Virus record (IMG/VR): IMGVR_UViG_3300043358_000015
Location: 1 to 37,569 of that record
Strand: one strand, 5' to 3'
From: a virus
Length of the DNA: 37,569 nt
In this document: piece by piece, positions 1 through 37,569 of the stretch
How the letters are laid out: the number at the start of each line of letters is the position of its first letter
How positions within the stretch are numbered: the stretch's first letter is position 1
Notes under the pieces: model-generated
Told to the model about the DNA's origin: nothing
Databases searched by the model: none
Seen by the model: only the letters and a program-made list of their open reading frames with translations
Translations under genes and position numbers: made by a program

Positions 1-68
1 TTCTGAGCCAATGCCGCGCTGCCAAACAGCGCAGTGAAAGCAACGGTCGAAACCAGTAATTTCTTCAC
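1..68 (-). CDS. Secreted or outer-membrane protein, N-terminal fragment (signal peptide)
   Basis: Only the first 22 codons lie inside the window; the rest runs off the left edge. A GTG start at 68-66 is preceded by a good AGGA ribosome site eight bases upstream. The residues read as a Sec signal peptide: KK near the start, a hydrophobic core, then a small-residue region ending SAALAQ that looks like a signal peptidase I site. The start overlaps the stop of the upstream HTH gene (GTGA), so the two are probably translationally coupled. The mature protein cannot be identified. It could be a periplasmic, outer-membrane or phage-exported protein. Confidence 0.6.
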   Translation of the reverse strand, partial: MKKLLVSTVAFTALFGSAALAQ

Positions 69-268
69 TTTGTAATTCCTTCAATTTCGTCTGGGTTAAG
101 TTTCAACTTGATCATGATCCGCAAAAGTTTAGCGACCGGCTCGGGGATGCGGGTTTCGCCGAGCGCGTAACTCTGGGAGGTGCGACGGCCAATACCGAGC
201 CAGTCCCCGGCTCTCTGTTGCGAGAGGCCGAGAGCCTTGATGGCGGCTTTGTATTGGGAGGGGGTCAT
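65..268 (-). CDS. Small helix-turn-helix protein, putative autoregulator
   Basis: The 67-residue product has a helix-turn-helix core at about residues 8-45, with a LGLSQQRAGDWLGIG stretch and a following RRTSQSYALGE recognition-type helix. This resembles small XRE-like proteins that are common in rhizobial genomes and phages. It starts at an ATG that overlaps the stop of the upstream gene (TAATG) and ends overlapping the next GTG start, so it is the middle gene of a three-gene leftward unit. A DNA-binding role is inferred from the fold. The palindrome upstream of the operon at 478-487 is a possible target. No partner or ligand domain is visible. Confidence 0.6.
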   Translation of the reverse strand: MTPSQYKAAIKALGLSQQRAGDWLGIGRRTSQSYALGETRIPEPVAKLLRIMIKLKLNPDEIEGITK

Positions 269-435
269 TATGCGGCGTCCACTTCCAGCTCGTCCTGCCA
301 GTTCGGATCGACGGCATCGTAATCGAGGGCCTCGGTCCCAAGATCTTTGACGTAGGCGGCTATTGCAGCTTCCTTTGAGGCATATTCGCCGGTCCAGAGT
401 GTGACGCCGTTTTTACTGATGGTGTAGAAGGTCAT
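268..435 (-). CDS. Small acidic protein of unknown function
   Basis: The 55-residue product begins MTFYTISKNG and ends in an acidic tail (WQDELEVDAA). The start at 435 was chosen over an upstream ATG at 489 because a GGAG ribosome site lies seven bases before it and because the longer form would run through the promoter region. It is the first gene of the leftward operon at the window edge. No family was recognised. The pattern of alternating aromatic and small residues suggests a small beta-rich domain, but that is only an impression. Confidence 0.5.
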   Translation of the reverse strand: MTFYTISKNGVTLWTGEYASKEAAIAAYVKDLGTEALDYDAVDPNWQDELEVDAA

Positions 436-461
436 TTGCTTGCTCCGTTGCTGATAGACAC

Positions 462-489
462 AACATACGCCATTCCCGCGTATACGCAA
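462..489 (-). promoter_or_regulatory. Putative leftward promoter with palindromic operator
   Basis: On the minus strand a TTGCGT (-35, 489-484) and a TATGTT (-10, 467-462) are separated by 16 bases and point towards the gene starting at 435. A perfect 10-bp palindrome, GCGTATACGC (478-487), overlaps the -35 element. TCCCGCGT occurs twice as a direct repeat (474-481 and 491-498). This suggests autoregulation by the HTH protein of the same operon and possibly control of the divergent late genes that start at 525. Inferred from sequence only. Confidence 0.4.
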
Positions 490-524
490 GTCCCGCGTTA
501 TCCGTAAGACTACGGTGGAGAGAG

Positions 525-770
525 ATGGCCAGATTGATTGCTGAACACGGCCACTGTTACGGAACCAGACGGTTGCGGGCCGGCGACGAATACGAGGCTA
601 GCGAAATGGATGCACGCGTTCTGGTCGCCGTCCTGATGGCGCGCCTGGCGCCCGAGCCGTCAACGGATGAACTGGAGCGGCTGCGCGCCGAGGCGGAAGC
701 TCTTGGTATCCGTGTCGACGGTCGCTGGGGACCGGTGCGGCTGAATTACGAAATCAAGATGGCGCGATGA
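525..770 (+). CDS. Small phage protein upstream of portal, HeH/SAP-like C-terminus
   Basis: The 81-residue product is preceded by a strong GGAGAG ribosome site. The C-terminal third (LRAEAEALGIRVDGRWG followed by RLNYEI) resembles the short helix-extended-loop-helix or SAP-like motif found at the ends of many small phage head and tail proteins. The N-terminal half could bind nucleic acid or protein; nothing specific is visible. The stop overlaps the portal start (ATGA), which places it in the late morphogenesis operon. Its function is unknown, and a head-assembly role is inferred only from position. Confidence 0.55.
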   Translation: MARLIAEHGHCYGTRRLRAGDEYEASEMDARVLVAVLMARLAPEPSTDELERLRAEAEALGIRVDGRWGPVRLNYEIKMAR

Positions 771-2170
771 AAATCTTCGGCCTGCCCGTTCCGTTCACCG
801 GCGAGAAGCGCAAATCGGCGGCGTCGGTGCCGATGTCGGTGCCATATGACCGCAACGGCTGGTATCCGCTGATCCGCGAACCGTTCGCCGGAGCATGGCA
901 GCGCAACATGGAAGTCAGTGCCGATACCGTGGCGTCGTTTCATGCCGACTTCGCCTGTAAGACCCTGATCAGCAGAGACATCGCCAAATTGCGGCTCAAG
1001 CTGGTCGAGAAGGACAAGGACGACATCTGGTCGGAAGTGACCAACCCGGCGTTTTCTCCGGTGCTGCGGCGGCCAAACGACTACCAGACTCACAATCAAT
1101 TCTGGGAAAGCTGGGTGCTGTCAAAGCTCTCCCGCGGCAACACCTATGTGCTCAAGGAGCGGGACAACCGCAACGTCGTTACCGCATTGCATGTGCTCGA
1201 CCCGACCCGCACCCAACCTTTAGTGGCCGAAGACGGCGCGGTGTTCTATCGCCTGGACTCCGACAATCTTGCCGGCATCGACGGCATCACCGTGCCCGCG
1301 CGCGAAATCATCCACGATCGATTCAACTGTTTGTTTCATCCTTTGGTCGGCACGCCGCCGGTGTTTGCGAGTGGCTTGGCTTCGATGCTCGGACTGAACG
1401 CGCAACGCGCCTCGGCGCTGTTGTTTGAAAACTCCTCGATGCCCGGCGGCATTCTCACCGCGCCCGGCGAGGTGTCGGACGTCGAGGAAAAGCGCATCAA
1501 GGAGGAATGGGAAGCACGCTTTTCACGCGTCAACCTCGGTCGCGTGGCGGTGCTCAGCGGCGGCCTGCAATATCAAAAACTGCCAATGACCAACGTCGAA
1601 GTGCAGATGATCGAAAACCTGAAATGGTCGGCCGAGGTGGTGTGCAGTGTCTATCACGTGCCGCCCTACAAAGTCGGCGTCGGCGCCTTGCCATCCTACA
1701 ACAACGTGCAGTCGCTCAACGTCGAATACTATTCGCAGGCGCTGCAAAGCCACATCGAGGAAATCGAGGAGCTGCTCGACCACGCGCTCGGCATCGGCTG
1801 GGGCGTCGGGCTCGGCACCGAGTTCGATACCGAGAACCTGTTGCGGATGGACAGCGTCACCCAGATCACCGCGATCCAGGCTGCGGTTGGTGCCGGCGTG
1901 ATGGCGCCGAACGAAGGCCGCAGCAAGCTCGATTTGAAGCCGGTCCCAGGCGGGGACAACCCGTACTTGCAACAACAGAACTACTCGCTTGAGGCTCTGG
2001 CCAAGCGCGATGCGCAGGCCGATCCATTCAAGCCGAACACGCCACCGGCGCCGCAACCGGCACAACCGGCCGATCAAACTGGACAACCCGTCGATGAAAC
2101 CGTTGCGGCGCCGAAGTTCATCGATCCAGATTGGGTCGTTAACCGCCTGTTCGTGGCGAGAGCGGCGTGA
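767..2170 (+). CDS. Phage portal protein (HK97 family)
   Basis: This 467-residue protein would form the dodecameric ring at the capsid vertex through which DNA enters and leaves and to which the tail attaches. Family features seen include an N-terminal region with a [20 protein letters not shown]-type segment and a [18 protein letters not shown] stretch, typical of HK97-like portals in front of the long stem helices ([12 protein letters not shown]). The tail is rich in Pro, Gln and Ala ([10 protein letters not shown]). Length and start fit the family. It overlaps both neighbours by four bases. Unlike HK97, no protease or capsid gene follows. Confidence 0.9.
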
Positions 2171-3321
2171 GCATCAATGTCGTGCTCGGTCCACCGGTTG
2201 CCGGCAAATCAGAGTATGTCAAAGTGCACGCCAAGGACGGCAACGTCATTGTCGATTATGACCTTATCGCCAAGGCAATGGGATCACGGGTTGCGCATGG
2301 TTCGACTGGCTCGGTTCGCATTGTCGCATTGGAATCGCGCAAGACCGCCATTGAACGAATCCTCCGCGGTCTCGACGATGCCGCCTGGATCATTCACACC
2401 AACCCGCAGCCCGAAGTAATGCAGGCGTATGTCGATGCGGGCGCAAAGTTCACGATGCTGGATCCCGGCAAGAACGAAGTTCTCCGACGGGCAAGGGCCG
2501 GTGAACGTCCGGCATCAACGATCGATGCGATTGAAGCATGGTACGCAAATCCGCCGGTCGTTCCTGAGAAATCAACTGGACAGAAGGCAATAAACCGCAC
2601 TGTTCGTGAGGGCCGCGTGATGGACAATCTGCAAGCCGCATTTGATCGTGGCTTCGAAGCGGTGAAAACTTATATTGACAGTGAACTTGCCGCATTGGCT
2701 GCATCGATCGCCGCAATCGAAGCAAAGGGATACGACAATGCCATTCCACAAAAAGCCGAACCCGGTCCGCGTGGCGAGCCCGGCGAAACTGGGCCGCAAG
2801 GCGAAAGAGGCGCTGAAGGGGTCCAGGGGCAGCAAGGTGAAAGAGGCGATCAAGGCGAGCTCGGTCCGCAAGGCGAGCCGGGCGACCGCGGCCGGGAAGG
2901 CACGGGCATAGCCGGCGCTGCCATCACCCGCGAAGGCGAATTGATGCTCACCCTGACCGATGGCGCGGTGCTGATGCCGGGCCGGGTCGACGGCCGCGAC
3001 GGATTGTCGATCGATGATCTGTCGATCGAATATGACGGCGAACGCACCATGACGCTGGTGTTCTCGCGTGGTGACAAGCGCAAGGAAATCCCGGTCATAT
3101 TTCCGGCGATGATCTATCGCGGCGTGTTCGAGTCCGGCAGGGACTATGCGCGAGGCGATACCGTGACGCTGAATGGATCGCTCTATCACTGCAATGTTGC
3201 GGCGACAGTGGCGCGGCCTGGTGACGGCTCGGCCGACTGGACGCTATCGGTCAAGCATGGTCGCGACGGCCGCAGTGGACGCGATGGCGACAAGGGTGAG
3301 CGCACCGTGAGGATCGCCTGA
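2167..3321 (+). CDS. P-loop NTPase fused to collagen-like and carbohydrate-binding-like region
   Basis: The 384-residue product appears to combine two unrelated parts. Residues 1-135 form a P-loop kinase-like domain with Walker A GPPVAGKS at 8-15, a DYD at 30-32 and a conserved end [10 protein letters not shown], as in small phage NTPases found near packaging genes. From residue 152 there is a coiled-coil segment, about 16 Gly-X-Y collagen triplets (roughly 198-245), a beta-rich domain and a carbohydrate-binding-like motif ([15 protein letters not shown] then LYHC). A second in-frame ATG at 2620 has a GAGG site eight bases upstream, so the fibrous half may also be made alone. It occupies the place where protease and capsid genes normally sit. 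Role unknown; possibly a head decoration fibre. Confidence 0.7.
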
Positions 3322-3938
3322 TGCACTCGATTCTTGAAATTCTGGAAGAGACGTCGGACAGCGCGGGTCCCGATCTGATCTCGCTCGACGATCTCAAGCT
3401 CGCGCTCGGCATTTCCGGCACCGACCAGGACGAACAGTTGCAGGCGATGATCACGTTTCAGTCGCGTATCATCGCCGAATATTGCGATCGGCGGTTCGGA
3501 CGGGCTGAGGCGCTGGAAACCTTCACGTTCGACCGCGGTGAGATATTGCCGAGCCGGCAGGCACTGATCCTGTCGCTCTATCCGGTGGTCGAGGTGTCGG
3601 AGGTCTCGAGCCTAGGCGCGACCGCTGCGGATTACGAGTTCGATCCGGCCACCGGGCGGCTATGGTCGGACGGCTGGTGGACCGGCAGCGTGAGTGTCGT
3701 CTATTCCGGCGGTTATGATCTGCCGGAAGAGGCGCCCGCGCGATTGCAGAAGGCGCTGATAGAAACGGTTTACGAACAGCGTACCGTCGGTGCCCGCGAT
3801 TCCTCTATCCGCGAGGTGCAGCACGGCGACACCAGGATTAGTTATTTCACCAGCGCGACATCGTCGGCATCGTCGGGATTCCTGTCAGCGCCGGTGGTCG
3901 ACCTGATCAGGCCATACAGGCGATTGCATGTCTCGTGA
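3321..3938 (+). CDS. Head-tail connector protein (gp6-like)
   Basis: The 205-residue product resembles the gp6/phiE125 gp8 group of head-tail connectors that form the ring below the portal. The helical N-terminus (LDDLKLALGISGTDQDEQL then IIAEYCDRRFG) is the family hallmark, followed by a beta region with LILSLYPVVEVSEVSS and YSGGYDLP, and a helical C-terminal section (LQKALIETVYEQ). It overlaps the previous stop and the next start. This is the first recognisable head-completion gene after the portal. The identification rests on motif pattern, length and position. Confidence 0.85.
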   Translation: MHSILEILEETSDSAGPDLISLDDLKLALGISGTDQDEQLQAMITFQSRIIAEYCDRRFGRAEALETFTFDRGEILPSRQALILSLYPVVEVSEVSSLGATAADYEFDPATGRLWSDGWWTGSVSVVYSGGYDLPEEAPARLQKALIETVYEQRTVGARDSSIREVQHGDTRISYFTSATSSASSGFLSAPVVDLIRPYRRLHVS

Positions 3939-4590
3939 CCCGTCTTTTTGGACCGTGCCGTGCGAATGGCCTGGCGAAGTTGTGTACATCATTGCTGGTG
4001 GGCCGTCGGTGCTGGGGCAAGATCTCGAGCGCCTGCGCGGCCAGCGCGTCATTGTGATCAATTCCAGCGTTCATGCGGTGCCGTGGGCGGACGTTCACTT
4101 TTTTGGCGACTATCGTTGGTGGAATGAGGTGCCGGACAATCGCGCCGCGGTGGCAAACTTCAAAGGCATCGTTGTTACTACTACGAAGCTTGTCACCACC
4201 ACGAAACTGAAAACCGATCCCAAGATCAAAGTCTGCAAGAAAACCCATCCGCCCGGACTGGCGGTCGAGCGCGATAGTCTGATGCAGCGCTGGACCTCGC
4301 TCTCGGCGGCGACCAACCTGGCGGCGCATCTGGTGGGGCGCGGCGGCGCCATCATCTGGCTCGGCGCCGATGGCAAGATCACGCCTGATAGAACCCATCA
4401 CCACAAACCGCATCCATGGCCGCACAAACCGGATGCCTACGAGAAACAATATCGGGACCTGATCACGATCGTGCCCTCGCTGTGGCAAATGGGAGTTGCC
4501 GCATTCAATGCCTCGCCCGGCACGGCGTGGGTCAACCTGTTGCCGCTGATCAAACTGGAAGACGTACTGGATGGACGGATCGCCGCGTAA
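3928..4590 (+). CDS. MptE/DUF115-like protein, probable glycan-modification enzyme
   Basis: The 220-residue product has an early nucleotide-binding-like GGPSV motif (residues 25-29), then a WADVHFFGDYRWW segment and LGADG. These are features of the DUF115/MptE-like Rossmann family, which includes flagellin glycosylation accessory factors and pterin pyrophosphokinase relatives. Such proteins occur in phages beside glycosyltransferases. It is the first of three modification genes inserted between the head-tail connector and the joining protein, and its end overlaps the next gene by 20 bases. A role in decorating virion or host surface glycans is inferred; the exact reaction is not known. Confidence 0.6.
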   Translation: MSRDPSFWTVPCEWPGEVVYIIAGGPSVLGQDLERLRGQRVIVINSSVHAVPWADVHFFGDYRWWNEVPDNRAAVANFKGIVVTTTKLVTTTKLKTDPKIKVCKKTHPPGLAVERDSLMQRWTSLSAATNLAAHLVGRGGAIIWLGADGKITPDRTHHHKPHPWPHKPDAYEKQYRDLITIVPSLWQMGVAAFNASPGTAWVNLLPLIKLEDVLDGRIAA

Positions 4591-5602
4591 GTACAGCGGC
4601 GCCGTCTTGGTTCGCGGCATGTGGGGTCTCGGGGATAACATTTATGCGCGGCCGTTCGTGGCTGCGGCGTCGAAGGCATACGATCTCTGGCTGGAAACGC
4701 CCTGGCCGGAACTGTATGCCGACCTTGACATCAAATTTGTTCAGGGGACGCGGAAGTTACGGACACAGCGCAAGAACATGGCGCGGCAGTCTCCAACTCT
4801 GTGGTCATCACCGCCGCCGCTCGTTCATGAAGTCAAGATCCAGTATAGCCACTTGGCGTCGTCGTCGATTCTGGTTTCGCTGGAGTGGCATTGGCGGTCA
4901 TTACTGGGGGTCGAGTTTGATCCGGCGCTGTTTACCTTGCCGGATTTGGGATCGTCGCCGCTAGCGTCTGAGCGGCCGATCGCTGTTGTTCGTCCGGTCA
5001 CGGTGCGAAGCGAATGGCGCAATGAGGCGCGTAACCCGCATCCCGAATATGTCGCCGAAATTGCGGCGGCGTTGATGGAAACGCACACCGTGGTCGTGGT
5101 GGCCGACCTGGAGCCAGGCGCCGGCGCGGAATGGCTAGTCGGAGAAATGCCGCCTGCGCACCATTATTTCGTGCACGGCGAACTCAAGGTACGTGAACTG
5201 CTGGCGCTGGTTCGTGAGGCCGATATCGTGGTCGGCGGTGTCGGCTGGATCGTGCCGGCCGGGCTGGCGCTTCAAGTCAATACGTTCGTGGTGCTGGGTG
5301 GCCATGGTGGCCATAACGCACCTGCCAGGATTACCGATCCCCGGCTCGACTTGAGCCGGATCGGATTCTCTTACCCGGAGAAGTTTTGCAAATGCACGAA
5401 TATGTTGCACGCCTGCGACAAGACGATATCCGATCCGCTTGGCCAGTTCCACCGCTGGTGGAGTTCGCGCACCGGCGCCTCACATGGTGGCCGGAAATCG
5501 GCATCGGCTACTACCCGGTCGAAGTCGGGATCGAGCCGTACGACCAAGACTATTTCGACAACTTCGCCAGCAGCGCCGACAGCTTTATCGGCCAAGCCTT
5601 GA
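4571..5602 (+). CDS. Glycosyltransferase family 9-like (heptosyltransferase-like) protein
   Basis: The 343-residue product has an N-terminal nucleotide-fold start with a glycine-rich RGMWGLGDNIYARPF motif, as in ADP-heptose:LPS transferases, and a C-terminal domain with VVVVADLEPGAG and ADIVVGGVGWIVPAGLAL, the usual donor-binding GT-B arrangement. A Cys-rich end (CKCTNMLHACDKTI) is plausible family sequence. The last 50 or so codons overlap the next gene and become low-complexity Ser, Thr and Arg, as if reading out of frame past a lost natural stop. It probably transfers a sugar together with its neighbours. Substrate unknown. Confidence 0.65.
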   Translation: MDGSPRKYSGAVLVRGMWGLGDNIYARPFVAAASKAYDLWLETPWPELYADLDIKFVQGTRKLRTQRKNMARQSPTLWSSPPPLVHEVKIQYSHLASSSILVSLEWHWRSLLGVEFDPALFTLPDLGSSPLASERPIAVVRPVTVRSEWRNEARNPHPEYVAEIAAALMETHTVVVVADLEPGAGAEWLVGEMPPAHHYFVHGELKVRELLALVREADIVVGGVGWIVPAGLALQVNTFVVLGGHGGHNAPARITDPRLDLSRIGFSYPEKFCKCTNMLHACDKTISDPLGQFHRWWSSRTGASHGGRKSASATTRSKSGSSRTTKTISTTSPAAPTALSAKP

Positions 5603-6090
5603 TGCAGGCGCGGGTCGATTTTGTCGCGCAGCACTATCAGGGGTCGTTGATTGATGTCGGCATCGGGTCCGGGGCGTTTGTCGACTTGAGGCGGCATTCG
5701 CGCCCGATGCGCCCGACGTTTGGCTATGATGTCAATCCGGCGGGGATTGAATGGCTGCAACAGCGCCGGTTGTTCGCCGATCCATATGCAGCGCCATTCG
5801 AAGCCGCAACGATGTGGGATGTGCTTGAGCACATGCCGGACTATCCGCGGCTTTTGGCCAACGTGCGCGAGTGGCTGTTCCTGTCGCTGCCGATCTTTCG
5901 CGATGCCAGGCACGTGTTGGGTTCGAAGCATTTCAAGCCGGCCGAGCATTGCTGGTATTTCACTAGGGACGGGCTGGTGTTCGCCATGCAGCAATGTGGT
6001 TTTGCGCTGCTGTCGGAGAGCACGATCGAGACCGAGCTAGGCCGCGAGGACATCGGCAGTTTTGCGTTCAAGAGGGCGCGCGATGCTTGA
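5392..6090 (+). CDS. Class I SAM-dependent methyltransferase
   Basis: The roughly 232-residue product carries the SAM-binding motif I (LIDVGIGSGAF, around residue 85), an acidic residue after the next strand (FGYDVNP) and a post-motif ATMWDVLEHMPDY, which is the classic pattern of Methyltransf_23-type enzymes. ATG at 5392 was taken; an in-frame TTG at 5386 has tighter spacing to GGAG at 5377-5380. The gene starts 211 bases inside the glycosyltransferase reading frame. With the two preceding genes it probably methylates a sugar or another small acceptor; nucleic-acid methyltransferase motifs such as DPPY are absent. Confidence 0.75.
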   Translation: MHEYVARLRQDDIRSAWPVPPLVEFAHRRLTWWPEIGIGYYPVEVGIEPYDQDYFDNFASSADSFIGQALMQARVDFVAQHYQGSLIDVGIGSGAFVDLRRHSRPMRPTFGYDVNPAGIEWLQQRRLFADPYAAPFEAATMWDVLEHMPDYPRLLANVREWLFLSLPIFRDARHVLGSKHFKPAEHCWYFTRDGLVFAMQQCGFALLSESTIETELGREDIGSFAFKRARDA

Positions 6091-6442
6091 CTACGGCGTA
6101 CTGCTCTACGATCCGGTCTATGCCGCGATCGGCGTGCCGGCGACGTTTGCAAATGGCGGAAGCGAAGTTGCACTGACCGTGATCGACGACACCCGGCCAA
6201 AATCATATGTCGGCGGTTCTGCGGGAGGAATGGCAGGCGTGGAAGTGCGCAGCGTCGGCCCCGGCGCGTTCGTGCGCATCCCCGAACTGGAGCAAAACGG
6301 GATCAGCCGTGATGGCTGGATGGATGCGAGCTTGAATTTCAACGGCCGCGCCTGGACGGTGCGCTCTTACGAACTGCGCGGCAGCCCGAACGGCGAGGAC
6401 TTGGGCGAGGTGCGGTTCCTCTTGAAGGCGATCGATGGTTGA
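6083..6442 (+). CDS. Head-tail joining protein (gpFII/Gifsy-2 type)
   Basis: The 119-residue product starts MLDYGVLLYDPVYAAIGVPA and continues with an ALTVIDDT strand, a VRIPELEQNGIS segment and FNGRAWTVRSYE. This is the layout of small beta-barrel head-tail joining proteins that cap the connector after DNA packaging. The start at 6083 overlaps the end of the methyltransferase and was preferred over an ATG at 6062 because the homologous region begins here. The identification is by pattern and position between connector and tail terminator. Confidence 0.7.
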   Translation: MLDYGVLLYDPVYAAIGVPATFANGGSEVALTVIDDTRPKSYVGGSAGGMAGVEVRSVGPGAFVRIPELEQNGISRDGWMDASLNFNGRAWTVRSYELRGSPNGEDLGEVRFLLKAIDG

Positions 6443-6896
6443 TGTTCGCGAAGACATCCTGGCGCGGCTGGTCGAGGTGGTAGCCGCCATCCCCAACCTG
6501 CGCTCGGCGCAACGCAATAATGTCGATATCACCGAGGATCAGTTGCCGGCGGCAATCGTGCTGGACGGCGACGAGGAGTCTGATGGCGCAAATGACGTTT
6601 CAATGAAGCAACCGCATCGGCCATACAATGTACAGATGACCCCCGGCATCGTTGTGCAGGTGCAAGATGACAACGTCGTGCTTGGCTCGATGGTCACCAC
6701 GTTTCGGCGGGAATTGATCAAGCGGGTGTTGACCGATATCGAACTCAACGAGCAGATCGTCAAGACCGGCCGGTTCGGCAACGGCGCCATCCGCTATCTC
6801 GGATGCCAGACCGATGTCGGCTGGACTCGGACCGGTTATGCAGCATTAACCGCACAGTTCATGTTCAAGTACACGCTGAAACCGGACGAGCTCTGA
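6435..6896 (+). CDS. Tail terminator / minor tail protein (gpU-like)
   Basis: The 153-residue product begins with a helix (REDILARLVEVVAAIPNL) followed by alternating strands and helices (AAIVLDGDEE, PGIVVQVQDDN, FRRELIKRVLTD). This is the alpha/beta architecture of gpU-like tail terminators, which cap the growing tail tube. Position directly before the tail tube gene supports this. It overlaps the previous gene by eight bases. No catalytic motif is expected or seen. Confidence 0.65.
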   Translation: MVDVREDILARLVEVVAAIPNLRSAQRNNVDITEDQLPAAIVLDGDEESDGANDVSMKQPHRPYNVQMTPGIVVQVQDDNVVLGSMVTTFRRELIKRVLTDIELNEQIVKTGRFGNGAIRYLGCQTDVGWTRTGYAALTAQFMFKYTLKPDEL

Positions 6897-6909
6897 AGGG
6901 AGACTGCCC

Positions 6910-7437
6910 ATGCCTACGTCGCCGAATGTCCAGAACTACCACATCGGAAAGGGGATTGTTTCGTTCAAGGAAACCGGCGGGACCGGCTTTGTCGATCTCG
7001 GCAACGCACCGTCGTTTGTCTATACGCCGGCAGTCGAGAAGAAAGAACATTTCTCCTCGCGCGAGGGAATCAAGACCAAGGACTTCACCGCGATGACCCA
7101 GGTCGGCGCGACGATCAAGGTCAGCCTGGACGAAATCACCGGGCTCAATCTGAGCTTCTTCGCGCTCGCCGATCAGGGCATCGACACCGACGGCAATGCG
7201 ACGCTCACCGGCCTGTCCAAGACCGAGTTTGTCGGCGACATTAAGGTGGTCGGCACCAACGACATCGGCCAGCGGGTCGACTTCCTGGCAACGGTCTCGT
7301 TCGTTCCGTCCGGGGATTTCTCGTTCATCACCGATACTGACGACTTCAGTGTGATCGAGATCGAGGCCGAGGTACAGAAGGACGTCAACGGATTCTTCGG
7401 CGTCTGGACCATTCATGACGAAGTGGTGAGTGCGTGA
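6910..7437 (+). CDS. Major tail (tube) protein
   Basis: The 175-residue product has a beta-rich sequence with an N-terminal HIGKGIVSFKETGG strand pair, a FVYTPAVEKKEHFSS segment typical of tube proteins of this group, and a C-terminal FSVIEIEAEV strand. A clear AAGGGAG ribosome site precedes the start, as expected for the most abundant tail protein. It sits between the tail terminator and the overlapping chaperone genes, the standard order in long-tailed phages. Confidence 0.8.
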   Translation: MPTSPNVQNYHIGKGIVSFKETGGTGFVDLGNAPSFVYTPAVEKKEHFSSREGIKTKDFTAMTQVGATIKVSLDEITGLNLSFFALADQGIDTDGNATLTGLSKTEFVGDIKVVGTNDIGQRVDFLATVSFVPSGDFSFITDTDDFSVIEIEAEVQKDVNGFFGVWTIHDEVVSA

Positions 7438-7907
7438 TGGCCGACCTGTTGGACATCGTAACGGCGACGGCCGCCGAAGTCGTCAGAATCAACGGCGAGC
7501 GCATTGTTGTGCGCGGCTTGCAAGCCAACACCATCGCTTCCATTGCGGCGCGTTTTCCGAGCATCGGTATCGTGCTCGCCGGCGGCGACAACATGGTGCC
7601 GCGGCTGATTGCACAGGCTGGTGAAGCGGTCGGGCCGATCATCGCCGCCGGCTGCGGTCATCCCGGAGACGAGAAATATGAGCAGCATTGCAGCACAAAG
7701 CTGCTGGTCGAGCATCAGATGGCGTTGCTCAAGGCGATCATCGGGCTGACGTTCCCAAACGGCTTCGGCCCTTTCGTCGATCTGATGGCGGACCTGATGA
7801 AAGGGCCGGCAGACGAAGTGCAAAAGCCCGTCCGCGTCCGCTTGAAGAAATCGCAGTCGCCATCACAGCCCTCATCCGACGCGGCTTCCCGCCCGATTAT
7901 GCAATGA
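7437..7907 (+). CDS. Tail assembly chaperone, G-like part
   Basis: The 156-residue product (ATG at 7437, GTG at 7434 also possible) lies between tube and tape measure. Its first 130 or so residues look folded (VRGLQANTIASIAARFP and LLVEHQMALLKAIIGLTF). The final stretch (KKSQSPSQPSSDAASR) is low complexity and looks like the tail of the zero-frame product. A second frame with good protein character takes over at about 7841, as in the lambda G/GT system in which the two chaperones share an N-terminus through ribosomal slippage. Chaperones of this type coat the tape measure during tail assembly. Confidence 0.7.
   Translation: MADLLDIVTATAAEVVRINGERIVVRGLQANTIASIAARFPSIGIVLAGGDNMVPRLIAQAGEAVGPIIAAGCGHPGDEKYEQHCSTKLLVEHQMALLKAIIGLTFPNGFGPFVDLMADLMKGPADEVQKPVRVRLKKSQSPSQPSSDAASRPIMQ
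7820..7850 (+). promoter_or_regulatory. Candidate -1 ribosomal frameshift window between G and T
   Basis: The frame of the G gene and the frame of T differ by -1. No canonical XXXYYYZ heptamer in the right phase is visible. The best candidate is the A-AAG step in gcaaaag (7820-7826), where a lysine tRNA could slip from AAG to AAA. The run at 7844-7850 is in a poorer phase. Ending G early and starting T at its own ATG (7904) is the alternative. Confidence 0.3.
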
Positions 7908-8059
7908 CGCTGACGCCGCGGCAGATCGCGGCCTATCTGGAATTCAGCGACAGGCTAGATCGCATCGAGCGGGCCAATGCGCTGGTGATATCAGCGATCG
8001 GCGCCCAGGGCGACAAGCAGGCGGTCGAGAAGGCGCTTAAGGAATTGAACGGACAATAA
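7904..8059 (+). CDS. Tail assembly chaperone, T-like part (probable -1 frameshift extension)
   Basis: Read from its own ATG (overlapping the G stop as ATGA) this gives 51 residues starting MTLTPRQIAAYLEF. The same frame has good protein character upstream as far as about 7841 (LEEIAVAITALIRRGFPPDY), which no start codon would include. I therefore think it is normally made as a G-T fusion by -1 slippage. The fused product would match the usual size of GT chaperones. It ends 20 bases before the next gene. Confidence 0.55.
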   Translation: MTLTPRQIAAYLEFSDRLDRIERANALVISAIGAQGDKQAVEKALKELNGQ

Positions 8060-8078
8060 CACACGCCAAAGGTTATGA

Positions 8079-8633
8079 ATGCCGCTGAAGTTTGATGTCA
8101 AGGTCGATCAGCCGGCCTGGCTCAAGGCGATCCGCGACAAGCAACGGCCGGTGGCCACGGCTGCGGTTGCGGCGCTGCGCGAGACGGCCGCCGATGCGGT
8201 GCAGGAGGGGCGGCAAAACATTGCCGGTTCCGGGCGGTTCGGGCCGAAATGGCAGCAGGGTTTGCAGTACCTCACCAAGGGTGCAAACGAAGGCGGCGAG
8301 CCATCGCTGCAGGCCAAAGCCATCATCTTTCACAAGTTCGGCATCGCCGGTGTTTTCGAGTACGGCGCCACCATTGCGGGCAAGCCGCTGCTGTGGATAC
8401 CGACCACGCGCGGCGGACCGCCGCCGAGGAAGTCGGGAAAGAAACTGGTGTCGGCCACGGTGCGCGGCCATCCGATGCTGTTCGATGCCAACGATCGCAA
8501 CCGGGAGAGGAAGCCGCTCTATATCGGCGTGCCCTCGGTTCGCATTCCGAAGAAATGGCGTATCACCGAGATCGTCAAGGAACATGTCAACCATATCGGT
8601 GAGCTGTTCCTGAAGCATTTCAAGGACAATTAG
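8079..8633 (+). CDS. DUF6441/gp10-like tail-completion protein
   Basis: The 184-residue product has an N-terminal helical part (LKAIRDKQRPVATAAVAALRE), then IFHKFGIAGVFEYGATIAGKPLLWIPT, a pattern seen in DUF6441-type and HK97 gp10-like phage proteins, and a C-terminal part with LYIGVPSVRIPKKW. These proteins usually bridge the head-tail junction. Here the gene lies after the chaperones and before the tape measure rather than before the tube gene, so a tail-side role is possible. The start has a nearby AAGG. Confidence 0.55.
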   Translation: MPLKFDVKVDQPAWLKAIRDKQRPVATAAVAALRETAADAVQEGRQNIAGSGRFGPKWQQGLQYLTKGANEGGEPSLQAKAIIFHKFGIAGVFEYGATIAGKPLLWIPTTRGGPPPRKSGKKLVSATVRGHPMLFDANDRNRERKPLYIGVPSVRIPKKWRITEIVKEHVNHIGELFLKHFKDN

Positions 8634-8636
8634 GTC

Positions 8637-10511
8637 ATGGCGCAGAAACTCTCAGTCACCATCGCGCTCGATGGCGCCGACGAGATCGAGCGGCAGCTCA
8701 AAGACATCGGCGATGCCGGCAAAAAGGCGTTCGCCGATATCGGCAAGGAGGCCGAAAAGGTCGGCGGCTTCAGTAAACTCAAGCCAGACGAGGTGACGAC
8801 CAAGCTGAAGCAACTCGGCATCACCGGCGTAGAGTCGATCAACAAAATCCAGGACGCGGTGAAATCGGCCGGCCGGCTGGAAAGCTTGGTGCAGGGGGTC
8901 GCATCGGTTGAAAGCGCGTTTACGGCATTGGCCGCGAATGCAGTGCCGATCATCGGCACGATTGCCGCAGGGTTTGTCAAAGCCACCCAGATGGCACTGG
9001 CGTGGGCGGATGCCGTCAACAAGGCCTCGACCGAGGCCATGAAACTTGGGGTGGGTGTCGAGCAACTGGACAAATTGCGGCAAGGTTTCGAGAGGGCCGG
9101 GATCTCCAGCGAGGCGATCAGTGACGGACTGCGGAAGGTCAAGGCCGGGCTCGACCAGCTCGATGTCGACCGGGTCAAACGGGCTTTCGAGCAATTGAAG
9201 GAAGCTGCGGGCCGCGGCTTCGGCGGCATCGGTTCGCAGGCCATGCAACAATTGCAGGCTGCGGCGGAAGGCACCGGGAAAGCCGCGGACGACGCTCGCG
9301 TGGCGCTCACGAAGCTTGCCGATGCGCAAGCCCTGAAATCATTGCAGACGGATATGGAAAACACCGAGCAAGCCGCGGAGCGCGCGCGGACGGCGCTCGC
9401 CAGGCTCGGCCAGGTGCCGGAAGGCACGCCTGGGAGAGCGCAAGAACTGAGACAATTGCAAGCGGCGGTGGAGAATACCGGTATCGCCGCAGCGCGCGCC
9501 CGCCAGGCGTTCGCCGGATTTACGCCGCAGCCTGCTCCGTTTACCGGACTCGCCGCCGCATTCCAAAAGCTCGGCATCGAAGGCGGCAAGCTCAGCGACG
9601 TGATCCCTCAGATCGTCGCAAAGTTTCGCGCCATGCCGGACACCGCGCAGCGCACCGAGCTGGCTATCGATAGATTGGGGGACAAGATGGGTCCCGAATT
9701 GATAGCAGCACTGCAAACCGGCAGTGCTGGCATCGACATGTTCACGCAGAAGTGGGCGGGGCTGACCCAGGCCCAGGCGGTCGAGGCGGCGAAGACCCAG
9801 CAAACGCTCAATCAGTTGTCGGCGGAGTGGGACCGCTTCAAGGCCGAGCTGGTGGCGCCGATCGCGACGCCGTTGTTATCGTTCCTGCGTTCCGAGCTTG
9901 AAGCGATCAAGGGTCATATCAACAGCACGGTGACCGAGTTCGCCAAACTTGGCGAAATTATCACCATCGTGTTCAGTAATCCGAGCGGCAACACGTATCA
10001 GGAATTAATCAAGATCGGTGCGGCGGCCGACACCCTGATTGGCAAGCTTGAGCAAGCGGCGGGCTGGCTGGGCAAAGTGTTCGGTGGCGGCGGCGAGCCT
10101 GGTTCGGTCACACCGATTCCTGGGAACGCTCGCGGCGGCATGATCGGCGGCCGGGGTTCGGGCACATCCGACAGCAACCTCGCCTGGGTCTCGCGCGGCG
10201 AGCACATCATGCCGGCAGGCGCGGTGCGGCAGCCCGGCGTGCTGGCGTTCCTGGAGGCGCTGCGGCGGTCAGGGGGCGATTTAAGCCGGGTGCTGGACCG
10301 GATGGGCCAGTTCGCGACGGGCGGCCTGGTGGGCATGCCAGCGCTTGCTGTGGGCGGGATCGGTGGCATGAGCCACGTCACCATCCAGTTTCCCGGCCTG
10401 CCTGCGATTTCAGGCTTGCGCGCCTCGTCGAATGTGGTCGACGAGTTGCAGAGGGCGGCGGCAATGGCGCAGGTCCGCTCCGGTGGCCGCAAGCCGAGCC
10501 GGTACACCTGA
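8637..10511 (+). CDS. Tail tape measure protein
   Basis: The 624-residue, largely helical protein is the longest in the tail segment before the hub. It shows coiled-coil repeats (QLQAAAEGTGKAADDARVAL and similar), a hydrophobic AFTALAANAVPIIGTIAAGF segment at about 100-120, and a C-terminal GGMIGGRGSGTSDSNL / VSRGEHIMPAGA block found in many phage tape measures. At about 1.5 angstrom per residue this predicts a short flexible tail of around 90 nm. Position after the chaperones is standard. Confidence 0.85.
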   Translation: MAQKLSVTIALDGADEIERQLKDIGDAGKKAFADIGKEAEKVGGFSKLKPDEVTTKLKQLGITGVESINKIQDAVKSAGRLESLVQGVASVESAFTALAANAVPIIGTIAAGFVKATQMALAWADAVNKASTEAMKLGVGVEQLDKLRQGFERAGISSEAISDGLRKVKAGLDQLDVDRVKRAFEQLKEAAGRGFGGIGSQAMQQLQAAAEGTGKAADDARVALTKLADAQALKSLQTDMENTEQAAERARTALARLGQVPEGTPGRAQELRQLQAAVENTGIAAARARQAFAGFTPQPAPFTGLAAAFQKLGIEGGKLSDVIPQIVAKFRAMPDTAQRTELAIDRLGDKMGPELIAALQTGSAGIDMFTQKWAGLTQAQAVEAAKTQQTLNQLSAEWDRFKAELVAPIATPLLSFLRSELEAIKGHINSTVTEFAKLGEIITIVFSNPSGNTYQELIKIGAAADTLIGKLEQAAGWLGKVFGGGGEPGSVTPIPGNARGGMIGGRGSGTSDSNLAWVSRGEHIMPAGAVRQPGVLAFLEALRRSGGDLSRVLDRMGQFATGGLVGMPALAVGGIGGMSHVTIQFPGLPAISGLRASSNVVDELQRAAAMAQVRSGGRKPSRYT

Positions 10512-10533
10512 TGATCGCAAGGGCGACATAGAG

Positions 10534-10923
10534 ATGGCACATCCGCCATACACGCTACTCGCCATCGACGGCATCGACTTCAGTCAGTACGCGGTGCGCG
10601 GCGTCACCATGACGCTTACGCCGATCGATCAGGCGGCAAATCTGGCGCGCGATTGCCGCGGTGCGCTGGCCGATATTTCAGTGGCTCAGTTCCGGCAGTA
10701 CAAGGTCTCGGTCACATGCACCGACCACGAGGTGCCGGAACTGTCAGACGTATGGCCGGGCATGGACATCACCATCACTTGCATTCCCGGCCTCGGCGCC
10801 GCCAACGCGAGTGACGATGTGCTGACCATCCTAGCCAAAGTGACAAGCTGGAATACCTCGCGCGACGAGTGGGCGGCCGAGGTGGCCTGGCAACTCGAGG
10901 CCGAGCAGAGGGCCATATCGTAA
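10534..10923 (+). CDS. Minor tail protein (tail-tip region)
   Basis: The 129-residue product begins MAHPPYTLLAIDGIDFSQYA and has beta-rich sequence (TLTPIDQAANLARDC, YKVSVTCTDHEVP). It lies between the tape measure and the large hub-like protein and overlaps the latter's start (TAATG). A distal-tail or adaptor function is inferred from this position. No family was recognised with confidence. An upstream in-frame ATG at 10432 would fall inside the tape measure gene and was rejected. Confidence 0.55.
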   Translation: MAHPPYTLLAIDGIDFSQYAVRGVTMTLTPIDQAANLARDCRGALADISVAQFRQYKVSVTCTDHEVPELSDVWPGMDITITCIPGLGAANASDDVLTILAKVTSWNTSRDEWAAEVAWQLEAEQRAIS

Positions 10924-12869
10924 TGCCGGCAGGGCTACCGTATTTCGCCTGGATCGATGCCGGCGAGACTATATTCACGCCTACGCATATGCGCTGGGAC
11001 GAACAGGTGTTCTCGTTCACGCTTGCGCAGGACGAAGGCGATCCGGCCAGCCTCACCGTGGTGGTGCGGCGGCCGCGCAATGTTGCCGGCGATCCGATCG
11101 GGCTGCTCGGACCCGGCCGCAAGATCTGGGCCTGGTTCGCGCTCGACTGCGGGCCGGACTTGGTCAAGTTCCGCGGTCGCCTGGTCGGTGTGCCCACCTC
11201 TATCTTCGAGGAACTGGTGACGCTGGAATTTGTGGCGCGGCCGATCGACCTGGTGGCGCAGAAGAACACGCTCGCCGACAGTCTGCGGGTGCTGCCGTAC
11301 TACGACGAAGTGGTGATCGACGAAGCGCGGCGCAGCGACCCGGAGGTGGTGCTCGAGGGCTACAGCAAGATCTGGCATTACGATCGCGAGACGCATGTGC
11401 TGACCGTCTCGGACGAGATCACCGGCGAGGATGGCCTGGTCGAATTCGACGGCGCCAGCGAAGCCGGCAAGGTGCTCTATGACGGCCTCGGCCTGACACT
11501 GACCGGCGGGCCGCTCGCCAGCGTCGATGTCAATGCTGAATTCACCTGGACCCAACTGGCCCAGGGCAGTGTCGATCTTGCCCGCTACCTGATCTCGAAC
11601 TGGCCGGAGTCAGGGCCGAATTATATTACCTCATACACCTTCAGCGCCGACAACTGGCCGAAGACGGGGGCTTCGATCGGGGACGGCTGGGTCGCTGCCG
11701 AGGCGACTGCGATCTCGTCGTACAGCCTGGAGACCAAGACTACATCGGATAGCGGCACGCTCACGGTCATCTTCCCCGATGATTCGTGGTTCGGCGCATC
11801 AAAGTCCAGTATCTCAACCAGTATCAGCGAGACCACCTTCGATAAGCCGGCCGGCTCGATTGAGTATCCCGAGGAAGCCGTGGACAACGTGTCGTGGACC
11901 GCCGGCACCCAAGATATCGAACTTGTCGGAGGCAAAAGTCAGAACGCATCGCTGAGCCGCAGCTATTCGCAAAACACTTCGGTGCTGGTTTTGAACTATG
12001 CCGAGGTCACGCTGAAGGCCGGCTATTCGGCCAATCGGCAATGCACAGAGCGGGTTACGTTGTCTTTGTTCGCCGATGTGCAACCGATCCTGACGGACCC
12101 GGAGGACGGCGAGGCGCTGCGGATCGACGATATCCGCTCGGTCAATCTGAGCGAAGCCATCGGCGGCGTTGTGCCGATCGGCGATCCGGCGCGGCGATCC
12201 TACATCGCGACCGCACGGGGCAATCAAAGTCTCGAGCATCTGATTGCGCTGGCGCGTGCCAACCTGATGAAGCGGGCGCGGGTGGTGGAGATCTCGTTTG
12301 TGCCGAAACTTTCCCGTATGCCGGAAATCAGCTTGCGCAAGAATTGCTTCCTGACCGAGCCGCGGGTTGGCGAGGCACTCGGCAAGATCATCGGCTATTC
12401 CGTGGCGCTGAACGGCAACGATGGCCGGATCGATTGTCAGGTTCGAATCGGCTGTGCCATCGGCCGCGGTGGCTCGGCGGTTGCGGCAGGCGGCGAGCCG
12501 ACCTACTGCACGATCGATTACACAGGGGCCGATTACCAACAGTTCACCAACCGCATCGTGCTGCTCGATTCCTCGGTCGGCTATCAGCCGCCGAACGCCA
12601 ATCCGAACGACGACGGTCTCAACTTTCTGTCCACCCTGCGGGCCGAGGATGTCATCGAGACTCCGCTGGTGGTCGAAAATCCAACATCGGTGCAGGCGGC
12701 GCATCTGTCCGGCATCAAGGACAAGGATGTGGCGGCCGATGAGCTCAAGAAGGTCGAAACCCGCGCCACCTTCAAGCTCAAGAGCATGACGCGCGAGTTC
12801 GCCAGCGATTATGACATCCAAGTTACCGACCTGAGCATCCCGACCGGATATGATCTGGAGGCGGTGTGA
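10923..12869 (+). CDS. Tail hub / baseplate-like protein
   Basis: The 648-residue product starts with a segment like the first barrel of tail hub proteins (IFTPTHMRWDEQVFSFTLAQ, LTVVVRRPRN, GRKIWAWFAL, FRGRLVGVPT), followed by long beta-rich regions, NLMKRARVVEISFVP and a SATR-like assembly. It probably closes the distal end of the tail tube and carries fibres. Start at 10923 overlaps the preceding stop by one base. The segment around 12480-12700 is variable-looking and may be a surface domain. Confidence 0.6.
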   Translation: MPAGLPYFAWIDAGETIFTPTHMRWDEQVFSFTLAQDEGDPASLTVVVRRPRNVAGDPIGLLGPGRKIWAWFALDCGPDLVKFRGRLVGVPTSIFEELVTLEFVARPIDLVAQKNTLADSLRVLPYYDEVVIDEARRSDPEVVLEGYSKIWHYDRETHVLTVSDEITGEDGLVEFDGASEAGKVLYDGLGLTLTGGPLASVDVNAEFTWTQLAQGSVDLARYLISNWPESGPNYITSYTFSADNWPKTGASIGDGWVAAEATAISSYSLETKTTSDSGTLTVIFPDDSWFGASKSSISTSISETTFDKPAGSIEYPEEAVDNVSWTAGTQDIELVGGKSQNASLSRSYSQNTSVLVLNYAEVTLKAGYSANRQCTERVTLSLFADVQPILTDPEDGEALRIDDIRSVNLSEAIGGVVPIGDPARRSYIATARGNQSLEHLIALARANLMKRARVVEISFVPKLSRMPEISLRKNCFLTEPRVGEALGKIIGYSVALNGNDGRIDCQVRIGCAIGRGGSAVAAGGEPTYCTIDYTGADYQQFTNRIVLLDSSVGYQPPNANPNDDGLNFLSTLRAEDVIETPLVVENPTSVQAAHLSGIKDKDVAADELKKVETRATFKLKSMTREFASDYDIQVTDLSIPTGYDLEAV

Positions 12870-13273
12870 TGGGCCTGGAAGTTGTCGTCCGACCGGTCGT
12901 CTTCCCGAACATCCGCCCCACGACGCCGCGCGTTCTGCTTCCAAGTGCCGATAGTCCCGACCAGGGTCTCTGCGCCCTGAGCGGCGGCGGCGGCAAGTTC
13001 ATCGGCACCTCGTTTAGCTGGAGCGTCAATATATCGAAGTCGAAACCGAAGAAGGAAGAGAAGCGTCAAGTCGACAAGAAGAGGGTTTATCAGGTGGATA
13101 ACGACGGCAATATCAACAAAGACAATTTTGTCGATGTCGAGCAGACCAAGAAGATCAAGCTGAAAGGCGAGGCCGATACAGACAAAATAATCTATGCGCA
13201 GGGCTCAGATCCCGAGAATGTCGAAACCTTGGAGAAAGACATAACCAAGTTTCCAGCACCGGGTGAGGACTGA
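12869..13273 (+). CDS. Tail-associated protein of unknown function
   Basis: The 134-residue product begins MGLEVVVRPVVFPNIRPTTPR and has a glycine patch (ALSGGGGKFIGTSFSW) followed by a long lysine- and acid-rich central part (SKSKPKKEEKRQVDKKRVYQ). It sits between the hub-like and fibre genes with a one-base overlap to each. A tail-fibre or spike adaptor is the likely role by position. The highly charged middle could be an unstructured linker. An in-frame GTG at 12866 is the alternative start. Confidence 0.5.
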   Translation: MGLEVVVRPVVFPNIRPTTPRVLLPSADSPDQGLCALSGGGGKFIGTSFSWSVNISKSKPKKEEKRQVDKKRVYQVDNDGNINKDNFVDVEQTKKIKLKGEADTDKIIYAQGSDPENVETLEKDITKFPAPGED

Positions 13274-14058
13274 TGGCAATCGTCTATGTCACGACCGGCG
13301 CATGGGGGACCGGCACCGGGACGCCCAACAGCGCGGCGCAGGTCGATGGCAATTTCTATGATGTCGACCAGCGCATTGTCGAACTGAACGCCGACCTGGC
13401 CGAAGGCAAGCGCATCGACACCGTCAGCTATACGTCCACCAGCATGACGTTCCATTTCACCGATGGAACGACGCAAACCATTCCGTTGCCGATTGCAACC
13501 ATCAGCTATGTCGGGCAATGGACCAACTCGACGCCCTATGCTCGCGGCCAGATGGTCTCGGTGCCGGGCAGCGGCATGTATCAGGTCCTGGTCGACCATA
13601 CGACGCCGCCACCGCCGGCACCGTTCGATCCCAACGCCACGGATGATAGCACGGATCACAACCCGCTCTATTCGTTCTGGATGCCGCTCTATGACGTCAA
13701 CTATGACGCCGCGATCTTCGTGCCCGGCAGCCTGCAACGCGCGGCCGGCGAGCTGTTGTTCGTCGGCATTGCCAACCGTTCGATGGGATTGAGGAGCGGC
13801 AATGCCCATGCATATGCCTGGATCGATACCGGCATCGCGACCGGCGGCACCAACATCATCATCTCGATTGAGAAGAATGACACCGAGATCGGGACCATCA
13901 CATTTGTCGTCATGGGCGGCCTGGCTGGTACCTTCAATATTCCGGTAGCCACCGACTTTGTCGAAGGTGATCGCTACGCGCTGCGGGTCACGCAGTCCGA
14001 CAACGCCGTGCCGGCTGACCTGTCGGTCACATTGCCCTTTGTGCGCACGGATATCTAG
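13273..14058 (+). CDS. Tail fibre-like protein with carbohydrate-binding-like motif
   Basis: The 261-residue product shows an N-terminal segment (NSAAQVDGNFYDVDQRIVELN) that often precedes phage fibre modules. It continues with a motif like chitin- or carbohydrate-binding domains (YVGQWTNSTPYARGQMV then MYQVLVDH), a Pro-rich linker (TTPPPPAPFDP) and a C-terminal beta domain. The Y-x-G-x-W ... Y-x-x-G-x-x-V pattern also occurs near the end of the P-loop/collagen protein. It is the first of several putative surface-binding proteins. Receptor unknown. Confidence 0.55.
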   Translation: MAIVYVTTGAWGTGTGTPNSAAQVDGNFYDVDQRIVELNADLAEGKRIDTVSYTSTSMTFHFTDGTTQTIPLPIATISYVGQWTNSTPYARGQMVSVPGSGMYQVLVDHTTPPPPAPFDPNATDDSTDHNPLYSFWMPLYDVNYDAAIFVPGSLQRAAGELLFVGIANRSMGLRSGNAHAYAWIDTGIATGGTNIIISIEKNDTEIGTITFVVMGGLAGTFNIPVATDFVEGDRYALRVTQSDNAVPADLSVTLPFVRTDI

Positions 14059-14081
14059 ATGATTGCAACGGCAACATCGTG

Positions 14082-14690
14082 ATGGCAGAGGGCTTTGGCC
14101 AAGATGTCGTTACGAACGTCGTCAATGTGCATTGGGCCGACAGGGGAGCAGCGCCATCGCTGTTCCTGAACTGGAGTGCCAGCATGATTGACCCGAGCGA
14201 CGGTAGCGCTCGTCCGCTTTGGGAATTGGGCAGCGACTGTGTCATGGCTGTAACCGTGGACGGCGTGCCGCCGCTGAGCAGGACTACGCTTGTGATTCAT
14301 CCGGTCATCGATTTAGTCACTGACCAGGATGAGGTGCGTGGTTCATTCCCGGACGGCGAGGCTGGCAAGCCCGGCTCCGGGACTATTGACGGTCACTATT
14401 TTGCAAGCCAGCCGGTTGGGACACCAGAACTGAACGGTAGCGTAAATTACAGCACCTCCGCTACCCACAATCCATACAACGGGGCGAGCGTTGTTTCGAT
14501 CGCGCTCACTGTTACCTTGCGACCCATTGCAGTTAGAGACCACGGTTACGAATGGTTTGCCGTCGCGGGAGCGGGAGAAATATCAGCTTCATCACAACGA
14601 ATCGAAGGTACCGCGCCGAGTGGCGGAACACTGAATTTTGAGGCAAGGTTCAACCTTGAAGATGATCCGCCGACCGTCATCCTCTCCTAA
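14082..14690 (+). CDS. Tail-fibre region protein of unknown function
   Basis: The 202-residue product is beta-rich (LFLNWSASMIDPSD, VSIALTVTLRPIAV) with no recognised catalytic motif. ATG at 14082 is preferred to a GTG three bases earlier. No strong ribosome site is visible, so expression may be weak or coupled to the gene ending at 14058. Codons at the end fit a continuous protein. Its place among fibre genes suggests a tail-tip or fibre component. No family name can be given. Confidence 0.45.
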   Translation: MAEGFGQDVVTNVVNVHWADRGAAPSLFLNWSASMIDPSDGSARPLWELGSDCVMAVTVDGVPPLSRTTLVIHPVIDLVTDQDEVRGSFPDGEAGKPGSGTIDGHYFASQPVGTPELNGSVNYSTSATHNPYNGASVVSIALTVTLRPIAVRDHGYEWFAVAGAGEISASSQRIEGTAPSGGTLNFEARFNLEDDPPTVILS

Positions 14691-14733
14691 CGGAGAAATC
14701 GCACCCGATCCTTCGCGGATCGCAGGAGAATGA

Positions 14734-15132
14734 ATGCTCGTCTGTAGCGTAAGCCAGTTGGCCCGGCGGGCGGCGATCGTGGCTGATATTGCAGAGGCTG
14801 CGAGCGCCGAAGATGGGTCGACCACCGGTAACATTGTTTTCGCCGCACTGGTTGACGACCCGGCCTCGGTGGGTGAAATCGTCGATGCCTATCTCGGCGA
14901 GATCATGCTGGAGGCGGCGAGCGCCGATGCCGCTGTCGACGCCAGTATTCCGGGAATTTACGCTACCGATATTACTGAGACGATGATTGCCACTCACACC
15001 CAGGACGGCACGGTGGGGCTTCCCGCGGTGGCGCGAAGCACGATACTGATGGGAGCTGTCGGGCCTGCCGTCGTAAACACCGGCACTACGGCGCGCGCTG
15101 CCAATGCCAGCGGCGTCATGGTCAATTCCTGA
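14734..15132 (+). CDS. Small alanine-rich structural-region protein of unknown function
   Basis: The 132-residue product is rich in Ala, Asp and Ser and begins MLVCSVSQLARRAAIVADI. A CAGGAGAATGA site precedes the ATG, which fits good translation. It lies in the fibre cluster between two surface-protein genes. The pattern suggests a helical start and then strands, without a recognisable fold. It may be a chaperone or a short virion protein; neither can be shown. Confidence 0.45.
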   Translation: MLVCSVSQLARRAAIVADIAEAASAEDGSTTGNIVFAALVDDPASVGEIVDAYLGEIMLEAASADAAVDASIPGIYATDITETMIATHTQDGTVGLPAVARSTILMGAVGPAVVNTGTTARAANASGVMVNS

Positions 15133-15142
15133 AGGGGACAGT

Positions 15143-16474
15143 ATGGCCTCGTACTACGTTTATTCCGGAGCCGGCGGGTCCAACAATGGCACAAATTGGG
15201 CCAATGCCTACACGACGCTAGCGGCGGCGTTCTCCGGTAAACTGGCCGGCGACGTGTTCTATGTCGCACACGATCACTCGGAATCGGCGGCTGGCGTCAC
15301 GTTGACATCGGCCGGGACGAACAGCAATCCGTCTAAAGTGATCTGCGTCGATCGTTCAGGCTCGGTGCCTCCGGTGTCGGCCGACCGGCGCGCGACTGCT
15401 CAAATTACAGCGACCGGGGCCAACAATCTTCAAATCAGCGGATCGACGCATTATGACGGAATTATTCTCGTCGCCGGGTCCGGGGCGTCATCGACCGGGT
15501 TCATGATCCTTTCAGCAACGAACAACATCGCATTGCGCTTTGATAATTGCTCGCTGCAACTTGGAATTGCCGCTGCGGGCAGCGTGATAGCCTTTGCGGG
15601 TGCTTCCAACGCGTTTGGAGGCTGCTACTTTGAGCTTAATAATACAACGTTATCGTTTGCCCATGTGGGTGGCGAAGTGGTCATGGCGGGCACTCTGAAA
15701 TGGCGTAACACGCCATCGGCGTTGCTGGGGAGTGTTCCAACTTTTTTGTTTACGGCAGCCGTGCAGCGCGGCGGTTCGGTCGAATGCAGCGGTGTTGACT
15801 TTTCGGCGGCCGGGTCCGGCAAAACGCTGGTTGACCTCGGCGTGAACACGCAGGGCTTTTCGTGGCGGTTTATTGATTGCAAGCTCAATGCTTCCGTCAC
15901 GAAAGATACGACGATAACGAACCCTGCGCACGGGGCGAACACAGTTGACTTCCTCCGCTCGGGTTCGGCCGGGGTGAATTATACCGTATATCGTTCGCTC
16001 TATTCCGGCACGCTCAGCGAGGAGACGACGATCGTTCGGACCGGTGGGGCATCCGATGGCACTACGACAATCGCCTGGAAAATTGTCACCAGTGCGTTCA
16101 GCACCTATTCGCTGCTATTTGAGTGCCCGCCGATTGCAATCTGGAACGATGTCGTCGGTTCTTCGGTCACGGCGACAGTCGAAGGCATCTGGGGCGGCGG
16201 CGCAGTGCCCAATGATGACGATATCTGGCTGGATGTCGAATATCTCGGTAGCTCGTCATCTCCATCGGGTTCGTTCGTCAACGACGGCAAGGCCGATCTG
16301 CTGACAACGGCGGCGGGCCAGACCTCGAGCACGGCGACGTGGGGCGGCTCGACCACCAAGTTCAAGCTCGCGGTATCGTTTACGCCGCAGCAGAAGGGCT
16401 GGATCTATGTGCGGGTCAAATGCGCAAAGGCTTCATCCACCTTCTACATCGACCCGCTTGTCACGCTGACCTGA
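15143..16474 (+). CDS. Tailspike-like protein with beta-helix character
   Basis: The 443-residue product begins MASYYVYSGAGGSNNGTNWA, an opening common in phage proteins that fold as right-handed beta-helices. The body has repeated short strands with Asn and Gly turns (LQISGSTHYDGIILVAGSGA, IALRFDNCSLQLG). A C-terminal beta domain (FTPQQKGWIYVRVKCAKA) may trimerise or bind ligands. An AAGGGGACAGT site precedes the ATG. A role in host surface polysaccharide recognition or cleavage is inferred; no catalytic residues could be assigned. Confidence 0.55.
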   Translation: MASYYVYSGAGGSNNGTNWANAYTTLAAAFSGKLAGDVFYVAHDHSESAAGVTLTSAGTNSNPSKVICVDRSGSVPPVSADRRATAQITATGANNLQISGSTHYDGIILVAGSGASSTGFMILSATNNIALRFDNCSLQLGIAAAGSVIAFAGASNAFGGCYFELNNTTLSFAHVGGEVVMAGTLKWRNTPSALLGSVPTFLFTAAVQRGGSVECSGVDFSAAGSGKTLVDLGVNTQGFSWRFIDCKLNASVTKDTTITNPAHGANTVDFLRSGSAGVNYTVYRSLYSGTLSEETTIVRTGGASDGTTTIAWKIVTSAFSTYSLLFECPPIAIWNDVVGSSVTATVEGIWGGGAVPNDDDIWLDVEYLGSSSSPSGSFVNDGKADLLTTAAGQTSSTATWGGSTTKFKLAVSFTPQQKGWIYVRVKCAKASSTFYIDPLVTLT

Positions 16475-16498
16475 TAACTTTCCCAAAGGGAGAACGCC

Positions 16499-17083
16499 AT
16501 GACTGAAGAACGCGCAGACGCGCGCGAATGCAATGACGCGACCGTAATCCGCGGCACCGGTCTCGACGAGCGTGCCTGCGCTCAAGGTCGCTATGAGATC
16601 GAATGCGTCGGCGCCGACGGCAAATTGAAATGGCGCGAGACCATCGACAACGTGGTGGCGACCGTCGGCAAGAACCTAGCACTGGATAGTTTTCTCGCCG
16701 GCTCGGCCTATACCGTGACCGGGCCATTTATGGGGTTGATCTCGTCGGTCTCCTACAGCGCGGTGTCGGCCGGCGACACCATGGCCTCGCATGCGGGATG
16801 GTCGGAGGCGGGCGGCACCACTGCGCCGACTTATTCCGGCAACCGCAGGACCGCGGTGTGGTCGGCGGCGGCATCCGGATCGAAGGCGCTGTCGGCGGCG
16901 CTGTCGTTTGCGATCACCTCAACGGGGACCGTCAAGGGCGCCTTTCTTTGCTACGGCTCGGGCGCGCTCAACACCAAGGACAACACCGCCGGCGTGCTGT
17001 GGTCGGCGGGCACGTTCAGTACGGGGGATAAAGCGGTGGTGAACGGGGACACGCTCAATGTCCAGTACTCGACTTCGCTATAA
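16499..17083 (+). CDS. Virion structural protein of the fibre region
   Basis: The 194-residue product has the segment [16 protein letters not shown] followed by [20 protein letters not shown] and [13 protein letters not shown], a layout often seen in tail or decoration proteins of rhizobial and related phages. The C-terminal half is a beta-rich [20 protein letters not shown] region. A strong AAAGGGAG site precedes the start. It is placed between the beta-helix protein and the collagen-like fibre, so a structural function is likely although no reference function is known to me. Confidence 0.6.
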
Positions 17084-17098
17084 GTAGCGAGCGTCATC

Positions 17099-18847
17099 AT
17101 GAACGAGCAGTCCCCCATCTTGCGGGCACTCGGCGGCAAGGGTCGCGAAGGCGAGGTCGCCGTATGGGATGACGGCCGAACGATCTCCGGCAGTGAGGAT
17201 CTGCGCGTTGATGGAAGCGGCCGCTTGCAGGTCAAAAACCGTGCGGTAGTGACCGAGGCTCCGCAGGACGGCAAATTGTATGGCCGGCGTAACGCCAACT
17301 GGGCGGAAGTCCGCACGGTGGCGGGTGGTGGCGGTGGTGGTAGTGACGGTGACGGCGGCAACGGCGAGCCTGGACCGCCAGGGCCCCCGGGTCCGGAAGG
17401 CCCACAGGGGCCACAGGGGCCCGCTGGCGCGGATTCCACGGTGCCGGGGCCACAAGGGCCCGCTGGCGCTACCGGCGTCCCGGGACCGCCAGGAGCCACA
17501 GGACCGACCGGTGCAGACTCGACCGTGCCGGGACCGCAGGGTTCGAAGGGGGACACTGGCGCGCAGGGCATACCCGGAACCACAGGTTCGCAAGGACCGC
17601 AGGGGCCCGCGGGCGTGGCTGGTTCGCCGGGACCACAGGGACCGAAAGGCGACCCACAAACGCCGAGCGATGCCAACCCGCTGATCGACGGCACTGTGGC
17701 GCCGGGAACGTCGCTGCTGTATTCGCGCGGTGATCACGTTCATCCGACCGACACGACGCGCGCGGCGCTGACCCAGGTGGTTCGATACGATGCCGCGCAG
17801 GCGCTGACCGCGATGCAAAAGGCGCAGGCCCGCGCCAACATCGATGTATTGAAGAAGAACTACATCATCAATGGCGCGATGCAGATCAGTCAGGAACAGG
17901 GAAATACCCTGCTATCTCTAGGATCGTATTTCCCCGCGGATCAGTTTTTCGGCTCTACTAGTGGCTGGGCTTCCGGTTGGCCAACTGCGCAATGGGTATC
18001 CGGTGTTACGCCGGGAGGCTCGCTAAACCGTATTCGGATTGCAGTGCCTACTGCTCACGCCAGTGTGGCAGCATCCGAATGCCTCAAGATAACTCAAACG
18101 CTGGAAGGTTTGCGCGTTGCGGATTTGCGCTTTGGCTCGACAGCAGCAAAGACAGTGACGCTTCAGTTCGGCTGTAGAGGGCCGACAGGCACTTATTGCG
18201 TGTCGTTGGTCAATTACGCGAGCACTAGGTCTTACGTTGCTGAGTATGTAATAGCGCAGGCGAATACAGATACTACCGTGTCTGTTACCTTCCCCGGTGA
18301 TGGCCCGGGCGGAACGTGGGTTACGGATAATAACGGAAGCATCGTCGTCAACTGGGTTTTGTCGGCTGGTACAAATTTACAACAAGCGGCGGGTTCGTGG
18401 GGCGCAGGTGCTATGGCGTCGCCCAACCAATCGAATTTTACTGTGTCCACCAGCAACGTGTTTGAACTGTTCGATGTTGGACTGTATGAGGGTAATGTTG
18501 CTCCACCGTTCATGGTGCCGGATTACGCTACCGAGTTGGCGGGGTGTCAGCGCTATCTGCGCCGAATAAGGTTCGGCACCGGCATAGCTTATTCCACGAC
18601 GCAGGTACGGCTGTTTATCCCTCACGTCGGTTTGCGGGCGGTGCCGACCGCCACCATCGCCGCGCCGTTGCAAATAACCGATGCCTACAGCGCTAACTTC
18701 ACCCAAAGCGCAATAAGCATCGTTACCAATACGATATCACCGGATAGCGGCCAGTATGATTGTGGCAATTTCGCCGGGCTTACGCTTGGACGATTTTATG
18801 CAATTCTGAACACTTCGCCCGACGTCATCATGAATGCGAGGCTGTGA
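17099..18847 (+). CDS. Collagen-like tail fibre protein
   Basis: The 582-residue fibre has a short N-terminal domain, a Gly/Ser linker ([12 protein letters not shown]), then roughly 30 Gly-X-Y triplets at about residues 92-190 with internal repeats ending [10 protein letters not shown]. After this come a conserved [10 protein letters not shown] collar segment and an Asn-rich C-terminal beta domain ([15 protein letters not shown]) like those of phage receptor-binding tips. The collagen stretch would form a trimeric rod. GC-rich, proline-dense codon use in the repeat is expected. It is probably the main receptor-binding fibre. Confidence 0.75.
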
Positions 18848-19059
18848 TGGCAGACTATCAACTCACCGCCTATGAGAGCGTCATCCGCACCGCGGATCAG
18901 GCTTGTATCCCCAACGATCCCGCCAACCGGGACTGGGTCGAATATCAGAAATGGCTCGCCGATGGCGGCGTGCCTGATCCCGTGCCGCCGAAAATTGATC
19001 CCGAGCTGAATAGCGTCGGCACTGGAAAAACGGCCAATCAAATTCTGGGAGTAACATGA
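18847..19059 (+). CDS. Small fibre-associated protein
   Basis: The 70-residue product begins [22 protein letters not shown] and contains DWVEYQKWLADGGVPDP, a segment common in small proteins encoded after tail fibres. It overlaps the fibre stop by one base. A fibre-assembly or adaptor function is plausible by position. The start at 18847 is preferred to an upstream ATG that lies inside the fibre gene. Confidence 0.55.
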   Translation: MADYQLTAYESVIRTADQACIPNDPANRDWVEYQKWLADGGVPDPVPPKIDPELNSVGTGKTANQILGVT

Positions 19060-19060
19060 G

Positions 19061-19390
19061 GTGTCCGCACTCGATCTTATCGCCACAGCTTCAGACGCCA
19101 CCTTTGCCGGCCGCGTGATGATGATCCAGTTTAAAGTGGCGCAGAACGTCGCGTCCGAAGACCCCTCCACCGCGAACCACACCGAGCGCCTCAACTATGC
19201 AGGCATGGTGATCCGAGGCGAGGAGAAACCGCAGACTGTTGCCGCGCATGTCATCTCTTCAAATGCGTCGATCAGTGCGCAGATTGAGGCCAATCCCGCC
19301 GCACTCGGCTCCAACGTACCGGATGGCGATATCGAGTTCGCGCTGGCCTCGATCTGGGACAGTCGCTCGCTGGCATTCGCTGCTGCGTGA
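19061..19390 (+). CDS. Small protein downstream of tail fibre, unknown function
   Basis: The 109-residue product starts at a GTG one base after the previous stop, with a GGGAG site upstream. It is mostly helical (LIATASDATFAGRVMMIQFKVAQNVA) with a VRGEEKP-like loop and a C-terminal IEFALASIWDSRSLAFAAA. Small proteins of this kind are found beside tail fibres in related phages, but no function is known to me. It precedes a frameshifted gene. Confidence 0.5.
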   Translation: MSALDLIATASDATFAGRVMMIQFKVAQNVASEDPSTANHTERLNYAGMVIRGEEKPQTVAAHVISSNASISAQIEANPAALGSNVPDGDIEFALASIWDSRSLAFAAA

Positions 19391-19391
19391 A

Positions 19392-19632
19392 ATGATCGCG
19401 CTGGCCGTCATTCCAATCTGGCTGATCCTGCACGTGCCAGGCGGAGATGAAGTCAGCATCAACATCAAGAGCATCAATGCAATGCGGGAAGGCGAAGGCG
19501 GCGACAAGAACAAGTTGCTGACTGGAGGAAGTGCACTGTGTGATCGGTATGGACAATGGCAAGTTGGTCAATGTGATCGAGACGTGCGCGGAGGTCCGGC
19601 GCGCGATTGAAGAACTGGAGAAACAGGGATGA
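19392..19632 (+). pseudogene. Small protein gene broken by an apparent +1 insertion
   Basis: The first frame reads MIALAVIPIWLILHVPGGDE and continues to about KLLTGG. The next frame carries EVHCVIGMDNGKLVNVIET and ends AIEELEKQG before TGA at 19630-19632, which looks like the natural C-terminus of the same protein. Removing one G near 19525-19528 would join them into a single product of about 79 residues. Read without correction, the first frame instead runs on as unrelated Arg- and Gly-rich sequence. Either the gene is disrupted or this is a sequence error. The intact protein would resemble small phage proteins with a short beta motif; function unknown. Confidence 0.6.
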
Positions 19633-19703
19633 GCGAATGAACGGCAATCGCGAGCCATAACGCAGGCGGGCGCCTTCCTTGTCCGCAAGATAGGAGACCA
19701 GAC

Positions 19704-20081
19704 ATGACGATATCGACATTCCAGATTATCGGTCTTGCGCTTCGGCTGGTATCGAAACGCGATCAGATTGCCAACATTTGGGGGCAGATTGCCCCGTTGG
19801 TTCGCGAGATTACCAGCGATCCGGCGGTCAAGAGCCTGATGCAGCAGGTTGCTCCACCACAGCCGCAACAGCAAGCCGATAGTGGTTTTAGCGTGCAATG
19901 GTTACAGGAAAGTCTGAACACTCTTGGCCAAGGGCCGCTCGACGTCACGGGCGATTATGACGAGGAGACCAAAGCGAGAGTGCGCGACTATCAGTCGGCG
20001 CATCCGCCGTTGGCGGTCGATGGCTGGGCTGGCATCAACACACAGGCATCGATTCATGACGAGTTGGCCAAGCACAAATGA
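19704..20081 (+). CDS. Peptidoglycan-binding protein
   Basis: The 125-residue product has an N-terminal helical part and, after a Gln- and Pro-rich linker (PPQPQQQADSG), a PG_binding_1-like domain at about residues 62-125. Its motifs are VQWLQESLNTLG, then DVTGDYDEETKARVRDYQ and LAVDGWAG, the usual pattern of this cell-wall-binding fold. It probably attaches a lysis or tail component to peptidoglycan. It is the first gene of the lysis region. The ribosome site AGGAGACCAG is clear. Confidence 0.65.
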   Translation: MTISTFQIIGLALRLVSKRDQIANIWGQIAPLVREITSDPAVKSLMQQVAPPQPQQQADSGFSVQWLQESLNTLGQGPLDVTGDYDEETKARVRDYQSAHPPLAVDGWAGINTQASIHDELAKHK

Positions 20082-20093
20082 AGGTACACGGCG

Positions 20094-20378
20094 ATGGCTA
20101 CCGAAACTCCTTCAAAACTGGACGGCTGGAGCCTGCTACGCGCGGGGTTGATTGCGGTCGGTAGCGGCTTTGCAGCTCAAGGCAGTGGGGCGGGTTTGAC
20201 CGAGGGCGACATTGAATCGCTTGCAGGAGCTATTGTCTCTATCCTTACAATCATCTGGGGGATTTATGTGCGTTGGAATGCACGTTCGGTGCCGTTGCCG
20301 GTGGCGGTGCGCCCGGATATTCCGGTGAAGTCAAGTGCGACCGGCAAGGTCACGACTGGTAGAGGTGTGCCATTGTGA
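20094..20378 (+). CDS. Putative holin (Pam3-gp28-like)
   Basis: The 94-residue product has a weak hydrophobic segment at about 15-30 and a clear membrane segment in SLAGAIVSILTIIWGIYVRW, ending in a basic, proline-rich tail. The pattern LTEGDIESLAGAIV followed by a membrane helix and WNAR resembles Pam3-gp28-like putative holins. Holins form pores in the inner membrane that set the timing of lysis. The position before other small membrane proteins and the endolysin supports the call. Confidence 0.6.
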   Translation: MATETPSKLDGWSLLRAGLIAVGSGFAAQGSGAGLTEGDIESLAGAIVSILTIIWGIYVRWNARSVPLPVAVRPDIPVKSSATGKVTTGRGVPL

Positions 20379-20647
20379 GCGACAACGACGATGATGATGA
20401 TGATGACAGAGAAGACGACGATATTGTTCGTCGCCTTCCACGTAATACGTCACCATCAATTATCTTACTGGCGGAACGCCAACATCGATTGAACAAGCGT
20501 GTCGCTGAGTTGGAGAAAAAGCAGGTGGAAGTGACGACGATGCTGAACAAGGGGCTGGGCGCCGCCGCCCTGTTGATGGGACTCGGGGCCGGGATCGGTT
20601 GGCTGGTCTCGATCGGGGGCAGCGTCATGCGCTGGTTCAAGCCGTGA
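20375..20647 (+). CDS. Small acidic N-terminus membrane protein, possible lysis accessory
   Basis: The 90-residue product starts at a GTG that overlaps the putative holin stop. It opens with a run of acidic residues (seven consecutive Asp after SDN), continues as a helix (LAERQHRLNKRVAELEKKQ) and ends with one membrane segment (GAAALLMGLGAGIGWLVSI) and a basic tail. The charged-helix-then-membrane layout could fit an antiholin or a spanin-like accessory. Its place between the putative holin and the polysaccharide genes is notable. Not recognised as a named family. Confidence 0.5.
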   Translation: MSDNDDDDDDDREDDDIVRRLPRNTSPSIILLAERQHRLNKRVAELEKKQVEVTTMLNKGLGAAALLMGLGAGIGWLVSIGGSVMRWFKP

Positions 20648-21171
20648 AAGCAGCCGCTTTGCAGGCGTCGATTTTTGCGTGGGTGGCGCGGATTTTTCTT
20701 GCGGCCTTGACGATTTATTTCTTTGTGATGACAATCGTATTTTCGTTCTTGATCGTCGATTTCTTTATTGCTCCGGTGCTGCCGAAGGAATTGAAGCTGT
20801 TCAACGACAAGATCAAGACCAGGGAGCCGCTGAAGTATCTGGCGACATTCCAGCGCAATAATCCGTGCCGCACCGATATTCAGCGCTTCATCGTCTACAA
20901 GGATAAACTTCCGGAGATGGGGGCGCTGGAAGAGCATGGCGAAGGCAGTCTGGTGCAAGGACCGCATGGCACCGAGTTCATCGGTTATCGTGACTCGCTG
21001 ATCGGGATCATCACGCAAGGCGACAGCGACGTCATCCAGACGGTGTCGGTGATGGACCATCCGGCATTGCCGCTGGGAAGATACGTGTTGCGGGTCTATG
21101 CGATCTCGACCTGTAATCTGATCACGCGCATGGACGCTTATCCGGAGGTGCCGTTCGAAGTGGTGGAATGA
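20644..21171 (+). CDS. Single-pass membrane protein with periplasmic domain, linked to GT2 cassette
   Basis: GTG at 20644 overlaps the preceding stop; an upstream ATG in the same frame lies inside the previous gene. The 175-residue product has one strong membrane segment near residues 13-38 (IFLAALTIYFFVMTIVFSFL) and a likely exported domain with short strands (YRDSLIGIITQGDSDVI and LGRYVLRVYAISTC). It overlaps the glycosyltransferase start by four bases, suggesting co-translation with the synthase. It could be an accessory subunit of the synthase complex. No family was recognised. Confidence 0.5.
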   Translation: MKAAALQASIFAWVARIFLAALTIYFFVMTIVFSFLIVDFFIAPVLPKELKLFNDKIKTREPLKYLATFQRNNPCRTDIQRFIVYKDKLPEMGALEEHGEGSLVQGPHGTEFIGYRDSLIGIITQGDSDVIQTVSVMDHPALPLGRYVLRVYAISTCNLITRMDAYPEVPFEVVE

Positions 21172-22370
21172 CGGAAGCATGGCAGCTATTGCGCGCATTT
21201 GGGCCGGGTGAACTGTATCTGATGTTCTGGCTCGCCATCGTCATGGATGTGCCGCGCTATTTGCTGGCGGCATTGGCGGTGGCTCTTGCGCCCGGCCGCT
21301 ATCCGCAAGGCGAGACCAGGTTTTCACTCAGCGCCGTGGTGTCGTGCTTCAATGAGGAAGGCTCGATTGCCGGGTGTGTTGCTTCGCTACAGGCGGCCGG
21401 CGCCGATCAGATCATTGTGGTCAATGACGGCTCCACCGATGCCACGCTAGAAGTTGTCTCGCAGACTTCGGTCACGGTGATCGACAACCCGGAGCGGCTT
21501 GGCAAGCCCGGCTCCGTCAACCTCGCGCTGATGCAGTGTACCGGCGATCTGGTGGTGATTGCGGATGCCGACACCCGGCTGGACGCTGACGCGCTCATAC
21601 TGGCGAAGCCGTATTTCCTTGACTCCAAGGTGGCGGCGGTTGGGCTGAACCTTCGCCTGAGTAATGCCGAGGTCTCGCTGACCACGCGGTTGCAGGCGAT
21701 CGAGTACGCTGTGGCGTTCACGGCGGGGCGGATGCTGAGTGACGCGCTGGGCATCTTGCCGATCGTCTCGGGCGCGGCCGGGGTGTTTCGTCGGCAGGCA
21801 TTGCTGGCGGTCGGCGGCGAGGACATTGAGGTTGCCGAGGATGCCGCGCTGGCGATGAAGCTGCGGCAGGCGCGCTGGAAGCTGCGCTATGCAGGCAATG
21901 CCGGGGCCTCGACGGCGGGGCCGGAGGAGCCTGCGACGCTGATCTTGCAACGGCTGCGCTGGGACGCCTCGATCATCACTATCTGGTGGAGGAAGTTCGG
22001 CTGTCTGGTCAATCCCTTTAGTCGCGATCTGGAGCCGTTGAACCTTATCACCAGCCTCGACGTGCTGGTGTTCTCGGCGCTGATGCCGCTGATCTTCCCG
22101 GTCTATCTGGAGTGGCTGTGGCTCAAGGTCGGTCCGATGATGCTGACCATTCTGGGCGCGGTGCTGTTCGGGCTGGCGCTGGTTGAAATCGTCATTGTAC
22201 TGTTGGTCGGCTTGCCGCCCAGGCTGCTGTTCTATCTACCTCTCTTCCTTCTTGTGCAGACGTTTTTAATGCGTCCGTTACGGGTGATCGCGTTGCTGGC
22301 TGAGCTGGCGTTCTCGATCACAAAATACGACGAGTACCTGCCGGCATCGCAACGGGGGAGGTTGACATGA
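21168..22370 (+). CDS. Membrane glycosyltransferase family 2 (processive synthase-like)
   Basis: The 400-residue product has an N-terminal membrane segment, a cytosolic GT-A catalytic core and four to five C-terminal membrane segments (from about residue 300). Seen catalytic features are VVNDGSTD, VIADADTRLD (DxD-type), an acidic pair in the VAEDAAL segment and LQRLRW, which is the QxxRW motif of processive synthases such as cellulose, PNAG and hyaluronan synthases. It probably polymerises and exports a sugar chain from a nucleotide-sugar donor. It lies in the lysis module between small membrane genes and the HlyD-type gene. The polymer cannot be predicted. Confidence 0.8.
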   Translation: MTEAWQLLRAFGPGELYLMFWLAIVMDVPRYLLAALAVALAPGRYPQGETRFSLSAVVSCFNEEGSIAGCVASLQAAGADQIIVVNDGSTDATLEVVSQTSVTVIDNPERLGKPGSVNLALMQCTGDLVVIADADTRLDADALILAKPYFLDSKVAAVGLNLRLSNAEVSLTTRLQAIEYAVAFTAGRMLSDALGILPIVSGAAGVFRRQALLAVGGEDIEVAEDAALAMKLRQARWKLRYAGNAGASTAGPEEPATLILQRLRWDASIITIWWRKFGCLVNPFSRDLEPLNLITSLDVLVFSALMPLIFPVYLEWLWLKVGPMMLTILGAVLFGLALVEIVIVLLVGLPPRLLFYLPLFLLVQTFLMRPLRVIALLAELAFSITKYDEYLPASQRGRLT

Positions 22371-23308
22371 TGAAGCGGACCTTCACCCGCTGGTTTTACA
22401 TTGCCGGGTTGCTGAGTTTTTTCTCTTGGATCGGCAGCAATTTTACCGGCGGCTGGGCCTATGTGCATAGCGAAGGCTTGGTGGTTGGTGATCCGGCGAC
22501 GGTGGCCCCGGAGTATACCGTGACGGTGAAACAGGTGCTAGTCACCGAGGGCCAAGAGGTCAAGAAGGGCGACATTGTCGCGGTGGTCAGTTCGACGCGG
22601 GTAGCAGAGGTTAGCGCCCGGCTCACGGTTAGCGCATCGGGGCTGACCGGCAAGTTGGCGGAAAGCAGCACCCGCATCAAGATGCTGAGTTCGCTGCTGG
22701 CGTCAGCCGAATTGCGCGAGAAGGTGGCGAGCGAGGGCGCGGAGCAACTGGATGTTTCGGCCAAAAAGGGATTGACCCCGGTGATCGTCAAGACCACCGC
22801 GACCGATCAGATGTTCAAAGGCAAACAGGACCTTGCGGCGTTGCAGGCGGAGAAGCAGGCGCTCACCGAGCAGATTGCCACGGTGATCGAGGCATCACGG
22901 CAGACCGATCGGGCGTTGCTTGATCTGGCGAATTCATTTGATGGCGGCAACATGCGCTCACCGATGGACGGGATCGCCAGCGTGGTAAAGATCGGTCCAG
23001 GTTCGGTGGTGCGCGAGGGTGAGCCATTGATCGAGATCGTGGGCGAGCACCGTTATGTGTTGGCATTTTTTCCAATCGATCGGCTCTACAGTTTGAAGGT
23101 CGGTGATAAGGTTAAGATCGATCCCGGGGGTAGCATAACGAATAGCGCGTTGCAGGGCACTGTCGCCAAGATCAATGCCATCGCTGGCGTTTTGCCGAAG
23201 GAGTTTCAGAAGACGCTGGCGCCGGTTGATCGTCAGCAACTGGTGCGAATCGAGTTCGACAAGGATCAGGAATTGCCACCCTATTTCACCAAGGTCATCG
23301 TGCGATGA
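22367..23308 (+). CDS. HlyD-family periplasmic adaptor (membrane fusion protein)
   Basis: The 313-residue product has one N-terminal membrane anchor, a lipoyl-like half (VKQVLVTEGQEVKKGDIVAVV), a long coiled-coil hairpin region (about residues 80-190) and the second half (MRSPMDGIASVVKIGPGSVVREGEPLIEI) followed by a beta-barrel segment. This is the classic HlyD/EmrA layout. It overlaps the GT2 gene by four bases. No ABC or MFS pump gene is nearby, so by analogy with Alg44-like subunits it probably partners the glycosyltransferase in polymer export. That link is inference. Confidence 0.8.
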   Translation: MMKRTFTRWFYIAGLLSFFSWIGSNFTGGWAYVHSEGLVVGDPATVAPEYTVTVKQVLVTEGQEVKKGDIVAVVSSTRVAEVSARLTVSASGLTGKLAESSTRIKMLSSLLASAELREKVASEGAEQLDVSAKKGLTPVIVKTTATDQMFKGKQDLAALQAEKQALTEQIATVIEASRQTDRALLDLANSFDGGNMRSPMDGIASVVKIGPGSVVREGEPLIEIVGEHRYVLAFFPIDRLYSLKVGDKVKIDPGGSITNSALQGTVAKINAIAGVLPKEFQKTLAPVDRQQLVRIEFDKDQELPPYFTKVIVR

Positions 23309-24636
23309 ACGAGAACCGCGAGCTGACGCCAGCCGGCGCCAATCTGGTGAAGCACTTCGAAGGCTGTTTGCAAAAAACGGCGGGTGGTTTTCGCGCGTAT
23401 AAATGCCCGGCCGATGTGCTCACAATCGGATGGGGGCATACCAACCATCACGGTCGTCAATTCAAAGCCAGTGATATCTGGACCAAAGCCGAATGCGATA
23501 AGGAATTCCTTTCGGACGTGGATCGCTTCGTCAAGGCGGTGCGGCGTCTCGTGACGGTGCCGTTGGAGCATTACCAATTCGATGCGCTGGTGTCGTTCTG
23601 CTATAATTGCGGCGAGGGCAACTTACAGAAATCGACTTTATTGAAGAAGGTCAACGCGGGAGACTTCGCGGGCGCGGCGCTGGAATTTCCAAAATGGAAT
23701 AAGGGCGGCGGCCGGGAGTTGGCGGGATTGACGCGGCGCCGCGCCTCAGAGGCATTACTCTTCCAAAATATTCCGGATGAGAACTACGACGGTAAGCCCG
23801 ACAAGGTCATCAAGCCGCCGCCGGAGCAGATGCCGCAAAGTGTTGATGCCCCGATAGAGGAGAAAGCGACGATGAGCGAACCGATCAAGCCGATGGTGGT
23901 CGATCTCAGCCACTGGGACCCGGCCAAGGATTATGCGGCGGTGAAACGTGCTGGCATTGTCAGCGTGATCTATAAGGCCACCCAGGGCACCGGCATGGCC
24001 GACGCCACCTATGTCGATCAGCAGCAGGCCGCCAAGAAAGCTGGCTTGCGCTGGGGCGCCTACCATTTCGCCGACGGCAGCAACGTCGATGGGCAGGTAG
24101 CGAATTTTATGGGGTTCGCGTGTCCAGATCCGGACGAGCTTTTCGCCTTGGATTGGGAGGACAATCCAGGCGGCACCAAAATGACGGTGAGCCAGGTCAA
24201 GGACTGGGTGACCAAGGTCGAAGGCCAATTGGGACGGCCGGGCGAATGCGTGATCTACGCGGGCAACACGGCGAAGGAAGCGTTGGGCAACAAGGTTGAT
24301 CCGTGGTTTGGCAGTCGCCGTCTGTGGCTGTGCCAATACGGTTCGACGCCGGTGGTGCAGGCAAGTTGGACCACTTATTGGCTTTGGCAGTACACCGATG
24401 GGAAAGCCGGACCGAGCCCGCATTCGATCGACGGCATCGGCCCGTGCGATATCAACAGCTACAAAGGCACCGCGAGCGAGCTCGCCGCGGAGTGGGCCTC
24501 GGGCACGCCGCAGCCCGAACCGGCGCCAGGGCCGGAGCCTGAAGCAGCCGCGGTGTATTTCAATGTGACGACCAGTGGCCCGGTCGCGGTCAATATCTCG
24601 GTCAATGGCGAAGTGATCTACGGTAGCGAGGAATGA
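23305..24636 (+). CDS. Double-muramidase endolysin (GH24 + GH25)
   Basis: The 443-residue product joins two cell-wall hydrolases. Residues 1-160 form a T4-type lysozyme (GH24) with E19 in VKHFEGC, C34 at the usual Asp/Cys position and T40 in LTIGWGHT. After a linker, residues 200-400 form a GH25 lysozyme (MVVDLSHWDP, VIYKATQGTGMADATY, WGAYHFADG, LFALDWEDNPGG). A proline-rich linker and a short beta tail end it. ATG at 23872, with a GAGGAGAAAG site directly upstream and in frame, could start a separate GH25-only product. Both halves cleave the glycan backbone. There is no signal peptide, so holin-dependent release is expected. Confidence 0.85.
   Translation: MNENRELTPAGANLVKHFEGCLQKTAGGFRAYKCPADVLTIGWGHTNHHGRQFKASDIWTKAECDKEFLSDVDRFVKAVRRLVTVPLEHYQFDALVSFCYNCGEGNLQKSTLLKKVNAGDFAGAALEFPKWNKGGGRELAGLTRRRASEALLFQNIPDENYDGKPDKVIKPPPEQMPQSVDAPIEEKATMSEPIKPMVVDLSHWDPAKDYAAVKRAGIVSVIYKATQGTGMADATYVDQQQAAKKAGLRWGAYHFADGSNVDGQVANFMGFACPDPDELFALDWEDNPGGTKMTVSQVKDWVTKVEGQLGRPGECVIYAGNTAKEALGNKVDPWFGSRRLWLCQYGSTPVVQASWTTYWLWQYTDGKAGPSPHSIDGIGPCDINSYKGTASELAAEWASGTPQPEPAPGPEPEAAAVYFNVTTSGPVAVNISVNGEVIYGSEE
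23857..23874 (+). promoter_or_regulatory. Strong internal ribosome site for a possible GH25-only endolysin
   Basis: A near-ideal ribosome site GAGGAGAAAG (23857-23866) lies nine bases (from its AGGAG core) before an in-frame ATG at 23872. That ATG begins MSEPIKPMVVDLSHW, exactly at the boundary between the linker and the second muramidase domain. Such a site inside a fused endolysin suggests dual translation products, a mechanism described for some other phage endolysins. Confidence 0.55.
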
Positions 24637-24815
24637 CCCTGAAGCAATCCGCCGGGGAGTTCGTCGAACGCATGAGCAACGCGATCGACGATATGTATGT
24701 CGCCGTCGAGGCGCGCGATACCGCCGCACAGCATACAGCCCTGGCGGCGCTGATCGGCCTAACCGAGATGCTGAAATCAGAGATCGAGCACGGCGACGAC
24801 GACGCGGAGGATTAG
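24633..24815 (+). CDS. Small helical acidic protein of unknown function
   Basis: The 60-residue product overlaps the endolysin stop (ATGA). It is helical (SAGEFVERMSNAIDDMYVAVE) and ends in an acidic tail (EIEHGDDDAED). It lies at the end of the late operon next to a small membrane protein, which suggests a lysis-related or accessory role, but nothing diagnostic is visible. No family could be assigned. Confidence 0.45.
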   Translation: MTLKQSAGEFVERMSNAIDDMYVAVEARDTAAQHTALAALIGLTEMLKSEIEHGDDDAED

Positions 24816-24818
24816 ATC

Positions 24819-25052
24819 ATGGTCATTCTCATTAGCTTTCTGGAATTACTGCTTTACATCGCGATCATCATCCTGGTCGCCTATGCGATCAAATGGGTGA
24901 TCACCGGATTCCTCGGCTGGCCGATCGAGGGCAACGTGCTGAAGTGGGCGCAGATCGTGGTCGGATTGTTGTGTCTGATCGCCATCGTGGTGTGGCTCGC
25001 GAGCGTGCTCGGGGGTGGCATTGGGTTGCCGCACTTTCTGGTCATCCGCTAG
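24819..25052 (+). CDS. Small two-pass membrane protein
   Basis: The 77-residue product has two strong hydrophobic segments (LLLYIAIIILVAYAIKWVI and WAQIVVGLLCLIAIVVWLAS) separated by a short charged loop. This size and topology fit class II holins, but a different holin candidate lies upstream, so it may be a second holin, an antiholin or an unrelated membrane protein. It is the last late-operon gene before the strand change. Confidence 0.5.
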   Translation: MVILISFLELLLYIAIIILVAYAIKWVITGFLGWPIEGNVLKWAQIVVGLLCLIAIVVWLASVLGGGIGLPHFLVIR

Positions 25053-25109
25053 CCGGGTCGAGAGCCTGCCGCCGATCCCGCCGGCGCCGCCGAGCATTTG
25101 CCGAGGATG

Positions 25110-25205
25110 CTAATTGTTGAACGAGATGTAGAGCAGGAATATCACGACAGCCGCGACGCAAATGGCCACGATATATTTCATGTCCCTGGCCTCGCGTGGG
25201 GTCAT
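25110..25205 (-). CDS. 31-residue single-pass membrane protein
   Basis: This small gene reads MTPREARDMKYIVAI, a membrane helix (VAAVVIFLLYISF) and NN, then TAG. A GGGAGG ribosome site precedes the ATG. The start overlaps the upstream stop (ATGA), like most genes here, which supports it being real. It is the last gene of the leftward group facing the late operon. Function unknown; the size and topology suggest a small regulator or membrane-stress peptide. Confidence 0.5.
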   Translation of the reverse strand: MTPREARDMKYIVAICVAAVVIFLLYISFNN

Positions 25206-25432
25206 TGGTCCTCCCTGAAATCAGGCGCCGCGCCTAAGACCATAGGCGCCTTCTGCTGCTGCGCCATCTCCCGCTTATATGCATCGAGCAGATTTTCAAC
25301 GTCGGTTTCGAGGTCTTCAATCGCATAGGTGAACTCTGCTCCATCGGCATTGCCCAGATGGGTTAGCGCGTCGTTGGCGCGTGAGATGATAGAGCGCAGA
25401 TGATCAGCGTAGAATTTATAGTTGTCCGTCAT
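25202..25432 (-). CDS. Small helical protein of unknown function
   Basis: The 76-residue product begins MTDNYKFYADHLRSIISRAND and is helical throughout (FTYAIEDLETDVENLLDAY). The ATG at 25432 has a perfect AGGAGG ribosome site; a longer frame upstream has none. It overlaps the 31-residue membrane gene. The leucine spacing suggests a short coiled-coil or two-helix protein. No function could be deduced. Confidence 0.5.
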   Translation of the reverse strand: MTDNYKFYADHLRSIISRANDALTHLGNADGAEFTYAIEDLETDVENLLDAYKREMAQQQKAPMVLGAAPDFREDQ

Positions 25433-25440
25433 TGGTCCTC

Positions 25441-25641
25441 CTACACAGCCTGACAGTGCCGCAGCCACGCCATGATCGCAACCAGGATGATACCCCACAG
25501 CAGCAGCGAAAACGGCGCCCCGATCAGGCAGCCGCGAAACACTGGATTGGACGGTGGCCTATTTTTTCTTCCGACACCGCCAGTGTCCACCGTACTCCAC
25601 TTTTTGTAGGCCCTTTTTTGTGCAGGTGTTTTCAACGGCAT
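25441..25641 (-). CDS. Small membrane protein, overlaps the preceding secreted-protein gene
   Basis: The 66-residue product has a basic start (MPLKTPAQKRAYKKWS) and one membrane helix (LIGAPFSLLLWGIILVAIMAWL). A GGAGG site lies about ten bases before the ATG. It starts 83 bases inside the preceding gene in another frame, which is unusual in this otherwise tightly packed block and lowers confidence. It could be a lysis-related membrane protein or a chance frame. Confidence 0.4.
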   Translation of the reverse strand: MPLKTPAQKRAYKKWSTVDTGGVGRKNRPPSNPVFRGCLIGAPFSLLLWGIILVAIMAWLRHCQAV

Positions 25642-26014
25642 GGGGACCGTGCCTCCGTACCGGTTTGTCCTCCTGAACCTGCGCCGTTTTCTGCGCCTGC
25701 TCGTCGAGTTCGTTGACGGTGTCGGGATCGGCGACGATGCCTTCCTGCTTGCTGACGTCGATCATGTGGTCCCCCACCATCGAGCCGCCGTTCATATGGT
25801 AGGCGCGCATGAGCGCCTTTTTCTTGGTGGCCTCGTCCGGTACCCATGACGGCGTTTCGAATGGCATCTGGGCCAATGCCAGGGTTCGCGCATTCTTCGC
25901 CATGATGGACTGTTCGGTCGGCAGGACTAGCGGTGCCGGCGTGCGCTGGAAGGCGAACGCGAGCAACAGCGCGAACATCGCGGTGCCGGCTAGGGCGAGT
26001 TTGGTGGGGGTCAT
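25559..26014 (-). CDS. Small secreted or periplasmic protein of unknown function
   Basis: The roughly 151-residue product starts with a hydrophobic segment (MTPTKLALAGTAMFALLLAF) that looks like a signal anchor or signal peptide. It continues with charged sequence (SWVPDEATKKKALMRAYHMNGG) and ends in a Lys-rich tail with two cysteines (TCTKKGLQKVEYGGHWRC). The start at 26014 overlaps the previous stop (ATGA). Two cysteines near the end could form a disulfide outside the cytoplasm. No family was recognised. Confidence 0.5.
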   Translation of the reverse strand: MTPTKLALAGTAMFALLLAFAFQRTPAPLVLPTEQSIMAKNARTLALAQMPFETPSWVPDEATKKKALMRAYHMNGGSMVGDHMIDVSKQEGIVADPDTVNELDEQAQKTAQVQEDKPVRRHGPHAVENTCTKKGLQKVEYGGHWRCRKKK

Positions 26015-26286
26015 GATTGCCACTCTCGCGGCGCGATCCCCTCCGCAATCATTTCCTCAGCCACCACCGGGATTAGCTCGTCGATGTATTCGAGCAGCAA
26101 TCGCCTGGCGGTGTCGCGCATCGAAGGATGATGACCGGCGAGAAAGATGGCGACGAGTTCGCCGAGCGCGGCGCCGACGATCTCCGGTTCACGGGTGGCG
26201 AACGCCGGCTTCAGCATTCTGACCAAGTGGGCGATGTCTGCCGATCGGTGCGCGGACGGCCAATGCTTGGGCTTGGTGGGGGTCAT
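26011..26286 (-). CDS. Small helical protein of unknown function
   Basis: The 91-residue product begins MTPTKPKHWPSAHRSADIAHL and is helical (GAALGELVAIFLAGHHPSM, LLLEYIDELIPVVAEEM). ATG at 26286 has a GGAG site; a longer frame starting at 26538 would run through the intergenic hairpin and was rejected. It is the first gene of the leftward group between integrase and late operon, and it overlaps the next start. Confidence 0.5.
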   Translation of the reverse strand: MTPTKPKHWPSAHRSADIAHLVRMLKPAFATREPEIVGAALGELVAIFLAGHHPSMRDTARRLLLEYIDELIPVVAEEMIAEGIAPREWQS

Positions 26287-26519
26287 TGGGGGAACTCCGG
26301 TAATGAACAGAGAGGGAACAAATTCCCCGGATTTTCCCCGTGTCCATAAGCGACGTTTTGGTCCTGTTCCGCCTCTAAGCGTCTTCAATCGTCGCCGGGG
26401 ATTTTGCAAATGCCCTTGAAATATAGGGTTTTTCGCGTTTTCAATGGGATAGCAAAAGTTGCGGCCAGCCTTTGGGGGAGGGCTGGCCGACTCTATATTT
26501 ATCAAAGACTTAAGCGGCG
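26287..26519. other. Intergenic region beside the integrase, possible attP
   Basis: This 233-base gap lies between the integrase stop and the next leftward gene. It holds one hairpin (26463-26488) and AT-richer sequence around 26400-26460 but no gene I can support. Its place beside the integrase makes it the best candidate for attP. I could not see a tRNA 3' end or a core repeat that would locate the crossover point. Confidence 0.3.
26463..26488 (-). terminator. Hairpin downstream of integrase
   Basis: Arms GGCCAGCC (26463-26470) and GGCTGGCC (26481-26488) form a perfect 8-bp stem with a 10-base loop, 32 bases beyond the integrase stop. On the minus strand it is followed only by a weak T-rich stretch. 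It is probably a transcript end, or possibly part of the attachment site. Confidence 0.4.
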
Positions 26520-27587
26520 TCATGATTGCGCTCCCCATCTTTTCCCCATCGAAGGCAAGTTATCCACACGGTCCCATTCCTCGCGCGCGACGGCGTGTGA
26601 ATAACGCGCGGCGCTGCGAGGATCGCGCCAATTGCCGGTTTCCATGAGGCCTTGAACGTCGGCGCCGCCATAGCGGCGCATCCACGTTGCCCAAGTGTGA
26701 CGGAAGGTATGGAAGCCTACGAAGGCCAGGCGATACTCAGGCGGTTTCCAGCCGGTCGGGCGGCGCTTCGGGCATGGCAAGCCACAGGCCGCCAGCTTGG
26801 CGCGGAGCAGCAGGTGTTTGAAGTGGCCACCTTCCCTGAACTTGAACAATCGATCGCCTGTATGGCCTTCTAAATGCCTTGTGAGCGGGTCTAGAATGTC
26901 TTCTCGCAGTTTGAGCATGCGAGGATCTTCGTTCTTGGATGTTCGCAACCAAGCAGCGCGCTCTTCCGGCTTGGTGTCGGCGGCGAGAACGTTTAGTCCT
27001 TCGCTCTTGCGAATGCCGGTATAGAGCAGCAGGCGCAGGTACAGTCCAAATTCGGGGTCGATCTTGTCGGCTTGGTCAATGACGGCAAAGGCGTCGTCCG
27101 GCCACATGAATTCCTTCTTGGTGCGGCCCTTGGCACCTTTGGGGCGTCGATATGGCGGGCAGCTATCTTTCAGGGCATGGCGCAGGATAGCTATCACTGG
27201 CGTATAGATTGCGCGATTCCGGTAATCGGCGGCCCCAGTCGGCAATATTTTGTTGGCAGCATCGTCTATCAGTTGCTGGCTCATTTCGGCGAGTGACGTT
27301 TCGCCAAAGCGCCTGATCAGTGGCGCTATGTAGCGCCGGCTTCCTCCATCTCGCATATAGGCGATGGCTGCGCTCAAGAACGTCGGCTCCCCGGCACGAG
27401 GCTTAGTGTCGGGCGCCGGGTATTGTCCGTGCTCCTCGATGCATTCTTCGATCCGCTTGAGCTGCGCGAGAGCGATGGATCGTTTAGCAGTTCCGCTGCT
27501 AATTTCCACTCGGACTCTGAGGTAGGTTCCCCTGATTTCAAAGTTCGGCGTTTTACCTGCGCGCGGTGGCCTGAGATTGAGCGGCAC
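26520..27587 (-). CDS. int: Tyrosine-type site-specific integrase
   Basis: The 355-residue product carries the tyrosine-recombinase catalytic set: an Arg in LLLYTGIRKSEGL, the box-II HTFRHTWATWM (HxxR), and GNWRDPRSAARYSH with the probable nucleophile Tyr. An N-terminal arm-binding-like part and a core-binding region (FLSAAIAYMRDGGSRRYIAPLI) precede them. It would insert the phage genome into a host attachment site and help excise it. Its N-terminal part overlaps the upstream HTH gene by about 200 bases in another frame. Its mid-window place implies a non-integrated map order. Confidence 0.9.
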   Translation of the reverse strand: MPLNLRPPRAGKTPNFEIRGTYLRVRVEISSGTAKRSIALAQLKRIEECIEEHGQYPAPDTKPRAGEPTFLSAAIAYMRDGGSRRYIAPLIRRFGETSLAEMSQQLIDDAANKILPTGAADYRNRAIYTPVIAILRHALKDSCPPYRRPKGAKGRTKKEFMWPDDAFAVIDQADKIDPEFGLYLRLLLYTGIRKSEGLNVLAADTKPEERAAWLRTSKNEDPRMLKLREDILDPLTRHLEGHTGDRLFKFREGGHFKHLLLRAKLAACGLPCPKRRPTGWKPPEYRLAFVGFHTFRHTWATWMRRYGGADVQGLMETGNWRDPRSAARYSHAVAREEWDRVDNLPSMGKRWGAQS

Positions 27588-27775
27588 CTTACTCCCTCCC
27601 GTAAAGCCAATTCGATGCGAGCTATATCGGCCTGGTGGAAAATCTTATCCCGTCCTACGGGTGTGAAGTAGGGCTCTCCGGCTTTATCCGCAGGATGTTT
27701 TCTTAGCCATTCAAGCAGCCAGCGTGGGGTTTTGCGTAGGGTTTCCGCGACCTCATCCAAGGTGAGCCTCGTCAA
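27374..27775 (-). CDS. HTH protein, excisionase-like
   Basis: The 133-residue product starts at a TTG with a GGGGAGGG site. It begins MTRLTLDEVAETLRKTPRWLLEWLRK, the usual start of MerR/excisionase-like winged-helix domains (residues 1-60, with YFTPVGRDKIFHQADIARIE). The tail is Arg- and Ser-rich. It overlaps the integrase start by about 214 bases and would be made from the same leftward transcript. An excisionase role is inferred from fold and position. Confidence 0.55.
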   Translation of the reverse strand: MTRLTLDEVAETLRKTPRWLLEWLRKHPADKAGEPYFTPVGRDKIFHQADIARIELALREGVRCRSISGHRAQVKRRTLKSGEPTSESEWKLAAELLNDPSLSRSSSGSKNASRSTDNTRRPTLSLVPGSRRS

Positions 27776-27981
27776 TTGACCCTCCCCACCACCTTTGCCG
27801 CCGGCCTTCGTGCCTCGATGAAGCTCAGGATCAACTGCGTCCGGCTGATGATCTGGCCAAGGCGGATTTCCTCCACGACGATCTCGTCGTAACCCTCCGG
27901 CTTCAGCGCCATGGCGGCGATGATATCGAGCGCGGACAGGATGTGGTGCAGCGCCTCGGCTACGGACTCGGATTCGCTCAT
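27772..27981 (-). CDS. Small helical protein of unknown function
   Basis: The 69-residue product begins MSESESVAEALHHILSALD and is helical throughout (IIAAMALKPEGYDEIVV, SRTQLILSFIEARRPA). The stop overlaps the TTG start of the HTH gene (TTGA). It belongs to the leftward early operon between GcrA and integrase. It could be a small regulatory partner of either neighbour, but there is no recognisable motif. Confidence 0.5.
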   Translation of the reverse strand: MSESESVAEALHHILSALDIIAAMALKPEGYDEIVVEEIRLGQIISRTQLILSFIEARRPAAKVVGRVN

Positions 27982-27990
27982 TTTCCGTCC

Positions 27991-28131
27991 TCAAGGTCGC
28001 CTTTGCGATTTCAGCCTTCGGATCTGATCCAGTTGGGATTTTAGCAGCGCGTTCATCGCATCCAGTTGCGCTACCATATTTTCAAGCGTGTCTAACGTGT
28101 CGCGCATGGCGCGTTCTTCCGCTTCGTGCAT
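27991..28131 (-). CDS. 46-residue coiled-coil protein
   Basis: This reads MHEAEERAMRDTLDTLEN and then a heptad-like helix with Leu and Met spacing (MVAQLDAMNALLKSQLDQIRR), ending RRP before TGA. An in-frame ATG at 28149 gives a form six residues longer. It lies in the leftward operon with its stop ten bases before the next start. A short coiled coil suggests dimerisation or protein binding. Confidence 0.4.
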   Translation of the reverse strand: MHEAEERAMRDTLDTLENMVAQLDAMNALLKSQLDQIRRLKSQRRP

Positions 28132-28155
28132 GGTCCTCAGGATTCCCATTTGTTT

Positions 28156-28335
28156 TTAAGCACGGCCTGCTTCATCCATCTCAGTGAGCAAATCGAAAAT
28201 GGCCCTCCACTTGGTCTTGCCGTAACCAACCAGGCTTTTTGACCATGAGCCGACACTGTCGCTTTCGCCCTCATAGCTATCGAGGTCGATGGCGTGGAAA
28301 TATCCGTCCGGTTCTAGCGTTACCCGCAACTTCAT
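28156..28335 (-). CDS. Small protein downstream of GcrA, unknown function
   Basis: The 59-residue product starts MKLRVTLEPDGYFHAIDLDSYE one base after the GcrA stop, which suggests coupling. An alternative longer start lies inside the GcrA gene. It has a beta-hairpin-like start and a C-terminal helix (KTKWRAIFDLLTEMDEAG). It may be a partner of the regulator upstream. No family was recognised. Confidence 0.5.
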   Translation of the reverse strand: MKLRVTLEPDGYFHAIDLDSYEGESDSVGSWSKSLVGYGKTKWRAIFDLLTEMDEAGRA

Positions 28336-28336
28336 C

Positions 28337-28852
28337 TCACAGCCCCAATCGTTCATCGCGGCGCTTCGGCGGCTGATAGGCCATCCGGGTGTGGTGCGGG
28401 CAATACGGCCAGCCATCGGCCGCGGCGGCGCCGCAGAACAGCGTGGCGACTTCGTCGATATTGCCGAGCGGCCAGTGGCAGCGGGTATGGTCTAGCTCGA
28501 CGATCGTGCAGGGCTGCGTGTTGCGATGCCCGGGCGCGTTGTCCCAGGCGGGATAGTTCTTCGGCTTGAAGGATGGGGCAGGCTCCGGGATCTGCATTGT
28601 CTTGACCTTCTCAAGTCGCGGCGACGTCGTCCGGCTCGCACTTGCGATGCCGCGTGTGTTGACCTTGGGCAAGGTGCCCGTACCCTTCTTCTCGAGGCCG
28701 TGCTTTCGCTGCATGCGGTGAACGATCCCGATGACCATGTTGCGGTTGCACTTTTCCACGAACTGAAGACAGAACTTCGCGACGATGGCGCTGGCTGAAT
28801 GCGTCGGCCACAAGCCGCGGACGAAGCGCTGCTTTTCGTCGGTCCATTTCAC
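28337..28852 (-). CDS. gcrA: GcrA-family cell-cycle transcription regulator (phage-borne)
   Basis: The 171-residue product has both ends of the GcrA family. The N-terminal HTH region reads MKWTDEKQRFVRGLW / SASAIVAKF / NRNMVIGIVHRM. The C-terminal zinc-ribbon-like sigma-binding part has TRCHWPLG, FCG and YCPHH. GcrA in Alphaproteobacteria acts with sigma-70 and responds to adenine methylation at GANTC sites to tune cell-cycle genes. A phage copy may redirect host transcription or time the early genes. It is full length and probably functional. It lies in the leftward operon that also carries the integrase. Confidence 0.85.
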   Translation of the reverse strand: MKWTDEKQRFVRGLWPTHSASAIVAKFCLQFVEKCNRNMVIGIVHRMQRKHGLEKKGTGTLPKVNTRGIASASRTTSPRLEKVKTMQIPEPAPSFKPKNYPAWDNAPGHRNTQPCTIVELDHTRCHWPLGNIDEVATLFCGAAAADGWPYCPHHTRMAYQPPKRRDERLGL

Positions 28853-28876
28853 TGCACGCCTCCATGAGGGGAGTGG

Positions 28877-29200
28877 TCATGGCGCTACCTTATTGAGGCC
28901 CTCGCTGGCGAGCTGGATGTCTTTGCACCAAGTCTGCAATTTCTCGGCCTTACCTGGCTTGCAACGCCATTCCTGAATAACGACAGGATCGAGGGCAGCA
29001 GTCGCCACCAGCAGCGCGCGGGCGGTCCGCTGATGATCGGCCATCGCTCCGAGCCAGGCCGACAGCGTCTCTTGACGCTTGTGGTGCTCGATCTGGTCCT
29101 TGGTATGGAGATTGACATGACCGTATTTAGTGGCGAATTCGACTGAGGTTCCTTTGAAGATGCCGCGCCGACCATCGGAATGATGTGGCAGGTCCGGCAT
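28877..29200 (-). CDS. First gene of the leftward early operon, unknown function
   Basis: The 107-residue product begins MPDLPHHSDGRRGIFKGTSVE and is helical in its second half (LSAWLGAMADHQRTARALLVA), with three cysteine or histidine clusters (HHSD, EWRCKPG, WCKD). It is the first gene read from the leftward promoter copy that matches the rightward one. The start at 29200 is exactly where the 38-nt promoter layout ends, so the transcript may be leaderless. It could be an early regulator; no family was recognised. Confidence 0.45.
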   Translation of the reverse strand: MPDLPHHSDGRRGIFKGTSVEFATKYGHVNLHTKDQIEHHKRQETLSAWLGAMADHQRTARALLVATAALDPVVIQEWRCKPGKAEKLQTWCKDIQLASEGLNKVAP

Positions 29201-29235
29201 GGACAAGTGTTGCTATGTAGGAAACAACAGGTCAA
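29198..29235 (-). promoter_or_regulatory. Leftward early promoter (PL-like)
   Basis: On the minus strand a TTGACC (-35) leads into a copy of the operator core GTTTCCTACAT and reaches the ATG at 29200 in exactly 38 bases. The rightward promoter at 29641-29678 has the same layout base for base in length, with the same core at the same distance. This shared layout is strong evidence for a repressor-controlled pair. Confidence 0.6.
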
Positions 29236-29261
29236 CAGGAAAGTTGACGGGTAGGAAACTA
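29213..29261. promoter_or_regulatory. Operator cluster left of the repressor gene
   Basis: Three copies of a GGAAA-type core lie here: ATGTAGGAAACAA (29215-29227), the perfect inverted repeat GTCAACAGGAAAGTTGAC (29231-29248) and GGGTAGGAAACTA (29249-29261). With the site before the repressor start and the one in the rightward promoter they suggest a 13-bp nnGT-AGGAA-ACnn recognition sequence. The 4-bp arms around the AGGAA core are perfect only at 29649-29661. Confidence 0.55.
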
Positions 29262-29270
29262 TTTTTGGGG

Positions 29271-29582
29271 CTAATCGGTTTTCAGGGCTTCAATCAGGCG
29301 TAATGCCTGGCGCCTCGTAGAATCGTCCATATTCCGCAAGAACGCATCTGCGCTGGGCCGGGCAGGATCTCTGAACAAATCTAGCACATCGCAATTTAAC
29401 GCCTCGGCAATAGCCCCGAGCGCTCCCAGTGTGATGTCTCGGTCATTCGTTTCCCAGCGAGAGATGGAACTTTTTGTACTGCCAATCCTGCTGGCGAGCT
29501 GTTCCTGGCTCATTTTGCGATGATTTCGCCATTCGGCGAGGTAGAGCCTGACAGGTTTTTTGGGGCCGATCCGAGTAACCAT
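29271..29582 (-). CDS. XRE-family repressor (CI-like)
   Basis: The 103-residue product has a classical HTH at about residues 23-60 (KMSQEQLASRIGSTKSSISRWE), followed by ALGAIAEALNCDVLDLF and a short helical tail. It has no peptidase domain, so induction would not be by RecA-type self-cleavage. It is flanked by leftward and rightward promoters carrying the same operator core. A copy of the core (acaggaaact, 29583-29593) sits directly before its own ATG, suggesting autoregulation. It probably maintains lysogeny. Confidence 0.8.
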   Translation of the reverse strand: MVTRIGPKKPVRLYLAEWRNHRKMSQEQLASRIGSTKSSISRWETNDRDITLGALGAIAEALNCDVLDLFRDPARPSADAFLRNMDDSTRRQALRLIEALKTD

Positions 29583-29593
29583 ACAGGAAACTT
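29583..29593 (-). promoter_or_regulatory. Operator copy before the repressor start
   Basis: The sequence acaggaaactt shares the GGAAAC core of the other sites and lies immediately upstream of the repressor ATG at 29582. Repressor bound here could block its own transcript, giving autoregulation. Half of the outer arms differ from the best copy, so affinity may be lower. Confidence 0.4.
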
Positions 29594-29640
29594 AATCGGT
29601 TCAATAGCTTACGTCGTTATCCTACGCGGCAACACCAGCC

Positions 29641-29678
29641 TTGACTAAATGTTTCCTACATGGCAACGATATGCCATG
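29641..29678 (+). promoter_or_regulatory. Rightward early promoter (PR-like) with operator
   Basis: A TTGACT (29641-29646) is followed by a 13-bp operator ATGTTTCCTACAT (29649-29661), whose ATGT/ACAT arms are perfectly inverted. Thirty-eight bases after the -35 starts, the Cro-like ATG (29676-29678) ends. The leftward promoter repeats this layout exactly. A -10 with usual spacing would fall at about 29664-29670, so the transcript may start at or near the ATG (leaderless). Confidence 0.6.
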
Positions 29679-29897
29679 AGCAAACTTCGCGCTTTTCGAG
29701 TTTCCAGGGGCCTTTCGCAGCAGGAATTTGCGCGATCTGTCGGCGTCAAAAAGTCTGCGATCTCCCGAATTGAAAAGGGCAAGCGCGTTCCCTCGATGGG
29801 GCTCGTGGCTCGCATTGTTGAATTGAGTGAGGGCGAATTGTCTGCCGACGATTTCATGCCGACAATTTCGCCTGCTCCTGAACCTGAATGTACCTGA
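29676..29897 (+). CDS. Cro-like XRE protein
   Basis: The 73-residue product has an XRE HTH (FRVSRGLSQQEFARSVGVKKSAISRIE) at about 7-35 and a short tail. It is the first rightward early gene, divergent from the CI-like repressor, in the place of lambda Cro. The ATG at 29676 is the end of the 38-nt promoter layout. An ATG 27 bases upstream would lie in the promoter and was rejected. It probably represses the CI-like gene during lytic growth. Confidence 0.7.
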   Translation: MSKLRAFRVSRGLSQQEFARSVGVKKSAISRIEKGKRVPSMGLVARIVELSEGELSADDFMPTISPAPEPECT

Positions 29898-30000
29898 TCT
29901 TCCTCCGCGCGGTTGCCGCCGCGCGGTCTGCTGAACTGTGTCTCTCCCTTTGTGCGTCACTCTCCTTCATGTCCTCAACTTGCATGAAGGGAGTGGTCAA

Positions 30001-30414
30001 GTGTCACCAAAACAAGGTCGGAAATCGCCAATGAGTAACGCGGCAATTGTATCCGGTCTGACGAGATCGGCGGCGCACGCGCTTGTAGAGCGCGCCGAGC
30101 GACAGACCGGATCGCGCATGGCCGCCTATGCGCAGGTCGCGCAAACCGTTGGCACGTCGGCCGAGTGGCTTCGAAAATTCATCGGCAGTGCGGAAGCCAA
30201 ACAACCGAACTGGACGGTCGGCTGGAATCTGCTCGACCAATACAACCGGATTTGTGCCCGCGTCGAGCAAGAGATCGAGACGGAGCGTTGCCAGGCTCAA
30301 GCGCTCAAGAGGCAAATCGATGCGGCTACTTCGCCTGTTAATCGAATGGTGGAAAGCGCGGCGCGAACGGAAACGACTGGAGCGAAGAATATAAAAACAA
30401 CGAAAGGGAAATAG
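30001..30414 (+). CDS. Early HTH protein, CII-type position
   Basis: The 137-residue product from GTG at 30001 follows an AAGGGAG site at seven bases. An ATG at 30031 is possible but has a weaker site. It has an HTH-like region (AAYAQVAQTVGTSAEWLRKFIG) followed by a long helix (ICARVEQEIETERCQAQALK). It is the second rightward early gene, where lambda CII-type or other early regulators lie. The function is a guess from position and HTH. Confidence 0.5.
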   Translation: MSPKQGRKSPMSNAAIVSGLTRSAAHALVERAERQTGSRMAAYAQVAQTVGTSAEWLRKFIGSAEAKQPNWTVGWNLLDQYNRICARVEQEIETERCQAQALKRQIDAATSPVNRMVESAARTETTGAKNIKTTKGK

Positions 30415-30417
30415 TAA

Positions 30418-31059
30418 ATGCTTGATAAAACGAAGCGTTCGGACGAGCCGACCATCCTTACGATTAGCCCGCCGAATTTTCAGAGTGCCAAGGTGAAGAT
30501 CATCGGGCTTGCGCCGTTGGTCATGAACAAAATGAGCAGCGAGAACCGTCGCAAGATGATGGATGCCCAGATGAAGGGATCGCAGACCAAGAAGGGCACG
30601 AAGCGTGATCCGAAAGACTTTGACGCTGTTTATAAGGGTGCGATGCACATCGCTGAAAAAGGTTGGCACGGCTTCCCTGCTTCCGCGCTTCGCACCGCAA
30701 TGGTCGACGCGTGCCGCCTGGTTGGTTTCAAAATGACAATTGCGAAGTTGTCAGTTTTCATTGAGGCGGATGGCTTTGACGCCGATGACGGTCAGCCTTT
30801 GGTGAAGCTGATTGGCAAGCCAGTCAGAAAAGATATGGCGGTTAAACTTGCAAACGGATCGACCGACATTCTGTCACGCCCGTTCTTCTTTCCCTGGGAG
30901 GCTGAACCGACTCTGCGATGGGATGCTGATCAGTTTTCCGCTGCGGATGTGATCAACCTCCTCGCCCGCGTTGGCGGTCAGGTTGGCATTGGAGCTGGCC
31001 GGCCGAACTCGAAAAACAGCACTGGCATGGGCTGGGGAATTTTCTCGGTTCAAAGTTAA
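30418..31059 (+). CDS. Phage early protein, RAMP-like family suggested
   Basis: The 213-residue product follows a GGGAAATAG-type site. It has VKIIGLAPLVMNKMS, a central FPASALRTAMVDACRLV segment and a C-terminal GQVGIGAGRPNSKNSTGMGWGIFSV. The latter is a glycine-rich loop similar to phage proteins with a GIGRFRP-type ending, and it recalls the RAMP-like folds of Cas7-type RNA-binding proteins. That resemblance is by eye only. It is commonly placed beside recombination genes. Function unknown. Confidence 0.5.
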   Translation: MLDKTKRSDEPTILTISPPNFQSAKVKIIGLAPLVMNKMSSENRRKMMDAQMKGSQTKKGTKRDPKDFDAVYKGAMHIAEKGWHGFPASALRTAMVDACRLVGFKMTIAKLSVFIEADGFDADDGQPLVKLIGKPVRKDMAVKLANGSTDILSRPFFFPWEAEPTLRWDADQFSAADVINLLARVGGQVGIGAGRPNSKNSTGMGWGIFSVQS

Positions 31060-31137
31060 ACGTAGCGAAGCTTAGCCCAGTGCAGCGGAGCCAAGCGCAG
31101 CGGAGCACAGCAAAGCTGAGCAAAGCAGGCACAGCGT
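31060..31137 (+). repeat. Array of degenerate 5-bp AGCNN repeats (short, about 13 units)
   Basis: From 31064 to 31124 every fifth base begins AGC, or AGT at 31079, for 13 consecutive pentamers. After AGCAGG (31124-31129) the phase slips to +9 for the next AGC at 31133. The array fills the space between two early genes and leads straight into the ribosome site of the gene starting at 31155. It has the same pattern as the long array after that gene. Confidence 0.8.
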
Positions 31138-31154
31138 ACGGAAAGGTTGGAATC

Positions 31155-31613
31155 GTGACAATCAAGGATGAACTTGTCGAACTACAGCGACAGGCTAATG
31201 GCTTGTTGCAAGTCGAGACTGCCGTTGAATGGGCCGAGAGTCATCCTGACTCGGCGCTTCATAAATCCCTTGATTGGGACGATGAAACGGCCGGTCACGA
31301 ATGGCGGTGCCATCAGATCCGCAGGTTGATCGCGGTCCACATCGTCAATGGGGATAGGGCAAGAGAAACGGTGTCGTTGACGATCGATAGGAACCGCGAG
31401 GGCGGCGGCTACCGCCTGATCAGCGACGTGATCTCAACCCCGGACATGCGGCGCGTTCTCTTGCAAGACGCGCTCGATGAACTCGAGCGGGTCAAACGGA
31501 AATACGAATCGTTGACCGAGTTGGCCAAGGTTTGGGAGGAAGCCCATCGCGTGCGGCAGAAGCACGCGGCGCGTAAAAAGAAGGAGGAAAAGCAGCCGCA
31601 CAGCGCGGCGTGA
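31155..31613 (+). CDS. Small early phage protein between two repeat arrays
   Basis: The 152-residue product starts at a GTG after an AAGGTTGGAATC site. It has VEWAESHPDSALHKSLDWDD and AGHEWRCHQIRRLIAVHIV, a pattern found in a family of small phage early proteins, then DTMRR-like DMRRVLLQDALDELERVKRKYES. The C-terminus is Lys-rich. The longer upstream frame runs through the repeat array and was rejected. It lies exactly between the two AGCNN arrays, so binding or processing of those repeats is a possibility, but no DNA-binding motif is evident. Confidence 0.6.
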   Translation: MTIKDELVELQRQANGLLQVETAVEWAESHPDSALHKSLDWDDETAGHEWRCHQIRRLIAVHIVNGDRARETVSLTIDRNREGGGYRLISDVISTPDMRRVLLQDALDELERVKRKYESLTELAKVWEEAHRVRQKHAARKKKEEKQPHSAA

Positions 31614-32090
31614 CGAAGCAAAGCAGGCCAAGTTTAGCGGATCATAGCCCAGCATAGTGAAGCACCGCGAAGCCGAGTGAAGCATAGCGAAGCGAAGCAG
31701 GCTTAGCTTAGCGCAGCGTAGCAGAGTATAGCGCGGTCCAGTGAAGCATAGCAAAGCAGGCCAAGCACAGCGGAGCCCAGCCAAGCCTAGCCTGGCGAAG
31801 CGAAGCCTAGCGAAGCGAAGCAGAGCAGAGCAGAGCAGGCGAAGCATAGCGTAGCACAGGAAAGCATAGCGGAGCTCAGCAGAGCCGAGCACACCACAGC
31901 AAAGCAGGTGAAGCACAGCGGAGCCCAGCCAAGCATAGCTTGGCCCAGCCTAGTTTAGCGCAGCAAAGCAGGCGTAGCATAGCTTAGCCTCGCAAAGCCG
32001 AGCGAAGCCCAGCGTGCACAGCGAAGCAGGCCAAGCCAAGCCCAATGGAGCGGAGTTTAGCATAGCCGAGCGTAGCAAAGCAGGCAGAGG
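31614..32090 (+). repeat. Long array of degenerate 5-bp AGCNN repeats (about 95 units)
   Basis: Almost every fifth base starts AGC (sometimes AGT) from 31617 to about 32079. AGCAGG occurs at 31622, 31696, 31755, 31834, 31903, 31967, 32025 and 32079. The distances between these are 74, 59, 79, 69, 64, 58 and 54, nearly all equal to 4 modulo 5. So each AGCAGG marks a one-base phase slip and the array divides into blocks of 11 to 16 pentamers. No ORF here is credible. The array fills the whole gap between the early gene and the next hairpins. Confidence 0.85.
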
Positions 32091-32240
32091 TAAATGTGAA
32101 TTCCGCGCGCCAGCGGTCCCCAAACTAACAGCGCGCGGATAGGGCATCGCTAAGGAGCGAGCCTGAAGCCACCGGGGCGGCATGTTCCACAAAGCCCCAT
32201 CCGCTCCGGTGGCTGACCTGAACAACAAGAGGAAACCTGA
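32091..32240. other. Non-coding segment with two tandem hairpins
   Basis: Hairpin 1 has arms CCGCGCGC (32103-32110) and GCGCGCGG (32131-32138). Hairpin 2 has arms AGCCACCGGGGCGG (32167-32180) and CCGCTCCGGTGGCT (32201-32214) with one mismatch. Each has a 20-base loop. There are no T-runs after them, so they do not look like simple terminators. They may act in RNA or DNA together with the AGCNN array that ends just before. Confidence 0.5.
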
Positions 32241-32588
32241 ATGGACGATCACGCCAAGGAACTATCCGCGTTGGCCGGCACCGCAAAACGAACGAAGTCG
32301 GCGGCGCCACATTCGGCGCCGATGCCGATCTACGACTTTGAGCATCTCGGCGAGACGCTGTCCGACAGTCTGGTGCAGACCGCCGAGGATCTGTCGGCTG
32401 AAGCGCAGCGCATTGCCAGCGAGCTGATAGCTGATGCGCAGCGTCTTGCCAACGACGCCAGGACACTGGCCGCCGACATCCGGATGCAGGTGGCCGAGCA
32501 GAGCAGGCTGCTCGCCGACATCAATGGCAGGCTCAGGGCGTCCGGCGAGCAGATGCTGGAAGCGCACAGGAAGTTCAACGGGTCGTAA
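32241..32588 (+). CDS. Coiled-coil early protein of unknown function
   Basis: The 115-residue product starts with basic and proline-rich residues, then has a long helix from about residue 38 (LSDSLVQTAEDLSAEAQRIA, AEQSRLLADINGRLRASG) with regular Ala/Leu spacing. An AGAGGAAACC site precedes the ATG. It lies directly before the recombination genes. It may be an adaptor or a membrane-free scaffold for them. No family was recognised. Confidence 0.5.
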   Translation: MDDHAKELSALAGTAKRTKSAAPHSAPMPIYDFEHLGETLSDSLVQTAEDLSAEAQRIASELIADAQRLANDARTLAADIRMQVAEQSRLLADINGRLRASGEQMLEAHRKFNGS

Positions 32589-32602
32589 CGAACAGAGGCA
32601 TT

Positions 32603-33544
32603 ATGTCGATTAACATTACGCCGATCGAGAACTCAAAGCAGTGGCACGCGCTTCGCCGCGGTGTGGTCGGAGCCTCGGAAGCCGGCGCGCTGTGCGGCGT
32701 GCACGAATACCTGACCTATTACGGGCTATGGGCGCGCAAGAGCGGTAAGCTCCCGGCGGATATAGAAGACAACCCGGCGATGGAGCGCGGCCGCAGGCTG
32801 GAGCCTGTCGCCATCGACGTGATCCGCGAGCGCTATCCGCATCTGAGCCTCACCGTTCCGCACGAGCATTATGCGGACGCGACGTACGGGATCGGGTGCA
32901 CGCCCGACCTGCTGGCAACCAGCTCGCTCGGCGACGGTGTGATCCAGATCAAGAGCGTGGCCCCGAGCGTATTCCGGCGGAGCTGGCTCGGCGATACCGA
33001 CGCCGTAACGCCGCCGATGTGGATCGTGATTCAGGCGCTGATGGAAGCCGAGCTGACCGGCTCGAAATGGTGCGCCGTGGCCGCGCTCGTCGTCGATCAC
33101 GTTATCGACCTGCATTTGATCGATGTGCCGATCCATCGCGGCATCGTTGAGACCATCAAGAGCGAGGCCCTGAAATTCTGGGAATTGGTGTTGTCGGGCC
33201 GGCAGCCCGACCCGGACTATGCGAGGGATGGCGAGTTGATCCGGGCGATGTTGCGCAAGGAGGATGGCAGCGAGGTTGATCTGTCTGGAATAAACGATCT
33301 GCCGGAGCTGCTTGATCAGAGGGAAGCGGCAAAGGCTGTGATCAAGGGATGCGAGGACGAACTGTCGGCGATCGATGGCAGGCTCCTCCACATGCTCGGC
33401 TCGGCGGCGATCGGACGATTCAACGGCGGATACATTTCCGGCAAGGTCGTCAATCGCAAGGCATACGAGGTCAAGGCGTCGAGCTACCGGCAATTGCGGG
33501 TGGTGCGCGATAAGGAAAGGAAATCCCATGGTCTACCAGACTAG
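32603..33544 (+). CDS. YqaJ/lambda-exo-type exonuclease
   Basis: The 313-residue product has the family opening WHALRRGVVGASEAGALCG, then ERGRRLEPVAID, a PD-(D/E)xK-type active site with GCTPDLL and VIQIKSV (the IK of the nuclease core), and a C-terminal helical tail. It would resect double-stranded ends 5' to 3' and pair with the annealing protein encoded next (17-base overlap). The pair probably repairs or recombines replicating phage DNA. Confidence 0.85.
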   Translation: MSINITPIENSKQWHALRRGVVGASEAGALCGVHEYLTYYGLWARKSGKLPADIEDNPAMERGRRLEPVAIDVIRERYPHLSLTVPHEHYADATYGIGCTPDLLATSSLGDGVIQIKSVAPSVFRRSWLGDTDAVTPPMWIVIQALMEAELTGSKWCAVAALVVDHVIDLHLIDVPIHRGIVETIKSEALKFWELVLSGRQPDPDYARDGELIRAMLRKEDGSEVDLSGINDLPELLDQREAAKAVIKGCEDELSAIDGRLLHMLGSAAIGRFNGGYISGKVVNRKAYEVKASSYRQLRVVRDKERKSHGLPD

Positions 33545-34424
33545 CGCGATCGCGGAAGTACGTTTGCAGCTCGACAACATGCTGGGGCAATTCCAGGCGG
33601 TGTTGCCGAAACATATCACGCCGGAGCGATTTGGCAGGGTGGTGCTGACGGCGATCCAGAACTCGCCGGAACTGCTCGACTGCGACCGCCGCTCGCTGTG
33701 GAACGCGGCGATGAGGGCCGCCAACGACGGGCTGCTGCCGGACGGCAGATTGGGCGCGATCGTGATCTACAAGGGCAAGGCCGGCCGGCCGCAGGCGCAG
33801 TGGATGCCGATGATTGCCGGCTTGCGGCAGAAGGTCAGGAACTCAGGCGAAATCGAAAGCTGGGAGGCGCAGGTGGTGCACGAGCGTGACCAGTGGGAGT
33901 ACCAGCAAGGCGATACGCCGCGCATTTTTCATCGCCCGGTGCGTGGTGACCGCGGGCCTGTGATCGCGGCCTATTCGATCGCCAAGTTCAAGTCGGGCGA
34001 ACTCAGCCGCGAATGGATGTGGATCGAGGAGCTCGACAAGGTGCGGGCGGTGTCAAAGGCCGTACGCGGGCCCTGGGCCGACTGGGCAGACGAGATGTAC
34101 CGCAAGACGGTGGCGCGGCGCCATGCCAAGGTTTTGCCGATGAGTTCCGATCTCGACGATCTGCTGCGCCGGCCGGACGAGCCTGACGATGATGACGGGA
34201 AACCGGTGGAGCATTCGCCGGAACCGCAGCGGCTCGGTTCCATGACGGATGCGCTTGACATGATCGCGGCCGATACCAAGAAGCGCGGTACAAAATACAA
34301 GCCGACCGCTGAAATGATTGACGAACTGGATGCCGAGACCGGCGAGGTGCTTGACCAGGATCAAGGCGAGTATGCGGAAGGCGATGACGAATTGCCGCCA
34401 CAGGATGAGCAGAAACGAGCGTGA
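33528..34424 (+). CDS. recT: RecT-family single-strand annealing protein
   Basis: The 298-residue product from ATG 33528 (AAGGAAAGG site) overlaps the exonuclease end by 17 bases. RecT features seen include PERFGRVVLTAIQNSPELL, LWNAAMRAANDGLLPDGRLGAIV, WMPMIAGLRQKVRNSG and WEAQVVHERDQWEYQQG, with a C-terminal acidic tail (DDDDGKPVEHSPEPQ). It anneals complementary single strands during recombination. With the neighbouring exonuclease it forms a Red-like pair. The acidic tail may bind partners such as SSB. Confidence 0.9.
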   Translation: MVYQTSAIAEVRLQLDNMLGQFQAVLPKHITPERFGRVVLTAIQNSPELLDCDRRSLWNAAMRAANDGLLPDGRLGAIVIYKGKAGRPQAQWMPMIAGLRQKVRNSGEIESWEAQVVHERDQWEYQQGDTPRIFHRPVRGDRGPVIAAYSIAKFKSGELSREWMWIEELDKVRAVSKAVRGPWADWADEMYRKTVARRHAKVLPMSSDLDDLLRRPDEPDDDDGKPVEHSPEPQRLGSMTDALDMIAADTKKRGTKYKPTAEMIDELDAETGEVLDQDQGEYAEGDDELPPQDEQKRA

Positions 34425-34441
34425 TTCACTGCGGTGAGACC

Positions 34442-35272
34442 ATGACGATAACACCGAAAAACTGGGACACGTTTCAGCATTACAAAAATCGCAAGCCGGC
34501 ATGGATAAAACTTCACCACGGGCTGCTTGATGATTTCACCTTCAGCCGCTTGCCGGTTGCTAGCAAGGCGCTAGCGCCTTTGCTTTGGCTGCTAGCAAGC
34601 GAATATCAGGATGGCAAAATTACCGCTCAAATGGACGAATTGGCGTTTCGCCTCCATGTTATGCCGGCGGATTTGACGTCAGCTCTAACTCCTTTGATTG
34701 ACAGCGGTTTTTTCAATGCTAGCGAGCCGCTAGCAGACTGCTATCAAGATGCTAGCCCAGAGAAGAGAAGAGAAGAGAGAGAGAAAGAGAAAGAGATAGA
34801 GAAGAGCAGAGTAAGAGATATGTCCAAATTATCCAAAAGGGATCAAGCAAGCCACGTACGCGCGCGAGAAGGCGCGCTTTTGCCTTCCGATGATTGGCCT
34901 TCGGATTATGAAAATAGGTTCTGGAAATTCTGGCCCAACAAGGTTGGAAAACCAGCGACCCTGAAAGCTCTCGCTGCCGCACGCAAGCGCCGCTGTTCCT
35001 TCGTCGCGATCATGACCGGAATTGCGGACTACATCCGCGACAAGCCGCCTGACCGGCCCTGGCTCAACCCTGCAACGTTCCTCAATCAAAACCGATGGGA
35101 AGACAAGCCGGCAACCGTGAGCGCAGAAAATGGAAAATCCAGACGAAGCGGCAGCCTCATCGACGCCCTCGACCGGGAGCTCGAGAAAATCGAGCGCGAG
35201 GAAGAAGCTGCTGATACGATGCCAGAGGATGCTGTTCTCAGCCTACCGAGCCGATCAGTATTCCGATCCTGA
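34442..35272 (+). CDS. Phage replication initiator-like protein (lambda O analogue)
   Basis: The 276-residue product begins MTITPKNWDTFQHYKNRKPAW. It has an N-terminal winged-helix-like region (FTFSRLPVASKALAPLLWLLASE, ITAQMDELAFRLH), a highly charged linker (EKRREEREKEKEIEKSRV) encoded by a purine-only tract, and a C-terminal region (YENRFWKFWPNKVGKPATLKAL, DRPWLNPATFLNQNRWED) common to phage replication proteins. Six GCTAGC sites in the gene and the purine tract imply that its own gene holds the origin, as lambda O does. ATG at 34442 is preferred to the GTG at 34421. Confidence 0.75.
   Translation: MTITPKNWDTFQHYKNRKPAWIKLHHGLLDDFTFSRLPVASKALAPLLWLLASEYQDGKITAQMDELAFRLHVMPADLTSALTPLIDSGFFNASEPLADCYQDASPEKRREEREKEKEIEKSRVRDMSKLSKRDQASHVRAREGALLPSDDWPSDYENRFWKFWPNKVGKPATLKALAAARKRRCSFVAIMTGIADYIRDKPPDRPWLNPATFLNQNRWEDKPATVSAENGKSRRSGSLIDALDRELEKIEREEEAADTMPEDAVLSLPSRSVFRS
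34559..34845 (+). other. Putative replication origin inside the initiator gene
   Basis: GCTAGC occurs at 34559, 34570, 34591, 34718, 34729 and 34751. The first three and last three are spaced 11/21 and 11/22 bases, near multiples of the helical turn, and make two matching triads. The second is part of a perfect 16-bp palindrome AAGGCGCTAGCGCCTT (34565-34580). A purine-only run (34759-34796) and A/T-richer sequence (34815-34845) follow. The arrangement resembles lambda ori within gene O. Confidence 0.65.
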
Positions 35273-35672
35273 AGGCTACATGGCGTCGCTGGGAATGGTA
35301 CTGGAGCAATACCCCGACGATGTGGTGATCTACATCACCGATCCGCGGACAGGCATCCAGCGGCGTTGCAAATGGCCGCCCGCGATCAGCGAAATCGTGG
35401 AAGCCTGCGACCAACACCAGCAATATTTGGATCGTCTCGAACGATTCAAAAACCCGAGTAGGAAGCCAGCGCAAATCGAGGGGTCAAAGAACGAGGATCG
35501 CCCGACACTGGAGCAACTGCACGCCAAATACGGCAAGGACTTGGGCATGACGACGTTGGACACACCGCCAAAGCCAGCCACGCCGGCGCCGGCCTGGGAT
35601 AAAATCATCGCAATGTATCAGTCCGATCCGTCACGGCTGGCGGCTCTCGTCAGGATCGACAATTTGCCATGA
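35229..35672 (+). CDS. Small early protein after the replication initiator
   Basis: The 147-residue product from ATG 35229 overlaps the initiator end by 44 bases. It reads MLFSAYRADQYSDPEGYMAS, then LEQYPDDVVIYITDPRTGI, RRCKWPPAISEIVEACDQ and a Pro/Lys-rich linker with DWDKIIAMYQ-like ending. The first half is a motif set of phage genes often placed after replication initiators, where helicase loaders also occur, but no P-loop is present. A replisome role is inferred from position. Confidence 0.5.
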   Translation: MLFSAYRADQYSDPEGYMASLGMVLEQYPDDVVIYITDPRTGIQRRCKWPPAISEIVEACDQHQQYLDRLERFKNPSRKPAQIEGSKNEDRPTLEQLHAKYGKDLGMTTLDTPPKPATPAPAWDKIIAMYQSDPSRLAALVRIDNLP

Positions 35673-35688
35673 AGGGCTGGGTGAAGCC

Positions 35689-35892
35689 ATGAGCAAACGC
35701 TATTCGATCTTTGGCAAGCAGTACGGCGTCGATCGCGACGTCGAACTGGCGCAGTGCGACAACAATCCGGCGGCGGTGTTCGAGGCGCTGAAAGCCAAGT
35801 CGCTGACGATCTATGGCGAATACAAGCGGGAGCGGATCTCGAAATACACCTGGCTGCGGATCGTGGACAACGAGGTGAAGGCGGAGCCATGA
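35689..35892 (+). CDS. Small early protein of unknown function
   Basis: The 67-residue product begins MSKRYSIFGKQYGVDRDVELA and ends YTWLRIVDNEVKAEP. It has a balanced mix of charged and hydrophobic residues and a strand-helix-strand feel (VFEALKAKSLTIYGEY). It is separated from neighbours by only about 16 bases on each side. A GAAGCC-type spacer precedes it rather than a strong ribosome site. No family was recognised. Confidence 0.5.
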   Translation: MSKRYSIFGKQYGVDRDVELAQCDNNPAAVFEALKAKSLTIYGEYKRERISKYTWLRIVDNEVKAEP

Positions 35893-35908
35893 ACCTTCGT
35901 GTGAAGCC

Positions 35909-36096
35909 ATGCTGACGCCTGACCGGCCACCGCTGCGCACCTGGACCGCCAGCGAACTGCTCAAATGCGCCGAGCGCGAACTCAGGCTGCGGCGCCAGGT
36001 CTATCCGAACCGGGTGCTGACCCACCGCATGAGCCAGCACCGGGCCGACATGCGGAATGGCTGCGGCGGGAGGCGGAGGGGGAACGGTTGTTGTGA
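35909..36096 (+). pseudogene. Small early gene A, broken by an apparent -1 frameshift
   Basis: The N-terminal frame reads MLTPDRPPLRTWTASELLK and runs to RMSQHRAD. The next frame carries AEWLRREAEGERLL and then TGA (36094-36096). Adding one base near 36048 joins them into a coherent roughly 62-residue helical protein of a common phage early type. Reading straight on from the start instead makes an artificial 149-residue product that continues into gene B's C-terminus. Either the gene is decayed or a base is missing from the sequence. Confidence 0.55.
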
Positions 36097-36358
36097 CGTA
36101 TCGGGTATTTGCAGCATACGCAGGCGATTGGGTTGTAGGAGCCGACGACGTTCAGTGGATTTTGTATCGTCGTCACAGCCAGCTCTGGGAGGTTGGACGG
36201 GCGTCTCGTTCGTCCGTTCGACGCGAGACATCATCGCTAGGTGCATGCGCGAGAAGGGCATAGACGAGGATACAGCGTGTTTACTGCTTTCTGGGCTACC
36301 AGACACCTTCGACCAGTACAAAACGCACCAGTCTCGCTTTGAGGGGCATCTGCCATGA
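36093..36358 (+). pseudogene. Small early gene B, broken by an apparent -1 frameshift
   Basis: A GTG at 36093 overlaps gene A's stop (GTGA) and opens VTYRVFAAYAGDWVVGADDVQ and WILYRRHSQ. The rest is in another frame: WTGVSFVRSTRDIIARCMRE and LLSGLPDTFDQYKTHQ, with the stop at 36356-36358. One base added near 36170-36180 would rejoin them. The intact product of about 89 residues resembles small phage proteins with the same SFVRSTRD/GLPDTF ending. A lesion or sequence error is equally possible. Confidence 0.55.
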
Positions 36359-36903
36359 GGCAGGGCCGCAGCCCCTACGATCCAGCAAAGTCAGGTCCGC
36401 AAGTCCACGATCGCCGCGCCCGCGATGCCAACCGCGGGCAAGCCGCGCACCTTGTCGAAGCCGAAGTCGACGATCCCTTTGAGGAGGGTTCCAAGATTAG
36501 TGTTTTGAGATCAACACGGGACGATCCTTTGGCCGATCAACTCGCCCGTGGCCACATCGATGATGCCCAGTTCCTGGCCGGTCGCCAGTTCCAGAAGGAC
36601 TTCGAAATCGCCGAGCGGGGCCCCAAGGCGATTGCGCTAAGCGAGGCGGTGGATGGTAGCCCATCGCAGGAAAGTCTCACCGACGCCCAGCTAAAGGCCG
36701 GCAAAGCCCTATCCAGATGTTATGGGGCGCTCGGCAAGGACGGCAGCATTCTGGCGCACGACATGCTGATCAGCTCCATGACGCTCCGGCAGATCGCCAT
36801 CTCGAGGGGAATGCCGGGTCGGGAATGGGAGAGATATCTGGGCCGGCGAGTCCATGAGGTGTTGAATTGCCTTGCAGTTGTCTATGGGTTTTCAAGTGAA
36901 TAA
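36355..36903 (+). CDS. Phage protein near the packaging region, DUF6456-like
   Basis: The 182-residue product begins MRQGRSPYDPAKSGPQVHDRR and carries ISVLRSTRDDPLADQLARGHID / AQFLAGRQFQKDFEIAE, then LTDAQLKAGKALSRCYGALG and SMTLRQIAISRGMPGREWE. This HTH-bearing pattern is familiar from proteins encoded just before terminase in rhizobial phages and prophages. It may regulate late genes or help start packaging. It overlaps the previous gene and is followed by a terminator. Confidence 0.55.
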   Translation: MRQGRSPYDPAKSGPQVHDRRARDANRGQAAHLVEAEVDDPFEEGSKISVLRSTRDDPLADQLARGHIDDAQFLAGRQFQKDFEIAERGPKAIALSEAVDGSPSQESLTDAQLKAGKALSRCYGALGKDGSILAHDMLISSMTLRQIAISRGMPGREWERYLGRRVHEVLNCLAVVYGFSSE

Positions 36904-36968
36904 ACAAAATCTAGCCGTAACCCATTGACGAAACCACAATTGGTGGTAAAAACACCACGTTCGACAAG

Positions 36969-36996
36969 CCGCTTGCGGGAAACCGCCAGCGGTTTT
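36969..36996 (+). terminator. Rho-independent terminator
   Basis: The stem CCGCTTGCGG (36969-36978) and CCGCCAGCGG (36983-36992), with one mismatch and a GAAA tetraloop, is followed by TTTT (36993-36996). It lies about 66 bases after the gene ending at 36903 and would end the rightward early transcript before the HNH region. Confidence 0.75.
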
Positions 36997-37086
36997 GTCG
37001 TTTGGGGATCGGCAGGGATAAATGCACCCGTTAATTCGCCCCTCGGGTGCGCCCCATCTGCCTCGGACCCTGCCGGTCTTCCTTTC

Positions 37087-37173
37087 ATGACCAATGAATC
37101 CAAGAACATCATGATCGGCGTGCTGCTGTTCTGCCTGGCCGTGGCCATCATCACCATCATCCTCGGTCCATGA
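37087..37173 (+). CDS. 28-residue single-pass membrane protein
   Basis: It reads MTNESKNIMIG followed by a membrane helix (VLLFCLAVAIITIILG) and P. It lies after the terminator and just before the HNH gene. No strong ribosome site is visible, so the call is tentative. Similar tiny membrane proteins occur in the leftward cluster. A longer frame from 36925 would include the terminator hairpin and was not used. Confidence 0.4.
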   Translation: MTNESKNIMIGVLLFCLAVAIITIILGP

Positions 37174-37203
37174 GGGTTTCACGTGAAAGGCAGGCTTAGG
37201 TCC

Positions 37204-37527
37204 ATGAGCCCTATGGTAAGGGCCACCGATACCAGCACCACACCACTGCCACCCAAGCAGAAGGCCGCGCTCTACAATACACCTGAGTTCATGGCATGGC
37301 GTACCATGGTACTGCTGCGTGCAGGCTACAGGTGCGAGGCCATAGACCAGTATGGCTACAGGTGCACCAAGGCTAGGCCTGAGCATCGTATGTATGCTGA
37401 TCATATTGTTGAATTAAAAGACGATGGTTCATTGTTGGATATCAACAACGGTCAATGTCTTTGTGCTTCGCATCATCAGGTCAAGACCGTGGCTGTGAGG
37501 ATGCGACGGCATCAGGCGCGATGGTGA
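37204..37527 (+). CDS. HNH endonuclease, probable packaging-associated nuclease
   Basis: The 107-residue product starts at ATG 37204 (a GTG start at 37183 is possible). It contains paired Cys motifs YRCEAIDQYGYRC, a core HMYADHIVELKDDG-like DH motif, and NNGQCLCASHHQVKT, the usual HNH zinc-finger pattern. Small HNH proteins are found beside terminase genes and help DNA cutting in packaging. It uses AGG for Arg and other codons unlike its neighbours, a possible sign of recent transfer. Its terminase partner is not in the window. Confidence 0.8.
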   Translation: MSPMVRATDTSTTPLPPKQKAALYNTPEFMAWRTMVLLRAGYRCEAIDQYGYRCTKARPEHRMYADHIVELKDDGSLLDINNGQCLCASHHQVKTVAVRMRRHQARW

Positions 37528-37569
37528 CGGGGGGTATCAACGAATTCAAAGACTTAGCCACGCTATACC

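Follow-up and report, generated by a model that had tools for sequence, protein, structure and literature searches.

Among the enzymes for which phages are known are those that break down polysaccharides of the cell surface and those that attach single sugars to O-antigen. Systems that couple a GT2 polymerase to a HlyD-like protein are found in bacteria, and the closest characterised analogue of the gene pair analysed here is BgsA/BgsB of Sinorhizobium and Rhizobium, a mixed-linkage beta-glucan system for which HlyD-type export has been proposed (PMC9495663). The closest sequence relatives are instead TackOD1-GT2-HlyD operons, carried by plasmids of Phyllobacterium, Aminobacter, Methylocystis, Palleronia and Roseibium and named after an output domain whose role is obscure (PMC5847659). 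Among viruses, the closest analogue is the chlorovirus HAS/CHS system, whose polymer covers infected cells; other viruses were inhibited in attachment on a hyaluronan-covered surface, and the coat is made early, with no fitness effect found (PMC5408694).

The cassette described here resides in a phage genome of 37,569 bases, a whole IMG/VR record that is referred to as the window. It is well conserved, and can be described as a variant of the known pairings of synthase and adaptor, unusual for its carrier and its location; a limited, incomplete literature search retrieved no report of a phage-borne GT2-HlyD cassette. As in the TackOD1 operons, GT2 precedes HlyD, and tblastn aligned the proteins over most of their length at ~31-33% (GT2) and 25-32% (HlyD) identity. 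However, the three operons tested have a TackOD1 (PF18551) regulator upstream, sometimes fused to a receiver domain, whereas the phage cassette has none, and they lack the two additional phage genes, o375 and sp, neither of which has a Pfam match. A TolC-family gene lies near GT2-HlyD in one cellular relative, Methylocystis. The bgs genes differ in order (bgsB-bgsA), and BgsA has a C-terminal cytoplasmic c-di-GMP-binding domain that is absent from the phage GT2. The chlorovirus enzymes share the fold predicted for the phage GT2 and are likewise patchy and swapped between viruses, but they operate in a eukaryotic host with early expression and viral precursor genes, and without a HlyD adaptor. 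When PgaC/PgaD (PNAG) and NodC are considered, the small membrane partner o375 recalls PgaD by analogy only, yet no PgaA or PgaB was recognised in the phage cassette, whose adaptor is of the HlyD type. Finally, the likeness to Alg8/Alg44 proposed in an earlier note on this DNA holds as architecture, that is, a membrane GT2 with a HlyD-like periplasmic partner; membership of that system was rejected because a Pfam scan of the cassette proteins gave no PilZ match. No other alginate genes were recognised, the relatives by sequence are the TackOD1 operons, and the neighbours by fold are hyaluronan and cellulose synthases.

Gene order of the cassette and its carrier

The window runs from portal, connector and tail genes through the lysis genes to a minus-strand integrase and an excisionase-like gene, followed by RecE/RecT and replication genes, and looks like the genome of a temperate, siphovirus-like tailed phage. 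The temperate assignment rests on the minus-strand tyrosine integrase gene (26520-27587; phrog_1, 8.5e-21; PF00589 over its cut-off). The host is probably an alphaproteobacterium, since the nearest cellular cassettes are alphaproteobacterial and a Sinorhizobium phage is among the better portal matches; comparison of the tail protein encoded at 10869-12869 with plasmids and phages, done to fix the host, yielded no match.

All cassette genes and the flanking lysis genes lie on the plus strand in a chain of 4-bp overlaps. The chain starts with a Phage_holin_10 (Pam3 gp28 family) holin gene at 20094-20378 (PF23987, 1.3e-6, above the cut-off), which flanks the core cassette from outside, and proceeds through o375 (20375-20647), sp (20644-21171, GTG start, 175 aa), GT2 (21168-22370, 400 aa) and HlyD (22367-23308, 313 aa) to an endolysin with GH24-type lysozyme and GH25 domains (23305-24636; PF00959, 8e-42; PF01183, 2.4e-26), whose start codon overlaps the HlyD stop as ATGA, and then to a small gene at 24633. 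The three ORFs of the earlier note, sp, GT2 and HlyD, were therefore found exactly where it had placed them, and Pfam matches, motifs and gene order bear out its description of a membrane GT2 synthase and a HlyD adaptor within a lysis-gene operon. It had also spoken of small lysis-like membrane genes upstream; we reassign the nearest of these, o375, to the synthase unit because all carriers that retain that region have a homologue immediately ahead of GT2 or sp. Judged by gene content, the core cassette is o375-GT2-HlyD with sp as an optional part, making the unit one gene larger than initially described.

The 4-bp overlaps with the lysis genes fit co-transcription. A promoter and terminator scan scored five promoter-like sites against 3.5 expected, which is near chance; no private promoter stood out, and the scan was not taken as a sign of private control. 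Both the GC content and the third-position GC of the cassette resemble those of the rest of the phage, so there is no compositional sign of recent foreign insertion.

The GT2 protein has the motifs and predicted fold of a polysaccharide synthase

GT2 scored over the Pfam cut-offs of PF13641 (8e-26) and PF00535 and contains D87-G-S (in VNDGSTD), D133-A-D135, E224-D225 and Q261-RLRW. The earlier note had named loss of the catalytic residues in most copies as evidence that would overturn its reading; alignment of nine phage sequences from all carrier lineages revealed instead that every motif is retained, DGS being replaced by DSS in one of them. The protein consists of one N-terminal TM helix, a GT-A domain and C-terminal TM helices, and has no C-terminal regulatory domain: in an AF2 model, the last long helix ends at residue 382, leaving ~18 residues to the C-terminus at 400. 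This model, built from the nine sequences, reached a pTM of 0.76 and a mean pLDDT of 74, with a good GT-A domain and a weaker TM part.

Among the Foldseek matches to the model, the hyaluronan synthases of Xenopus and Chlorella virus ranked close to the top, as did BcsA. VIA-align returned Z scores of 26-29 for HAS and 23-25 for BcsA over ~340-370 residues, the best match being Chlorella-virus HAS (Z 28.9, 2.7 A, 351 residues), and scored E. coli BcsA at Z 25.2. GT2 thus combines the features of the HAS/BcsA/PgaC/NodC class, i.e. D, DxD, the ED base and QxxRW, a GT-A domain between TM helices and a HAS/BcsA-like fold, and the gene set looks able to build a long sugar polymer and to move it out of the infected cell. 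The fold alone does not prove processivity, because the membrane mannosyltransferase PcManGT scores nearly as high as HAS against the model (Z 28.0, VIA-align). This match and the commonness of GtrB-type transferases in phages, to which a weak hit of GT2 on phrog_841 (GtrB-type transferase) can be added, are what would be expected if GT2 transferred single sugars to a lipid or envelope glycan while HlyD had a separate role. We regard that explanation as very improbable, given that the QxxRW motif, the layout of the TM helices and the ever-present HlyD gene are in keeping with a polymer that is made and exported, and that in a viral structure library nearly full-length matches to GT2 came from large eukaryotic viruses, whereas the phage proteins listed aligned mainly over the GT-A domain.

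None of the cassette proteins reached a curated NCBIfam equivalog cut-off. The best NCBIfam match of GT2, TIGR03937 (PgaC_IcaA), scored 104.2 bits against a curated 422.3, and cellulose synthase CelA (TIGR03030) and NodC (TIGR04242) scored 38 and 62 bits, below their curated 699.1 and 550, respectively.

Partner proteins

The HlyD protein scored 39.5 bits on PF13437 (HlyD_3; 1e-9), above the cut-off of 22.2, and is laid out as a periplasmic adaptor with lipoyl/barrel-sandwich halves and a short coiled-coil insert. Its matches to EmrA and HlyD structures were weak; similarly, it remained below the curated thresholds of type I secretion HlyD (TIGR01843; 35.6 versus 208.65 bits) and EmrA (TIGR00998; 48.9 versus 390.8 bits).

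The o375 product has an acidic N-terminus, a coiled coil and a single C-terminal TM helix at about residues 60-84. It gave no Pfam or PHROG family match, holin and XhlA families included, but is short and divergent, and no homologue was found among 50,697 phage records or in cassette-less phages related by their tail gene. Given this absence and its constant position ahead of GT2 or sp, we count o375 as a third core member of the unit rather than a generic lysis gene.

The sp protein is predicted, from an AF2 model with a pLDDT of 72, to place a periplasmic Ig-like beta-sandwich behind its TM helix, and has two conserved cysteines, C75 and C157. It lacks a family match at Pfam, PHROG and NCBIfam cut-offs, and its structural matches were of a weak, generic Ig/FnIII type, from which we drew no function. 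Within the cassette we recognised neither an outer-membrane channel nor a gene for sugar precursors, and a defence-system library gave no match to its proteins.

The cassette recurs in related and unrelated phages

We scanned IMG/VR for relatives of the cassette. Besides a fragment nearly identical to the window (L005), three carriers, G002-G004 (loci L006-L008), encode proteins 65% (GT2), 76-77% (HlyD) and 68-69% (sp) identical to those of the window and have a holin gene, 42-46% identical, ahead of the cassette. The corresponding values for G005 and G006 (L015/L016) are 54%, 49-50% and 25%, and G008, G009 and G010 (L037, L038 and L039) have GT2 at 50-54%, HlyD at 47-49% and no sp. GT2 and HlyD are adjacent, with overlapping genes, in all carriers. 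The search for overlapping GT2-HlyD pairs in other phages that the earlier note had suggested therefore uncovered a pairing conserved in related and unrelated phages alike.

The carriers cover at least three virion types, namely temperate siphophages with the portal type of the window, a podo-like phage and a fragment with a phrog_146 portal. Both G003 (portal 78-79% identical) and G010 (portal 81%) are collinear with the window, yet in G010 GT2 and HlyD are only 54% and 48% identical and sp is missing, which identifies a different cassette allele in the same kind of phage. The 94-kb G005 encodes a DNA polymerase and RecA of its own, along with queuosine-type genes; the possibility that this contig was host chromosome beside a phage was rejected, as it looked phage-like throughout. 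The podo-like G009 (59 kb) has a phrog_332 connector, a DNA polymerase and a helicase; a 273-aa gene following HlyD looks lysozyme-like by eye, but has no family match and was not counted as an endolysin. In G008, the fragment with the phrog_146 portal, the o375-like gene runs to 5038 and GT2 begins at 5035, and the cassette sits between a terminase gene (identified by eye) and the portal gene. Linkage to an endolysin, as claimed for the window, thus extends to the lysis-gene setting of most carriers but not to G008.

A tyrosine integrase is encoded by the window, G002, G003, G004 and G010. No tyrosine or serine integrase was detected in G005 and no tyrosine integrase in G009, which does not prove a virulent life style since in IMG/VR these are listed as linear records that may be incomplete. 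Named phages in INPHARED yielded partial GT2 matches of 23-29% identity and no cassette; a single HlyD match, from an E. coli record, was discarded because its neighbours look like host genes. Bacterial genome contigs, scanned with two short patterns, gave no prophage copy and one unrelated Bacteroidota match.

In maximum-likelihood trees, the nine phage GT2s formed one clade and the nine phage HlyDs another (100/100 in each case), both apart from eight cellular pairs, TackOD1 operons included; the exact sister group of the phage clades is unsure because some cellular rows have long branches.

The cassette is a rare accessory module under purifying selection

To assess accessory status, we searched with a tail gene whose conservation between carriers is 84-85%, and kept contigs in which the match was at least 75% identical and was followed by 6 kb or more of sequence; 80 tail-gene loci were listed, the window's own record and G003 not being among them. 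The cassette was present in two of the 25 contigs kept, G002 and G004, both already known as carriers. One relative that lacks it, L106, passes from the tail gene to a small TM protein, a lysin and the integrase within 5 kb. Such close relatives indicate that the cassette is not needed for lysis and is a rare add-on among lysis genes, and its swapping between phages marks it as an accessory module rather than core lysis machinery. We judge it improbable that the cassette assists lysis or release, either through a periplasmic polymer that swells or disrupts the envelope or by tuning lysis timing. Such a role would suit the holin and endolysin genes that surround the cassette in the majority of carriers and the holin-sized coiled-coil/TM protein o375, but most close relatives manage without it, the G008 cassette lies away from any endolysin, and HlyD adaptors export rather than retain.

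The dN/dS ratios between L007 and L008, whose synonymous sites are unsaturated, were 0.04 for sp, 0.07 for o375, 0.12 for HlyD and 0.19 for GT2, which indicates that all four genes are under purifying selection.

Discussion

We propose, with a probability of about 0.5, that this accessory cassette makes and exports a polysaccharide late in infection, most likely coating the producing cell. GT2 would polymerise host UDP-sugars into a beta-linked glycan and thread the chain through its own membrane channel, depending on o375 in the membrane just as PgaC depends on its obligatory partner PgaD. HlyD would then take the polymer over the periplasm, most probably towards an outer-membrane channel of the host, and where the Ig-like sp is present it would bind the polymer or help to move it. 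Because the genes form part of the late lysis operon, synthesis would fall at the end of the infection cycle, and a coat on the producing cell could keep both incoming phages and the phage's own released progeny off receptors and debris.

The late timing derives from gene order. Lytic expression, as the earlier note had it, is the natural reading of overlaps that run from the holin gene to past the endolysin gene; the temperate nature of the window phage, the integrase ~3 kb from the cassette and the placement in G008 temper it. A rival reading is lysogenic conversion, in which an internal promoter or leaky transcription would allow a prophage to express the cassette, and the new exopolysaccharide of the lysogen would exclude other phages or aid biofilm life. 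The integrase near the cassette in five of the carriers, window included, the rarity and moron-like exchange of the cassette, and the closeness of tail gene, lysin and integrase in L106 all speak for it. However, lysis genes are normally silent in lysogens, the overlaps with holin and endolysin leave no room between genes for private control, in line with the promoter scan, and G005 and G009 carry the cassette with no tyrosine integrase detected, which argues for use in the lytic cycle. On balance, we consider lysogenic conversion unlikely.

The position among late genes would also suit a polymer that coats progeny or embeds them in a matrix, protecting virions or concentrating them near new hosts, and phages of surface-associated hosts would presumably gain from such retention; as the sequence gives no link between polymer and virions, we judge this quite improbable. 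Several points also weigh on a late coat of the producing cell, our preferred reading. Made just before lysis, it would protect briefly; chloroviruses coat their host early, with no fitness effect found (PMC5408694); and the G008 placement, the PcManGT match and the lack of a channel or precursor gene all have to be set against it.

More broadly, we suggest, at somewhat less than even odds, that phages of different virion types trade a synthesis-and-secretion module wired into the lysis programme, whose late polymer acts on adsorption, lysis or release. If so, some phages would build a new surface polymer by means of a complete, intact synthase with its own export adaptor, kept together as a unit and exchanged among unrelated phages, and the cassette would be the bacteriophage counterpart of the hyaluronan or chitin coat of chloroviruses. 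It would also be a source of compact synthases without known c-di-GMP control domains, and may serve in bacteria to examine what chloroviruses gain from making hyaluronan or chitin, since phage genetics permits the clean deletion that was not possible in those viruses.

Gene content of the carrier phages

The endolysin of the window phage (23305-24636) is a single polypeptide in which a GH24-type lysozyme domain is joined to a second hydrolase domain, a GH25 lysozyme. Between this gene and the integrase lie minus-strand ORFs (25202-26538), the two longest of which (25559-26023 and 26011-26538) yielded no matches in either Pfam or PADLOC. In the 10.8-kb fragment from another carrier (L037), the cassette is flanked by the terminase and portal genes (2435-9268), a placement that is unusual with respect to other carriers. 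A podo-like carrier (L038) encodes in the vicinity of its cassette a 1508-aa protein with a weak match to the antirestriction protein DarB (12437-16963, minus strand). The presence in the 94-kb carrier phage G005 (locus L029) of genes for a QueE-like radical SAM protein (1171-2034), FolE (17011-17604), and QueC (18698-19429) suggests 7-deazaguanine DNA modification.

TackOD1-GT2-HlyD operons in plasmids

Alphaproteobacterial plasmids carrying the nearest cellular GT2-HlyD relatives associate a TackOD1 (PF18551) protein with GT2 and HlyD in one operon (L018, 3559-4953; L020, 3307-5004; L053, 1709-2962). In some of these operons, the upstream protein carries a fused response-regulator receiver domain; in one, galE is the last gene. 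Together, this operon arrangement, the receiver fusions, and galE suggest that polymer synthesis is under TackOD1 control in the plasmid operons.

Follow-up and report, generated by a model that had tools for sequence, protein, structure and literature searches.

A phage-borne locus with a Vipr homolog beside AGC-type pentamer arrays, a likely VIPR system

Two pentamer tracts and their surroundings

The window, by which we mean the whole stretch of DNA analysed here, is a 37,569-bp virus record that carries integrase, portal and recE/recT-like genes, the last of these lying 0.5-1.4 kb downstream of two repeat arrays. NN-AGC pentamers run along the + strand in two tracts, 31062-31126 (tract A) and 31614-32091 (tract B), which are separated by one gene of 152 aa. 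The features of the locus are listed below, with the candidate guide RNAs and the two genes named after the parts of the VIPR systems to which we compare them.

30418..31059, + strand: vipr, predicted to encode a 213-aa RAMP (Cas7-like) protein, phrog_4652; directly before tract A
31062..31126, + strand: candidate vrRNA 1 (tract A), 13 NN-AGC units, closed by AGCAGGC (31124-31130)
31155..31613, + strand: vap-like gene, 152 aa, GTG start, phrog_15946; between tracts A and B
31614..31628, + strand: start of tract B, two leading units and the first AGC-A-GGC boundary
31629..31698, + strand: candidate vrRNA 2, 14 units
31703..31757, + strand: candidate vrRNA 3, 11 units
31762..31836, + strand: candidate vrRNA 4, 15 units
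31841..31905, + strand: candidate vrRNA 5, 13 units
31910..31969, + strand: candidate vrRNA 6, 12 units
31974..32027, + strand: candidate vrRNA 7, 11 units, one of them of 4 nt
32032..32081, + strand: candidate vrRNA 8, 10 units, closed by AGCAGGC (32079-32085)
32102..32139, + strand: GC-rich hairpin after the last unit, a weak predicted fold (9-bp stem, z -1.31)

Base identity at a lag of 5 is 0.57-0.58 in both tracts, against ~0.2 at neighbouring lags. Pairs of AGC spaced by 5 bp number 10 in tract A (mean 0.9 and maximum 5 in 1000 dinucleotide shuffles) and 48 in tract B (mean 5.5, maximum 12), far above the shuffles, which bears out the original prediction of a strict 5-bp AGC phasing in two tracts. 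Our scan of both strands revealed no comparable 5-bp AGC periodicity elsewhere in the 37.6-kb window. The hexamer AGCAGG starts at 31124, 31622, 31696, 31755, 31834, 31903, 31967, 32025 and 32079, and the spacings that had been given for it in tract B (74, 59, 79, 69, 64, 58 and 54) are exact. All of them are of the form 5n-1 except 58, which departs because its block has one further 4-nt unit. The phase slip consists of a single-A unit between triplets, AGC-A-GGC in place of AGC-NN-AGC, so the one-base slip first noticed at AGCAGG stands; the block size of 11 to 16 units that went with it is corrected to 10-15, with tract A made up of 13 units and tract B of two units followed by blocks of 14, 11, 15, 13, 12, 11 and 10.

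Each + frame of tract B has 9 stops and therefore no + frame explains the tract, which rules out a coding explanation of the array, as had been claimed. A single stop leaves one - frame nearly open, which follows from GCTNN allowing only one stop position per 15 nt. A search of Rfam identified no known RNA family for the array, giving only a sub-threshold match to a plant virus, and no self-structure was predicted for the array RNA (z 0.16), as expected of a guide. Between the units we found no hairpins and only AGC-A-GGC boundaries; the one hairpin follows the array and is a possible 3' end of an array transcript. Candidate vrRNAs 4 (31764-31786) and 6 (31912-31934) have 23 identical bases in common (AGCACAGCGGAGCCCAGCCAAGC) and then diverge, possibly through recombination between guides or as two variants of one target.

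Neither CRISPR repeats nor cas genes were recognised near the array. Six neighbouring proteins gave no cas match (PADLOC, NCBIfam), and the repeat has only 5 nt with a 3-nt core, which does not fit CRISPR-Cas.

Elsewhere in the window, the - strand encodes at 28337-28852 a cell-cycle regulator similar to GcrA (Pfam GcrA, E=1.5e-21), a hint that the host is alphaproteobacterial; a search with the portal protein gave no host assignment at the threshold used. Two proteins with collagen-like GXX repeats are encoded at 2167-3321 and 17099-18847, and an AG-rich polypurine tandem tract lies at 34759-34820 within the replication gene region. A heptad-like protein of 115 aa (32241-32588) has a weak match to the ZorA coiled coil (PADLOC, E=3.6e-4) which is probably coiled-coil similarity only.

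The vipr and vap-like genes

The 213-aa protein had no match in Pfam, NCBIfam or PADLOC, and its PHROG match was to phrog_4652, a family of no known function. Our search of the PDB with profile A1, built from 47 relatives from viral contigs with SUSP1 left out, returned the entry 36pp, 'SUSP1 Vipr protein', at E=1.6e-41, whereas the next best match had E=0.1 and a Csm5 RAMP 0.72. The protein in 36pp is the product of the SUSP1 gene that adjoins SUSP1's own GGY arrays, and a 66-sequence profile, also without SUSP1, matched the SUSP1 Vipr gene at 5.8e-12. For the AlphaFold (AF2) model of the window protein (pLDDT 89.9) the top fold matches are all Csm3/Cas7 chains (Foldseek E to 2e-5, VIA Z to 11.8), and two helices of the model, 41-53 and 68-74, are inserted after strand 28-30 as a possible thumb. 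The protein has a C-terminal glycine-rich loop (VGIGAGRPNSKNSTGMGWGIF), seen as a conserved GxGxGRP...GxG near the C-terminus; residues R154, W160, G186, R195 and G207 do not vary among 47 sequences. By profile search and by predicted fold, the 213-aa protein is shown to be a Vipr/RAMP homolog. Further Vipr relatives (loci L195-L209) lie in genomes or MAGs assigned to the Planctomycetota, Verrucomicrobiota, Bacteroidota, Lentisphaerota, Acidobacteriota and Pseudomonadota, and a span of six phyla suggests wide horizontal spread of Vipr.

VIPR was first described in 2026 in a preprint (PMC13142463). It recognises DNA by means of RNA guides that use a noncontiguous code, and has been proposed as a forerunner of CRISPR. 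Its parts are a small phage-encoded RAMP protein, Vipr (~20 kDa), an accessory vap, and vrRNAs, which consist of 9-16 pentamers made up of a constant GGY triplet and a hypervariable NN pair, the consensus being worded there as 'GGY/NN, or a related consensus' (PMC13142463). Also part of the published picture are an RRM/RAMP fold, a glycine-rich loop and an RNA-binding thumb domain in Vipr, an invariant structured 3' tail on each vrRNA, and vrRNAs that are expressed and co-purify with Vipr. The NN pairs are described as matching target DNA with one skipped base (the wobble base), a reading of NN against DNA shown for the SUSP1 Vipr system, and the binding as repressing competing phages (PMC13142463).

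In the loci that we examined, window included, the phrog_15946 family of the vap-like protein gave 66 matches; relatives occur in 63 of the loci, nearly always beside vipr (about 60 loci), and the vap-like protein is a conserved partner of Vipr. Its AF2 model has a small N-terminal domain followed by one long C-terminal helix, for which a fold search found no significant match among solved (PDB) structures. A protein search of viral contigs with the vap-like sequence alone gave no match, and homology to SUSP1 Vap1 was undetectable, with only a 9-residue GxGYR match at E=0.1. Our guess, by analogy with types II, VI and VII, is that the protein may act as a DNA-binding helper.

Association with vipr, constraint and competing explanations

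A scan of viral contigs for nothing but the pattern (AGCNN)x7 gave at least 119 stretches. Among the matches listed, a Vipr homolog lies beside degenerate AGCNN arrays in 37 of 51 loci and at 1 of 68 simple-repeat loci; several of the 14 degenerate-array loci without Vipr lie near the end of the sequence stretch examined. A protein search alone identified 55 Vipr relatives in viral contigs, most of which adjoin GGC/GGT-NN pentamer arrays, and in 149 cases out of 156 the array shares its strand with vipr. These data show that arrays and Vipr homologs occur together, reciprocally and on the same strand. The proximity of recE/recT is not needed for this because many arrays adjoin vipr in unrelated contexts, such as the Cheoctovirus mycobacteriophages and the tail-gene region of a Rhodoplanes plasmid.

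We also asked where the arrays vary. In the clade sharing the vap gene, RGY-A-GGY is read at 111 of the 114 slips detected, a count that includes near-copies and does not represent 114 independent events. The slips are thus conserved and therefore mark guide boundaries, and we infer that A-GGY is a boundary or processing signal. Differences between near-identical guides, counted within close groups, fall in NN in 26/26 distinct cases in Cheoctovirus, with none in GGC, and in 27/30 in the L024 group; in the L167 group motif letters and NN differ about equally often (11/20 and 9/20). Part of the NN bias is built in, because guide calling requires the motif (R and Y transitions allowed). Whole guides are gained or lost at boundaries between the close phages Saal, Donkeykong and Quico. 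The NN letters are thus shown to vary while repeat frame and A-GGY boundaries stay conserved, which is the outcome in relatives, phase and slip points kept while bases drift, that the original prediction had named as a sign of selection.

We put at roughly 93% the probability that the window contains a phage-borne VIPR locus of vipr, a vap-like gene and eight candidate vrRNAs with a guide function. One vrRNA lies between vipr and the vap-like gene and seven follow head to tail downstream. By analogy with the published system, the array would be transcribed from the + strand, and cuts at or near AGC-A-GGC would release RNAs with 10-15 NN-AGC units each. Vipr subunits would coat each vrRNA via the AGC triplets, and the NN pairs would be matched to double-stranded DNA in the pattern NN-x-NN-x, skipping one base, usually the codon wobble. 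Binding would silence genes of competing phages, satellites or prophages, assisted by the vap protein. Of the roles first proposed for the tracts, a transcribed repetitive RNA would be the right one, as a VIPR vrRNA array whose transcription we take from the published system.

Some features of the NN pairs are consistent with such a code. In 268 guides from 73 loci they resemble codon positions 1-2 of phage genes, a frame that fits better than the other five in all 500 of 500 bootstraps over loci. This signal is driven by AGY guides, GGY guides being split between sense and antisense, and for the window guides alone two codon frames are nearly tied; we regard the result as suggestive because base composition could contribute. 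A comparison of the guides from all loci with 1.4 Mb of loci, at skips of 0-3, yielded no target and no skip that stood out, and vrRNAs 3, 6, 7 and 8 were compared with these loci only. In IMG/VR, exact 10-unit patterns of vrRNAs 4 and 5 had no match, and 8-unit patterns of vrRNAs 2 and 5 had 11 matches with flanks at chance level only. No target of vrRNAs 1, 2 and 4 was found in 385 alphaproteobacterial genomes at up to 3 mismatches (<=3), and a Cheoctovirus guide had two chance-level matches in IMG/VR and none in 16 actinophage genomes. The likely aim of Vipr guides in environmental phages is at phages outside the searched collections.

The same NN pairs bear on a TRAP-like reading, in which the RNA would be wound on a ring or filament protein and would regulate without guiding, as in attenuation, with NN as mere spacers. 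TRAP sites also look like a regular 5-nt RNA repeat, and Vipr has an RNA-binding fold. Mere spacers, however, need neither defined blocks nor a likeness to codon positions 1-2, and the SUSP1 homolog is reported to read NN against DNA (PMC13142463); we consider the TRAP-like reading very improbable. Slightly less credible still is a double-stranded DNA element, whether Chi-like, nuclease-pausing, protein-loading (RecT, RecE or host AddAB) or a binding array of the partition type. The neighbouring recE/recT-like genes would suit such an element, as would a period of 5 bp, half a helical turn, but the arrays follow vipr on its own strand among neighbours that are otherwise quite different, and their variable letters change freely, turning over in whole blocks between close phages, unlike a binding site. 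The Chi-like or AddAB zone and the protein-loading site of the original prediction are for this reason set aside. An equally slight chance falls to a neutral, microsatellite-like pentamer expansion decayed by point mutation, with the slips as chance deletions: simple repeats of pure AGCNN do occur in other viral contigs (among the matches listed, a degenerate array is absent from 68 of 119 loci), but neutral decay should strike all five positions and not fall so largely in NN as it does in Cheoctovirus and the L024 group, the slips share one conserved sequence, and the arrays track a protein family.

Core triplet, boundaries and known systems

Within the probable VIPR locus of the window, the core is AGC or AGT at 64 of 67 inner positions; the guides do not follow a strict GGY core, whereas 8 of 9 A-boundaries have GGY. 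Across the AGY arrays (window, L102, L098, L033 and L090) the second triplet is GGY at 41/43 A-junctions and GGY is found in only 6/309 inner units. In a tree that we built from 90 Vipr proteins, the window clusters with L102 (100/99), likewise AGY, and the two nest in a mostly GGY group (87/91, 28 rows; a fork that is not strongly supported), so a change of core triplet from GGY to AGY is probable. These comparisons of sequences suggest that the window lineage probably replaced GGY by AGY inside guides and kept GGY at the boundaries. AGY cores are present in distant Vipr lineages of the tree too. More tentatively, and at somewhat less than even odds, we propose that the RNA address code was rewritten in one VIPR clade, with AGY now read in place of the GGY of close relatives and A-GGY a distinct boundary or processing signal. 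If this were true, an AGC-coded VIPR would be orthogonal to GGY systems and the A-GGY junction would have a defined role in cutting staggered arrays. Both the AGY core and the A-GGY junctions may already be covered by PMC13142463, which also reports 'staggered arrays with overlapping vrRNAs'.

Guide ends of other kinds were observed as well. In L024, L048, L055 and L091, which have AGC arrays, each guide ends in a hairpin-like AAAGGCTACAAAGTAGC, and guides of L019, L036 and L084 end in AAAGTTAYATCC; both ends look like distinct vrRNA tails.

The locus would add to VIPR a member with an altered core triplet and a conserved boundary element, and the unnamed PHROG families phrog_4652 and phrog_15946 gain a likely function. 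Its clade includes the Cheoctovirus mycobacteriophages, which are easy to grow, and two questions become testable, namely what decides the RNA motif that Vipr selects and by what means tandem arrays without tails are cut into guides. In the well-studied Cheoctovirus phages Saal, Donkeykong, Quico and others (L193, L228-L240) we found a VIPR locus in which the vipr homolog is annotated 'hypothetical protein', and their array is overlaid by small annotated genes (e.g. SEA_LASTJEDI_43).

Published VIPR (PMC13142463) is found mainly in phages and proviruses with arrays in intergenic gaps around vipr. The window agrees with this in its phage setting, in the intergenic position of its arrays beside vipr and vap, and in its 10-15 units per guide (9-16 in the paper). 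With the type II VIPR of Escherichia phage SUSP1 (PDB 36pp) it shares a homologous Vipr RAMP with a C-terminal G-loop, a vap beside vipr, and phage-encoded pentamer arrays that flank a gene and combine a fixed triplet with hypervariable NN. However, the core is AGC/AGT in the window and GGY in SUSP1, the window vap-like protein is not detectably related to Vap1, and seven guides of the window join head to tail at AGC-A-GGC where each SUSP1 vrRNA has a structured 3' tail. Further likenesses, within the clade of the window, are found in the Rhodoplanes serenus plasmid NZ_LR026982 (L192), which has vipr-vap-array synteny, a related vap and one-base-slip GGCAGGC boundaries, and in the Cheoctovirus mycobacteriophages, e.g. 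Saal (L193), with vipr, a related vap and one-base-slip GGCA-GGC boundaries. Cyanophage Cy-LDV1 (L194) belongs to the same clade and has vipr, a related vap and a GGC core. Unlike the window, the arrays of L192, L194 and Cheoctovirus are GGC throughout, and in Cheoctovirus the array is located upstream of vipr, with a hairpin-like sequence of its own at the end. Finally, the predicted Vipr fold resembles the RAMP effectors of class 1 CRISPR (Csm3/Cas7), from which the window differs in that its guide would be noncontiguous.

Follow-up and report, generated by a model that had tools for sequence, protein, structure and literature searches.

Why should a single phage gene carry six exact copies of the palindrome GCTAGC? 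The gene lies at positions 34442-35272 of the window, by which we mean the whole stretch of DNA analyzed (37,569 bases, a virus record in IMG/VR). From the sequence comparisons described below, we consider it very probable that the segment from 34548 to about 34831 is a phage replication origin located within the gene of its own initiator, in the style of lambda and pSK41. Origins of this general kind, embedded in a gene, are known, while the iteron code, the repeat tract, and the natural specificity switch are new; a literature search, which had most subscription journals outside its reach, returned no paper containing both GCTAGC and iteron. Origins are rarely located in the large group of mostly uncharacterized phages to which the gene belongs (the domain is encoded by at least 573 viral contigs), and the segment would supply a concrete one, complete with a short iteron code.

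The initiator gene and its iteron arrays

The gene is encoded on the plus strand and specifies a protein of 276 amino acids. The first-pass annotation had called it an initiator gene, and this assignment is borne out by a family-profile match to PHROG 26426 (replication protein) across residues 1-198, with an E-value of 3.5e-40. The C-terminal half of the product also matches replication-initiation and primosomal families. No Pfam family was matched at E-values up to 0.001, and hence neither Phage_rep_O nor RepA_N (PF06970). Searches found no near-identical phages in the phage collection, no homolog of the initiator in the plasmid collection, and no sequence relative in the PDB, where two chance matches (E-values of 0.27 and 0.82) were the only hits. 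Genes matching a RecT annealing protein (33375-34424) and a RecE-like/YqaJ exonuclease (32603-33544) are located directly upstream. The annotated relatives of the initiator gene are named replication protein and adjoin either dnaC (in PhiPLPE) or a replicative helicase gene (in Cr-LKS3), which fits the helicase-recruiting mechanism proposed below.

Based on AlphaFold2 models, we divided the protein into a predicted winged-helix N-domain (approximately residues 31-97), a linker (approximately 98-150), and a C-domain (approximately 156-216). The model with a pTM of 0.70 has a helical N-terminal domain (helices 39-52, 64-70, and 75-87) that ends in a strand (91-93), and it is from this topology that a winged helix is predicted. 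The top four structures in VIA-align were RepA-type plasmid initiators (4pql, 4pt7, 5kbj, and 4pta), including a Rep-DNA complex, with Z-scores of 6.7-7.5 as compared with 5.5 for the next unrelated row, although a Z-score below 8 may reflect merely a common arrangement. A Foldseek comparison of the N-domain model with the PDB gave no significant match, the RepA entries having E-values of 0.8 to 0.9. The resemblance of the modeled N-domain to the RepA_N plasmid initiators is therefore a lead and not proof.

The exact GCTAGC sites start at 34559, 34570, 34591, 34718, 34729, and 34751. The first-pass annotation described them as two triads with spacings of 11/21 and 11/22. The spacings stand, but the triads are in reality arrays of four sites with one degenerate member each, since two one-mismatch sites, GCTTGC at 34548 and GCTATC at 34740, fill the 11-bp register. 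Array 1 thus consists of the sites at 34548, 34559, 34570, and 34591, and array 2 of those at 34718, 34729, 34740, and 34751; together they span the region from about 106 bp to 315 bp inside the coding region. The two arrays are the only chains of at least four sites in the window (counting sites with at most one mismatch at steps of about 11 bp), against an average of 0.05 in mononucleotide-shuffled windows. The total number of GCTAGC sites in the window is 10, with 6.7 expected from dinucleotide-preserving shuffles, so that the excess consists of the clustering. The six sites within the initiator gene exceed both the expected 1.29 and the highest count, five, seen in any of 200 synonymous-codon permutations, in agreement with the earlier claim that their number is far above chance.

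Conservation of the arrays in related phages

An alignment-based scan of viral contigs identified at least 573 relatives encoding the domain, from which the best 80 by similarity were kept; a scan with the single PhiPLPE sequence had returned no match. Adding the window's own gene, those of two annotated phages, and two of more distant relationship brought the set to 85 genes, and a nonredundant set of 51 genes was obtained by requiring less than 90% identity. The first-pass annotation had pointed to conserved GCTAGC number and spacing at synonymous positions as support for an origin, and such conservation proved to be strong. The 85 genes contain 328 GCTAGC sites, whereas 61 are expected when codons are permuted among synonyms, a conservative control because the unusual codons stay in its pool. 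The density of sites is 5.42 per kb in the gene versus 0.10 per kb in the flanking DNA. In the 51 nonredundant genes, 64 pairs of sites are spaced by 11 bp, 30 by 21/22 bp, and 38 by 32/33 bp, with almost nothing else; since the sequences are related, such counts are not independent events, a dependence that is lessened, though not abolished, by working with nonredundant sets and by the shifts in position.

Relatives have common site offsets at 117, 128, and 149, followed by 276/287 or 279/290, and array 2 shifts along with indels in the protein while the 11-bp step is retained. In array 1, the degenerate iteron GCTTGC (34548-34553), 11 bp before 34559, is found within one mismatch in 41 of the 51 nonredundant genes, and the Leu37 codon under it is TTG in 92% of cases (27% expected). 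The second iteron (34559-34564; gene offset 117) is exact in 45 of these genes, while the third (34570-34575) and the fourth (34591-34596) are exact in 30 and 31 genes, respectively, each being within one mismatch in 46. In array 2, the first iteron (34718-34723) is at offset 276, and most relatives have a counterpart there or at 279; the second (34729-34734), 11 bp from the first, is at offset 287 (290 in others). The degenerate GCTATC (34740-34745) keeps the 11-bp register and has a counterpart at offset 301 within one mismatch in 29 genes, and the last iteron (34751-34756), at offset 309, has one at 312 within one mismatch in 24 genes. Six relatives lack an exact GCTAGC and have GATAGC, GCTATC, GCAAGC, or GCTTGC at the same positions. 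An unbiased enrichment analysis of 6-mers in the 51 nonredundant genes pointed to the same elements, as all of the top 15 words belonged to either the GCTAGCA motif or the AGAGAC/AGAGAG words of the adjacent tract.

Could the clusters have no function in DNA and simply result from conserved Ala-Ser and Leu-Ala residues combined with codon habits or chance? Array 1 does overlap the well-conserved residues VASKALAPLLWLLAS. However, synonymous permutation explains just 61 of the 328 sites, and the codons under the sites are fixed against each gene's own usage: the rare CTA encodes Leu44 in 94% of relatives (16% expected), AGC encodes Ser41 in 94% (29%), and GCG encodes Ala43 in 84% (17%). At the alternative positions 186, 197, and 219, different codons carry sites with the same 11/22 spacing. 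With the arrays also surviving in intergenic DNA, and a sister clade using another palindrome with identical spacing (see below), we regard this explanation as refuted and assign it next to no probability.

Arrays outside the N-domain reading frame were found in relatives from Massilia and Janthinobacterium, where they are located between genes or within the next gene. In two of them (L004 and L005), the N-domain forms a gene of about 100-116 codons with the stop codon inside a GCTAGC, and more sites and AGAAGAG runs follow downstream in the intergenic DNA. In three others (L007, L008, and L010), the element falls within the opening codons of the gene that follows, which encodes a DEAH-type helicase in L008. 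This INDEPENDENCE from coding, whereby one element occurs in three different coding contexts, argues more strongly than any other finding that selection acts on the DNA and not on the protein. The iteron containing the TAG stop of the shortened gene is located at 3293-3298 in L005 and at 3284-3289 in L004. The Massilia contig L008 (3289-5854) has a stand-alone N-domain gene, then the DEAH-type helicase, and then a Toprim/zinc-ribbon primase, a case in which this origin code goes with another type of replication module.

The arrays were also searched for without reference to the protein, using the pattern GCTAGC-N5-GCTAGC-N15/16-GCTAGC in viral contigs. At least 119 stretches matched, and 118 were analyzed; among the matches listed, 104 of the 118 are inside the homologous gene. 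The control palindrome GCATGC at the same spacing gave 26 stretches, with the homolog in none of them. Among the other 14 stretches, several are in genes matching different phage initiator families (L114, L129, L148, L195, L198, and L205). The complete genome of PhiPLPE has five GCTAGC sites, all of them inside the homologous initiator gene. The arrays and the tract that follows them are conserved at the DNA level, unique to the locus, and tied to the initiator family. To judge from these sequences, the same DNA layout is kept across hundreds of distantly related phages.

The AGAGAN tract and the proposed origin

The AGAGAN/AGAGA repeat tract (34759-34818, plus strand) is a candidate unwinding element on account of its codon bias in the 51 relatives and its low stability. 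AGAGAN repeats are present directly 3' of array 2 in nearly all relatives. Within the 18 codons of the tract, Glu is encoded by GAG in 199 of 235 cases (356 of 737 elsewhere), Arg by AGA in 53 of 76 (123 of 719 elsewhere), and Thr by ACA in 131 of 150 (112 of 435 elsewhere). This bias argues that the tract is selected as DNA, the purine run of the window being one version of it. The 38-base purine-only run noted in the first pass is indeed present within the tract (34759-34796), but its purine-only character is not what is conserved. The length of such runs averages 17.5 versus 14.3 in synonymous shuffles and is not clearly longer in most relatives, so we replaced the purine-only reading by that of an AGAGAN repeat with codon bias. 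The first pass also proposed an overlap of a DNA signal with a protein linker; the tract encodes the Glu/Lys/Arg linker and shows codon bias at the DNA level. One stretch of DNA would thus be under two codes simultaneously, and a familiar kind of low-complexity linker in the protein may be a by-product of an origin element. In terms of duplex stability, the second least stable 50-mer of the 37.6-kb window starts at 34782, and the mean profile across relatives falls just slightly beyond array 2. It counts against the origin reading that the tract cannot be called AT-rich as the term is normally used.

By analogy with lambda (PMC7466680), pSK41 (PMC5703833), and SPP1 (PMC6316719), we infer binding, melting, and the start of replication at this segment. 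The winged-helix N-domain would bind the short palindromic TGCTAGCA-like iterons in the two arrays, and the placement of iterons one helical turn (11 bp) apart would bring several initiators onto one face of the DNA. The resulting nucleoprotein complex would open the adjoining AGAGAN-repeat tract, and the C-domain would recruit the helicase or its loader. A switch in cumulative GC skew, suggested earlier as a sign of the origin, did not appear: the curve does not turn at the locus either in the window or in Cr-LKS3. In PhiPLPE, the skew is lowest at position 1, close to the gene (position 860), but this proximity is confounded by transcription direction.

Two other functions of the arrays were weighed against that of an origin. 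First, they may form an operator through which the initiator or another regulator controls its own transcription, or may act as a roadblock, with the origin located elsewhere. Autoregulation is frequent among iteron-binding initiators, and the sites are in an early operon; on the other hand, they are inside the coding region (from about 106 to 315 bp) and away from a promoter, the arrays of L007, L008, and L010 occupy the start of the next gene, and the conserved AGAGAN tract beside array 2 is left unexplained, so that we consider an operator unlikely. Second, the arrays may be a centromere-like segregation site, a packaging site, or a recombination site that is in the initiator gene by coincidence. 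Partition sites also contain phased arrays of repeated palindromes. However, the sites accompany the initiator N-domain even where it is a stand-alone gene, and packaging sites are usually near terminase genes, whereas in PhiPLPE terS and terL are at 6.7-8.7 kb and the sites at 0.98-1.15 kb; functions of this sort are in our opinion highly improbable.

The candidate origin can be compared with several known systems. In lambda, ori is in the middle of the initiator gene O and has four iterons followed by an easily opened tract (PMC7466680), and the likeness to lambda ori proposed in the first pass holds for this order of elements. Both have phased repeats inside the initiator gene and an adjacent low-stability tract, here a candidate unwinding element. 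In contrast, the lambda iterons are 19-bp imperfect inverted repeats beside an AT-rich tract, whereas here 6- to 8-bp palindromes recur every 11 bp in two arrays beside an AGAGAN tract, and the initiator lacks the Phage_rep_O match. In the RepA_N initiators (RepA of pSK41 and pTZ2162, and PLE RepA), a winged-helix N-domain binds four Rep boxes located centrally in rep, the ori encodes the central segment of the protein, and the C-domain recruits the host machinery (PMC5703833). The in-gene sites and the ori-encoded middle segment are similar here, and the N-domain model best matches RepA_N structures; unlike here, the RepA_N iterons are semi-palindromic, of greater length, and arranged around a poly-A tract (PMC7145576), and PF06970 is not matched. 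The oriL of SPP1 in gene 38 has direct repeats and an unwinding element within the gene of the origin-binding protein (PMC6316719). It differs in its AT-rich DUE and in the presence of a second origin, oriR, elsewhere, and the likeness is one of layout. Finally, the DnaA-trio or BUS of bacterial oriC is a short tandem repeat beside double-strand initiator sites; with a different protein and a different repeat, it is an analogy only.

The GATATC clade and other initiator families

A protein search revealed a sister clade in which 46 of 47 nonredundant genes have GATATC in place of GCTAGC, with 76 pairs of sites at 11 bp and 34 at 22 bp, and in which the arrays likewise precede an AGAGAC tract. 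In a tree of 110 N-domains, a branch with 98/98 support sets the GATATC clade apart from the rest, and the GCTAGC users are on several branches around it. This arrangement suggests one switch from GCTAGC to GATATC, tentatively so, as the tree has few columns and long branches. The residues that differ between the two clades are scattered across the N-domain. One gene (in L006) has both a GCTAGC-type array 1 (offsets 120-153) and a GATATC array 2 (offsets 281-292), and is a possible intermediate of the specificity switch. The two clades make a joint change of initiator and origin specificity directly testable.

A more speculative proposal, which we find conceivable but somewhat doubtful, has two parts. 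The AGAGAC-type tract would open the origin in a sequence-specific manner, as the counterpart in phages of the DnaA-trio, so that the ETETETE/EREKEK linkers of many phage initiators would be due mainly to the underlying DNA; and one lineage would have swapped GCTAGC for GATATC with the 11-bp layout kept, leaving a natural record of initiator-origin co-evolution.

Repeats at a similar place were also observed in other initiator genes. In a different initiator family (L246, 1830-1990; L205, about 11880-12040), ACCGTGCTAGC-like iterons recur exactly every 11 bp and give way to some nine GATACT repeats that encode a DTDTDT linker; this layout parallels the one described above, with a hexamer of its own. 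GCTAGC was rejected as a general code for L205-type initiators, as the iterons are present in the closest copy (L246) and absent from most relatives. GCTAGC or GCT-GGC iterons at 11-bp steps are found in the linker region of a DUF1376/Phg_2220_C protein gene (L198, 3869-4834) and of an initiator-like gene (L114, 10291-11247). Two other initiator genes have different repeats at the linker position, namely runs of CTGATTC (L252, 1770-1960) and of GGGGAAT (L148, 4380-4520). These repeats hint that origins encoded in the linker are a general trait of phage initiators. The 39-kb circular Limnohabitans phage DC33 (L014, PQ492659.1) is filed under Inoviridae despite its tailed-phage-type initiator, and this taxonomy may be wrong.
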